Source: Apostichopus japonicus
Taxonomy: Eukaryota; Echinodermata; Holothuroidea; Aspidochirotida; Stichopodidae
NCBI RefSeq assembly: GCF_037975245.1
Contig: NC_092575.1
Location: 28,171,341 to 28,235,340, forward strand
Length of the DNA stretch: 64,000 nucleotides
Direction: 5' to 3'
The position numbers were made by a program, and so were the translations under genes. The notes under the pieces were generated by a model. That model was not told the origin of the DNA, ran no database searches, and saw only the letters and a list, made by a program, of their open reading frames with translations. This document shows positions 1 through 64,000 of this stretch, piece after piece. The number at the start of each line of letters is the position of its first letter. Positions within the stretch are counted from its first letter, which is position 1.

Positions 1-1859
1 CCTCCATCTTTACATGTGAACTCCACTGCCGTCAAGATTAACCCGAAAACGAAGTTATGTAGCGCCGTCATTTTTTTGCTAGCCAGTTGTAGGCAATGTG
101 TAACTTAGATATAATCTGTGTTGGTTAGCTAAAGGTGCGCAAAAGAGTCGCGGATATTTTATTCTTCAAAATTTCAAGTATTTATAAAAACAACCTTGAT
201 TGAATTGTTATTCTTGACCTAATTCCAGTCCAAATATTGGGGAGCTCCCCAGACACCTTACATGTCAGTCGCATTATTCGATCCCACAGCCACACCCCTT
301 ACTAGTAAAATTTTTGGACTGCCTGCAGTCCGTCCGTAAAAGATTAAATTCAGTCGGGGAAAAAAACTGGAATTTAGCTCCCACCTTTGAAATCCTGTGC
401 ACATCACAGACAAAAACGGAATTATTTCATACATAGGTGGGAACTAAGAGACCAAAAAAAATTTTATGTTTCGCTTCCGGTCATTCATAAGTGGTTTATT
501 AAATCAAAACATTGCTTCGATTCTTGTTGTCCATTAGCTGGTTTTGAAAATCCCCTTACAGTCCGCAGGAATTTTGCACTTTGTCATTTATGGTGTAGGT
601 TACGGAGTAAAGCTATTTAGCAAGTAAAATCATTACCGTACTGTCCATGATACCAAAATGAAAATATAGTTTATTAATTTAAGGCTATTTGATTTTATAT
701 ATGAAATTCATACAATATACAACAAAAGTATAATAGAATAGAATAGAAACTTGAATTATTTTGTAATTTATTAATGTTTTTAAATCGTAATAAACCTTAA
801 ACAGTAACTGTGGATGTCTTTATTTGATCAATTGTACATTTCTTTCAAGCAACATTCCACAGAAGATACATTTGATAAATGACTTTATCAGTGAAAATCT
901 GCTTTAATTATCATCAGATAAAGAATTAAAGGCACTGTTTGTGATACACCACTATATGTTAATTATAACATATATAGGCTAAACCAACGTTATGAAACAT
1001 GGTCTTTTTATGTATGAACAAGCACGTCAGAGCTGAACAAATAAAGCTAACCATACAACTTTAGGTATTACGTGAACAAATAAACCATACACAGTTATGA
1101 ATTAAGAACTTGTGCTGCACCGGACCATCATGCTAGAGTTACGTAAAATCGAGATGAATACCGACCAGGCTGATGCGGCTGGGACAGTTCAGAGCAGTCA
1201 TATATAGTAAGTTAGTAACTACTAGCAACCAAATTAAAACATAATTACAAATGTGTCATCCAGTCTTACTGTCTCCATTTTGATGACATTTATGATATCG
1301 ATGGCATAACTTTCACTATCCAAAGTTTCGATGAAAGTAAATTCCAACTTAAAGACATATGCCTATATAATATGGATATAGTTTACATATACCGACACGG
1401 GTTTCTATTTCATTTTTGGCTTCTTTTTGTTGTGTCGATATATTCACTGGGAGTTCCCCATGGCGTGCTTTCTCACAGAAAGAGTGGTTGTCCTATACCT
1501 TTAGTGTTGGATTCATACAATTCCCTATTCATGCATGGCCTCTATACAAAGAATTGTGTAACCCTATTTCATTTCATTGCGGCATTCTAGGAAGGTATAC
1601 TTTTGGCAATAACACTATAGACTACCGACCCCCCCCCCCCCCCCCCCGCAAAGTGTAGGCGAATAATTGATATATTGCAGAACAGCAGTTTAGTGTAATA
1701 TTGTGACGAGCCCGGCTCCTCCGATAGTAAAACTATATCGGGACTCGCGATAGAAAGGTACTGGGATATCTTGATGCCGTATTTATGCTTCTTCAGGAGA
1801 TGTCTCGAACGGGAGAAAACAATGACTTCACACAAAAAACAATTTGACAAGATAGGATT

Positions 1860-1946
1860 TGATTAATGATTCGGTATAATTTCTTCTCTGTCGATTCTCT
1901 TTACAAATAAAACTAAATTACAATGATTTGACTTGACTTGACTCCG
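1860..1946 (+). mobile_element. Probable 3' end of a non-LTR retrotransposon
   Basis: The segment ends in a short run of the pentamer TTGAC after an A-rich stretch containing AATAAAAC. CR1/L2-like LINEs typically end in such short tandem tails. No reverse-transcriptase coding remnant is recognisable just upstream, so this may be a 5'-truncated copy or a SINE using the same tail. The call rests on the tail alone. Confidence 0.3.
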
Positions 1947-2586
1947 TCAATTAAACAATTAGGAGGAGTGATGAACTTTCGGCGGAGTGATAAATTTGCT
2001 GACCAAGTGATAAAACTTTCGGCCCCATGCCCTTTTAAACCTTACTTCCATAAAATACCTCTGCGCACAATCAGTATAGGCAGCCAATAACCTGACCATC
2101 CTGTATTAACTTAACGATATAAAAATAAGTGCGCTGGCACTGATCTGCCCTGATTGGTTGGGAGTTTGGAAGTCCCTCCCCTTTCCATGGAAACTTCCAT
2201 AACACGTGAGAGAACCTTCTCGAATGTTCCACAGACATAATGGAATCTATTTTGGGAAAAGGCCCTGTACCAAGATTCAATAAGATAGTTAAAAACTTCT
2301 CGTGGGAAAACTGAATCCATGACCTAGATAAATACATAAGAGGCCCCGTAAGGTGTCTCGATGGAGTGTTTCGGTAACATCAAAGAGATGGTATCACTAT
2401 TTCATAACATTAGGACATTTGAGGAATTTTGTCATGTATTCCAGAACAAAACAACAACAATAATAAAGTTTGATTTTTAAATACGAAGATATCATGTGTA
2501 GACACAGTAAATTAAATGAAATAAAAAGGGGGATTTTTTTTTAGGATTTACCTCCTGGGGCGTGGACGCATTCGATCAGGGGTGTT

Positions 2587-3498
2587 ACTAAAACGAATGA
2601 CAAATGCGTTACACATAACGAATGACAATATGTTGTACACACTAAATTGCGTTGACTAAAGCGAATGACAGTGAATGACAGCACAGACATTTGCTTCAAC
2701 CGGATATCACAGTTCAGACTTCGTGGGTATATTAAAGCCACGCAAGCCGAGTGGACGCGAAGTGCGTGCTTTACAGATCTAGTAAAGTACGGACAAGATA
2801 CAAACGCACCTTATAGTAAGCGAAATTGTAAGTCTGATTTTAAAAAGTAAATTTAACGTCATTTTTCCGATATTAATTGTTAGAAACTAACAATACTATA
2901 ATCTTGAAACCGCTAAAAATTTCAGGGAGAGTCCTTATATTGGACATTTCTATGGACTTTATTATGGGGGGGGGGGTGCAAAAGGGACTGGAAAAGGAGA
3001 AAATTTGCGCCAGTTATGGAGCAACTCTGTAACAGTGGCGTAGAGAAGGGGGGGGGGCAAGGGGGCGCCCCCCTGGCGGAAATTCCCCCCCAAATCGTGG
3101 TTAAAATCGCAAAAATCCAAGTTGACATTTTGCGACTGTGACCGGTGTTTTTGGAAATTCTTCAGCAAGATGTTTGACTTGCCCTGTGGGATTTTACCCC
3201 GTGAACTTGGGGGAATTGAAAAAATTTGTTACTGTAAAATAATTATTGTCATTGTTTTTATTTCCCCCCCCCCTCCTTCCCCGTGGAACCACGTAACATG
3301 CGATTTTCCTCGAATCATTTTTGCGCAGAAAACCAATAACCGCATTTACTCCACTCCGTTAATCATTCTATCTCTTCTCACCACCGTCCTTCGTTGTTAT
3401 TCGTTGTCATTCGGTGTCATTCGATGTCATTCGCGAATGATTATTAACCCTGTACAAAGTCAATTGTCATTCGGTCATTCGCTGTCATTCGTTTTAGT
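2587..3498. mobile_element. Candidate foldback-type element with CGAATGACA clusters
   Basis: A 16-base sequence ACTAAAACGAATGACA at 2587-2602 is found exactly inverted at 3483-3498. Several more copies of CGAATGAC or GAATGACA lie just inside the left end (about 2612-2680), and inverted copies (TGTCATTCG, GTCATTCG) lie inside the right end (about 3390-3490). This is the layout of a foldback or subterminal-repeat DNA element of about 0.9 kb. No target-site duplication was found. A CAGTGGCG-ended fragment at 3033 may have inserted into it. Confidence 0.45.
3033..3290 (+). mobile_element. Partial CAGTGGCG-type repeat fragment
   Basis: The stretch starts with CAGTGGCGTAG followed by a long G tract and a G/C palindrome-like section. 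The same opening CAGTGGCG is seen at the MITE at 3549, at 56350, and inverted at 63195. No matching right end is present, so the copy seems truncated, and its right limit here is only approximate. Confidence 0.3.
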
Positions 3499-3540
3499 TT
3501 GTCCTTCGATCATTATCGCATTACCCAGTTATGCATAGGG

Positions 3541-3918
3541 GCCTACATCAGTGGCGGAGCGTTCATACAGTCAGGGGGGGACTCAAATGGACTGCTGGCG
3601 CCCTTTTCAGCTCTTTACCACTTTTTACTTATTCGCGATTATTGAATTTTTTATTGCGCTCCCATCTACATATTGACATTTGTCACAATTTGTTGGTATA
3701 TTTTGGCGATGACACTTATATATTCTTCGTTTATCTGCAAATTAGCCAGGCCCGGAAATGGTCATTTCCGGCGATCTAGGAAGTATCTTTACTCAAAAAT
3801 GTCTGTACGCTACGCGCCAACCTGTGGTGGCGCTCCGCTTAGATAGTGTCGAAAGCGCCCCTACAGACCATTCTCGTCCCTCCTGACCAATACCCCTAGC
3901 TCCGCCACTGGCCTACAT
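3541..3918. mobile_element. hAT-type MITE with 8-bp target-site duplication
   Basis: The element spans 3549-3910 and is bounded by the perfect 12-base inverted repeats CAGTGGCGGAGC and GCTCCGCCACTG. It is flanked on both sides by GCCTACAT (3541-3548 and 3911-3918), an 8-bp target-site duplication. CAG-starting termini and an 8-bp duplication are hallmarks of hAT transposons. At 362 bp with no coding capacity it must be non-autonomous. The perfect ends and duplication suggest a fairly young insertion. Confidence 0.85.
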
Positions 3919-4967
3919 CAGGGTGATGAACATTCAGCCCGGGAAGACCGTGAAGACGTTACCATGGCAATGTGATCCCCACGAAGCTGCTATAATGTTT
4001 CCAGGACTTAGACTACTCAAAACATAAATAAAGTCTAATATCAGCCAAAAGAAAGTACGCTATCACTGAATAACCAACAACGATGGTATTCCCAATGCTC
4101 CCATATTGCTCAATCATCCACACAACCGCTAGTAACTACAAGCAATGTATTATCAGGGAGTTCCATAACAACTCCCTGGTATACTATCAACTATTATTAT
4201 TGTCAACATGTATGCAAGGATCCGTATTTATTTTTACTTTTAATTACTGTCCCACGATCTGGAAAGACGTTTGCTCAATAAAGGATCCACCTGAAAACCA
4301 TCATATAATGCTAACAAACCTTCGTCATTACATGGGGAACTTTTATATTATTACAAACAAGATGCGCGAACCAAAATCTTCTGTATTAGACTAAATGATT
4401 TACTTATATAATTGGAGTAGGCCCTATGCATGAATATTTTCATGGGTTGGTCAGCATGCAGCATGCCACACAAGTTATGTATTTGCCACCAACAGGTTGA
4501 ATAGGTGGCGTATTTGTTGTGTACTGTTCATCCTCCCATTGACGTCATCATTTCACTGACCAATTTAGCTCGAAACGTTCGACGAAATGGACAATCTAGA
4601 GGATAGTAATGGTTCTCTAACAACAACAAATAATGTAGGAAATTATTCCTAACGTTCGATGTTCATACCCACTTCTCAGGGAAATCTAAGAAAATGTAAC
4701 TATTTGTCAAAGGGAAAGGAAGGCTTTTTATTGTTTTGATACCCTAGCATATTGATAGTTCAAATTCTGTCCACCCCTATTGCAAATTTTCCAATGCAAT
4801 CCAATCCAATGCAAAGTTTCCATGTAAGTTATGCAGTATGTGCCTGGTAAAATCTTCTTACAGAACTATTAGTTACAATACTGTATTCCTAAGCTACTGA
4901 TAGTTTTATGCGTGTTACCTCAAACATCGAGAGTGAGGGCTACGTGAACAGTTTGCCTTTGGATGAG

Positions 4968-5006
4968 ATGGCTGATGATAGCGAAGAGGAGGAGAAAATG
5001 AATCTT
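4968..5006 (+). CDS. ROGDI: ROGDI coding exon 1
   Basis: It encodes residues 1-13, an acidic start MADDSEEEEKMNL, and ends at a GTAAG donor in phase 0. The reading frame is open back to an upstream ATG at 4908, preceded by an in-frame TAA at 4890-4892, so a 20-residue N-terminal extension is possible. Confidence 0.8.
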
Positions 5007-8000
5007 GTAAGATTTTCTAACTTTATTTTCAAGTTGATTTGCTTATCGAAAAGGCAATTTTGTTCACTGTCTTACTCTTAGTTCATAAGTTGGGTAACAC
5101 GATTATTTTTGTTCATTAAAGGCTTCAGGTTAGGCCTACCAGTCTACTCTAGGCCTAGCCATAGTCACGAATTGAACATGATTCATTCCATGCTAGTACT
5201 CCGTTAGGAATACTGATTTAGCCCATGCAAATTCTGTTACAGTCATCATAGGCAAGGCCTAGGCAGCTGATAATCCTCTGTGCTAAGTTAGTCTGATACT
5301 TGTTATTGTAGATGAGCTGTAACTAAATATACGGTAGACCTAGTGCTCAGCAGTATAGCAATTTAACCAATCGTTAGTTATTTTCAGTTGATCATTGGCT
5401 GCAGTGGAATGCTCCGTCAAAGAACGTACATCAATTGACCATCACAACAAGGAGTTCATTGCTGGTTTCTTGGATTATATGTGACGTAAATGTTGTGAAT
5501 TGTTTAGATTGGTGATCACTGGCCAGAAGCACAAGGGACCAACAGAGGTAGTAAATAGTATGCAAAACATGAAATGCATTATGAGTCATAATCACTGAAA
5601 ATCCAAGAGACAAACCACCATTTCTGAAGAAACCCTCATTTCAAGAGTATTCCTACAAATTGTATGACCCCCTCCCCAGTGTTCACCCCAGTGGCAATCT
5701 TCATGAAGTCGTCATGGGTTCTGGGAGGTTACCCCGAGTGAGATTCAAGCGGAAGCCCTTGGTCAGGTGAAGGGGCCGAAAGCATTCAGCATTTTAGTGC
5801 TCATAACTCTCTAAAACAAAATGAGAAAAAAAAATGTCATTCACCTGGCTAAATTTTCCAATCACTAGCTGACTCAATGATAGGAAGCAGTAAAGGCATG
5901 TGCAAGATTGAGGCTACAGTGTAGCCCATTAATGTAACCAATTGTAGTAGGCCCATTAATATTTAAGTGCTGATCTATGCCCTTCAAATAAGCACATCGC
6001 AAATTTTCAACAAGCTTTGAAAATTGTTTCCTCCTCCATTTTGTAAAGCAGGGAAAATGTCATTTATCGTCAACAACTTATTATCAAACTAAATAAGTCA
6101 GGTTCAGCGATTGGTGGAGGTTAGGCCTAGTGTTATTGAATAAGTAAATGCATACGGTTCATTGCGCGAAACACTCACGGACCCATGTACTGCACGGTGC
6201 ATCTTATGTTTATTTAAACAGCATAATCCGCATTGAGAGTTACAAGTGGTTACTAACTTTAACTGTTTGTCAGTCATACAAAGGATAAAAACTTAAATGA
6301 TAGCATGTATTGTAAAGAGAAGTTTTATTGTTTGTGACATCATTATTTTTGAAATATATTTTAGTGATGTCTTTTATATATTTTTTAGTTTTTGCACCAT
6401 CTTTATTATCTTGATTTGTCATGAGTAAACATTAACACAAATTTGTTACTTTCCATTCATATCTTTAAATAACTGAAATATAATCCACTTCTAATAAAAC
6501 CAATGGAACTGGTCAAAAGGGGTATACATGTGTTTTCTTACTTTTAACAAATAAATCCTTTGCTACTTGAAAAATGAATTTGATCCTATAAACTCTAGTA
6601 GCATCAGAATTTAAGAACCAAGTTTCTTAGTATATAAATAAAATACTTAAGATGAAACATAAGTACATTGTATGGATGCTCTTTAAGAGTAATTTGTAAC
6701 AAAAGAAAAACTCTTGCTGTGAAAAGTTCAATTGGCTCCCAATGATTGCCTGTGTTTTGACATCCAAGAGAAAGTTGCAAGTAACTGCACATTCCCAGAA
6801 AGATGATTCATTGGCTCTCCCTGCTCCCCATGAAAGGTACATTAAGAGTCCAGCTTGATCTTAATATGATGGTAGAAGTCTTTAGTTGCAACAAATCTAT
6901 GAAGAAATTTAACATGAAAATACTGGAGTTTCCTATCACCGATTTACAAGGGATTTGAAAAATGATGCTCTTACATGGTCTCCTAAATCAATGTAATCTG
7001 CATTCCATTTTGCAAGTGAGGTTGGAGGCTTAACAATATTAAAGTGAGGTAAGCTGTTTGTACAGTAAATAACGAGATCTCTGACGGTAGTACAGGCAAT
7101 TTCAAGTGTAGTAGGGGTAAAGTTATCATCATAACACTTAGTGCTGCTACCACATATTGGGAATTGCTGTAATATACCAATATATACTGTAAAGGTGAAA
7201 GGACATTCCTTAATATTTAAGTTTAGTTTAAAAACATAGTACAGAAGTGGCTTATTATGGGAATCTAATATGTCTTATATAGTAAATTATGTCAGCCTTG
7301 TCATATGATTATAAAATATAGACCTGTGTTATTTGACATTTAATTATTCCATAATATCGCATTACCAAAGTTACAGTCAGTTTTTTACTATCATTAATTT
7401 TTTTGTGATAGGCATTTTGAACTTGTCATAGATGACTTCTCAAGCAAACATCATCCCCTCCCCCCGCCCCCCAAGACACACAAAATCACAGCACTGATTA
7501 GTGTAAGAACCTTGTTGTCATCAATGGTCAAAACTTGGAAATCTTGTATGCAAAGTATAAAATCTAGTAGGAATCACTATAACCCTAGGCTTGTACTGTA
7601 TGGAAGAATGACTTCAAACTTTACTCAGTGTCTGCTTGTGCTTCTCTCACTTCATTCATATTCCAGTGCATCATACAGTACAACAGACATACATACAGAA
7701 CTTTGTTATTGTACCCTAGAGTGCACATACATCTGTATACATTCTATACCACAATCGGATAAACAGTGACAAAGGGGAGGATAACGGAATAGGCCTATCT
7801 ATGTAGGGTACTTCTTAAGCTATGCTAATCCTCCTGTCACCTACAGGTTGTCTTTTTGGTCATTCAGACACCCTCTGTAAAATTAAGGTCACAGAAACCA
7901 TCAGATGATACGGATCTTTGTGTCAGATTTTCCCTCTTTGCTTAAATAATTGATTGTGATTCACATTTTTGGGTTTTCTTGTTTTGCATAAAAAGGCGTC

Positions 8001-11000
8001 CACACCATGTCATATTGTGTTGAGTCTAAACAAGTTGAATTTGATCAACTGAAACATAAGATGACTCTTGCACATTAAAACAATTTTTATTTTTAATGTT
8101 TGTCATATAAGTTACTCCTCTCCTTCCCTCAACTAAACAATGTATGAATGATAAGTTACAGACATGAAGTCTCACTCATTAACTGCACAGTTAGTACATG
8201 AATACACAGTGTGCATTGAAAGTGTTACTATAAGGGCTAAGTGAATCAGAATACTTGAATATAAAATGCCACTTCAAGTGTCAGGGGTCTCATACAGTAT
8301 GACATCCAATCAATTACATGGAACCTTCAGCTGTAATTGAATGAACACAATTTTGAGGGTATAATATTTGATATACATGGAAGTAATAATCTACTTCTCT
8401 GACATGAATACATTATTATACCTTAATAATTGGCATATGAAACATCTTAAAATTGTTCAAGAGGTCAGATTATAACTGGTACAAGTATTGTATACTATCT
8501 TTAGGCTACTGTGGTAAGTGTATTTGATAAGAGAGTACAGTAGTAGAAAGCTGATATTTGCTATCCTATAAAGATATTTAATTGAGCGTGCAAGAAGTTG
8601 CTGAGTAAGCAGTTAAGTAGAGCAGAGATAATAATTATAGATGACCCTTTTAGTTCATAATCCCATATAAAGCACCTTACATAGCTTTGTTGTACTAGTA
8701 CTATGTCCTTACCCTGATCATAGTAGCAAATCTATATGTACTGTAGCTGCCTGAACCATCTCTAGCACACCCATTGCACAAGTTTCAGTTTGACAGGTTG
8801 TACAACAGTGTCATGAATATATGTATTTTAATGTATTAGATATAAAGGCAAGTTCCTTCTATATTGTGCTCATATCTTTGTTACAGTAATTTCAAGTTTT
8901 ATCATCAACAGTCTGCTTGTTTTCACTGTTGATAGAATAATTATTGAAGTTTATTTCCTCCTTATGACAGTATCTTTGACATTTCTTAACATCGGGATAG
9001 AATTTCGAACACCAAAGCGACCTACTGTATAATAATGTACTTTTAACATTGTGGGCAATATTAGCTGCCTATACTTTGAGGGGAACAAATAAGATGTCTG
9101 GAGGTTTCAGTTCAGTTAAAAAAATCCTGCAATCCTTATAACATAGTCAAAACAAGATTGACTGAACATTAGCAATATAAACCATCTTTAATAAAGGTTT
9201 GTAAACTATGTAACCTGATCTTCTGATGTCACGCCCTCCTATCAATGATCAAATAAGTTTCATATGAGACATGTGCTGGTACAAAGTCAGACATCAAGAC
9301 ACCCATACCAAGAAATCAAGTAGGCTCACATAATTGGCATTGGCAAATAAATCTATTGGCTGCAAATCATTTGGTAATAAGAATGTTTTCTTGAACAAAT
9401 TTCATTATGCCTGATACACTGTAAAGTGCAGTGAAAGTTCCAAATGTTAGTATGTACTGTATCTATACTGAATTACTGACTATGCAATGTTACACACAGT
9501 GGCTATGAATTTATTTTGGTGTAAATTGCTACTGAACCATTGCGGTTGGAGATCAAATGAAGTGGATTTCCCCTATAATGCTATGCGATCATGTGCCTTA
9601 CAGAACAATCAAGTTCTGTTGTCAAAACTCACAAAATTTGTCTTTCATTCTATTAAACACTGTTACACTATTCAGTAATTTAAGGATTATTCACATCACT
9701 TCTTCCACACCCTTTTCAATTATAATAGGTTACAGTATTTAACTTGTGTGCATTTGATCTCCTCTGTAGCAATTTGTTACTTTTTACATACATGTGTATT
9801 TGTGTAATTATTTTGGTTTTGGGGGTTTTTGTCTTTCAGGAAGATGAATTTCACTGGTTACTAGATAAAGAGGTACATTCCATTTTGGGACAAATTCAAG
9901 ATTTACTAAAGGTAAGAGACAAAATCTTTTCTTACTTTGAACCTGATTTTATTTAACTATTTTACTTCACTGTTCCGTCTATCTACCTAAACCTTAATTA
10001 AAGTTGGTAGTATTTAGTTCTGTACCTTCACTGATTCTTGTTCAGATCTTCAACCAACCCCCCTTTTTTTTATCAATGTTACTTCTGTGGAGACTAACTA
10101 ACTTTGCCTGTAAATGTACAAAGAACTTTGTATCACGAATAAGAATGAATCGGCTTGAGACAATGTCAATGTACATGTATTCGAAGCCACTTAGTAATGT
10201 TGTGAGTTTTCCATACATGTCCAATAGCGTATAGAACATGTAGAGCCTTAGCCCCTCATGACACCATACATGGTGCACTTTGGGAAAGTTTATAATTTTA
10301 CCAAAGTCAAGGTCCTTCCGTATATCGATATCATCGATAAAATTTGGTATTTTAATTGTAGTCATATCCACGATATCAATTTCTGACCATATCGATATAA
10401 TTAAATATAGAAGTATATATAGACTATATCAATATCGCAGAGACTTGCCAATATTACATTATATTACATATATTACATACTTATATTTTCATACTGTGGA
10501 GTGACCGCGTTACTCTTAAATTCGATAAGAGATAGCAAAGTTTGTTAGAGCTACAGTAGTACTGTACAGTATATATGGCTGTCATACAGTATGTGTGCAC
10601 TCAAATATCATAACGTTAGGCATTGGTGGCAACACATTTCGACAAAAAAACGATCGTGGTACGAAGTTGCAGTTGAATTGTTTCTAAGAATATTTCGTAA
10701 GGTTTGAATCATTGAAGGTACTGTAGATCTCATTTTAGGGTCTTTATTCAATGCCAAAAAGTTACTAGTTATTTAAGTGTGCCACATTTGACCCCACCAT
10801 GCAGGACTGTTATAGATTTGTTATTAAGCATAATCCTCTTAGATATAATTTGATTGTCTCTTGAAAACAGTATGATGAGGCGAAAGGATAAATATAGTTC
10901 AAGCCTTGACCTCATTGTATAAATCAAGTTATACCCTTGACTTTTTCTTTCTATATTTACAGGATTGCAGTCACAGATTCCTACCCCTACATACAGGTAA

Positions 11001-14000
11001 ATTGCTTCTTTCAATTTCAAGTGCATATTGGATAAAATTTAACCAGGCAGGTTGGTGCAATGATCAGAAAATAACTTTAGCAGAAGACTAAAGAGTGACC
11101 ATAAAGATTCATGAAAATGACAATTCTGTGTGTACAACCTGTGTGTCTGTACTCTGTGTGCATGCATTTGTGTCATATGTGACAACCCAATAACTTTTTA
11201 TGTTGTATCTTGCATTACAAATAGTACTGTAAAAGTCTGATGCATGCCAATTATAGCTGAACCCTATTTTATTGGGTTACATTTCCTTATAAATTGAACA
11301 CTATTTGCTTTAGGCTTACCTATCATGAAAGTAACTTCAATCATTAGCTCTGTGTGGAAGCTTTTGGTTTCGATGACAATATCAATTGTTCCAGCCATAA
11401 TAGCACGGTTTGTATAGTGTGCATTCATGTATAGTATGTAAAGTTATGCATGTATGTTGTTGCATAGGTTGAGAATGCTTGTGATATATCAGGAATGTAA
11501 TTTGTAAGGATAGCACATGAAGCAAATGTCCGTATTGAGTACATGAAGCCTTTTATGTTTGTGGTGAAAGGTCAACAGGGGTCAAAATACAGAAGATTAA
11601 GGATAACAAATCTTCAAACATGTGGCAGATTGAGACTAAGCTGTGTTAGTTTGCTATATTGTATTTGGAGGAGGATGTACTGTATACATGGCTAAAAGTG
11701 GGCCCATTCATTATTAGGGCTGGTTTAATTAATATAATAAATGGGCGATTCCATGGTAACTCGCATTACACTTTTTGCTGTTTTTTTATAATCCAAGTGC
11801 TGTGGCTCGAATATGGGTTAGTGTAACTCCTCAATTTTCTGTGGTGTTATACCCAACATTCATAGCTACATTATGAAATTATCAAGAATTATAATTGTCA
11901 TCGCCTTAATGTATGGTGCGCTTCCAAATATTGGTAACTCGCATTACGGAAAAAGGACACCTGAAAAATTGACACCGGTACAAAATGGCACTGTGCTCAA
12001 ACAAAGAATGATTTCTTCAATTGCATACATGTACAAGATATCTACCCTACTGATGTTTATATATCAGCAGTAGAAAATATGAAACAACTTCAGATGTGGT
12101 ATGCAGGGGGGAAAAGTCTGGTAACTCGCATTACGGTAACTCGCATTACACTTTTTCCAGTCATCGATTTGCTTTTTATTCATCAAATTCTTTGAAAGAG
12201 ATATGCTCCAAAGCCATTTTTGAAACTCTAAGAAACTCTTAGAAACTGTAAACTCTTTCCAAAACTTTTAACAACATTTTAACAACAATTTGCAAAACAT
12301 CCTGACAATTATATCAATAATAATTGAAGTTGATTGAACCAGAAAATCAACTGAAGAATTGTTGACTGACAAGATTGCAATGTACACTAAATTGAATTAT
12401 CAATCCATATTTCCAATCAAGCTAATCCAAAATTGTTGACTTACAAGATTGCAATGTACACATTTGAATTATCAATCCAAATTTCCAATGAAGCTAATCC
12501 AAGCAAGCTGGTAGCTCTCCTCTTCCATTTTAATGTCTCAAAACATCTACCGAAAGTTAAACAGGTTCACAGCTTATATAGTGAATTACAAGAAAAGCTT
12601 CTTTGGCATGTTAATAAGTGATTGGTCCTTTGGAAATTTGAATTTAGGGTTCTTAGGAAAAGCATGAAACTAATAAAACAATCCTTGTTCCTAATTCTAT
12701 CAGTATAATAACATTATCAACAATAACACAATAGATGTTTTATCATGCGGTATGAGGGCATGGTGGTAGCTATATATATGGCCATTCTAGATAACCTTGA
12801 ATGGATGGTGTTTTGTATCAAATTAGAATTTTGATGCAAACTTGAATTGGCCACAACTATTAGCAATCAAAGGTGTTCCCAACTTCTTTATCATCTGGCT
12901 TCGTCGATAGAAAGTTTTGTCATCCCTGGGGTTCGGCCATTTCCAGTTATCAATTCCCGTGAAATCCGGTGGCCTGCCTTATTTTGTGTAATTTGGGGAT
13001 TTGAAATGCTTTGGAGTAAAGGTTGATTTTCACATTGTAGTGATAAGACACTCATATTGGGGAAAGGGTTTGCACATCATATTTGGGGAACACACATTTG
13101 AATTGGTAAACCACACCAATCTATTCCAACTGACCAAGCCTCCGCAATCCTGCCCCATCCCCCCCAGCAGCCCCAATCATCTCCTATGCAAACTCCCTGT
13201 CCGTCCCATCCCCTCTGCCCACCCCACTAATTCTGAGGTGCCCACACCCTTGGCAGCATCAGCTTTCACATCAAGACTAATTTCCATCAAGATGTTAGGC
13301 ACATTATAATGGTCATGCATGATTTACAATATTTGCCCATCCTTGAACATATATATTATGTGATAGGCTACAGACTAATATAGCCTAAGCTCTCACAATT
13401 TGTCCTAAATATTGTACTAAGCAATTAATATCCCATGAAAATGCTATCGTTAAATTGGAGAAAGAATAGGCTAACTTTACTCATTTGATGATGTCACAGT
13501 TGAATGCAACTTGGAAGGTCCGTGATTCCACAAAGGTCAGGTGATAAAATCATCAATGTCTGTTGAAACTGTCTTAAGGGTCACATGTGATGTAATGGAG
13601 GTTGCAGTGCATTCTGGGTACAGGAAGTAACTACTGTGCACACCTTATATAAGTATTTAGTGCGCTGTATTGTTTTGTTGATCAGTAGTACTGCAAGTGA
13701 GATTGGAATTATATATGGTAACTCGCATTACAGCGGTAACTCACATTACTGGTAACTCGCATTACAGTTTTCAATGGCTATTTATATCTATATACTAGGT
13801 ACATTTCTAATTCTTTCAACTATTTTTATACTCTTTACTTTGACTAGAAGCATAATATGAAATGGCAGGAAATTATCTGCTCCAGTGAAAAAAAAAAGTT
13901 AAAAACTTGGTCTTTCGGTAACTCGCATTACGCTCTCAAATCAGCTCTGTGTCGTTACAGCCATATATGCCTACAAACCAAAAATGTTTGGAGGAATTGT

Positions 14001-17000
14001 GATTAATATTTTAATATATCACTAATGGCACTACCAATACATATATAACAAATTTATTTAGGGTGCTTTCAAATATGGAAATCTGAGACTTTGAAATATC
14101 CACACTATTTCCTCAAATATTCCCTCAAAAATCAACATTAGTCAGGTATTCACATTTTTTGGTAGAAGAACGTGATATAGTTGGAAAAAAAAGTACATAA
14201 CCCAGACCCTAAATGTGTTTATAGTATACTAGAAGCCAAAAATGGCTGCAGAAATGATTTTGAAAATTTGGGGTCATGTCCCTGTTTTCACGGAATCGCC
14301 CAAATGCAGACTATTTCTAGTTACACATTGTACACAATTTGCAACATAAAACTAGTGTTTCCTGGCTCCATACATGTGTAATGCTTGTATACGTAACCAA
14401 AGCAGTTTGGTTGTATTTAACTGCTTTCCCTTGTTTTTCATGTTACATATAAATGATTGCCCTTGTACTATTAAGTACTTACATGTACATTAAGTATTTA
14501 TTGTTGTTCATCCAGTAGGGTTTGCTCTCACCTTCACATTCATGTTCCACTGTAAAAGGAATGTCTGGATCATGAAAGTACACTTAATGTATACATAAAT
14601 ATGCACATATTCAAGGATACAGTGACACATCATTACTTAGTCCTGTATGTCACACACACTGGGATATGTGCTAGAAACAACAACAATAGCAGTAGAGATA
14701 AATATTAAAGGGATACAATGATACAAGGATAATCATTACCCCTGTATATACTGGGATGTGGATATGCTAGAAACATTTATACATGTATATATTTACATAT
14801 GTATGAATACTACAGGGATATTGTTACATCATTACCACTGTTTATCTTACTGAGATATGGAGTTTTACCCATATTTAAATGTTAAAGGGATACAGGAATG
14901 TATCGTTACAGTATATCATACTTTAATGTTAAACGGCTACAGATGTTCTGGAATCTATTTTCCCTAATTATATATAATTCAATGTTAAAGCGATACAGTG
15001 CTAATACCCTCAGATAAAGTAGAAACAACAAGAACACATATTCTTCTTCAAATTTCTTTTGAGAAAGAAAAGGAGAGAAAAACAGAACATGCTTTCTTTT
15101 AGTTTGATGTCATTACTGTATTTGGAATAAGTTTTGTCCCAAAAGTCTGAGCTGTTGTTTGGTATGATATAGGTCTTTGCATATATACCTGGACACAGGT
15201 TAATGGTTGAATATCTGGCAAATAAAATATGTACTTTAAATACTGTACATAATTGTGTATCCAGGGGAACATTTTCATGCTAAACTATTACAAAATGAAT
15301 CATGTGCATGCTTTGACTTTTATACAAAGTCTCTGTTAAGAAAAATATTGAATGACACAAAACAGTCTTCATACACAACTGTTAATTGTCACTATCGGAA
15401 TATTTCTCAATGCAAGCACTTTAGAGGATTCCTTGGTGCAGTAGTTAGAGTAGTAGTAACATAACTTCAATTCTTGTTCATTTAATGGACTTCTTGTAAA
15501 AGGTTGTCTGTTCAAACAGGATAGCTGATACAACAAAAGGATTAATGTTACATGATTGAGTACAGTTTCTATAAATAACTGAATTAAACGGTCTCAGAAA
15601 CCCTCATTTGAAGAGAGGCTTTGCATGTCAGACTTAAGTGATTTTAGGCAGCTCAGACTACAAACTTGTCTGTATATCCCATACATGTCAGCACTGCATA
15701 CATGAGCTAGTGTCATTCTACAATGAACTATAAATTACAAATCTTTAAGTTTGATCATTTTGACAACGCTAGCTAATGGACAGTAAACTATTTTTTTTTA
15801 CATTAGAAGGCGTAACAGTCAGCTTAAATGCATAACAATTCCCTTCTTTTGTAAATGTTGTATTTTTCGTTTGTGAAATAATTACAATCTACAAGATCTA
15901 TTAAGCCCATCAAACCACGAGAGAAAGTTGAATGGATATTAGATAAGAGAGAGCTGGAGATATTGACAAAATACAAATTTACATATTTTCTTCCTTTTAA
16001 GATGTTCATGGTTTCTATAAAATAGTATTCATCAAAGCTTGTCATTTAATGGCACATTTTGAGATGATCGAATGGATTGTCTTAGTCTCTAAAGTATCCC
16101 TTAATGCGTCCTGTTGTTCCTAGCTCAAACAAGATCAATTTCCTGCCTCTCATGTACGAGCGGAGAGAAATCAATATGTGATGAGCTGTATTCTCCTTGA
16201 AGAGCTAACTGGAATATATAATGAACCCCTCCGAGCTAGACTCTACGTACATTATATCATTTGCATGAGATGCCACATTAATTGGTGTTACTACTGCTCT
16301 CGGATGAAATATTGATGAGCTACGCCTTGGATCGAGCGGTGCCAGGGACTGAGGATGGAGCCCGGAGAAGAAACTGTATGTTAGGAGTGAGAGTAGTAGA
16401 GATAATAAACTTCTCTCTCAGCCTTGAGGACTTTAGTAGTGCGTTACTCTAAAATATCAAACGTACTAACCAATGTATATACCTTTGATCTGTATCAAGT
16501 CCATTCCCTTGAATCTTTATTAAGTACATACTGTACTGTAGTACCTAAGGCGTGATAATCTATCCTTGTTCTGTATCAAGTACTTTGTATATATCCTAGA
16601 ACATCTACCTTTGATTAGTATCTAGTACTTATCCTACAAGACTACTAGATCAGGAATACCTTTGATCTGTATCAAGTACATACCCTATCAAATCAGGCAT
16701 ATACTACTACTTCAATGAACCTTTGGTCTGTATCTAGTACTTACCCTAGATCTTTAATCTGTATCAAGTACATATCCTATCAGATCAGGGGTATATATAT
16801 ACTACTACCTTTGGTCTGTATCTAGTACTAACCCTAGAACAGCACTAGATCAGGAATATCTTTGATCTGTATCAAGTACCTACTTTAGCAGATCAGGTAC
16901 ATACCTTTGTACTTTATTGAGTACATACCCTAGATTCTAGAGATATACTGTACATGTCAGTATATTAATCTACAGGTTATCTAATTTGAGTACATGTACC

Positions 17001-20000
17001 TTTCAAGATAAAGCATACTATAAATATAACTTAGTTTATAGATCTATAAAGTACACAGTACTACATATCACAAACTTGGATGAATCTGAAAACAGACACT
17101 CACAAAACCACCAACTACATTAATTTTTTAATTGTATTTATTGTATTAAGTATCCATAGTAAGTACAGTATATATGTACATACATGTTTATTTTTGTCAG
17201 CAGACACTCCTTAATGAATGAGTTTATGCCATACATGTAAAGGGAAGACGAGAGCACAAAAGCTAACACTGTTAGAATCCCCTGAAGACAGTGTCGTCTT
17301 GAAATGCAATTTATGATTTTTATTTACACAGTGCACTGTATCGTTGCTCTATGCCTACCACTGAATAGGAGATACAGTAAATATTAGGTGTTTGGATAAG
17401 TACTACACATGGTAAAGTGTCAAATGAATCCTTGCAGATTAAATCTGTGCCACGGTAAGGTCAAAGTTCAAATTAAAGACATACAGATTGACTAAATTAA
17501 TACAGTATTGATTACATTATATGCTGCAGAAGAAGGAAACTGGCAAACAGGAACTTGAGCAATCTTTGGTTTCAATTGACACCAACCAAAAAAAGTTTAC
17601 TTACTGTTGTTCATTCCTTATTCTTTCATACATACAGTACATTCATATTGAAAAGTGATTTTGTTAATTAATATAAGTTAAGCATTCAAATTTTGTGTAG
17701 CATTTTCAAAGGTTCTGAATTTCTTGCCTCATTGTACTAATGTATACCACTGTGCACTAGTTCCTGTGTATCAAACTGCTGTACTGTAAATCTTTGCACA
17801 GTTTGTATATTGCACCTTTACCACTTTGTGTAGTACTTTGCAATGCGATACTGGATAAATTATTCCCTTTAACTGCAAATTTTACAGTTTCAATGAAAAA
17901 ATTTGCAAGCAATGGTGGATATTATGCTCCTGTATTTTGAGATTGAGTGCTTAGACAATTAAGTTTCGTACCTTAACTACCAGAACTGACATTAACATCA
18001 TACCTGTTCTGTGTATTATTATTATTATTTACAGTTTCAGGGTTTAGATAATGTGCAATTGGCTTAAAAATGGAATTGGTACCACTCTGAAGAACCACAC
18101 ATGATAAGGTTTTGGCCAGACAGATTGTTTAGGCTAAAAGGATTTTTTTTCCCTCAGTTTTATGTAGAAATTACAGAAGGTAATTCTTCAGTGGTGATGA
18201 CCACTTTAGGGATCAGTTAGGGTCTTCTAACTATATATGCTCAATAGCTCTGATGAAACAGAACACTTCATTAGGCCACTGGTTCCCTCAATGTTGATTC
18301 ATATCCCTGCTTTAGGGCAAAGATTGCTTTAATCCTTTCTCAATGTCTTCTCAATTTTTGTAAATCATCAACTTTGCTATATAAATCCATTGTATAAAAT
18401 TGGAATTTCAGATTTTCTCTTTCCTGCAGGTGGTGATTTCTGTTGTTTTGAAAGTTGTTGAACTGCATTAATTATGGTTTATATCCATACTCTCTGCTTC
18501 CTCAGTGCTATAACTTTAGACATGTTACATGAATGTGTTTGTGTGCATATAAAATTAAACACTGTATCTAAAACCCTCCCTCCTTCAGATGCTGATGGAA
18601 ATTTACTTCCACTTTGTAAGTTACATTCGTGACACAATGTTCATAATTAACCCATTGCTCGCTGTTTACTAGGCAACTCATATAAGATTAATGCTCCATG
18701 TAAGAGTGTAACCACTATCATATTTAAGTGTACTGGCATTATTTAAGTCATAAATTGGCTAATTGTTTCCATTCTTGCCACACAAACATTCATGCGACAC
18801 AAACATGTACACAGCAAGTGGGTATTAACTGTGCAGGTTGAAAATATTAAAAGCTGCCTGATGAGCTATTCTCTCATACACATTTTATCTTTTGAGCTCT
18901 ACTGCCTTTTCCTTTAATAATCTAAAAGTTTTTATCTACTTTGGTAGAAGGTGAGTGTTATGCTATAATCACCTAACCTCCCACCCCCATCCAATCCCAT
19001 CCCCAGCCAATCTCATCCCCCTCCATCCCTCCCCTCACATCCACCATTTCACTCAAATTAGGAAAGCTAGGTTAAACTCAATTGTCACCTACTTAAGAAG
19101 GGATGTAAGGAATTCTTAAACAAAGATTTTATAGCCCTGCTTTTAATATGTGACCTTCTTGTTTCACTAGCATAATTTAAATGGCTGCAACATGTTAGCA
19201 ACAATCTCCTGCTTCATGGTCCTGGCTAATGTAGCATACTGTATAGTCTACCGTGGTTATGGCAGATAAATGCTCTCTCTCTCAGCATTTTTGTATAACT
19301 CACTCCATAAAAGAAGATGAAACTATCCTACCGCTATAAGCGATCAACTTTGCAATAAATTTGTTTGGTCGTCTGGATGTAATAGTTGACTTTTTCATTG
19401 ATATTCTCAGCAAGGATAAACTCTGCATTATAATGAATCACACCTATGTAGATACAGTTCTGTAGTTATTAACGCCTCATTGATTCTACAAATTTATCTT
19501 AAAAGCCAGAAACAAGTCATGCTTGGATCATCTTTACATACGTGTATAAATATATTTTCTACTTTTGCCTCGCTCTACACTAAAGGAATCTCATTTTCTT
19601 GTGCAATTTGAGGCTTTCGTAGATCTGCATAAAATATGTGTAAACTTTATGCAAAATTCGCGGTTGATTCAGAGCTGCATACAAGAACTCAGTCAACATT
19701 TCATGATGAATAAGAACCATTATGTCTCTTAAAGTGTATGAAAAACATCGGTCATCATGTCATGAACATGTACAAATTTGTAATGAATGTTTCATTAAAC
19801 ATCAACCATGTCGATTACAGTATAACTTGAAGAAAAAAAAATTCTATGAAAATTCTATACACTTAGCATGCTCTACAATTCCATTTCTTTAAAAAATGCT
19901 CTGTACCATGTAAAGTACTAGTACTATAAAAAGTACACTGCTATCTTCTTTTTGTGTTTTTCTGTTATATACAACACTTTTTATTAAAAAACATGTATAC

Positions 20001-23000
20001 TATTTTTGCATTGAATAAACGTAATTAGTAATCAAAATATGAGTTTGTGAAGTTTGCTGTACAGTACCATGCATGGTATATGACAACAGTAGGGAAGGCC
20101 TCGTCTTGCTCTTTTCCGTATCCTCTTCAAAAAGTAAGTTCTGAGTTTGTAAACTAATCAGTAATTTGTTTCTTATATAAATGTAATACCAAAAAAAAAA
20201 GATTGAGTTGAAGTTTAGAAACACCCTTAATTCTTTTATCCCAAGATTTTACTCAAGGAAATTATGTTTTACTAACAAACAGCACATCGTTACCCCAAGC
20301 AAATTACTCAGCAGTGCAGTTGTAAATGAAACACAGTCTGAAACAAAACTCTTATTGTGAATGTACATGATGCACAATATATATGTTAACATAACATGAT
20401 TGACATGGGATGTTACTGCAATTTTATACAGTATATGTGTGTTATAAGTTAAGTGTATTACAATAGAACATTATAACATTACTTAGAAATGTGACTGTAG
20501 GAATCAGTACAGGATGTGGTGGAACGTAAAAACTTCACTTCCCTCAATGAAGCCATAAAAACTGCCTTTCTTTATTTGCCTAACGACAGCATAAATATTA
20601 GTCGCTGGTATTTCTTATTGAAGTTCAGAAAAGTTGAACTATCAGATATATCGGTAGTACAGTACTTTATAGGGATTAAGTGATGTTTCAATTTTGCTAT
20701 GAAGTTTGTCTAATATTATAAAATATACGAATTACCAGCATTAGAGAAAACTCTCATAGCATTATTGCATTTGTATAGCAATTTGCATATACTCAATTGC
20801 TTATAACTACAGTATTTTCATATCATTTGCATATTTTAATACCAGAAAACTTTCTCATATAATTAGTATCAGTACTCATCAATTGAAGCAGAATTTTTAG
20901 TTGCTTTTGATAAATTTTTCTTTGTACTAAAATTTTTGAACGATGTTCCATATGTAAGTGGCAATGAAATGCTTGTTGGAATTTGAGCTGTGGTGACAAT
21001 TACTGTATCTGATTTTGTAGCATAATTGGGAACATTGCTGATAACCATTATTAAACCTGTTGTTACATCCTTTATGTATCTAGTATCCCTAAGAACATCG
21101 CTGATAACCATTATTAAACCTGTTACATCCTTTATGTATAGTATCCCTCATCCAGTTAATAAACACAGGTTGGTTCACAGACTCACTGATACAGTATTCA
21201 TGTCAGAGAGCTGTTACATCTTTTATGTATAGTATCCTTCATCCAGTTTATATAAACACAGATTGGTTCACAGACTCGCTGATATGTCAGAGAGCTGTTC
21301 TGTTATAGTGCACCTCGACATGAACATTTTATGTCCTCGGAATTTACATCGTCCTCAATTTGATATAAAGCCTACTAACGGATTCTGCAGAAACTGCTGT
21401 TTTGCTTCTGCTGCCCTCATCTTTGGAATAAATAACTTGAATTCAACAAGCTTGCTCATTCTCTTGCATCTTTCAAATATAAATATTCTAAAAACTCATC
21501 TGGTTCTAGAACTCGACAACTTCTAATTCACTTTTAACTTTTGTTAGCTTGTTGTCTGTTTGATACTTGCTGCGCCCTTGCTGACTGTTGTTGCAATGGG
21601 CCATGAGCATCTTCAGGCCTGACACAGGTGCATTAAAATGTTCATTATTATTATGATTATATCATTATTTTTCGTGTTAACCGGAAATTGAAAATACATA
21701 GAACAATAATGGTTGATACTGTATGCCAAAAATGGAGACCTGTGAAAACGTATTTTGTCTGACCCCTTACAACATGTGGCAGCGACCCCTGGGCCACACC
21801 CTTACCCTTTCTAAGTCCACCCTTAGTTGTTACCTATTCATACTGCAATGCTCTACTGTACAGTGCAATGAACTACAGCTAGTTACCAAGTATAATATAG
21901 TACCAATATACAGTGAGAGTAAAGTGACTTTCTTTGTGTAGACCAATATGTTGGTTTTATATAATTTCTAGCAACATACATCTCTTGGAGTGTGCTGTGG
22001 GCTCTGTAACATACAGCATGTTTACTAGTACTGGAGTTGCTATGTGGTTTCAGAGTCAATTCATCTCCAGTTATAATATATTTATTGTGTACCCAACATA
22101 CAGTAAACCAGAAATCAAAGTTCAATTATGGTCATTTATTATACACATATATTCAAAGAAATGCTGCACTGATATTGTAAGCTATTAATATATCAGTTCA
22201 CATCCTTTAGCTGCTCAGTCATGACTAAATATAACCTGGCCTGCCTTATAATCCAATCTATCCCTGTATCTTATGATTTGCTGGTAGTGTCATATTGTAT
22301 TTTTCATTCAGTGATGTCAAGGTGTCTCCATGATCCATATTTTGTTGCTCTTTTCATACAAATTTTCAAGAATGAAACTTTGTTGTAATTGTGGTTACTT
22401 TGCCATACAGTAGGCAGGCAAGTAACCTACGCAGTGTGTGTGTGTGTGTGTATGTGTGTGTGTGTGATATATGTGACACCCTAGCTTGTATGCATCATAC
22501 AGTATCTCAACATGGGTAACCTCTGCAGTTCTCTGATTTGGCATGTTGCTTTCCCATAATTAGTACAAGAACCCTATTGTTTTGGCTGCAAGCCAAAGGT
22601 CAAATGGTGTCAGCAGAGGGCAAAATGTGAAAATCTTAAAAAATCTTCAGAACCTGAACAACAAAGGAGCTGATATATGCATGGTAGGATAACCTTATGT
22701 ACAGTAGTGTAAAGGTTTTTCTCAAATCGGTGAGGTCATCAGAGGTCAAACTCTAAAAACCTGTAGCTACAGTTGACCTACCATACCACAGTTTTTGCCA
22801 CAAGAAGCATTGGAATGATTTTGTATACATGTAAAGTTAACTAGTATTCATGAATTCTGTAATTGGTGGCAAACATACCGTCTGATACAACTTAATGTAA
22901 ATAAATTAAAAATCTGATATAAAATCAATGTAAGTCAATTTATTTGCTTTGACAAAATTGCCAACCCCAGAATTGAACAATTGTGCGCAGCTGGCCTAAC

Positions 23001-26000
23001 AAATATCGATAAAATGTAAATTGCACTGCAATGTACTGTATTTATGAATAATCATTGGCTGATGCTTATATCCATCTGCATTTAACTGTGCACATTGCAG
23101 TTAGGTTTTATTGTTATTTCTGTTGAAATTTGTATACATATATCTGAATTATTTATTTATATTTATTTATATATATTTAATTTTAAGTTATTGAAATTTC
23201 TTCATAAGAAGTACATGATTTTCTAGAAACAAGATCATAATTTTTGTTTTGAGGAAATTTCTGCGTTTGATGTCATTTGTTGAAATTAAAATTGCAACTG
23301 AGGTGAAAAAACAATGTCAAAAGTACACTACTCATATGCATCTGCCTCCTATGTAATTTACCTTTCTTCCTTATTAAAGACTATATAGTCATCATACAGT
23401 AGTTTCTGCTTGAATGTGTGTAATTTAATCACCAACATACTTTGACTCATGTAACCATTAATTTATGTTGTCTTCGTTTACATTCAGCAATGGCTGAACA
23501 TGGTTGGACGATGACTATAATTTTTAAAGTAATCCTCACTCTTTCAGATTTCAGGGCAATACCTTTAACCTTTAAATTGAAATAAAGGATATGTAGAACT
23601 GTTAAAATAACAAAAGAATATCTTACGACCAGATGATATTTGAAAGTGTTTAATAGTTGCTAATCTCAACGCTGGGAGCTTCACTGGCATGCAAATATGT
23701 CAGTTTTGTTGTATTACGATCTCAGAATTCATATGTCACACACTTTCTCATCTTGAAATCAACTACTTCATATCATTTCTCTTGTCAACATGAGGAAGAT
23801 TCATTGTTGCAGAGCTCCCTCTATCATTAGAAAGTTTCTCATTTCTTAGAATGTAGCCAAAGCGAGTATTGAAACAGTTTATCAAATTGGAAGAGAACAA
23901 ATATTCCATCTGCAAAGGTTGAAACTCTCAGAGAATATCAATTCCCAAAGGATGCCAGGAACCATCTTGTTTGATTCAATAACTTCAAGAAAAATAGAAA
24001 GTCATACTTTACATTTTACGCTAGGAACTAATCCTTTCTCTCACAGCATCTGTATTTGCTTCCAGTCTCACTTATTAAATGAAGGTTCCTGTAAATAGAT
24101 AAAAGTGTTAACCATACAGTTTGTACTTGACAAGTATAAAATACAAAACATTATATAGTTCTTATCAATTACTTTGTTCTTTTTTTTCAGCCACAAAATA
24201 TACTTCCATCAAATCAGAGACTTTTGTTTTATCCAGTGCAAAGTAAGTTTCAAGTTTGGTAAACATTATTTAATTATTAAATTGTGGTTTTCATGGAAAA
24301 GTACAAATCCACCAAACTTCTGAGCATAGAATGCAATAATAAATGAGAATGCTTTGCACATGGTACAGCAAGAGTGCATATATGGTGAGAAGACATCTAA
24401 GTGAGGACTCCTGTAACAAAAGAGTTTAATATGTTAGCGTTGAATACTTTGATGTTGAATATTGAAAACTTAAATTGATCTAAATGGCTAGATTTATGTC
24501 ATAATACTGTAAGATATACAGTACTCTAGGAACTAGTTCAAATGTTTGTTATTACACTCTATGCTCAGAAGTTTGGTGAATTTGTACTTTGTCATGAAAA
24601 CCATGTGACAACTATCCAAGTAAATATATTTTGGCTCAGCCTTATTTGTGTATTATTTTGGGAGGATGTTACAATACACACTATATACAAAAGATTCTTC
24701 AATACCACAACTTTAAGTCCTTTCTTCTCAAATTTGTTAATGAGCAATGACATTTTTTATCCTTTTGCATTTGTAAATATGTTTATGATTTTCACTGTTC
24801 ATCCTATATTTTTGCTTCCATTTTATTTTTCGTAGTGGAAACGGTGTTAAGGGAGTGGTCACCCTGACAGGAGATGTCATTAGCAAAGCAGTGAGTACTC
24901 AGAAAAATGGTTACAGGTTTTTGAATTTGGAAAATGGTTTGAATTTTGCCTCCTTTCATTGGAAACATAAAGTAACACATTTAACAGAGGGCCCCCCCCT
25001 CTCCACCCCAAAATATGATTGTCATTGTTACATAATATTTCTATTCATTGGGTGACAAAAAAAAGGTAGTGGGAGGTTTGTGTTAGCAAAATATATAATT
25101 AATCAATCAATCAATTTACCTGAGATGAATTTGCAGATTAAATTTATTGCTCCCAATTCCTTTTCAACATAACTCATGATGTAAGATTGATCTTTGATTC
25201 ATTCTTACAAATGTTTGAAGTTTATGCCTGAACATCATAATTCCTAGTGCTATTTTTGGTGGTTTAATATGCAGCACATGAAAGTTGTGGGTTGAATTAT
25301 TAGTAGTAGGATTATGTTACAACAATTATATCTGCCCAGACAATATAGATAATAGCAATACAGAGCTTAAGGAGACAACCCAGAATCTTAGTAATTCCAC
25401 TTTTAGTTTTCACAATCATATCTGAGGACCCTCTTCACTCTTTGAATAAGGCTTACTTTTAAAAGCCCTGTTAGTCAGTCTGTAAAGGCAGTTTCTCATT
25501 ATGAAAGGGCTATGTGATAACTTGAAGTACACAATTAAGATCATGTTTGAGAAATCCAGAAAGACAGTTTTATTAATATTAATCCTTAATTAAAGTTAAA
25601 GTTACTTACTGTATAAGTTCTGTCAGATTTATTTAACGCAATACTTACTGAATGCTCTCAAACCAATTAGATGATGATTATATTGTTCTCTTGTTTTTCA
25701 GGATATTTCAATGAGGTACTCAGTGAAGGGAAATAACCAGATCCTGAAAACATGTCTAAGAGAGGACTCAAGTGTACTTTGGAGAGTACAACAGGTACAT
25801 AATCCAAGCCTGCCCCTCCCATTCCCTGCCCCTCTCATCCCCCTTCCACCCCCACGCCTTCACTACTACCTTTAACAAATATACACACATGTGAAACAGC
25901 AGTTGTAATTTAATTCTCAGCAATGTTACAAGAGCCTCTCTGAAAATGTCTGATCTTATGGCTTTCCCTGCCCCCCCACCCTCTTAAACAAACAAAACTG

Positions 26001-29000
26001 GCAAGAACCACAATCACAATGAAGACTGCAAGAGAATAGATTGTACTCCAGGCTTCATTGTCCCTATGATTACCCCCTTCCCACATACCTTATCATTACC
26101 CCTTTCCCATCCCTATGCTTATCTCCTTCCCACATACCCTATGCTTACCCGCTTCCCACATACCCTATGAATACCCCCTTCCCACATACACTAAAATTAC
26201 CCCTTCCCACATACCCTATGATTTACCCCATTCCCACCTACCCTGTGATTACCCCCTTCCCACATACACACTGTTGCCTACAGACACTGATTGGCAAACT
26301 CCATTTACTGTTGGTATATTCTGTTTCAAAGATATGAATGAATTTCTTGGTTAAAATCTGGTAATAAGTACATGCAGTAGATCTGATAATGTTTAATACT
26401 ACTGATGTTTCTGCTGCTACATCTCAATACGCTTGTTAATGGCCTTAAATTGAATCCAACATATACACACATATATACACACACATTCACAACATATACA
26501 CACTATTTGGGAGGTGTGTTGGTCTCCCGTTCCTGTGTTAGAAATAATATTACTGGACTTTAGGACATTTCAAATCTAGAAAATGATAGTATCTTCAATA
26601 AATTTGTTAATGTTGGATTAGGGTGTTTTTTTTTTTATGGGTACCAACTTGTGACATTGATACCAAAATTTCAAAATAAGTTGATTCCATAAAATAGTGA
26701 CTCATTCTAGAGTTCAGTATATGCAATTGATAATTTACAAGCAATTTTTGAGTTCAGGTCAACCTTATGTGCACAGTCACAACTTTAAATTTGACGTTTC
26801 GGATATGGTTCCACGTGTAAGTGGGACACCAAAGTGACTTGAAATTCCTATTAGTAGTTACAAGCAGGTTGCAGTTCTGAAACTTTTATCACTAATGAAC
26901 TTTGTAATGAATACCGCTTGAATAAATCAGCACTTGACAGTTCTTGCTTGAATATGAAAAACAAATTAGTGATGATAACGAAATTGAAATTGGCAATAAT
27001 GTGGTTTTCCCCATACATTATAAATATTTATTTCATTTTGAGTAAACAATAGCCTTCAGTTGAATGAAAAACACTTTTGAACATTGCAAAGAAGTTCTTT
27101 CACTACATATATCCATTTCATAGAACCATCCAAAAGAATCTTTCAGCAGATAAGACCAACTATCAAGATTCCCCGTGTAAGTGGGACACAAAATATTTGG
27201 TGTCCTGCTTACATATGGAACAACTACCATCGATCAAGTTTATATTTGCATAACATCCAACACGATATTAAATATCACTAGCAGTAACAAGAAACAATTC
27301 ATTAGCAGTGTCTACATGGTAACTAGATACAAGTCTGAACTTGATATCCAGAATTAATATAACTGGAACAAACTGTATACTGCACTGAAATCCGAAAAGG
27401 AAGTCATGCTGACCATAAGTCAGGTAAGTTTGGTATATTGTATTAATTCCTTACTAGAAGAACCATCCCACAGAAATCAAAACCATTGCAGTGTTTCCTT
27501 AGCTAAGTACACTGGTTAATAGAGAGGTGGGTATGAGGAGGAGGGGAAGGGGGTCAACAGGAATAATTGTTATCAACCTGCATACACTGTTACATAACTT
27601 CCTATTTACTGTACAGTAAGGTGTACAGTACACTAACAAAAAAATTGTACGCAAACAAGGCTTGAGAGTGGACGGTTTTCTTTCTTCTTACAAACAAACA
27701 ATTAAACTCCAACATTTAAAAAACAATTGAGAATATTAAAATGTAATTATATGAACTTTCACTATTAAACTTGCCAATTAAAGTGCAAAGTTTTTCATAC
27801 GATAATATACTCGCTATCAATTAACTAACAAAGTTTGTCCTTTATTTTCAAATTTAAATTCATTTTCATGCAGTTTCCACAGACATCAAACAAGGCTTGA
27901 GAGTGGATGGTTTACTTTCTTCTTACAAACAAACATTTAAACTTCAACATTTAAAAAAAATTTAGAATATTAAAATGTAATTGTATGAACTTTAACTATT
28001 AAACTTGCCAATTAAAGTGCACAGTTTTGTCATATGATAAAACACTCACTTTCATTAAAATAACAAAGTATGTCCTTTATTTTCAAATTTAAATTCATGT
28101 TCCTGCAGTTTCAACAGACATCAAACAAGACTTGAGAGTGGACGGTTTTCTTTCTTCAATAACATTTAAACTCCAACATTTAATTTTTTTTTAGAATATT
28201 AAAATGCAATTATGAACTTTCACTTTGAAACTTGCCAATTAAAAGTGCAGTTTTGTCATATGATAATACACTCACTTTCAATTAACTAACAAAGTATGTC
28301 CTTTCAAATTTAAATTCATGTTGAGGCAGTTTCAACAAACAGATCTACTTTTTTCTTGTAAATAACTCAAACAGTAACTTTATTAATTTTAAAATATGGA
28401 ATCGTGCAAAGAAAACACTTGCCACTAATAAGTCTTCTTTTAATGCATTTTCCAACAAGAAATCCATACAAAATAACTTTCTGACCTATGGCTACCAATT
28501 AATAACTTTATGCCTCCACCCACCTAAATTATTTGCTACATTTAACTGCTTAATCATTTTTAGATTCATCAAGATGAAGAATTACAAAACTCAATAAAAG
28601 TTACTTTTGAATGCAATCGCAATGCATCACACACATACATACACACATCATCACCATTGCATAGATTCATGTGGACTTTGGCATGGAATAAAAAGTGGGA
28701 AATTGATTACTAGACTTCATGCTGAACTTTCATTTTCATTTCATTATACAGAGCATCAACCTTTGCTTGACCAGCAATTGCAAAAGGCCCATTTCCAATC
28801 ATGTGAAGTGGCCCATGAATAACATACTTTCCATGAATTTTCTCACTGTCAGGCCTTTTTGGCCAATCATATATCATGCTCTTTGCGTTTCGCACCCTGT
28901 GCAGGAATTTAAAGATAAAGAAATCCCCATCTAAATCAACTAATTTTCCAACATAGTACTCGTTGTCATAAAATACTGCATAGTATTTTTCTTTTTCCAT

Positions 29001-32000
29001 GTTGATGCCCCGTTGATGTGGTCCAATCTTATATCTAGTCATTTGAGGGTCAGCAATGACTTCTGCAGAAGTATTAGGAGGAGCATCATAAGTCTTGGAG
29101 TTGCTGGGAGTAACATCATCAGTGTCACCATTGTCACCTGCAAAAAAGGATGTAATGTCTTCCTTTAAACAAACAATACTGTACATACATTGTACATTAA
29201 TGTTAAAGCTGAAAGAAAATTGGTTGAAAAGAGAGAAATTCAAGGTATTAGGGAAAGGTTGAGTGCTCTCAGGTTTTGGATGGTAGCTATATTATATTGT
29301 AATAGTGAAATTCAGAGACCTATTGCTATTTGAAATTCCCACAACAAATTTTAAAGCTGAAAGAGGAACCCCAGTTCTAAATTGTAGAATATCAGTAGTA
29401 CATTTTGCTGAATAGAGTTTATTACCTACATCAGAAACTACAGCAAATAAATTATATATTATATTCATGGTATTATAGCATGAACTTGTAGCAGTCAATG
29501 CATATTTAAAACAAAGAGAGAAAAAAAATATTTGGTTGTCCTTCATTAGGTACTATACCTTGTGCAGACAGTTTAAAATTCTTCCAATCATTCACATAGA
29601 GATGGTTTTCACAGTCTGTGTCATCTTCCTTCACACAAGCTGTGCAGAAACAGGACAGATTTCGGACAGAAACGACACCACCTTTGATGCTTTTCACACA
29701 ATGGATATTTCTAGTACCTGGCACAGTCTTAACTGATCTGTGGTATCTTTCCCTGTCAACTTCCTCCTGATGTACATAAAAGATTGTGCGTAGAAACTTG
29801 TCACAACAGTTGCCAGACTCTATACCCCTTGTCAGCTTCTCCTGACAATAGTCATACAAGCCCCTTGCATCTTTGATGATGACGCTCCCAGTCTTGACAG
29901 CAGTTGATGCATGAAACTTGACCACAGCACTCTCACCGTCGCTGGCACCCTTTCCATGACGGGTGCCTGAAAAATTATGTTGGATGGGGAACCCATAATC
30001 TTCAATAGAGTAGCTTATGTCCGATATGGGGCCTTTCGACTTGTACTGACTACTGCATCCATCTGAATAGCGGTACAGCCTGGTGACTGGTAGCTTCCGA
30101 GCCAAAGTAAGGTGTTGGCAAACAACCTGCTGGAATGCATTAACAAGATGATAGTCATGGGTTAGGTCATTGCTAATCATAATACAGGATTCAGTGACTA
30201 GCTGATCACACTGAGGGCACCTATAATAATTGACAATGGGATGGACTGTTACAGAATCTTGCGAGTAGTATGCGCTCTGGACTTCTCTTTGATATGCACA
30301 TTTGTAGTTTTCAGCAAAGTCCAAAATGCTGAGTACGGAGCCAGAGGGGAGATTCTGTTTTAATTGTAATTCTTGCTTGCGTTGCCAGTCCTTATTGAAT
30401 AGATGTTGTGCAAATGGTACTGTTTCCACTTTCAGTTCTTCAATCATATCTTTCACTGTTCCGGTTTTGATTATAAGTGAGCGTTTCTTAACAGCCTTGG
30501 TTGCTTTGTTGGAATGGTACATTGTCGATACAAGTTCCCATCTCTTCCACTGAATTTGTTTCTCTTCCTGTGTCAGCAAAGGTGCCAGGTGCGTATCTAT
30601 TTTGTCCACTCCACAAGTATCACATTCCCTCATAATACATATCAGTTTATGAAATTCTTCTCCTGTGGACTTCTCACAGAGGGTAAAACTAGTTAATGCA
30701 TAAGGATCTTTCACATGTTGAGAATGAGCATCAATGGCAGACAACTGAGCATTGGCTGAATTTATTTTCAACTGTATGTTTTCACAATACTCACACAGAC
30801 ACCCACTGTACTTTGCTTGTTGTTTGGTTTTAACATGACTGGGACGTAGTTTTGAGAAAGTTGAGAAGGAGACCTGTCCATCTGGGTAACATTTGTTGTA
30901 GAGCTGGTGTGATTCCTTCAAACTTCGGTCCATGATGTACCTGGGTTTTCCAGACTTCTTACCGACGAATTTCTTGTCTGGCAATTCATTTGAACTAATT
31001 TCATAGTAATGTTGAATGTCTTCAATTGTTGAGAGGGACACTCTTTTCCTTCCTGCAGAATATCGGATTGCCTTGCCAAGAACCTTTCTACTGACACCAA
31101 AACGTCTGCTAGCTTGTCGTTGAAACTTGCATTTCTTAACCACTGAAAGGATTGAGGCTAAGGATCTTCTTTTCAAGGAGGTCTTTGGTTCTTTGAGACC
31201 TATACTCACAGCATCCATAATCACATCTTCTAATTGCTGTTTCTTACTAACTCTAACACCAGCACTGCTAAAAGCAGATGTTTTAGTAGGAGAAGCAGTG
31301 CTAATCAAATCAATGGTAGTTGCAACAAATGCAGCTGTTTTCTTTGGCATGCTTTTCCTTGCTCTTTCTAAGGCTTTTCGCTTTGCAGCATCTGATCGGA
31401 TGTCAATACTCTCCTCCCCTTCCTTCTGTTTGGACTTTAACTCTTCTGTCATTAGCCTTAGTTCTTCCTCCTTTGCACGTAGCTGTTGTTCAAGCTCTTT
31501 TACACGTTGTGTTTCTGCTTGCAGCTTTTTCTGCTCTTCTTTAAAAAATTTGCTCATCGTATCTTTCTTTGATTGGTGATACTTTTCTCTTCTTCTCGCT
31601 TTAACTTTCTCTCTTTCCATCATCGACAAATTTGCACGCTGCTGCTGTTTCCGCAATCTGTCTTTGGATTTTTGTTTTTCATGTGCTGTTCTTGTCATTG
31701 GTTTCCTTTTTTTCTCTGCTTCTTTCTGAACTCGTCGTCGAGCTTGGTATTTCTTCATTCTTTTACGGCATCCATCATTGTAAGCCACTTTCCTATTGTA
31801 CCATACAAGAGCATTTTCCTGTTCTGCTGGAGAGAGGTTTCTCTTGCGTTGCAATTCTGTCTCTGCAACTGCCATCTCGAGCCTGTATTGCTTACTGTAA
31901 GCTTTTGCTTTTTCTTTTTCACTCTCATATTTCTTAGGATTCTTGATTTTTAGTTTGTCCCTCCAGTTCTGGGTCTTTGACTTTTTCTTCTCTAGCTGTA

Positions 32001-35000
32001 ATGTCTCCTCAGCGCCCCTGGAAGATTCCATACTCCTGGAGGCATCATGACCACAGTCTGCCGTCTTTACGAGGCGAACCCGGAGATTAAATGGCAGTGG
32101 CATATTTCACCACAAACTATACCTGCAATGCAATAAAAAATGTAGCAGATGAAATAAAGTCCTTATTACATCATAAAAAAAATCAAAAAAGATCACAAAA
32201 AACTGAGAGGATTGCTTCCTGGGCAGGGGGATAAAAAAATTAAATGAGGGGGGGGGGAGAGCAATACTAGAGACTTGAAAAAGATCAGCTTCAAATAATC
32301 AACACTTGAGAGTTGTACTATTTTTATAAGGCCTTTTATTATTTTTCAAGGTGAGAAGGGGGGGGGGTGGGGAGGAACCTATGATAGCCTATGTCATAGA
32401 CAGTTCTCTGGTTAGATCCTCGATGCCTGTTTGTTGAGCTAGCTCATCCTTTCTCAACCTGCTCATTTCTGCCAGGGCACTTAACTATGCTAAAAAATGT
32501 AGCAGATGAAATAAAGTCCTTATTACATCATAGAAAAAAATAAAAAAAGATCACAAAAAACTGAGAAGATTGCTTCCTGGGCGTGTATTTTTTTTTTCCA
32601 GGACGAACGTGGGCATCGGCCAATCAAATCCCTGGATTCCAAACATGTGACGCTTTTTCCAAAAACATGTTCTGAATCTTTTTTCCTAGTTTTGACCCCA
32701 GATTATGAACGACAATCCTGCAATTTCATAGAAACTGCATCCTTAACCCACTTTCTAAATCCTAACTCTGATTTCAAAGGAATTTGTAAATTCCTGAAAA
32801 ACCTGAAACCCACGTTCGTCCTGGGAAAAAAAAAGCTTCCTGGGAAGGGGGATAAAAAAAATTAAATGAGGGGGGTAGAGCAATACTGTATAGACTTGAA
32901 AAAGATCAGCTTCAAATAATCAACACTTGACAGTTGTACTATTTTTATTAGGACTTTTATTATTTTTCAAGGTGAGAAGGGGGGGGGGGGTGGGGAGGAA
33001 CCTATGATAGCCTATGTCATAGACAGTTCTCTGGTTAGATCCTCGATGCCTGTTTGTTGAGCTCATCCTTTCTCAACCTGCTCATTTCTGCCAGGGCACT
33101 TAACTATGCTATCCTAATCATAGCCTAATGTTATACTTATAGCTATGTCTATGTTAACACTGGGCTTAGTAACGTTAGGCTAGGCTTATACGTCTATGAA
33201 GTGAAAATAAAGGTATTAAAAAGATTTAGGCAAAGAATACTGAGCTATAAAACCAAACAGACCGAATTCCATACTTTTCGCTTCACAAAAGATGCCTAAA
33301 ATCAACGAGAGTTTCTCATCGTAACAACGTCATATAGGCTCGGACCTAGGCCTAGCCTACACAACATTTTGGTGTCCTGCAACGAACGTTACGTTGTTAC
33401 CAGTATTATTCCATCAATTCAATTATAATAAACGACAAAGCGTTTTAATCAGCTTAAAATGTGTTTGAAGCTACTTCGCGGAAAACATCCTACACATTAT
33501 CCTACTCAGCCGCGCTTCGAACGTTGCATTTTAATATACGCTTGCAGTAATTAACAGTTTTGTTTACATCGTAAGTTCAGGACACGAACACCATAGTGTC
33601 ACATTTGACAGCAACACTACATTGTGAAAGTAACCTTAGGATACCTCCGAGATAAACGATTACGGTGAGGGACTTTGACTTCAGTATTAACCTCGATCTA
33701 AATGTTTTGCATAGTTTAAGCTTCAAAAAAATAATTCTCACCTGTTTTTCTGCCACAGAAAGTTGTCACAACGTAAAATTAGCTACATCGTAAAAGTTAG
33801 GACACGAAATAAAACTTCAGCTTTTGTTTTCGTCTGCTACCATTTGTGTTTACGTAAAAGCGGGAATTCCCTCATCTACATCCGGGACATTGAATTAGCA
33901 GACGATAGTAAGCTTTACGCAATGTGTTAGTAAATACTGATCACTGAAGTTTATAACAACGTAAAATATTTTTAGGACACGAAATGAAAGACTAAAAGTT
34001 TCACCTGTTTATTTTCGAGACACTTTTAGCAATACCGTAACATTGTTTTCATTTATAGTATTGTTTGTCATCATTAACTCTTAAGCAGATAAAACAATGT
34101 AGTACATGCCTTTTATTTTCAAATATACATGGTGGAAAACTGATGTTCCCTACGTAAGTGTTAAGGACACGAAAACTTACGTCGTAAGTTGCAAAGTGAT
34201 CACTTCACTGCATAACGAACACGAACCAATATAAAGCGAAATTTCGAATAACGTGAAGGAGACCTATGTTATTATTTACTTCGAACAAATAATCGACGAA
34301 TTTACCCTGTTATGATAAAATACAGCATATTTAATAACAACTGTTGAAATGTCACAGATAAACAGCAAAAAATGATGGGACACCATTAACAAATCTACAA
34401 AAAAAACATGGTTGTCAACACATTTATTTTTTAGTGTTGGTACCATAACAAAGACATATTAATGCACATAAATATTTACCACATGAATAATTCATTGCAA
34501 CTTAATAGTGAGAAAGGATTAGTACACAAGGAAAGTGGTGCATTAAACAGCATTGGTACCCATAAAAAAATAAACACCCATTAACAAGTCTACCAAATTC
34601 TATTAGTTCCAATCTTCTGCAGTTTGGAACTTAACAGCTGTATTGTTTGGATCAGGCCTGCGTTGATAATGCAGCCAAGTGGTGTATAGATGCCAATTTT
34701 TGCAGTAACGTTTATGTATTTTAGCCTGTGATGCGGTAAATCTGTTCTAGATATTTGTTTGCGTTCAACAAAGACATCCAAATAGGCCACAGTTTAAGTC
34801 CTAGACCTTTACATTCATTACAATGAGTTTCTGTCTGAACATTTACCAACCTGCTTTTGTCATATAGGATTCTAGGCACAACCTTGAGTTTGTAAACATT
34901 CACTGATTACATGCATTTGTTCAAAGAAAATCTATCTTTTTTTGCTTTTGCAGATTCAAGATGCAGGGAACCACTTAAAAGCTGCTCTGAACATCATATC

Positions 35001-38000
35001 CAACACTGACTCTGACTGTGAATTTGAGACAGGAGAAGAAGTCGTCATGGTAATGAGTAGGATAGCTTAAAGGGATTGCCTGCTTTAATTAAATCAATAA
35101 TTAGAAGTACATTTTACCTTAAAGAGAAGACAAACAATTCAGTGATGACTGAAGGGAAAGTCCCTTGTCTATAAACATTGTACCAGTTTAAAAGGTTTTA
35201 ACCTTTAAAAAACTGTGATTTATTTTCTTAAATTTGAGAATAAAATGTAATTATTTCTCTCTATTTTTTAATGTTATCCACATTCTTTAAAACTGTAGTT
35301 AATGATGCAAACACCCTCCCCCCTTCCCTTGTGCACTAATTTTGATATTCTTAGCTACAGTATATTAGTTCATACATTTATGTAGACTATGATTAAGTGA
35401 TCAAATGTAAATAGTTTGCCAAACGACAAAGAAGGAAGCACAAAATAAAACATGTTTAATTAGGTATTAAGACGACATTAATTGATAATTTGGGATTCTG
35501 TGGTACGTTTGGGCTGGGATTGATTCATCACTAAAATGTATTTTATCAAAAATGGGATATTACCAACTGTCAGTTTTGGAGTAATATTAATTTAGGACTA
35601 GTGTGAACCCTTTAACATTGATCTATATCTAAACTACAGACATCATCGTACACCAAAATATAAACAAATTAATCTACGACCATTCTGGATGGGTGCCACT
35701 TCATACATGATAAGACTTCACCTTTAGTTAAGACTTTAATTTGAATGAAAGTACCCCTACACTTGTAGGCATCGTTGTATACGATAAAGTCAAGTCCTTG
35801 CTCTTAAATTTCCTCCAAGTGAAATTGATGTTCACGTCATTCTTTGATGAATCTTGTAAACAGTCTTTGGACTCAAAGGTGTAATGTTTTGAGAGTTTTT
35901 TTCCAGGAATTTCAGACTCTCTGTGTAATTTTCCCGTATTATTTTTCAAGCTAGACATATTTGCAATTTTAGTTGAACTTTGTCAGATTTGCAAACTTGT
36001 AGGTTTTTAACACCAAGCTGCTGTGAGATTGATTTGTCTGTTGACAAAGTGATTTTCAGACTCTTGGTACCAGCAGATAATGAAATGGTTTTAAAGGAAT
36101 GTTTCCAAATAAATGTTGTGAAAAAATAGAGCAGACAACAAATGCTCCTCAATGCTGGTTGAAAACTGTCATCCCTTTATCTTATTCCTTACTGTAGCCT
36201 ATGGATATAGCTAACTAACTCTGCTCAATGAATTCCTGTTACCCCAAGATTGGATTCACATGGTCTGGAAAGTCCTGTTTGTTTGTTTTTGTATGTCTCC
36301 CTCATCAAACAGTAACAAAAGGGATTAGCTATGTTATTAGACTTACTATCCGTAGCCTAACATTAGGTTGTCATTAGTGTGTAGGCTTCATAGTATATCC
36401 GTAAGACATGTTTGGCAATACATTCTTAATAAAGAGTGTAATTTCATCTGTTTAAAAGGGTGGGAACCATGTAGATTGCTGGATCATCTCCAGGAAATAT
36501 TCAGAGAAAAAATCAGTATGCCAGACTGATAGTTGAAGAGCCTTCCGAGATATTTTGAATAAAATCTAGATATGGTTATCTGAAGGTCGCTTATAAGATT
36601 AAGTGTGAGATAAGGTTTTGTTACTCCAGGAAACTGAATAGTATCCTTCAGCAGATGTTTGTAAGAGAAATGGCATCTTTTCCTCTTTGAATACCTGATT
36701 TGAAGACGATATAGAAATGATAAAGAAATAAAGACTTCTTTGCGGCTTTATCGTCATGGCGATGTCATTCACCTTGATGTGGTCAGGTATATTTACCAAA
36801 GCTAAAACATCCATACCTTCGTAGTTAAAAACGTTTAATGGGCGTGATTTTCACCAATTGATGGCAAAGGTTTACTGACAATTTTTTGGCTTATTCATCC
36901 TGAGTAAGCCATCATACTTCTTTGAAGTGTATCATTATGTGTACACACATTGTAATAACAGTTATTAATGGTAAAATGGATTTAATTACAAAATATTTAC
37001 ACTGATAACTTGCATCAGGGATTTGCACAGCTGTGTTTCAAGTGCTTTCTGAAATCAGACTGTAGTTGTACATGGTAAACAAAGGATACTTTATATACAG
37101 TACATATATAGCATCATAGCTTCATGAAAATTTGTTGGCTAATATAAAATTGATATAATTGCACTATGTCAGGTCTAGTACTATTAGGAATGGACATAAT
37201 GTTACAGAGCAGAGTAGAGAAAGTGGTATCATGTTGCTAAAAACTGCTTGTTGTTTTACTAATGTAAACATATCTTACCTATCAAAAATATGATTAATTA
37301 TTAATTTCTTATTTCAAGATGATCAGAGCAGATGTTTAACCTTTACAAATGTATCTGAATATAATAAACAGGGCAGGCATTGTTCTAAGCAATTAACTGA
37401 CAAGCCTAATTACTCACATCTTGTTTCATGAGACACCTTTGTTGAGAACACTGCAGGGTTACTTGATGAAATATAATTTGTTCAGAAATTTAAATATGAG
37501 AAATATGGTCATAAAGTTGATTGTCAATGATGCATTGTATTACATTTATTCTGCTTTATTCTTTTTTGTTTGAATTAGCTGATGGACAGCATTATGTCTC
37601 ACATCCAGAAAGGCCAGCAAAGACTCTTAAATCCTGCCAAACCAACGTTAGAAGATGTATTCTGTAATAAGTTCATTGTAAGTTACCATTGAAGCTCAGA
37701 AAAGTTACCATATTACACTATGTATGCTGTAATAAGTTCATTGTAAGTTACCCTTGAAGCTCAGAAAAGCTACCATATTACATGATGTATTCTGTAATAA
37801 GTTCATTGTAAGTTACCATTGAAGCTCAGAAAAGCTACTATATTACACTATTCATTCTGTAATAAGTTCATTGTAAGTTACCATTGAAGCTCAGAAAAGC
37901 TACCATATTACACTATGTATTCTGTAATAAGTTCATTGTAAGTTACCATTGAAGCTTAGAAAAGCTACCATATTACACTATGTATTCTGTAATAAGTTCA

Positions 38001-41000
38001 TTGTAAGTTACCCTTGAAGCTCAAAAAATCTACCATATTACACTATGTATTCTGTAATAAGTTCATTGTAAGTTACCATTGAAGCTCAGAAAAGCTACCA
38101 TATTACACTATGTATTCTGTAATAAGTTCATTGTAAGTTACCATTGAAGCTCAGAAAAGCTACCATATTACACTATGTATTCTGTAATAAGTTCATTGTA
38201 AGTTACCATTGAAGCTTAGAAAAGCTACCATATTACACTATGTATTCTGTAGTAAGTTCATTGTAAGTTACCCTTGAAGCTCAGAAAAGCTACCATATTA
38301 CACTATGTATTCTGTAATAAGTTCATTGTAAGTTACCATTGAAGCTCAGAAAAGCTACCATATTACATGATGTATTCTGTAATAAGTTCATTGTAAGTTA
38401 CCATTGAAGCTCAGAAAAGCTACCATATTACACTATTCATTCTGTAATAAGTTCATTGTAAGTTACCATTGAAGCTCAGAAAAGCTACCATATTACACTA
38501 TGTATTCTGTAATAAGTTCATTGTAAGTTACCCTTGAAGCTCAGAAAAGCTACCATATTACATGATGTATTCTGTAATAAGTTCATTGTAAGTTACCATT
38601 GAAGCTCAGAAAAGCTACCATATTACACTATGTATTCTGTAATAAGTTCATTGTAAGTTACCATTGAAGCTTAGAAAAGCTACCATATTACACTATGTAT
38701 TCTGTAATAAGTTCATTGTAAGTTACCATTGAAGCTCAGAAAAGCTACCATATTACACTATGTATTCTGTAATAAGTTCATTGTAAGTTACCATTGAAGC
38801 TCAGAAAAGCTACCATATTACACTATGTATTCTGTTTAAGTTCATTGTAAGTTACCCTTGAAGCTCAGAAAAGCTACCATATTACATGATGTATTCTGTA
38901 ATAAGTTCATTGTAAGTTACCATTGAAGTTCAGAAAAGCTACCATATTACACTATGTATTCTGTAATAAGTTCATTGTAAGTTACCATTGAAGCTTAGAA
39001 AAGCTACCATATTACACTATGTATTCTGTAATAAGTTCATTGTAAGTTACCCTTGAAGCTTAGAAAAGCTACCATATTACACTATGTATTCTGTAATAAG
39101 TTCATTGTAAGTTACCCTTGAAGCTCAGAAAAGCTACCATATTACACTATTCATTCTGTAATAAGTTCATTGTAAGTTACCATTGAAGCTCAGAAAAGCT
39201 ACCATATTACACTATTCATTCTGTAATAAGTTCATTGTAAGTTACCATTGAAGCTCAGAAAAGCTACCATATTACACTATTCATTCTGTAATAAGTTCAT
39301 TGTAAGTTACCATTGAAGCTCAGAAAAGCTACCATATTACACTATTCATTCTGTAATAAGTTCATTGTAAGTTACCATTGAAGCTCAGAAAAGCTACCAT
39401 ATTACACTATTCATTCTGTAATAAGTTCATTGTAAGTTACCATTGAAGCTCAGAAAAGCTACCATATTACACTATTCATTCTGTAATAAGTTCATTGTAA
39501 GTTACCATTGAAGCTCAGAAAAGCTACCATATTACACTATTCATTCTGTAATAAGTTCATTGTAAGTTACCATTGAAGCTCAGAAAAGCTACCATATTAC
39601 ACTATTCATTCTGTAATAAGTTCATTGTAAGTTACCATTGAAGCTCAGAAAAGCTACTATATTACACTATTCATTCTGTTATAAGTTCATTGTAAGTTAC
39701 CATTGAAGCTCAGAAAAGCTACCATATTACACTATTCATTCTGTAATAAGTTCATTGTAAGTTACCATTGAAGCTCAGAAAAGCTACCATATTACACTAT
39801 TCATTCTGTAATAAGTTCATTGTAAGTTACCATTGAAGCTCAGAAAAGCTACCATATTACACTATGTATTCTGTAATAAGTTCATTGTAAGTTACCATTG
39901 AAGCTTAGAAAAGCTACCATATTACACTATGTATTCTGTAATAAGTTCATTGTAAGTTACCCTTGAAGCTCATAAAAGCTACCATATTACATTATGTATT
40001 CTGTAATAAGTTTATCAGTAATATAATCTTGGAAAGAATAATACCTCTTCAAGTTCTGTTTTGTAATATAAATTCATTGTTAGTTAGTTTTTAACCTGTT
40101 ACCCCTGTTACTATAGGATGTATTCCGGAGTTCATTTGAAATTTTTAGTCCCAAATCTGTGAATTTGCTGTGAACTTAGAATGATGATCTCAAGTCAATG
40201 AGTCTGTGGTAACTTAGAACAATTATCTCAAGTCAATGAACTGTGGTAATGTAGTATGCTGCTCATGTTTTACGAGTTTGTGGAAGAATAAGACAGAGAT
40301 TTCAAGTTAATGGTTAAGACTGGCATTTAAGATGAGTCCACTCTTCAAATGTTCTAATACATCAATTTAAAAATTTATTTTGAACAATGTTAATATCTAG
40401 TCTGGATATACAAGAAGACCATGATGATGATATCGTCATATTTTTTATGGTTGTGAAATTTAAACAGAACCGTTACATGAAGGATGCATTCTTTTCTCTC
40501 TTGAGGATTAGTAACTTTTTGGATTCCCTCCGATGTTATCTTCAAACCATGGTATTAGCTTTTCTTCTCTTCTCCATTATCCTCCAGAAAAGCCTTTATC
40601 CACCTCTACCCCAGGACATGCTCCTAGATTTTTACTTACAAGGGGCAAAATTGGTTCTTCAAGTTTATCATTTACACGCTTCTCCGGTGCCAAAGCTCCA
40701 AGTAAGTTCCTCTTCTTCCTCTGCTTCTTTCTTTCATTCAATGTTATCCAGACAGATTAAATGTACTTACCCATTACCAGTTCAAAATAAAAATTAAAAT
40801 AAAATAAAACTGTTAGCAAACTGCTTTTCCACTAGAGAGCCTGTGTAGGAGAATGTGTAAAGTTGTGAAGTTGTGTAAAGTAATGTGTAAGTTGGCCTGA
40901 CGTTTTGATCCTCTTCAAAGGATCTTCTTCAAAGGCTAAATGACAAGTAACAGTAACAGAAGGGACAAAAACACGCACAGAAAACAGACAGGTTAATGAG

Positions 41001-43593
41001 CATGACGAACACTAAGAGATGGATGTAAGGGGATTAGTAGACAAGGGATGGAGAGAAGAAAGAAAGAAACCAACAGGGGAAGAGGAGAGGTAGGAGATAA
41101 ACAGTGGAGGGACAAAGAGAGGATTAAGGGAAGGGGCTTGGGAATTACCAGTTCCTAAGAATCACCCGGTGATCACTCGGGTGTCACATGATCATTCTTC
41201 CCTGGTTGATTTCTTGCTTGACAGTCGTACAATAATGTCAACACACTCTGTACAGACAGGCTGGTTGGTTACTATGGCAACTGTATTATTGTACAAGTAC
41301 TGCATTAACTCCATGAAATGAGTTCTGCTCAATTCCAGCTCAAAATAGGTTTTCACTTGTTAAGAACTTGTTTGCTATTTCCTAGGTAGATTTCCATGTT
41401 CTTTGTTTACTTATATGTGTCTAAATATCGGCATTTACCTTCAGAGTTCGGTTCTTCATGAACACGTCTCCAATTCTTGCACAAAAGAAAAGTTACCAAG
41501 CAGTAAATAACACTTCGGGTTGGTACTGGTTTCTTGACTTGACAATGTCCTCGCTACTTTAAAAAAAAACTTGAGTTATGTAATATTTATTTCTGTAATG
41601 TAACTATTTGATTTTATTGAGCATTAAGATAAGATTGTGTTAAGTTTGATATTGTGTTTTTTTTTCTCATGAAACAGAAACCTAGTATTATCACTGCAGG
41701 ACCTCGAAATAGGAACATAATGTAAGTATATTTTAATAGAATCATTAACAGGAATTATATCTCCATCTGTTAACTGAAATGATACCCTGGGCAAATCATT
41801 AAATATGCCACATTGGTAACACTTTCATTTGCATTTCATTATCGGGTTTAAAAATAGAAATGACCTTTGGACATCCTTTGTCAGGAACAAGGTCAGGAAC
41901 AAGGTCAGGAACAAAGATGGTCGTGGAAGCTTCCAAGAAGCAATACACACAACAAGGGAAAAGTAATGCACTTTTGTGATCTCAGATTTATAGTTCTTAG
42001 TATGGAACTAAATCTTACAGTTGATTTTGTTTTTTGGGATATTCCCCCACCCCCCTCCCTCCTCCGGGGGTTGGTGAAAATAAATCTGCTGATGTTGGAA
42101 ACAGTGGCAATGTGAAGGAAATATTGAAATAACGTTCTTGTTAGTTTGACGAGAAAATCAATTGTTTTCCAGATACTGTGCAAGTCAGCTTGTTAGAGAG
42201 GATCTTATGTAGTTCAGATCTGTCAGTCAGGTCTGTAAATAATGTAACTGACATGAGCTGTTGGATCTTATTGTCTTCACAGAGAAATTGGATCTTCGAA
42301 ATATGAAGTCGCAACAACAGCAACGGTTGAGTCTCACATTCCGTGGGTCAGAGAGGTCATCACTTGCTTGACCTTTGCCCTTCAGCTCTGCCAATCACTT
42401 AAAGACAAAGTAGGTGTAATAATGTATAAATTGAATTTAACGCCACTCAGTTTGTATCTTGAGGACATCGTAGTCAAGACCACTACACTCTCATCTATTT
42501 TTTGTAAGATGCTCTGTTTTGGTTTAAGTTTATCAACAACATTTTTCTTACCGCAGTGCTGCCCTCATCCTTCTTTCATTCAAACCTTCCTGGCTTAAGA
42601 TTTTACTTTTTAACTGCTACAGTGAATTGTTTAACCTTCTCATTACTATGGTTTAGGATTGTGACTTCTGTCATTCCTTCTCTGTGTAAGATTGGGACAA
42701 GGGTCCTATTGTGAGGTGGTCATGTTTTATCTGGGGACATGATATGGTGATGTTGCTACCCCACCGCCCCCCTTCTGTTGACATAACATTTAGCGGGAGG
42801 GGTGGCATTTTGAGGATCACCAAGTGTTTTGTTGGTTCTATGTTTCTAGGATACACCCAAATTTGAAACACCTCATCCAGGCACAAGTATTTTCGTTTGT
42901 TTGAGATAAAACTCCAATTCCAAAAGACATGTAGGTAACTGGAAGTCTCATTCTTCATCATTAGTGCTTTCCATGTGAATTTAAGGCCATGAAATCTGGG
43001 TTGCTTAATTTGTGAGCCGTGAATGAACTTAATTTTGTGGTATTAACCAATCACAGCTCTGTCTACAAACAGGAAACTAAAGATAGTCAGGGCCTATTTC
43101 AAATTGTGAGGAAATTCCCAGGGCAGTAGGCTTATATAAAATCCAGGGACATTTCCAGGATACTTTTAATCAGTAGACAGTCCCTGGATTTCATGTAACA
43201 TCCCCAGGAGTCTCTCTTCCTCAAACACCAAGCTAGGCGAAGGCACCCCCTTCATCATTTCTGCAGCTCAGCTTTGGTGAACATGGATGTTTCAGAACCA
43301 TTTGAAAGAACAGGACCAAACCTTAGTTATCAATTTGCAAACCAGAAATACCAAATCCACAGAAGACTTCCGCCCTCAACAGCACCGAAACAGGTATGAA
43401 AATGTCAAGAGAAATTCTAGTTCCTGGTCAGGGTTTGAAAAATTAAATAAATTTATGCCAAAAAAAAAGAAAACAAAAAGAGAGAGTTGAAGGGCATTGA
43501 CTTCTGTTTAACACATCTTTATCTTTATTTTTATTTCTATAGATTCAAGTATTTTCAACTTACTGGAAGAACAGGTTACCTGCAGCAAGATAA
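4968..43593 (+). CDS. ROGDI: ROGDI homologue (Rav2-like leucine-zipper protein), 12 coding exons
   Basis: Coding exons: 4968-5006, 9840-9911, 10963-10996, 24191-24242, 24836-24890, 25702-25794, 34954-35049, 37579-37677, 40588-40701, 41678-41721, 42283-42409, 43543-43593. All introns are GT-AG and all phases agree (0,0,1,2,0,0,0,0,0,2,0), giving 876 nt and 291 residues; human ROGDI is about 287 as I recall. Family landmarks in order are EDEFHWLLDKEVHSIL, GVKGVVTLTGDVISKA, RVQQIQDAGNHLKAAL, LQVYHLHA, ESHIPWVREV, LQLCQSLKDK and IQVFSTYW. In the family, ROGDI is the animal relative of yeast Rav2, works with rabconnectin-3 in V-ATPase assembly, and loss of human ROGDI causes Kohlschutter-Tonz syndrome. 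Oddities: intron 3 exceeds 13 kb, intron 6 hosts an antisense gene, and intron 8 opens with a donor-site minisatellite. An in-frame ATG at 4908 would add 20 residues; I prefer 4968 because its N-terminal length fits the family. Identity is very sure; the exact start is less so. Confidence 0.95.
5007..9839 (+). other. ROGDI intron 1
   Basis: An AT-rich 4.8-kb intron with GTAAG and CAG ends. The first part contains several TAGGCCTA-like palindromes (about 5130-5270 and 6121). No conserved exon or structured repeat was recognised in the rest. Confidence 0.8.
9840..9911 (+). CDS. ROGDI: ROGDI coding exon 2
   Basis: It encodes residues 14-37, including EDEFHWLLDKEVH, the most recognisable N-terminal block of the family. 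The acceptor is TTTCAG, the donor is GTAAGA, and both ends are phase 0. Confidence 0.95.
9912..10962 (+). other. ROGDI intron 2
   Basis: A 1.05-kb intron. It contains a TATCGAT-rich stretch near 10320-10440 with a locally repetitive ATATCGATAT pattern, and TACTGTA words near 10555. No gene is seen. Confidence 0.75.
10963..10996 (+). CDS. ROGDI: ROGDI coding exon 3
   Basis: This short exon encodes DCSHRFLPLHT (residues 38-48) plus one base. It has a pyrimidine-rich TTTACAG acceptor and a GTAAAT donor. It fits the place of the segment following the QLQDILK block in vertebrate ROGDI. Confidence 0.85.
11755..12149 (+). repeat. Left cluster of the 15-bp GGTAACTCGCATTAC motif
   Basis: Exact copies start at 11755, 11933, 12120 and 12135; the last two are directly adjacent. 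The first lies immediately inside the left terminal inverted repeat. Two of the four copies are followed by the same CACTTTTT tail. Repeated subterminal words of this kind are often transposase-binding sites; that role is inferred here. Confidence 0.8.
12359..12505 (+). repeat. Two-copy 73-bp tandem duplication
   Basis: A segment beginning near TTGTTGACTGACAAGATTGC is repeated once directly, about 73 bases later, with a few substitutions. It lies in the interior of the TIR transposon. Confidence 0.6.
13717..13931 (+). repeat. Right cluster of the 15-bp GGTAACTCGCATTAC motif
   Basis: Copies start at 13717, 13735 (one change, TCACATTAC), 13751 and 13917. Three of them are packed within 49 bases. 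The cluster is about 370-585 bases from the right terminus, roughly balancing the left cluster, but the copies keep the same orientation instead of mirroring. Confidence 0.8.
14605..15000 (+). repeat. Degenerate tandem repeat
   Basis: Variants of AAAGGGATACA followed by a GTTACATCATTAC-like word and an ACTGGGATATG-like word recur about five or six times at irregular spacing. The pattern is an old, decayed minisatellite. Boundaries are approximate. Confidence 0.5.
16470..16925 (+). repeat. Degenerate tandem repeat of CTTTGATCTGTATCAAGTAC
   Basis: Eight or so variants of CTTTGATCTGTATCAAGTAC, usually followed by an ACCCTA word and a GATCAGG word, recur at uneven intervals. The core can pair with itself because TTGATCTGTATCAA is close to palindromic. 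No coding content is seen. Confidence 0.6.
21036..21300 (+). repeat. Overlapping short segmental duplications
   Basis: A block containing ATAACCATTATTAAACCTG is present twice (from 21044 and 21102). The next block, containing CAGAGAGCTGTTACATC and TGGTTCACAGACTC, is also duplicated (about 21136-21210 and 21214-21298). The copies are similar, pointing to recent local duplication. Confidence 0.65.
21300..21675 (+). pseudogene. Decayed 3' end of a CR1/L2/Rex-like LINE
   Basis: Across frames one can see the C-terminal signature of a non-LTR reverse transcriptase: a PHLWN word around 21412, then an LASFK word and a KTHL word ending near 21505. It is broken by stops and frame changes. The following segment ends with a GGTGCATTAAAATG word and an ATT-rich tail, as L2/Rex elements do. 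It is an inactive fragment. Confidence 0.55.
22434..22466 (+). repeat. TG microsatellite
   Basis: An almost pure TG run with one TATG interruption. Confidence 0.95.
24191..24242 (+). CDS. ROGDI: ROGDI coding exon 4
   Basis: Read in phase 1 from exon 3 it gives residues 49-65 with the block SETFVLSSA, matching the ENFILGS region of vertebrate ROGDI. A T-rich tract and CAG precede it, and a GTAAGT donor follows in phase 2. Confidence 0.92.
24243..24835 (+). other. ROGDI intron 4
   Basis: A 593-bp AT-rich intron with a pyrimidine-rich end before TTCGTAG. A chance open frame (24542-24835) runs into exon 5 but has no protein similarity that I can see. Confidence 0.85.
24836..24890 (+). CDS. ROGDI: ROGDI coding exon 5
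   Basis: It encodes residues 66-84, GNGVKGVVTLTGDVISKA after the split codon, equivalent to the VKGVLTLQGDALSQA block of vertebrate ROGDI. The donor is GTGAGT. Confidence 0.95.
24891..25701 (+). other. ROGDI intron 5
   Basis: An 811-bp AT-rich intron with a C-rich patch near 24990 and an ATCA microrepeat near 25103. Nothing else is recognised. Confidence 0.8.
25702..25794 (+). CDS. ROGDI: ROGDI coding exon 6
   Basis: It encodes residues 85-115, from DISMRYSVKGNNQIL to WRVQQ. It aligns with the VNLKMPRNNQLLHF and WKLQQ portion of the family. The donor GTACAT is weaker than the others and opens the 9.2-kb intron that hosts the antisense gene. Confidence 0.95.
26059..26268 (+). repeat. C-rich minisatellite, about 25-bp unit
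   Basis: About eight imperfect copies of a unit built on CCCACATACCCTATGATTACC. The strand is strongly pyrimidine-biased. Open frames across it (26041-26354) give only a low-complexity repeat peptide and are not genes. Confidence 0.75.
26816..27215. repeat. GTAAGT-GGACAC motif cluster
   Basis: GTAAGTGGGACACCAAA occurs at 26817-26833, a near copy at 27176-27192, and an inverted copy TTTGGTGTCCTGCTTAC at 27199-27215. The last two face each other as an imperfect palindrome. Related GGACACGAA copies lie on the other side of the nested gene at 33.4-34.2 kb. Confidence 0.55.
27656..28341 (+). repeat. 235-bp tandem repeat, three copies
   Basis: Units start at 27656, 27891 and 28126 with CAAGGCTTGAGAGTGGA or a near variant, exactly 235 bases apart. 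The third is slightly shorter through small deletions. Units are AT-rich and share a CAATTAAAGTGC word and a CAGTTTC end. The array lies just 3' of the nested minus-strand gene. Confidence 0.85.
28378..28383 (-). terminator. Candidate poly(A) signal of the nested gene
   Basis: TTTATT on the plus strand gives AATAAA on the minus strand about 330 bases past the stop codon. An ATTAAA alternative lies at 28438-28443. Confidence 0.35.
28710..29137 (-). CDS. Nested transposase-like gene, coding exon 2
   Basis: It encodes residues 849-990. An acidic, Ser/Thr-rich linker (GDNGDTDDVTPSNS) leads into a compact beta-rich segment with YYAVFYDNEYYVGKLVDL and a DWPKRPD turn, then a short helical end. The acceptor TTTTTTGCAG is strong. 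The frame also runs upstream of the acceptor to 29243, but that part is intron. Confidence 0.85.
28710..32103 (-). CDS. DDE-transposase-like protein nested in ROGDI intron 6, 990 aa, two coding exons
   Basis: Coding exons are 32103-29559 and 29137-28710, joined by a 421-bp intron (AAG/GTATAG donor, TTTTTTGCAG acceptor) with exact phase agreement: 2973 nt, 990 residues. An in-frame TGA two codons upstream supports the start. Visible parts: a basic coiled-coil-like region (residues 40-250); a helix-turn-helix-like ASRRFGVSRKVLGKA (331-345); Cys pairs at 435/437/440, 494/497, 629/632 and 818/820/823; an RNase-H-fold-like core with D595 (ILDFAENY), D681 (YSDGCSSQYK) and D722 or E724 (HGKGASDGE); and a C-terminal Tudor/SH3-like KYYAVFYDNEYYVGK domain from about residue 897. 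I recall similar unnamed proteins in many invertebrate genomes. Intact frame and a spliced last exon fit either a live transposase or a domesticated gene. It is transcribed against ROGDI. Confidence 0.85.
29559..32103 (-). CDS. Nested transposase-like gene, coding exon 1
   Basis: It encodes residues 1-848 plus one base, with no stop or frameshift over 2.5 kb. It carries the coiled coil, the helix-turn-helix-like segment, the zinc-type cysteines and all three candidate catalytic acids. Reading past the donor at 29558 adds only a short tail before a stop, so splicing to exon 2 is needed for the conserved-looking C-terminus. Confidence 0.9.
32136..33110. repeat. Two-copy tandem duplication, about 355 bp per copy before insertion
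   Basis: Copy A runs about 32136-32488 and copy B about 32489-33108. Both start AAAATGTAGCAGATGAAAT and end CTTAACTATGCT. They share the G-tract, the GATCAGCTTCAAATAATC word and the GATCCTCGATGCC word, with only minor changes. Copy B is longer because it contains a 253-bp MITE plus its target duplication. Confidence 0.85.
32572..32844. mobile_element. 253-bp MITE with long TIRs inserted in copy B
   Basis: The element (32582-32834) has inverted ends CCAGGACGAACGTGGG and CCCACGTTCGTCCTGG bordered by T and A runs. GCTTCCTGGG is present on both sides (32572-32581 and 32835-32844), and the equivalent site in copy A (near 32215) has it once and no element. This empty-site comparison proves insertion after the duplication. 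The target duplication is at most 10 bp (8 bp is also compatible). It has no coding capacity. Confidence 0.85.
33570..34180. promoter_or_regulatory. GGACACGAA motif cluster, candidate promoter of the nested gene
   Basis: AGGACACGAA, or GGACACGAA preceded by a CGTAA word, appears near 33581, 33800, 33975 and 34165, with an inverted GTGTCCTGC near 33372. The segment has more CpG than its surroundings and contains two possible first-exon donors for the nested minus-strand gene. A promoter role is inferred from position only; the repeats may instead be a decayed satellite. Confidence 0.35.
34954..35049 (+). CDS. ROGDI: ROGDI coding exon 7
   Basis: It encodes residues 116-147, starting IQDAGNHLKAAL, equivalent to IQDARNHVSQAI in vertebrates, and ending in an acidic stretch. 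The donor is GTAATG. Confidence 0.95.
35050..37578 (+). other. ROGDI intron 7
   Basis: A 2.5-kb AT-rich intron. No repeat, gene or conserved exon was recognised. Confidence 0.75.
37579..37677 (+). CDS. ROGDI: ROGDI coding exon 8
   Basis: It encodes residues 148-180, beginning LMDSIMSHIQKGQQRL. Its last 22-24 bases and its donor TT/GTAAGT form the first copy of the 65-bp tandem array that fills most of the next intron, so this donor is repeated 35 more times downstream. Confidence 0.95.
37654..40014 (+). repeat. 65-bp minisatellite that copies the ROGDI exon 8 donor
   Basis: The first unit overlaps the last 24 bases of exon 8 and its authentic donor at 37678. The unit then repeats every 65 bases (one copy lacks a base near 38835) up to the last donor at 39952, giving 36 intact TTCATT/GTAAGTTAC sites. 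A final partial unit has lost the donor. Three flavours differ before the core: ACACTATGTATT, ACACTATTCATT and ACATGATGTATT. The ACACTATTCATT type dominates 39140-39830, showing local homogenisation. Because 65 is not a multiple of 3 and each unit has an in-frame TGA soon after the authentic donor, use of any downstream donor would truncate ROGDI. Confidence 0.97.
40015..40587 (+). other. Distal part of ROGDI intron 8
   Basis: Unique AT-rich intron sequence between the minisatellite and exon 9, ending in a CT-rich tract before CCTCCAG. Nothing else is recognised. Confidence 0.75.
40588..40701 (+). CDS. ROGDI: ROGDI coding exon 9
   Basis: It encodes residues 181-218, with PPLPQDMLLDFYLQG and LQVYHLHA matching the ALPSDLLVNVYINLN and VYQLHAL blocks of the family. 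The acceptor is CCTCCAG and the donor is GTAAGT. The frame stays open upstream for about 200 bases, but that part is intron. Confidence 0.95.
40702..41677 (+). other. ROGDI intron 9
   Basis: A 976-bp intron with a purine-rich GGAGAG/GAAAG stretch (41040-41130). No gene is seen. Confidence 0.75.
41678..41721 (+). CDS. ROGDI: ROGDI coding exon 10
   Basis: It encodes residues 219-232 (KPSIITAGPRNRNI) plus two bases. It replaces a longer, poorly conserved linker found in vertebrates. The acceptor is AAACAG and the donor is GTAAGT. Assignment depends mainly on phase agreement with exons 9 and 11. Confidence 0.8.
41722..42282 (+). other. ROGDI intron 10
   Basis: A 561-bp intron containing a three-copy GGTCAGGAACAA micro-tandem (41880-41913) and a C/G-rich patch near 42050. 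No gene is seen. Confidence 0.75.
42283..42409 (+). CDS. ROGDI: ROGDI coding exon 11
   Basis: It encodes residues 233-275, with ESHIPWVREV and LQLCQSLKDK matching VECVIPWLNDA and LQLCQQLKDK of vertebrate ROGDI. It has a CTTCACAG acceptor and a GTAGGT donor. Confidence 0.95.
42410..43542 (+). other. ROGDI intron 11, with a possible alternative exon
   Basis: A 1.1-kb intron. A segment at 43267-43393 has a CTGCAG acceptor and an ACAG/GTATGA donor and contains a 37-codon frame from an ATG at 43283 that would join exon 12 in phase. Included as a cassette after exon 11 it would bring an early stop. Its reality is unproved. Confidence 0.5.
43543..43593 (+). CDS. ROGDI: ROGDI coding exon 12 (terminal)
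   Basis: It encodes the last 16 residues, IQVFSTYWKNRLPAAR, then TAA. Vertebrate ROGDI ends with the related ISVFSSYWSYRPF. The first downstream AATAAA candidates for poly(A) addition are at 44256 and 44409. Confidence 0.93.
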   Translation: MQVFSTYWKNRLPAAR

Positions 43594-46525
43594 CTACGAA
43601 GATGAACAGAGCATTGCCAGAAAGATAATTTTATCGATGAGAAAGCTAGCAGATATTCCTATTTATGTAAATTTTTATGGTTCCTTAGATTGCCAGATAG
43701 AACTACCCTGCCATTCAATCAGGTTATTTTGCCATTTATGTTTTTAAAAATTAGTCATTTTGTAATTTTCTTTTATGTTTTTCATTTCCTAACTGTACAT
43801 GATTACCAAATTTTGTCTAAACCATGAGCGTTGCCATGGTGATGATAATAGGCTAAGCTATGATAAGATGTTTACTTTTGTCTTTCAAAGTTTATATAAG
43901 AGACAGCAAATTTAAAAGCAGTTGGTTGTGTTTCCATGGTAATATCTCGTGGCAAGCAGATAGACTGAAACACACACAGTTGTTCATTTCGTGCATAAAA
44001 ATGGATGTTTAAAACTCTGCAAATATCTGTTATTTTTCAGAACAGATCTCAAAATTTAATCCTAGGCTTGCAGCAGTGTAAATGTAGATGTTTCTAGCCT
44101 AGCCTTTATTGCATGAATGCAGAAGTTGTGATTGTCACTAACTGAAGGCTGTGAAGCAGATTGCCACCATTTTTTGATGAGAAGACATGGTTTTCAGCAT
44201 TTGTATGAAAATAGGCACTACTTACTTTATTGAATTCAAAGTGGTGACACTTTGAAATAAATTTAAAAATTTAAAAAAATTTGCTGGTGTAGAAGTTAAC
44301 ACTAGTTGTTTGACATCTGCTAACCTATCTAATCATCAAACATCAGTTATGAAGGAGGTACTTAAAAACACAGAAACAGCAGCAGGAGATGTAAATGCCA
44401 AAAATGGAAATAAAACAGATTTATTGCCAGTAATCTATCATGGTACTCTTGGGAAAGCAGTTTGTTAAGGATGGTTTATCTTGATGGGAAAGATTCCAAG
44501 CTTGGTGAGACTGATATTAATAGAAAATCAACTTTGCTTTAACCAGGTCGGTGACATGCTGGTGACTTTGCAAACTGCGTCTTTTTGACAGAGATATGGA
44601 AACCATGCAATGAACACTATCAAATTGACAAGGCAATGCATAAACTTGCTGACAGTTGAAATCGTGGTTGTTTTAGAAAGTCTAACAAATTTGGGTGATT
44701 AATTAATTTAGAAGTGACTTAAGAAGTTTGTCTCAATCTTTCATTACTGAGAGACTGACTAGAACAAACGCCAAGCCAAAGTTACTAACCTTGGTTTGGT
44801 GTTTCCTGATTGTCTTTATAGTCATTTCAGTTTTTCTGGTACATCAAGGTTTTCAAATTCATAATAGATTATAAACAGTTACAATTTATATCAATTATGT
44901 TTAGCCAATGCTGCAACAATTTGCCAAGCCTAATTTGCATACACAATTCTGGGCTAAAGTTGTACTGTCATCAGATGATGAACATGCTGAAATGGCTCTA
45001 CTATTTATTATATTCGGATATGATTCCAGTGATAACTTTTCCCACCTTGTGCATTCCAATTTAAAATAATGTTTAATTTTAGTTTCTTTCTAGTATTTTG
45101 TAAGGAACAACCAGATTTAATTATGGTGGTGCACTGAGGCTCATCTATGGCACCTTGAAGCTACCATACCACCTCATTTTGTTGGAATGATAGAAAATGT
45201 ACACTTCTTTGCAGGTTTTTTCTTCTTTCATTTTTTGACAACATAGAAATAACCATGGTGACTAATTGATATTCTTTATATCGAACATTTAGTTGATAGT
45301 TTATTTCTTCTTATATCTTAATATGGACAAGTGATAATAAAGTAAAAGTAAAACTTAACTTAGAGAATCAAGTCATAAGGGACCTTCAGAATCTAAAGGG
45401 AATATAAAATCACTTAATTAACCCTTTGTGGTTGACAGGGAAGACTCCAGGGAGGGGCCATATTCAGGGGAGGGGATACGGGTGGTTGGGCAACAGGCTT
45501 TCTTTTTAATGTTTTGGTGTTAAATATTAGCTACACACTTTTGCAAACTAAGTATACAAATGAAAAAGGGGGGAAAATATGAAAAAATTAAGCACCCTTC
45601 TACGGGCATGCTTATAACTAGTACCAATATTTTCTGTTGTACTGCTATATCGGTGGAAATTTGGGAATTTATCGATACATGTGTACCCTGGGCCTCCTGT
45701 TCTAAGTTACCTAGTTCTGCAAACATTGGGGTATTTATCAATACATGTCTAGCCTGGGCCTTCTCTTATGAGTTACCTGGATCTGCAAACATTGGTTGAT
45801 ACTGTATTGAGTTTGATCGTGTGATTGAGATGGAAGGGATAAGAAAAATGATCTGAGTTACACAAAACTTGAGAAAGCTTTCATTATATTTTGCAATTCT
45901 ATGAATTAGTTGATTATTCTATGATTACATTTAAAATGGTATTAACCTAATCTCATGATGAAATTCCTGAAACAAATCTGGTGTCCACATTTATTGACTA
46001 ATCAGGAATTTTAAGTACCCAGTTTTATTGACTTTTGTTGTAATACTTGTTAGACTAATACACATGGTTAATAGCCTGTTGAGTTGTAACTGCAGTCAGA
46101 TAGTTTGAGTAGAGTTGGAATTTATATCATAAGGTGCTACAGTGTATTATTATTCACAATATTTGTGTTATTAATTAATGTCTACATATGTATACCATTA
46201 TTCTCCCAATATTTTTCTCCTTTCAAATCAGTATGCAATTTTTTCTTAAATATTTATGAAAAGCACTTAGCAATAAGCTAAATTATGTAAATATTCTACT
46301 CTGACTAATTCTTGTTTAGGTGTCAATTGTCGGTGAAGATTCTATAGATACATATAACTATCTTCTATAATAAATAATATATAAGGATGAAACAACTTAG
46401 GCCAGCTTGTTATAACTTTAACCATTATGATTAACTTTTGAATCCAGAAATAGCTAATTTATAAGGTCTGAAGTCAAAAATAGGTAAACGTGTTTTTTCT
46501 TTCATCTTAGCAGAGAGAGAGAGAC
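43594..46525. other. ROGDI 3' flank, no gene recognised
   Basis: The first part will be the ROGDI 3' untranslated region, with AATAAA words at 44256 and 44409. Beyond it the sequence is AT-rich and unique, with a short duplicated block near 45640-45795 that contains GCCTCCTGTTCTAAG- and GCCTTCTCTTATGAG-like copies. No conserved protein is seen on either strand. Confidence 0.7.
44256..44261 (+). terminator. Candidate ROGDI poly(A) signal
   Basis: A canonical AATAAA lies about 660 bases after the ROGDI stop codon. A second one is at 44409-44414. Which is used cannot be told from sequence alone. Confidence 0.35.
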
Positions 46526-47171
46526 CAATGCTGTTGATAACAACAGTGTTACTAGTACTATTAATACTAGTAGTAATAATAAAGCTAGTAGGGATACTAG
46601 TGCTCTTTGCAAATACTAGTACCACTAGTAATAACAGTGCTGTTGATAACAACCGTGCTACTATTACTATTAATACCAGTAGTATTAACAGTGCTGTTAA
46701 TAATAACAGTGCTACTAGTACTATTAATACTAGTAGTAATAATAAAGCTAGTAGGGATACTAGTGCTCTTTGCAAATACTAGTACCACTAGTAATAACAG
46801 TGCTGTTGATAACAACCGTGCTACTATTACTATTAATACCAGTAGTAATAACAGTGCTGTTAATGATAACAGTGTTACTAGTACTATTAATACCAGTAGT
46901 AATAACAGTGCTGTTAATGATAACAGTGCGACTTGTACTATTAATACTAGTAGTAATAATAAAGCTAGTAGGGATACTAGTGCTCTTCGCAAATACTAGT
47001 ACCACTAGTAATAACAGTGCTGTTGATAACAACAGTGCTACTATTACTATTAATACCAGTAGTAATAACAGTGCTGTTGATAACAACAGTGTTACTAGTA
47101 CTATTAATACCAGTAGTATTAACAGTGCTGTTAATAATAACAGTGCTACTAGTACTATTAATACTAGTATT
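46526..47171. repeat. Period-3 satellite with higher-order repeats
   Basis: The array is built from ACTAGTA, ATAACAGTGCTGTT and TATTAATAC words, all in multiples of three bases. A block with AAAGCTAGTAGGGATACTAG recurs near 46575, 46740 and 46961 as a higher-order unit. Because the period is a multiple of three and stops are rare in most frames, open frames over 100 codons appear on both strands. They encode only Ser/Asn/Thr-rich or Leu/Val-rich simple peptides and are not called as genes. Confidence 0.9.
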
Positions 47172-48831
47172 GCAGTATTCCTCCCAAAACAATATAGTAT
47201 TATACAAACTGGCCTAAGCTGTCTTACTCTCAACAAAAGAAGTGTAAATATTGAGTCGATTATTTGCAATTATCTATTAATTCTTGTTACTATTCATGTG
47301 TAACTTGTTTACCAAGACTTCTGTATCATCTAAAAACATTAAACATTTGGTTGTCATGGTAACAGATGACCAGACAGTTTTATATAAGGCAGTGTGAGAC
47401 AATGTGAACCTGCCATGTGAACGGTGTGCATTTATGGTGTAGATTTAAACTATGGTGTAGATTCAAGCTGTGTATTATGCACACGTAATAATTCACTATT
47501 ATGATTATTATTATTAATTAAATCAGAGTTGAAACAATGAAGTTATTTTGTCTCTCTTAACAAAAGAAGAGTAGAAAGGTCCTGTCCCTAAAGAACTCTT
47601 CAAATATCAGTTGAGTACCTCTAGCTTAGCCCTTTATCAATTTTAGGCAAAGTTGGGAATGACAGCAAGTTTGATGAACCAGTGGTCTAGTACTGATATC
47701 AATGACGAATTCTCTGTCACTTGTAATGGCATGCTGTTATCATCCACTCTTGCTATTAGTACTTTAAAATTCAGGGACAAAAATGTCAAAATACAATTGA
47801 GTAAATCCTTACAAGTTATAAAAATATGATTGTAAGGAGACTTCATTTAATCTGAGATTCAGGTATTTTTCAGTAATTTCATTTTAATTTAATTTTTTTG
47901 GTTTAGAAATGTGAAGATGTGACAGGATTTTTTCTACCATCAAACCTGTTTCTATACCTAATGGAGGTTTAACAAGACTATAATTGAGTTTCCAGCAAAG
48001 TATCGCCTAGCTATGTATCCCACAATGCATTGTTCATAGTTGACTGGAGAAAAAGTTATGATAATCTGTATATTAGAGGAAGATGATGAACGGAAATACA
48101 AGACATTTGAGACTTGAAATATTAAGAATTTATTATCGGTGCAAAAAGACCAGCAACTTATTCTCAAAGCAGCTTGTTGTGTTACTTTGTTTAACCTATG
48201 ATGTTATATAATACAAAATTCCTACCTACTCTGCGATTCATTTGTCTACATCGCAACGTTTCATTTCAAAATAATGAAGAGAAGGTTTGATCATATTAAC
48301 ACTTTACTTTTGTGTGTGATTTATTCTAATATGTTGAGCATCTTGGCGATGAAATATGTATAACGAAATAAACGATTGTTGATAACTTCCTAATTAACTT
48401 TCCAGTTTACATTTTGTGAAACTCCAAAATAATGTCTCAATTTGAAATTACAATCTTCCTCTTAGTAAAATATTGTAGCTTTGGTTACAAGAACAACACT
48501 TCTACCTAAGTTTGCACTATTTGTTTTGGTAAGTTAGTTAGCTTTCCCAATACACAATCTCTGTTAGGGTATTGAGACTTAGGTTTAATACAGGCGAGTT
48601 AGCTGTTAATGCCTGATAGATTGTCTGATTTATATAAATAAATACTAATGATAATAAAATACTAATGGAAACAACACATTATATTTTACTGTATGAAGTT
48701 ACTAAACCAAGATGTCAATGTCAATAGTCAAATTTGTAAAAAAATTCTCAACACCCATTCCTAGAGCCCACCTGGTATGATTGTAGTCAATATCCATAGT
48801 TTGTTGAGACTTTCAAATATTTTTTGTTATG

Positions 48832-48874
<43 letters not shown>

Positions 48875-51800
48875 ATAGTGCAGGGTTCTGGAAATTTGAT
48901 TTTTTTCAGTTGATCTCTGAACCTCTTTACGTAAGTTGATGTATTTCACCCTCACCTCTCCCCCCCCGCCCCCTTCCCAAACAAAAACTACCTCTCAAAT
49001 GCTCCCATTCATTCTCTCTCTATCTGCAACAAGACTAGTGACTATTAATATATATGTTTATATGTTAATCTCTTACAAGTTAAACGTGGGGTTTGTTTCT
49101 AGATAAACAAATTTACAAGTTTTATTTTACCCCCTTAACTCTTACCCACTTATAATATTGACCCACCCTGTGGCTGATTGATATTACATTATTGGTGATG
49201 TCTTTAATTATACTTAATTCCTTAATGCAGGTTTATGTAAGTATTTGATAAGACTTTAATTAAATCTTGCTCCTTATGTATGCACTATGATTGATTCCAA
49301 TGGAAACCTTTATATGTACTTGATGTCTGAGTCACATTGTGCATATAGAAGTATGTGCAAATGTAATGGATTGAAAACAAATCGTCAACAAGTGATTAAT
49401 ACACATAATGAATTGCTTTTATTGGTGTCTTTCCAACTCAATACTGTTCGCTACACCTGCCCCTCACCCTCCTGTCCTTCCCTCCACAAACCTCAACCCA
49501 TCTTCTCTGATTACATGGACCCTCTCTAACCCACCTAGAAACATTCATACATTTGATTATTTACTGCACATATCACTCCCTCGGTTTTCTTAACCCCCCC
49601 TTCCCCCACCCCATTCCACTTTCGAACGTTCACATTAAGTGTACATAATGTTCTAATAGAAACTGCATCAAAATATGTTCTGCGTATAGTCAGTTTGTTG
49701 GGCATTGATAAATGCTTACTGAACGTTTCAAAATAAGTTGCAACGAAAGACCATAGCGATGTCTCGATTGTTGAATTCCCCCTCTACGCTACCCTACAAC
49801 ACCTTATCCCCCACCCATTTTTACCCTCCATAATGAATTGGCCGATAGCTGGGTATGAAGACTAAATCTTGCTTTACTTCTCAATGTATGTATTGGTCGC
49901 TAGCCTGAGTAGTGAGTTGATACCTAAACGTCCAAGTTCCAGCAGGTCTGGGAACGTATGGCTAATCCTTGGTAAATTAACAGAACTAGAATAACTTGAA
50001 GACCACGTATACTAATGTTAGGTTCAAATAATATATGAAGAGGCATAGTCGCGATAGGCCAATAAGCTACTAGTATAAAGAATGACACTACTACTAATAG
50101 TAAATAGTAAATAATAGAAATATGTTATGCGTGATGAACGGCGTTATAAACACATCTTAAGTTAATTAACTCCTTGACCTCATTCCTTCTTCGTCTTTCT
50201 TTGTTAGTAGATATCTTTTACTAGTAACGAGATTAATCTGGTTGCTATACTATTTGTGATTTGTTTAGCTGATTCTGGTATATCTGCTTAATTGGCTAAT
50301 TCGCTTAAAATTGTGTTATCCCTCCCAACCACTGTTTGTGGAATGTAATTATACGTGTAACCGTAAACATTATTATAAGTGAATTACATCTGAAGATGAG
50401 GAACACACGGCAAAACAGATGGGTGTGCACGTGAATAGTTCTACTGCTTTTAGTCACGTTGCAAAGCAACGAGAGCTATATATGGTAAAGGGTTGCCGAA
50501 GGAGCGAAGTTCTTTAACTAGTCCGCTCCCCTCCTCTCCTCATTCCTTCTCGCAAAAAGTCAAATGAAGCTAATATTGAAATACTGAATAGTGATTTAAT
50601 GACCTAATGTATTAATTATTGTTCTTATCATCTAACAACTTCCACGATATGCCAGGTACCCTCATACATCAATGTTAATCCCCCTCACCACCCCTCCCCC
50701 TTCCAACCCCCCTCTCTCTCAGGCCCAGTTGTCTTGAGCTTGATCTGTATTTTTTCTTCAAAAGTTGATAGGAAGACAGATGTATATGACACATGACCCC
50801 CCCCCCCCACCGTGTCTGACCGTACGTGGTACATATATAGAAGCAACGACACCTGTAGTATCCTGTAGCTGTCCAAGCTATGACAAGAGTATAAAGCTGA
50901 CATTAATGAGAGAGGTCATGCAGTCAATCCTCATTAGACAGTAAAGTACTGAGTGAGATTATCTTTCAACTGGAAATGGTCCATCGTTATCTCGATTTTC
51001 ACCGTGCCAAAACTAACCGAACGCTTCAATCTTCTTCTGTCTCTAAACGCGCTTCCGCCCCCAACACAGCATTAATGAAATGAGTATATTGGTTCGTGTT
51101 GCATACATTATGTAGGCCTACAATGGAACCGCCATAAACATGGTATTCCACACAAACAGCCCACCTCCCCAATCAACAATAGATCAAAATGATTGGCTAT
51201 GTTAGTCTTAAGGCTATCAACCCTCCTGATCTTTCGTCCTTCCCATTGTGCTTCTGTTTGTAATTAGTTTCAATATTTTATCAGGTTGTTACAGTTTACA
51301 ATCTCTTTAGTCTTGAAATTATCTCAAGTTAAATCCCGCCGTATCGTTCGTTCTATCTAAGTTATACAAGTAGCCTACAACATCACATTTCCTCCTAGTC
51401 TTACTTATATAGTCATAAATGTACGTATATGTGGGAAAGACACTGATTTGACGGATTTTTTTTTAACTACAGATGGAGAAACACGTGAATACGCCACGGT
51501 TGCTTCAAAATCACATTTCAACCAGCAGGGAATCACCAGAGCACTTAGCAGTTCCAAAGAGTTTAGGCTTGAGAAATAATCGGAACTAGAGCACAGAGAT
51601 TAGTACATGACCCCTCCCTTCACCCCCAAATAAGTGACCGCCCCCCCCCCCCTCATCCACCGAACTTTCCCCTCCCATTACATTGGTATGTACCCAAATG
51701 TGCATGACGTCCTCCCGATCATCTTGGATATATCACTGTGTGGTTTGTCTTTTCCACCGACCTTTCCCCTCCCCATTAAATTTTGTTTTATTTATTTCCA

Positions 51801-53829
51801 AGGGCCCTGCTTCCATCTGAGTCACATTTTGCTTGTGTTTTGTCAAGTTGTTTCAGTCTTCTGTACAGATGCATTGTTATTATGAACGTCCAAAACTAAG
51901 AAATCACGATATGTCACAACAAACAATACGGCTGAAACTTACTTGAATATAAGCCAAATTGTTCTTTGGATCACTCTTTTATTCTCTCCAATTATAGCTG
52001 GACGAACAACTATAGTAACAATCTAATTGGATTTAGGCCAAGATTGTGTTTTATTCTCACAAAGGCTCTCAGTTCCTTTAGAAACCCTTTCACAATACAA
52101 ATCGACAAAAAAATTCAATTGCATTGCAAGTTGCAACAATACTTTGAATTCCGAATTTCTTCTCTCTCTTTGTTACGAATTGAGTTATTTAGCTGGGTCG
52201 ATTCGCAATATCGATGACATAGGTCCCTAGCAACGGGATACCCTACTGTGTTTATTTGAGTATACACATGCGTAGCCTAAGCTGTCCAATTAGTGGGTAG
52301 CATACTAAAGTAAGTTGTTGCTTACTAAGACAAATTGTAAAGTTGATTCAAGGAGGACTTATCACACCATTCGATCCCCGTTAACCAAACACTAGTTCAC
52401 TATTTAATCGCTTTACGGGATAATACGAGTTAAAAGTGGAATTTGGACTTTCGGAAATGTCCTTATTGTAAGAAAGACACATATAAAGTTCAAAAAATTC
52501 CATGGATGTCAACAAATTGGAAAATCATCGTTAAATTATACAAGTTTTCATTGTGTCGCCGTGACTTGTTATATTCATTTTGGACGGCGGTTTTCACGTT
52601 TTCAGTTAACTGTTTTTTGTTGTATCGCAGTAACGGCTTGGACATCACAGAGGTAAGACATCACAAATATGTTATATAGGCCTATGTGATATTTTATGCG
52701 AGTTTTGTCATCACTTTATCTGAAAATAAAGAGCACATTGGAATGTCATTTAACCTTGGTAGCGCAAGAGGAGAGTTATCATAATTATGATATATATGAA
52801 TAGTTACCATAGCAACTTTTACTCCATATTGTGTGGTCAATGTACTAATTCAGATAAATAAAGGTACTGCGGGGTAGATTGAAACAACCACATGCAGTGA
52901 GGTCGTGATTCTGGCTTATAGCTTACATACCAAAAACAATCGCGCCCACCGAAGAAAAAACATCTCAAGGGGTGAACGCAATATGTTTTTCTATAAATAA
53001 AAAAGCATTTGGAAATTGTTGGGAGTTGGAATTCTGGTTGTCTTAAGGTCTACAGTTGTTTAGCTTTTGCGCTTTTAGGTTGTTACTTTGTTAATCGTCA
53101 TACATCTAGCATTTCAACCAGACAATGCCCTTCATATCAACACCATATATTACGGCGAATCTCTTTGAAAGATTTCACAACTTTAATCCACTGCCTATCA
53201 TATTGTCTGAATTTTGTAAACTGGTCGAAAATAGTTAGTTATCAGAATTTTACTGCGTACAGGTTGAATTTAATTCTGCTATAGGGAAATACAGATTGGC
53301 ATTCTTTAGAGAAATAGTACGTTGGATTTAAGATAGCAGACCAACCGGCGCTTCAAAGTGGATTTACTGATGGGATTTTAATGCGGTCTATTTTTACGGC
53401 TTGTTTGCTACACGTATTTGTTAATTGTTAAGAAGGATTTCCAACAATAGTTGAAAATCTCTGTGTTTATGCTGTTGATCTTATGTACCAACACTTATCA
53501 TTTAACAGATTGTTGAGAGGTTAACTCTGTGTTTAATCTACGACCACCGCCAAGGAGGCCTTAAAGAGCCATCGACCAATCAGTGTTCGAGTTTGCTGTA
53601 GTCTGCCTGAATTTACAACGTATGTTATGGAACTCTGCAAATCATCATGAAAATTCTTTCTCGTGGAACAGTTTGAGACTTTTCTTGAAGGATATTACTT
53701 TCTGCCTAAATACAAGGTACATTAAATATAACATAAGTTTCCGCACGCAAACGTTTTTATAAGGATGCAATTAAACTTCATAATTTAGCAAAGACTATTA
53801 CTTGAGTTAAGTTATCTCAAGAAAGCAAG
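47172..53829. other. Intergenic region upstream of ANKUB1
   Basis: AT-rich DNA with an AT microsatellite (48837-48872), several C-rich patches (48958, 49590, 50690, 50795, 51640) and a hairpin-forming CGTTGCAAAGCAACG near 50459. No reading frame shows recognisable similarity. The last several hundred bases should include the ANKUB1 promoter and 5' untranslated region; no clear core promoter element was found. Confidence 0.65.
48837..48872. repeat. AT microsatellite
   Basis: A pure AT dinucleotide run. Confidence 0.95.
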
Positions 53830-55740
53830 ATGCGCATTGCTGTGTCTCATAACAAGACACGTGAGAACTTCGAGGTAGAGTCTTCAGATTCCATCGGCTC
53901 CGTGAAGGAGAGAGTTCTGGACGCGTTCCAAATTGATACCAGGAATGGAGGAGGGGACCGAAAGTACGTGGTCCTATCTTACCAAGGAGCTGATCTAGAT
54001 GATGAATGGATCCTCGGGGACATTGGTATTCAAGCAGGGATAACACTTAGATGTGGATTCCGTGAGGAAGTAACGCCTAAGTTATACGCTTACTGCGCCT
54101 ACAACGACGAAACTGTGGAGATATTAGAGGAAATCGACTTGAGCAAGCATACTGTTGCCAATTTACGCACAATGATTACCAGGCGAACTGGACTACCTGT
54201 TACAACATTTCGTGTGATTACGAAAGACAAAAGGGAAATGTTTGACGATAACCTTCTTGACAAATATGATATCGAATTGCAAGATACTGTCCGCGTAGAA
54301 ACGTGGGACGGTTGGAATGAATTTTTAAAGGCCGCCATGATTGGTCAAACGGCTCAGGTTATGTACCATATGAGTCAAGAGGATAGCATTAACAAATTTC
54401 AAGCGAGAGTTGCTCTATTCATAGCGGCTCATCACGGTCACATGGACTTGGCTAGCTCTATATTAAGGTTAGGGGTGAGATCAGACGAAGCGGTGGGTGA
54501 CCATCCCATTAGAGAATGGTGTCAAAGTTCACACGTTGATGCTTACAGGACTCCCGTACACGAAGGAGCTGAACACGGCCAGCTTAGCATTTTGAGAATA
54601 TTCGTATTCAATAATATTTGTTGTGTCACGTGTAAAGATGGTAACGGTTTAACCGGTCTCAATGTCGCATTAAGAAAACAGCAGAGGGAAGTGGCACTCT
54701 ATCTCTTGACCAAACAGTGGTCAAACGTCCAGTTTAGCGCCCTCAGTTTGCCATTGACTATTTACTCACAAATCCGTAAGTGGTGCGACAAGGCGAAAGA
54801 GAAAGTCTTGTTGATTTATGGACCCTCAAGATCGACTATAAAAGAGAAAAAAGTGACACGCAAAAATGGGGCAAGAGCTGGCCAAACTGTTCACGTGGAC
54901 GGTTATACCGATAGCATGATGAACTCTAACCCTAAATCGCGTTTAGTTGATCACCGTTGTCGGAGTTTTAGTTCCCCTGACTTTAGGTTGCCGCGAATAA
55001 CTGGCGCTAGAACACCGGCACTTGTTATTAAATATCGAGACCGCTATTACGCACAGTTTGAAGACGAAGACGAGAAGTGCTCAGAATTGGAAGTTGGTAT
55101 TCCTGAAATTAGACCACGTAGTAGAAGTCTTTTCCAAAGTAGTGCCTTACCGCAAATATCAACTCGTCGGACAACGTTAGCGGTTTCCAATCAAAATATC
55201 GCCAATCGCGATATGAACAATTTATTTTCCGATTGCGGTGAATCGGTTTCTAATATCAAAACTCATAAAACCTCCTACATTCAAACTGCTGGAACAGGAC
55301 GGAATATGTTTCGCGATAGCGATGTCCAATATATCGGAAAGAAAACCGCGATGCCAATCACTAAATCGGCAGAATCTGTCATGAAAGCTGAAAAAGACCG
55401 ATTTCGAAGGAACCGAGTAGCTAGCATGGAGAGCGCAATATCTTTACCAGCCAGCAGTATTGATAATTCTCCAAGCAGACCGTTTTTCTATGCCAATACA
55501 GTAGCTGACAATGTTCCACGTAGAACGATACATGCATATGAGAAACTCAGCGGCCAAACCACGTGGGAAAGAGCTATAGACTCCTTAACAGTCGCTTCTG
55601 CTTTTAAAGACAAACCCTGGTTACATCAAGTCCAGTTAGCAATGGACTTTAGTAAAAACAATGTCAGGAAAATGACCACCAAAACTGGTCGTAAACAATT
55701 AAATAAAAGAAAGTCAAAAGCATTATCGGTAGAGTCATAA
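53830..55740 (+). CDS. ANKUB1: ANKUB1 homologue, ubiquitin-like and ankyrin-repeat protein, 636 aa
   Basis: A single uninterrupted frame. Residues 1-78 are a ubiquitin-like domain starting MRIAVSHNKT, and 84-158 look like a second one. The family block VETWDGWNEFLKAAMIGQ spans 156-173. Ankyrin-like repeats lie at about 193-217, 240-262 and 271-295. The VDGYTDS motif is at 356-362, and the conserved C-terminal block TTWERAIDSL to KDKPWLHQ is at 577-603. These match human ANKUB1 in the same order; human is shorter, about 540 residues by memory, the extra length being in the Ser/Arg-rich middle (about 365-555). The start has A at -3. Biochemical function is not established; a scaffold or ubiquitin-pathway role is only suggested by its domains. 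The coding region lacks introns, unlike the multi-exon vertebrate gene as I recall it. It is convergent with the membrane-protein gene downstream. Confidence 0.95.
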   Translation: MRIAVSHNKTRENFEVESSDSIGSVKERVLDAFQIDTRNGGGDRKYVVLSYQGADLDDEWILGDIGIQAGITLRCGFREEVTPKLYAYCAYNDETVEILEEIDLSKHTVANLRTMITRRTGLPVTTFRVITKDKREMFDDNLLDKYDIELQDTVRVETWDGWNEFLKAAMIGQTAQVMYHMSQEDSINKFQARVALFIAAHHGHMDLASSILRLGVRSDEAVGDHPIREWCQSSHVDAYRTPVHEGAEHGQLSILRIFVFNNICCVTCKDGNGLTGLNVALRKQQREVALYLLTKQWSNVQFSALSLPLTIYSQIRKWCDKAKEKVLLIYGPSRSTIKEKKVTRKNGARAGQTVHVDGYTDSMMNSNPKSRLVDHRCRSFSSPDFRLPRITGARTPALVIKYRDRYYAQFEDEDEKCSELEVGIPEIRPRSRSLFQSSALPQISTRRTTLAVSNQNIANRDMNNLFSDCGESVSNIKTHKTSYIQTAGTGRNMFRDSDVQYIGKKTAMPITKSAESVMKAEKDRFRRNRVASMESAISLPASSIDNSPSRPFFYANTVADNVPRRTIHAYEKLSGQTTWERAIDSLTVASAFKDKPWLHQVQLAMDFSKNNVRKMTTKTGRKQLNKRKSKALSVES

Positions 55741-56233
55741 CAATTGCGACGTTCGTTAGTGTTCGTATCACGAGAAATTAGGTAATAATAATAATTATAG
55801 ATGCTTGATAACGTTTCTGGTGTATTATCAAACACGTATTGTGTACATGTCTAGGCCACGAATGTCTCTTCGTCTGTACTTAGCAACTCCATAATCCATG
55901 CGTGACGAATAATAATAATAATAGAAGACTCATTTTTATGGGCTAACCAGCATGTCGCCAAAGTTAGATGTGACTTTATGCTAAAAAAGGGATATATATA
56001 TATAACCACTTTGTAAAAGGTATATAGGTGCGACACAAAGTACGTTTGCTACAACAGCAAGAACTAAACTAACAAATATATAATTATTCACCATAATGAA
56101 GTAATATTAAGACGGTAAAATATTGAGCAAAGTAAAATTAAGGTATTTGAAGGTATTTGAAGAAGAAAATATAATTAGAAGATGAAGACAAGTATCACTG
56201 AAAATTTTAGGACGCATCATAAAAACAAAAAGA

Positions 56234-56297
56234 AGTTGCCTATAGTTACAAGTTGCCTTTAGTTACAAGTTGCCTTTAGTTACAAGTTGCCTATATA
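56234..56297 (+). repeat. 17-bp tandem repeat, four copies
   Basis: Four copies of AGTTGCCTTTAGTTACA or its TATAG variant follow one another just before the AATAAA at 56303. Confidence 0.85.
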
Positions 56298-56349
56298 GTG
56301 ACAATAAAGAATAGGAAAATATGGTGAGACGGGTGCATGAGTTCGAAGT

Positions 56350-56500
56350 CAGTGGCGTCCAAACGATTTCCAAGTGGAGGGGGGGGGGGCGCATCTCAAA
56401 TTTCCCCGACTGATTTATTTAGGGGCATGAACCTTAATGCACGGGCTAAAGGCGGATCCAATTTCCGGCAAAGTTTTAAAATACCCCCCCCCCCCGAAAG
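56350..56500 (+). mobile_element. CAGTGGCG-ended repeat fragment
   Basis: It starts CAGTGGCGTCC and is followed by a long G tract and later a C tract, as at 3033. No matching inverted end is nearby. It is probably a truncated copy of a dispersed family; the right limit is uncertain. Confidence 0.3.
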
Positions 56501-56995
56501 TTCAGACGTCAAATTGTGCATTCTGTATATTAAGACTATAACTTAGGTCTATAAATAAATCTAAACGCAAGGTTGTGCTAGTAAATATACTTTTGATTTG
56601 AAAATCCCCGAACTGAACGATTTCTCCCATGCACCGGTCTGAATCATTGAATATTCATGTGGCGTTGGTATTTCTCCCGATATGTTAGCATGCCACAAGT
56701 TGCTCAATGTTTTTAAATCATTCACAGAGATTGATCAGATGATTGTGAGATATATTGAAGTGCAATTTTGATATAGTGACTGTATAGTTGTATAGCTTGT
56801 TGAAGTATGTGTATCAATGATCGTTACGTAACATTCTAGCGTAGTTGGGGGCAATGTTGATGACCTTCAATTAACGTCACATTTAATGCTCTAATCAAAG
56901 TGTAGACACATTCATGTATAATTAATATATTAAGAGGTGATGATTAGATGGTTAATGTGCAAGATATTGTGAACGTATTGATTGATATTTTATTG

Positions 56996-56998
<3 letters not shown>

Positions 56999-57049
<51 letters not shown>
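56999..57049. repeat. AT microsatellite
   Basis: About 25 uninterrupted AT dinucleotides. Confidence 0.95.
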
Positions 57050-57050
<1 letters not shown>

Positions 57051-57528
57051 ACCTTTAATTGATTTATTCAATTTAGGCTTTTGATCTTTCAATTTAAAAG
57101 AGAGATATTTGAGTTGTATAGCCTGCAAGTTATGCTACCTCTTATACTTTATTAATTAATTAATATATCTTGTATATTTTTTTGATTATATTTGTTATCT
57201 TGCCGATGATATTGTCATGTTAAGATCGGGGTAAATTATCAAGGTTGCTTACAGATTTTTAGATCAAAATCTGGTAAAGATGAAGTTAGATTATAAATCA
57301 ATACATATAGATGGTTAATAGTAAATGTATTACTTTGACGTTATATCCATAGTATTTCAGACATGAAAAACTATGAGATGTTAATTTGAATACAACACGA
57401 TAGCTCGTGAGTAACTGTTTTCTGTTTTTTTTTTTACACTCTATTGACTGTGTATTTTGAAGTCAAACTAACTGAGAGATGCTAAGATTTCTTATCGCTA
57501 CATTTTATAAAACGGGGTGTTATATAAT

Positions 57529-57547
57529 GGGATGGGGTGGGATGGGG
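57529..57547 (+). other. G-quadruplex motif
   Basis: Four G runs, GGG-AT-GGGG-T-GGG-AT-GGGG, with loops of one or two bases. Such a sequence is predicted to fold into a stable quadruplex. Confidence 0.7.
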
Positions 57548-58353
57548 TAGGTAGTGGTAACATCGGCAGGGAAGAACTGGTAGATAAAAGCTGAACACTA
57601 GGCATCACTAGAGGAGGTGTTTATCCACAGGTGTTATACATAATTTTCAACTTGATAGATCCCCCTTAACTACGTTTAAGTGGTCCTTCAAACTCTGAAC
57701 CAGTCTCATATTCAAACCCCTAAGATCCTTCAAACTCTGAACTATAATCTCATCGTCAAACCCTGCGGTCCTTCAGACGCTGAACTAGTTTTCTGATTTT
57801 ACTAACTGCGCTCTTTAAGTTAATCCTTAGAATATATACCTTTTGGCGGCTTTGAGTTACATGTATAAACATATCCTATAGAGTTTTCTATGCCCTTTGT
57901 ACATGATTGCAATGGATATAGAATAGTTCGGGGGTTTATGCATTGGGCAATATCGACCGCTACCCAGTGGAGTTCTTCTGGAGACAAACACATTATCCTA
58001 TAACTGAACATACGGAGAAGTGAACTATTTGCATCGCGACATTATTCGGCCTGGTCACTGTAGAAATTACGGGTAAGCATCAAATAGAGGGCGAACTTTA
58101 CATTTAAAACCTCTTGGGTTTGTACCGCATTGACTAAAATTCAAATGTTGTGTCATGCAACAACAAATGTTTGTTTTGAACATGATTACCAAAAACAAAC
58201 TTTACTTTCATTTTAGGAGAGAAATAAGTGCACCGTATTAATGGTTTGGTAATTGATTACATGGCCTAAGTGTCGTAAATAGTTGTATTCACAGGAATCG
58301 GTTCGCTGGATTGGAATCAATTAGGTAGACAGCAGTGTCAGTAGGGCGTCCTT

Positions 58354-58371
58354 GGGGTGGGTGGGGTGGGG
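58354..58371 (+). other. Strong G-quadruplex motif
   Basis: GGGG-T-GGG-T-GGGG-T-GGGG with single-base loops, the most stable class of predicted quadruplex. Confidence 0.75.
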
Positions 58372-59559
58372 TGGCTTATACCCTGCAGGGTGTCCAATTA
58401 TCCATGAATATTACCTATACTAAAGTCAGTGAGTGTAAAGTACTTGTCTAAGACCAATGCACATCAAACTTGCTAGGTCTATGCCTGTGCTGTAGTGTCT
58501 CCGTTACTTATTACGTCATAGGATCAAAGGTCAGAGTTCATATAGTAAAGTATCTTATCGTGTAACATCAAAGGAGGTCAATGAGTTCAAAATCGGCAAG
58601 CATATACCTAGGAATGGGTCGTATTCGTTCCTCAGTAAGTGAGTGAGTGAACGGTCAAATGTCATACAACTAAAATTTGGATGTGAGCTGCAATTTAATT
58701 AATCGACTGCTTAACATTGTTTAAAGTGAGATAAATAACAAGTACATACTGTGTAACTGTTCTTGTCGGCTATAGAGAGGAGGGGGTCCTATATTAAGAA
58801 TGATGTTTCTTTAGAGTTAAGAAATGTCCGGATTTAACTACGAACAAATAATTTACAAGACTGAATATGATTAAACACGTTTAGGATTTTTATTTAGAAT
58901 ATAGGAAAGTGCATGTTTTATTTCCACTAAATATTCTTGACAAAACATTGAAGTGAAGCAGAAGTTGGAAACTGCAGATATGCCTACTTAAGTTTCTGTC
59001 ACAACTCTTCCAAACCCAAACAATCCACAATGACATAGATGAAAAGAAGAATTCGGAATATCATATAATTCTATGTAACTTCGACTCATTTTCGCATTGT
59101 ATGGCCTATCGTATGCATAGCCTACCATTCATCGTATAATACTACCATATATTGTAAGACAACAGTACCCTTTAAAACTGCTATGCACCGTATAATCCAT
59201 ACACCGTGATATAAGACACAACACCGTGTAATATATTGCCATACATGATGAGACTATACCATACACTGTACTACTAAAATACTACAATACACGGTAATGG
59301 TATTAACACCGCGTTTTACTACCACACAACAATTTTGGAAGAGCCTCTTCGTTATGTAATATTTAAACAAGAAAATATAACAGATGTTTTCAACTTTGCA
59401 ATAAACTTTCAGCACGATTTGCTCACGATAATGAAATTAAAACTATCCGTAAAATAAGAAAAGGCCAAATGTGACAGCTATCCAGGAAAAAATGTCAAAT
59501 TTGTAAAAACAAACAAATTTGACTGCTTATTGTAAATATCAAACGAAAAAGAAGATGAA

Positions 59560-59565
59560 TTTATT
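59560..59565 (-). terminator. Candidate poly(A) signal of the membrane-protein gene
   Basis: TTTATT on the plus strand gives AATAAA on the minus strand about 330 bases past the stop codon. Confidence 0.35.
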
Positions 59566-59897
59566 ATCACACAAACAAAATTTGTGACAATATTAAAATA
59601 CAAGTGTTTTAACGAGAGTAGGGTAGAATCGCAGACCAGTCCTAGGGTTCAATAGGGGGCTGCACGAAAAATGTTTGACATAGAATACTGTATTTCAAAT
59701 ATAATTAAGGAAAAATAAAGGCTGAAGAAAAGTTACCTGGCAACACCACTGAACCGGGTCTGACCTGGTTCGCGACGCTCTTGTGCAATAACCATCAGCT
59801 GATCCCTACAATATACTACGCTCCTATTGGTGATGTGTGCAGACTAAAATTGTTATCATTAAAGTCACCACTTCCCCACAATGCCGAACCCTATAAA

Positions 59898-60471
59898 CTA
59901 GTACCAGTTACTTAGAGTTGGATACAGTCTTGAATGCTGGAATTGGGGATGGTGCGGTCTCACTGAAGGCGGTGGTGGGAATGCCGGCCCAGTAGCATGA
60001 CTGAAGGTTGGGCTTCGCTCTTCATCAATGCGATTCAAGTATGCGACCGGTCGTCCGGGTAGGGTCATAGGTCGAGGACGGTCTCGACTAGCCAAGTACC
60101 TCGGTCTGTGAGGGTGGTGCACACCAGGTTGTAGACCGTAGCTTTGTATCGGTATCTGCTGGCCTAGGGAAGGATAAAGTGGGGCAGTTGGTCTCGCTCT
60201 CGTCTCCACTCGGATACCTGCACGAATGGCGTCTGACTGGTGTCTTGTTTGAGGGACTGGTACCGTGGGTGGAGGTCGATTGGGTGGGTGCACTGGTGAA
60301 CTAGAGGGATATCTTCCGCCACTTAGAAGAAGATTAGAACTGGTCTCTGACGGAGTGCCGATGACCGAGGCAGTACCCGAAGATGGGTTTGAATAGACAC
60401 TCACGAATCTTGTCTCTTTACCATCCATATGGATCGCTTTAGAAGCAGAAGACCGAACCTCTTGTCGAAGT
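59898..60471 (-). CDS. Membrane-protein gene exon 3 (cytosolic tail)
   Basis: It encodes residues from LRQEVRSSASKAI to the TAG after LSNWY. Composition is Pro/Arg/Ser-rich with low-complexity character, so it is likely disordered. The acceptor is GTATTCCAG. Confidence 0.8.
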
Positions 60472-62109
60472 CTGGAATACAAGGAATGAAGAACGATTTA
60501 TAGTTAGTTTGTGTATCAAAGAATATTGAAGGGGAGTGAGGTGACAGAAGGGCTAAGGGACTGAAAACTTGTTCTCAATGAATGCGAAGCATTGCAGTTC
60601 ATTAAATATTCTATACCACTTGACTCCGCCCATCCACCAAGACTAGTACCTCCCCCCCCCCTCCCCTACTTCCGTTTCTCCCCTACCCACCAACGAGAAA
60701 TTAAAAAAAACAATGGATCAACAACAAAATCAAATTAAGACTCAACCACACAAGATAGAAAATGTTACATTAAATCTAGCCATGCATGGACCTCAAGGTT
60801 AGGAATATAATTGGCAGGTGAATACAAAGTTGACATATAATATAATCAGGGATTTTTATACATTACAACTCCCTGATATAATATATGATATTTATATCAC
60901 ATATACAGGCGTTGATATGATTGAGTCTTTCATACGCTATAATCAAATATAGTAAACTACTATGACATTTTGCATGGAGCTTCTTTGATCTTGTACTTTC
61001 CTTGAGGGAAAATATATATCACTGCAAGATGCATATGATAGATCCCCCAACCACCGGATGATGCTTTGAAGGAGATTAAATTCGCAATTGCGCCATCATT
61101 TTACAGTAATCTACCATTGACCACGTTATGGACGAGTTGTCAATTGTTCTCATAGATAGATAATCCCCTTTATTCATTGGCGCTCAGTTTGTTAACTTGG
61201 TTGCCTTATCCTCGTTTGGTTACGCCAATATACTAAATACATTCCACCTTCCGGTCTCCTCCTGTTCATATATAGTAGGCCATATAACCGCTTTATAGGG
61301 ACATCTCGTCTTTCTCTATAGTATAATACTGCCACTATAACAAATCGTTATTTTTAGTACACAAACATTTCGAATACTTACGGCTTCTTTTTGGATACGC
61401 CAACTGGTCCATAGTTTAAACGAAATATTACCAAAGCAAGTGAGACCAAAATGGCGGCCACAAGTCCTGATGCAATAGCTCCGAAAATACCGATAAGAAT
61501 CTTAGCCACTACGTCACCTTCAACTTGAACTACCAAAACCAAACAAAAATAAACATAAAGAAGAATGAGATGTGATAATCATTTGAGCTGTAAGAATACT
61601 GTCTAAACGAGGGAGAAGTAGTCTAAACTGAGTACGATAGAGAGAGAAGAAGGGGAGGGGATTGCATTTGGTACTATAGGAACGGACCTTGGATAATTTA
61701 ATTCAAAGTAAACTACTCTGTTAGGAGTATATTTAAAAATCGACCATTGATGGCGAAATGGCGAGGGAGCAGCCACATCACTCTTTAGTCAGCTCAGCAT
61801 GAATGTTATAAATCCTGTACAATGTCAGACATTATAATCTGCTTTACCTATCTATAAATAACACCCAACCATGATTTGACTGTACTTTATTATAATTCGT
61901 GGTGCTGCCCCTGCAGGTTTCATCGTCTATGCCCTCACACCCCCTTGTCCCCAGCCCCACATTCCCTATCCGCCAATCTGCTTATGTATCTACTTCAACT
62001 GATATAACTTACCGCCATCTTGGGCTTCGCATGTTGTTATGATACACGTTAAATAAAGAAAACTCCACAGCGAGCAAGAACATGTCCAACGCAGATTCCG
62101 TAATTTCAT
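59898..62109 (-). CDS. Single-pass membrane protein with a proline-rich tail, 272 aa, three exons
   Basis: Coding exons are 62109-62013, 61529-61382 and 60471-59898, with GT-AG introns and consistent phases (1, 2): 819 nt. The protein begins with a signal peptide, likely cut after CEA at residue 29, leaving an ectodomain of only about 13 residues (QDGVQVEGD and a little more). A transmembrane helix follows at 43-68, rich in small residues (GIFGAIASG), then a 200-residue cytosolic tail rich in Pro, Ser and Arg. The tail has PPP runs and two YxxL-type sorting motifs, YPSL and YPTL. I do not recognise the family. Layout resembles small adaptor-binding membrane proteins, but no cysteine-rich Shisa-like domain is present. 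A missed exon in the 483-bp first intron cannot be excluded, although phases fit without one. Confidence 0.75.
60472..61381 (-). other. Intron 2 of the membrane-protein gene
   Basis: A 910-bp AT-rich intron with a C-rich patch near 60650. No gene is seen. Confidence 0.75.
61382..61529 (-). CDS. Membrane-protein gene exon 2 (transmembrane segment)
   Basis: It encodes the short ectodomain, the ILIGIFGAIASGLVAAILV helix and a basic SKKKP stop-transfer region. The acceptor is GGTTTTGGTAG and the donor GTAAGT. Confidence 0.8.
61530..62012 (-). other. Intron 1 of the membrane-protein gene
   Basis: A 483-bp intron with a purine-rich stretch near 61640 and no obvious exon in the right phase. Confidence 0.7.
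62013..62109 (-). CDS. Membrane-protein gene exon 1 (signal peptide)
   Basis: It encodes MKLRNLRWTCSCSLWSFLYL followed by TCIITTCEAQDG: a basic start, a hydrophobic core and an A-x cleavage-like end. The donor is GTAAGT in phase 1. Confidence 0.75.
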
Positions 62110-62116
62110 CGTAATT

Positions 62117-62154
62117 TCAGCTCATAATCCTGGATTTGATTGATCTAAATTCAT
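62117..62154 (-). promoter_or_regulatory. Two overlapping upstream reading frames
   Basis: On the minus strand an 11-codon frame (62154-62122) ends in a TGA that overlaps the ATG of a minimal three-codon frame, ATG AGC TGA (62125-62117), eight bases before the main start. If both lie in the leader they could dampen translation or allow reinitiation. The transcription start is unknown. Confidence 0.35.
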
Positions 62155-63479
62155 CAAGATACCTTCAATGAAAAGTTGTCAACTGTTATGTTTTCACTTT
62201 ACGAATCACCGAGGTTTACGATATGCCACAGTTAAGCATTCACGAAGAAAGGCAGATACTGTTATAACTGTGTCGAAGAGAGGGAGATAGACACTACCAG
62301 AATGGAAAGGGAATGATTTAACTTCACAAAAACTTATTTGCTCTTCCTCTCACTCCTTAAAAAATTAGTCTGTCCGACAGTTTGACCATATATCCTCTCA
62401 AAATAAGTTCGAGTCCCGGTCCAAATTGATAAACTGTAATAAATTGATATCAGAGAGCTGGAGACCCGTGTGACGGAGATGAACTTAAAAACTCCAGGAG
62501 AAGAGGATAAGAAGGGTGCAGCTTCTGAATACGTCACATTAGACAAGTATTGACATCTCAAATAGCTTAAATAGCGGACAAATATTGGCGCGACTTATAG
62601 AAAATGAGGACTTTGAATAAGCCAAGGAGTTTTAACAATAGGGTTGGATGTGTGTTTTAGCTCCGGCATGGAGGAGTCTGTTTTGCATCTGATATCTCGA
62701 AGAAAAGACTTTCTCCTTCAAACGTTCATTGGGCAAAGTCTATTTATTTATAGGCTTAATAGTAAACAGTGTAACGGTATATGCATAATCCAATGCAGAG
62801 AGGTCCATGTAGGGGGAAACGTGATATCGCCTATACTAGTACAGTATAGAAGCAATGGGAAGGTATATAATCCACTACTGAAGAGAAATCACATACTGTA
62901 GCATTATTGGAATAAGAAACTCAATCGCTATGCTATCCATTGTCAAAATGCAGTCCCAAAGCACAGCCTCAATCTCTGCCCTTAGATCAGAACCAGGTAA
63001 GGCAAGAGGGGCGGGTAAGGGGGGGGGGTTCCCGGGGTCCAGGGTCAATTAGGAAGCCCGAGGAATTATGGGATACCGTCTACATCATAGTTTATGTTCA
63101 TTTTCACAGTTTTATAATATACTTTAAAAGGGAAATTGAATATTTCAGGAAAGGCCCTGTTACATAGTTTCTATGGGGATCGACCTCCTGTCGACGCCAC
63201 TGATCAGGCCTACCGTCACGTGTTACTGACGATGCTATGTCACGTGACTTAACTGAGGCATTAATAGCAGAGCCACACTGACACAAGAGAATAGGCAAAC
63301 GATTAATAATATTGGGCAGGGTATTCCCTTTTTTTCTTAAATTTACGAAAATGAGAGCAAAAAAGAAAAGAAAAAAAGTGACTTTCAGTTTAGTAATCTT
63401 TGAGTACTCTTAGTACTCTTTGAGAGCTGATGTCTATGAAACATATTATATGTGACGTACGAATGTTAGTCAAGTTCAG
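62155..63479. other. Upstream flank with repeat fragments
   Basis: No gene is recognised. A stretch near 63000-63202 contains a G tract and ends in the inverted terminus CGCCACTG, the same word that ends the hAT-type MITE at 3910. It is probably a partial copy. Confidence 0.55.
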
Positions 63480-64000
63480 TTCAGTTAATATATTTCGCAT
63501 ATACATAGACATACAAAAACAGTGCAGTAATAGTATATACAGGATACTACAAAAAACATAAAATGTTTATCAAAGCTAGTAACCCTAAAGAAAAAGAAAG
63601 AAAATAACAGAACAAAGTAAGAAAGAAAAACAAAATGAACAAAACAAAATAGACAATAATATCAATCACGGTACTTGGAAGTTAGATAACTCTTTAGTTG
63701 ATACCTAAATGAAGCACATGATTTCGAATGTCTAATACCAGTTTGGAGATTATTCCATATTTTATAACAGTAATTGTTTAGCAGAAACTTCCCATGTTTA
63801 GAGCGGTGTCTATAGTGACAGAGAATAGTAGGCTACATTTGTTCTCGTGACGTTTGGGACATCTGACTCAAATCTTGGGTGTACAATATTTCAAAAGACA
63901 CGAGGCAGTGCATTGTTAACGCATTTGTAAGAATACAGTATATGTGTCATAGGATTTACAGTGGATAGGACCGTACCCAGGAGATAAATTTACAGTGACG
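63480..64000 (-). pseudogene. Decayed 3' part of a non-LTR retrotransposon
   Basis: Read on the minus strand, about 63667-63850 gives a reverse-transcriptase C-terminal signature: a HGKFLLNN word, then KIWNNL, then FRYQLKSYL and a stop. Upstream it is broken by stops and a frame change. The following 3' part ends in a CTGAA pentamer tail near 63480, typical of CR1/L2-like elements. The element continues beyond the window. Confidence 0.65.

Follow-up and report, generated by a model that had tools for sequence, protein, structure and literature searches.

A Minisatellite Carrying 36 Tandem Copies of a ROGDI 5' Splice Site in Apostichopus japonicus, With Similar Arrays Behind Exons of at Least Seven Further Putative Genes

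The ROGDI Locus and Its Authentic Donor

The window analysed here is the whole 64,000-nt stretch of Apostichopus japonicus contig NC_092575.1 between 28,171,341 and 28,235,340, and positions are counted from its first letter. Judged by homology, the host gene of the array described below is ROGDI, nine exons of which were found in the window (at 9840, 24836, near 25703, 34954, 37579, 40588, near 41679, 42283, and 43543). The exon search started from the human sequence, and matches to 5xqh and PF10259 later agreed with it. No counterpart of human exons 1 and 3 turned up in the window, for exon 3 also with a relaxed scan. The features next to the array are as follows.

34954..35049, + strand: preceding ROGDI exon, from homology, followed by a 2,529-nt intron up to 37579
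37579..37677, + strand: ROGDI exon, 99 nt long with phase 0 on either side, from gapless homology; the final 24 nt (37654-37677) supply the exonic part of unit 1
37678..37683, + strand: authentic donor GTAAGT, first of 36 and the sole donor giving a conserved, stop-free junction
37690..37692, + strand: in-frame TGA read from the sequence of unit 1, cutting short every product that runs on to a later donor
40588..40701, + strand: next ROGDI exon, from homology, 114 nt, a multiple of 3

When exon 37579-37677 was joined to exon 40588-40701, the product gave a gap-free alignment of 65 residues with human ROGDI (residues 137-201 of 5xqh, E 5.8e-8) and matched PF10259 (124-187, E 1.4e-10). Because this homology spans the junction without gaps, the donor at 37678 was assigned as the authentic one. 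The intron that bears the array extends over 37678-40587 (2,910 nt). The upstream exon had been called exon 8 in a first-pass annotation, a number that the nine exons found, with the equivalents of human 1 and 3 missing, do not support. We take it to be equivalent to exon 7 in human numbering. There was no evidence of a ROGDI retrocopy, in which the junction would be visible: the genome search with PF10259, which can miss weak matches, matched only exon 40588 and below the cut-off. The genome searched comprised 671,581,487 bases in 35 contigs. One contig, of 16,099 bp, is the mitochondrial genome, in which cox1 shares its strand with the two rRNA genes. Translated with table 5, its COX1 has AAA at sites where asparagine would be expected, in keeping with the echinoderm code, and the order of its genes agrees with that of sea cucumbers or sea urchins.

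Structure of the Array

The array and its parts are listed below.

37654..40012, + strand: 65-bp minisatellite of 36 full units (unit 36 ends at 39992) and a partial unit without a donor
37743..39957, + strand: 35 decoy donors, the first GTAAGT at 37743 and the last at 39952
39148..39862, + strand: run of 11 units (24-34) of one variant type, with T and C at unit columns 4-5

TRF called 37655-40012 with a period of 65, 36.3 copies and 96% matches. Each unit is made up of 24 nt of exon end and 41 nt of intron. The sequence TTCATTGTAAGT occurred 36 times in the window, always inside the array and at a spacing of 65 bases with a single step of 64, while the 16-mer TTCATTGTAAGTTACC gave 37 matches at up to three mismatches, 36 of them exact, compared to 1.48 expected from shuffles. 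TTCATT/GTAAGT was intact in all 36 full units, and the donor positions from -3 to +8 were invariant across the 36 aligned units. These results confirmed the observation of a minisatellite spanning the boundary. The 36 tandem ROGDI donors of the first-pass annotation stood, as did its 65-bp unit holding the last 24 exon bases and the donor, on which alignment and junction homology agree, and its description of every unit as a decoy donor in exonic context (24 exon nt per unit). The exonic part of the units equals the real exon end except at column 1, where the G of the exon is also present in four further units. An extra, 37th GTAAGT lies within the exon-derived part of unit 10.

The units differed at 14 of 65 alignment columns, with a mean pairwise identity of 95.8%, and the variants of the 18 distinct units formed a mosaic common to several units. 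The sequence of units 24-34 identifies this run as an apparent recent local expansion. Seen in one haplotype, the mosaic and the 11-unit run suggest turnover of the array, and a variable unit number, as had been proposed, is likely from this internal structure.

Tandem arrays are notoriously hard to assemble, and the real copy number might be much smaller or the array spurious. We regard the chance of this as close to negligible: size and contig number agree with those published for A. japonicus (671.60 Mb, 34 scaffolds), an assembly built from HiFi reads with a mean length of 14.7 kb, about six times the array (PMC10344927), and the variants inside the array form an ordered mosaic. A chance repeat or artefact is rejected on the TRF call, the shuffle expectation and the HiFi-based assembly. 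Two other classes were considered and rejected. A coding VNTR does not agree with a unit of 65 and a TGA 12 nt past the exon end, and an introner does not agree with a 301-bp query that matched the ROGDI locus alone; this search, which skips very common words, found no second locus in the 671.58-Mb genome.

Consequences of Decoy Use and Choice of Donor

Use of a later donor had been expected to add 65 bases per unit, shift the frame and include an early TGA. The 65 bases and the TGA hold; the frame shift does not hold at every third donor, which brings the frame back. Extension by k = 1, 2, and 3 units included the TGA at 37690-37692 each time. Because it lies in unit 1, every decoy product would be truncated, and transcripts using decoys would probably be degraded by nonsense-mediated decay. 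Skipping of 40588-40701 would be in frame, since its 114 nt are a multiple of 3.

The predicted U1 pairing of the authentic donor was -5.4 kcal/mol, the second weakest among eight scorable ROGDI donors, and this donor therefore has no advantage of strength. In predicted RNA folds the mean unpaired probability was 0.396 for the decoys and 0.348 for the first donor; the decoys were as accessible as the first donor, and hiding by folding is not supported. Position is therefore a simpler explanation than concealment, and the choice of donor likely rests on position and not on strength or structure. The unit was also considered as a cassette exon and rejected, its CTCAG pseudo-acceptor being weak with 7 pyrimidines in 16, compared to 10-14 in the real acceptors (nine ROGDI acceptors, two of them offset by one base).

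Human data reported by Carranza et al. (PMC9225289) bear on this choice. With near-equal donors, exon-defined events favour the upstream donor, and when two identical donors were placed in five minigenes, the upstream one was used exclusively. The ROGDI exon of 99 nt, flanked by introns of 2,529 and 2,910 nt, belongs to the long-long class, for which these authors found the upstream preference. Taken over all events without a strength filter, the downstream donor is favoured in about 60% (PMC9225289), and the authors refer to the classical rule of intron-proximal choice, under which the last ROGDI decoy would be expected to prevail.

Donor-Bearing Arrays Elsewhere in the Genome

The first description implied that the array is unique, which the rest of the genome contradicts. 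When triples of AGGTAAGT with similar gaps were searched for genome-wide, 372 matches were obtained, compared to 465 for the reversed control pattern, and triples of NAGGTAAGT gave 57 vs 40, 46 vs 39, 48 vs 43, and 166 vs 197. Because the reversed controls match about as often, donor-like motifs are not overrepresented in arrays. Matches are not the same as arrays in these searches, the gap ranges limit the unit length, and the first 100 of the 372 and of the 166 matches were used. At least 30 distinct arrays were present among the matches listed, and 29 were examined at the 5' edge (C1:2475216 was omitted, its unit being that of C1:2433740); 20 of the 29 were fetched whole. The mirror control with acceptor arrays (TTTTGCAG triples, 100 of 354 matches listed) was discarded as uninformative, because the listed matches were mostly one dispersed repeat family.

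Seven of the 29 arrays start where a coding exon ends, with homology that reaches the first donor or comes within 3 residues of it. Their putative host genes, with the supporting match, TRF copy number and length of repeated exon, are as follows.

Family 21 glycosyltransferase: PF13506, 1.6e-10; 10.5 copies; about 35 nt of exon
Protein tyrosine phosphatase (PTP): PF00102, 1.7e-10; 14.5 copies; about 9 nt of exon
KRI1: PF12936, 5.6e-28; 27.3 copies; about 36 nt of exon
Serine palmitoyltransferase 1 (SPTLC1): plant homologue 7yjm, 1.1e-5, and 6m4n, 4e-5; 47.4 copies; about 2 nt of exon
DDX42: 8dpe, 1.6e-13; 26.2 copies; about 29 nt of exon
Gephyrin: 2fts, 4.9e-16; 7.5 copies; about 3 nt of exon
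GDA1/CD39 nucleotidase: PF01150, 1.5e-13; at least 73.8 copies, a lower bound, as the array reaches the limit of the sequence analysed; about 36 nt of exon

The glycosyltransferase gene is presumably UGCG. Among the other 22 arrays, 8 are possible cases (L019, L023, L027, L029, L030, L032, L038, and L046) and 14 gave no exon evidence, which does not prove that an exon is absent. Counting ROGDI, a stop lies between the first and second donor in every one of the 8 genes but SPTLC1. The authentic donor of SPTLC1, GTGAGT, fits the consensus more poorly than most of its decoys. Judged by homology, the recurrence in ROGDI and at least 7 further genes of one genome appears to be new.

The published gene count of A. 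japonicus is 19,828, with mean lengths that imply about 5 introns per gene (PMC10344927). This corresponds to roughly one donor per 6.6 kb, and the window contains roughly nine arrays of at least 3 copies. As a rough estimate from one window, this base rate predicts hundreds of donor-seeded arrays genome-wide. Donor choice among identical sites is usually studied with two-site constructs. The arrays place 7 to at least 74 donors behind what homology marks as real exons, and they do so in no fewer than eight genes of a single animal; they may serve as natural experiments in splice-site choice. RNA from the same species would directly test exon-centred against intron-centred rules of proximity, for example in SPTLC1 with its weaker authentic donor.

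Conservation of the Decoy Donors

The number of GTAAGT equals the number of units in UGCG, KRI1, DDX42, the nucleotidase gene, and ROGDI (with one extra in ROGDI), and the decoys are not being purged in these five genes. Some donors have been lost elsewhere: SPTLC1 has 38 GTAAGT in about 47 units, gephyrin has 5 in about 7.6, and PTP has also lost some. The ROGDI donor is covered by an invariant run of 20 columns (P 0.056 by chance), and the invariance of the donor in ROGDI alone gave P 0.095 for 9 nt and 0.039 for 12 nt. When the eight exon-seeded arrays were pooled, the donor windows varied less than cyclic windows of the unit, with P 0.011 for variant types and 0.022 for variable columns; P was 0.030 with ROGDI removed. 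Four other arrays that may be exon-seeded showed no such signal (P 0.43 and 0.46), nor did nine comparison arrays, which include one possible exon-seeded case (L046, as L065; P 0.26 and 0.31). The ratios of donor to other error rates differed between exon-seeded and comparison arrays (Mann-Whitney P 0.029).

These values bear on a reading in which the decoys offer U1 snRNP a platform, kept by selection, that strengthens a weak donor or guards the intron from premature polyadenylation. The second-weakest rank of the authentic donor, the intact donors within the invariant stretch, and the pooled result set against the comparison arrays would agree with it. But 7 of the 8 arrays were found by requiring three intact copies of AGGTAAGT, so that the conservation signal is biased to intact donors; the signal weakens without ROGDI, the 9-nt value of ROGDI and the 0.43 of the further possible arrays speak against it, and donors have been lost in SPTLC1 and gephyrin. 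With several P values and no correction for multiple tests, we see a hint of selection on the decoy donors, and we rate the U1 platform as very improbable.

Comparison With Known Systems

By its sequence, the ROGDI array can be classed as a mirage minisatellite, a large example of a kind that is known but little studied. The name reportedly comes from a paper in Nucleic Acids Res in 2002. Mirages have been described in amphioxus in Adh3, the globins BflGb6 and BflGb9, troponin C, and PGBD5, with instability of length and in somatic tissue (PMC3087553, PMC3902484). The amphioxus arrays and that of ROGDI share a tandem repeat across the exon-intron boundary, splice signals in each unit, one authentic copy and homogenised units. 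In ROGDI, homology supports the 24 nt of exon and 41 nt of intron in the unit, GTAAGT is present in 36 of 36 units, and a stop-free conserved junction is obtained from the first donor alone. The systems differ in size, as BflGb6 has 6 and 3 units in two haplotypes and ROGDI 36, and in extent, as acceptors are included in some amphioxus cases and ROGDI repeats the donor side alone. The host is a lancelet in one case and a sea cucumber in the other, and instability was demonstrated in amphioxus whereas ROGDI is known from one haplotype. No report of mirages in echinoderms was found in the literature searched, which covers few subscription papers; the ROGDI array extends the phenomenon from amphioxus to an echinoderm.

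Human ABCA7 carries a highly polymorphic 25-bp VNTR that starts at the donor of exon 18 (PMC5954066). The ROGDI repeat likewise includes the authentic donor as its first unit and multiplies donors, and use of a decoy one unit away breaks the frame in both. The ABCA7 unit begins at GT without exon bases, and its effects on splicing were measured, whereas ROGDI is known from sequence. The SPTLC1 and gephyrin arrays resemble ABCA7 because little beyond the donor is repeated. In ABCA7 the second donor is used in 2 ± 1% of transcripts irrespective of VNTR length, while skipping of exon 19 rises and expression falls with length (PMC5954066).

It had been proposed that the choice of donor tunes the dosage of ROGDI. 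This is not borne out by the minigenes with identical donors, which used the upstream one only (PMC9225289), by the normal splicing described for the amphioxus arrays, which are reported to yield no aberrant mRNAs (PMC3087553, PMC3902484), or by the constant low use of the ABCA7 decoy. The relation of ABCA7 length to next-exon skipping and lower expression (PMC5954066) favours a dosage effect. In a control of this type, more units would cause more skipping of 40588-40701, or slight decoy use followed by decay, and unit number would set the output of ROGDI. In its favour, the length of the following ROGDI exon is likewise divisible by 3, and all extended products are truncated. Against it, the 65-bp unit is unlike the C-rich 25-bp unit of ABCA7, the decoy isoform of ABCA7 does not change with length (PMC5954066), and the amphioxus arrays are described without aberrant mRNAs (PMC3902484). 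We consider this control unlikely in ROGDI. With the ROGDI array, the disease-linked ABCA7 VNTR can be compared with a case outside humans.

Two other systems also duplicate sequence at splice sites. Intron 1 of Sparus aurata myostatin-2 has a block of about 150 bp at its 5' end that is polymorphic in length and inherited in a Mendelian way, but it is present in one or two copies and the predicted extra site is an acceptor (PMC3045353). Introners and intron gain through tandemly duplicated AGGT sites share the duplicated splice-site sequence, and the globin paper proposed mirages as a source of new introns (PMC3087553/PMC3902484); in contrast, copies of the ROGDI unit are not spread among genes, and its weak pseudo-acceptor gives no sign of a new intron.

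Origin and Interpretation of the ROGDI Array

We infer, with a probability of roughly 0.8, that the array is a minisatellite that grew by chance from the boundary, with the first donor selected by exon definition and the decoys nearly silent and neutral. A tandem duplication across the exon-intron boundary, taking 24 nt of exon and 41 nt of intron, would have started it, and unequal exchange or slippage would have extended it into the intron, with unit 1 alone coding. The spliceosome would couple the upstream acceptor to the closest donor on the other side of the 99-nt exon; exon definition is proposed because both flanking introns exceed 2.5 kb. The first donor would be used and the other 35 would leave with the intron, while use of a decoy would cause a frame shift or include the TGA of unit 1, and the transcripts would probably be lost. 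Minisatellites are abundant in this genome, and therefore some would fall on donors and be tolerated, with ROGDI among eight or more such cases.

The pooled conservation of the donors (P 0.011 and 0.022) is not what strict neutrality predicts, and ABCA7 shows that such arrays can alter splicing (PMC5954066). The weak authentic donor and the classical intron-proximal rule also stand on this side. A bolder view would treat donor-multiplying minisatellites as a genome-wide class, in which selection keeps the decoys as a ladder for U1 behind a weak donor and unit number is a mutable setting of splicing strength; we find it distinctly improbable. The ROGDI array is striking yet explicable by chance growth, and its recurrence in one genome adds interest. 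For growth by chance speak the mosaic of variants and the 11 like units, which are what repeated duplication predicts.

Donor Arrays Elsewhere in the Genome

In SPTLC1, an array of about 47 units was located in the A. japonicus assembly (G000:C2:10269103-10270906; fetched loci L020 and L048). The authentic donor of this gene is GTGAGT and the majority of the decoys read GTAAGT. SPTLC1 is a natural example of an array in which most decoys are nearer to the consensus than the authentic donor. A further array, at G000:C16:19697300-19697765 (locus L030), is built of units with GAGGTAAGT and adjoins an open frame. Its first in-register copy carries TTAAGT, not GTAAGT, and this is possibly an array whose first donor has changed.

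Tandem donors were also found in a GDA1/CD39-family gene (G000:C5:21710731-21714200; loci L035 and L053), where the unit is 47 bp. The number of GTAAGT motifs in the fetched stretch was 74, which means at least 74 donors, since the array extends beyond the 3.5 kb fetched.

Other Features of the ROGDI Window and the Assembly

The following features were observed in the window:

38252-38257, an additional GTAAGT in the exon-derived part of ROGDI unit 10, caused by a substitution in that unit
29506-32106, minus strand, an 866-residue stop-to-stop open frame within a ROGDI intron, for which there was no Pfam match
27652-28341, a 235-bp unit present three times in tandem in the same intron
46529-47169, a nested minisatellite with periods of 54 and 217 bp, lying 3' of the last ROGDI exon found; each of its strands has long open frames, the largest of 179 aa

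Apart from the window, the 31,219-bp contig G000:C29 carries pieces of COX1 in several positions, and it is probably a second mitochondrial sequence, rearranged or multiplied.
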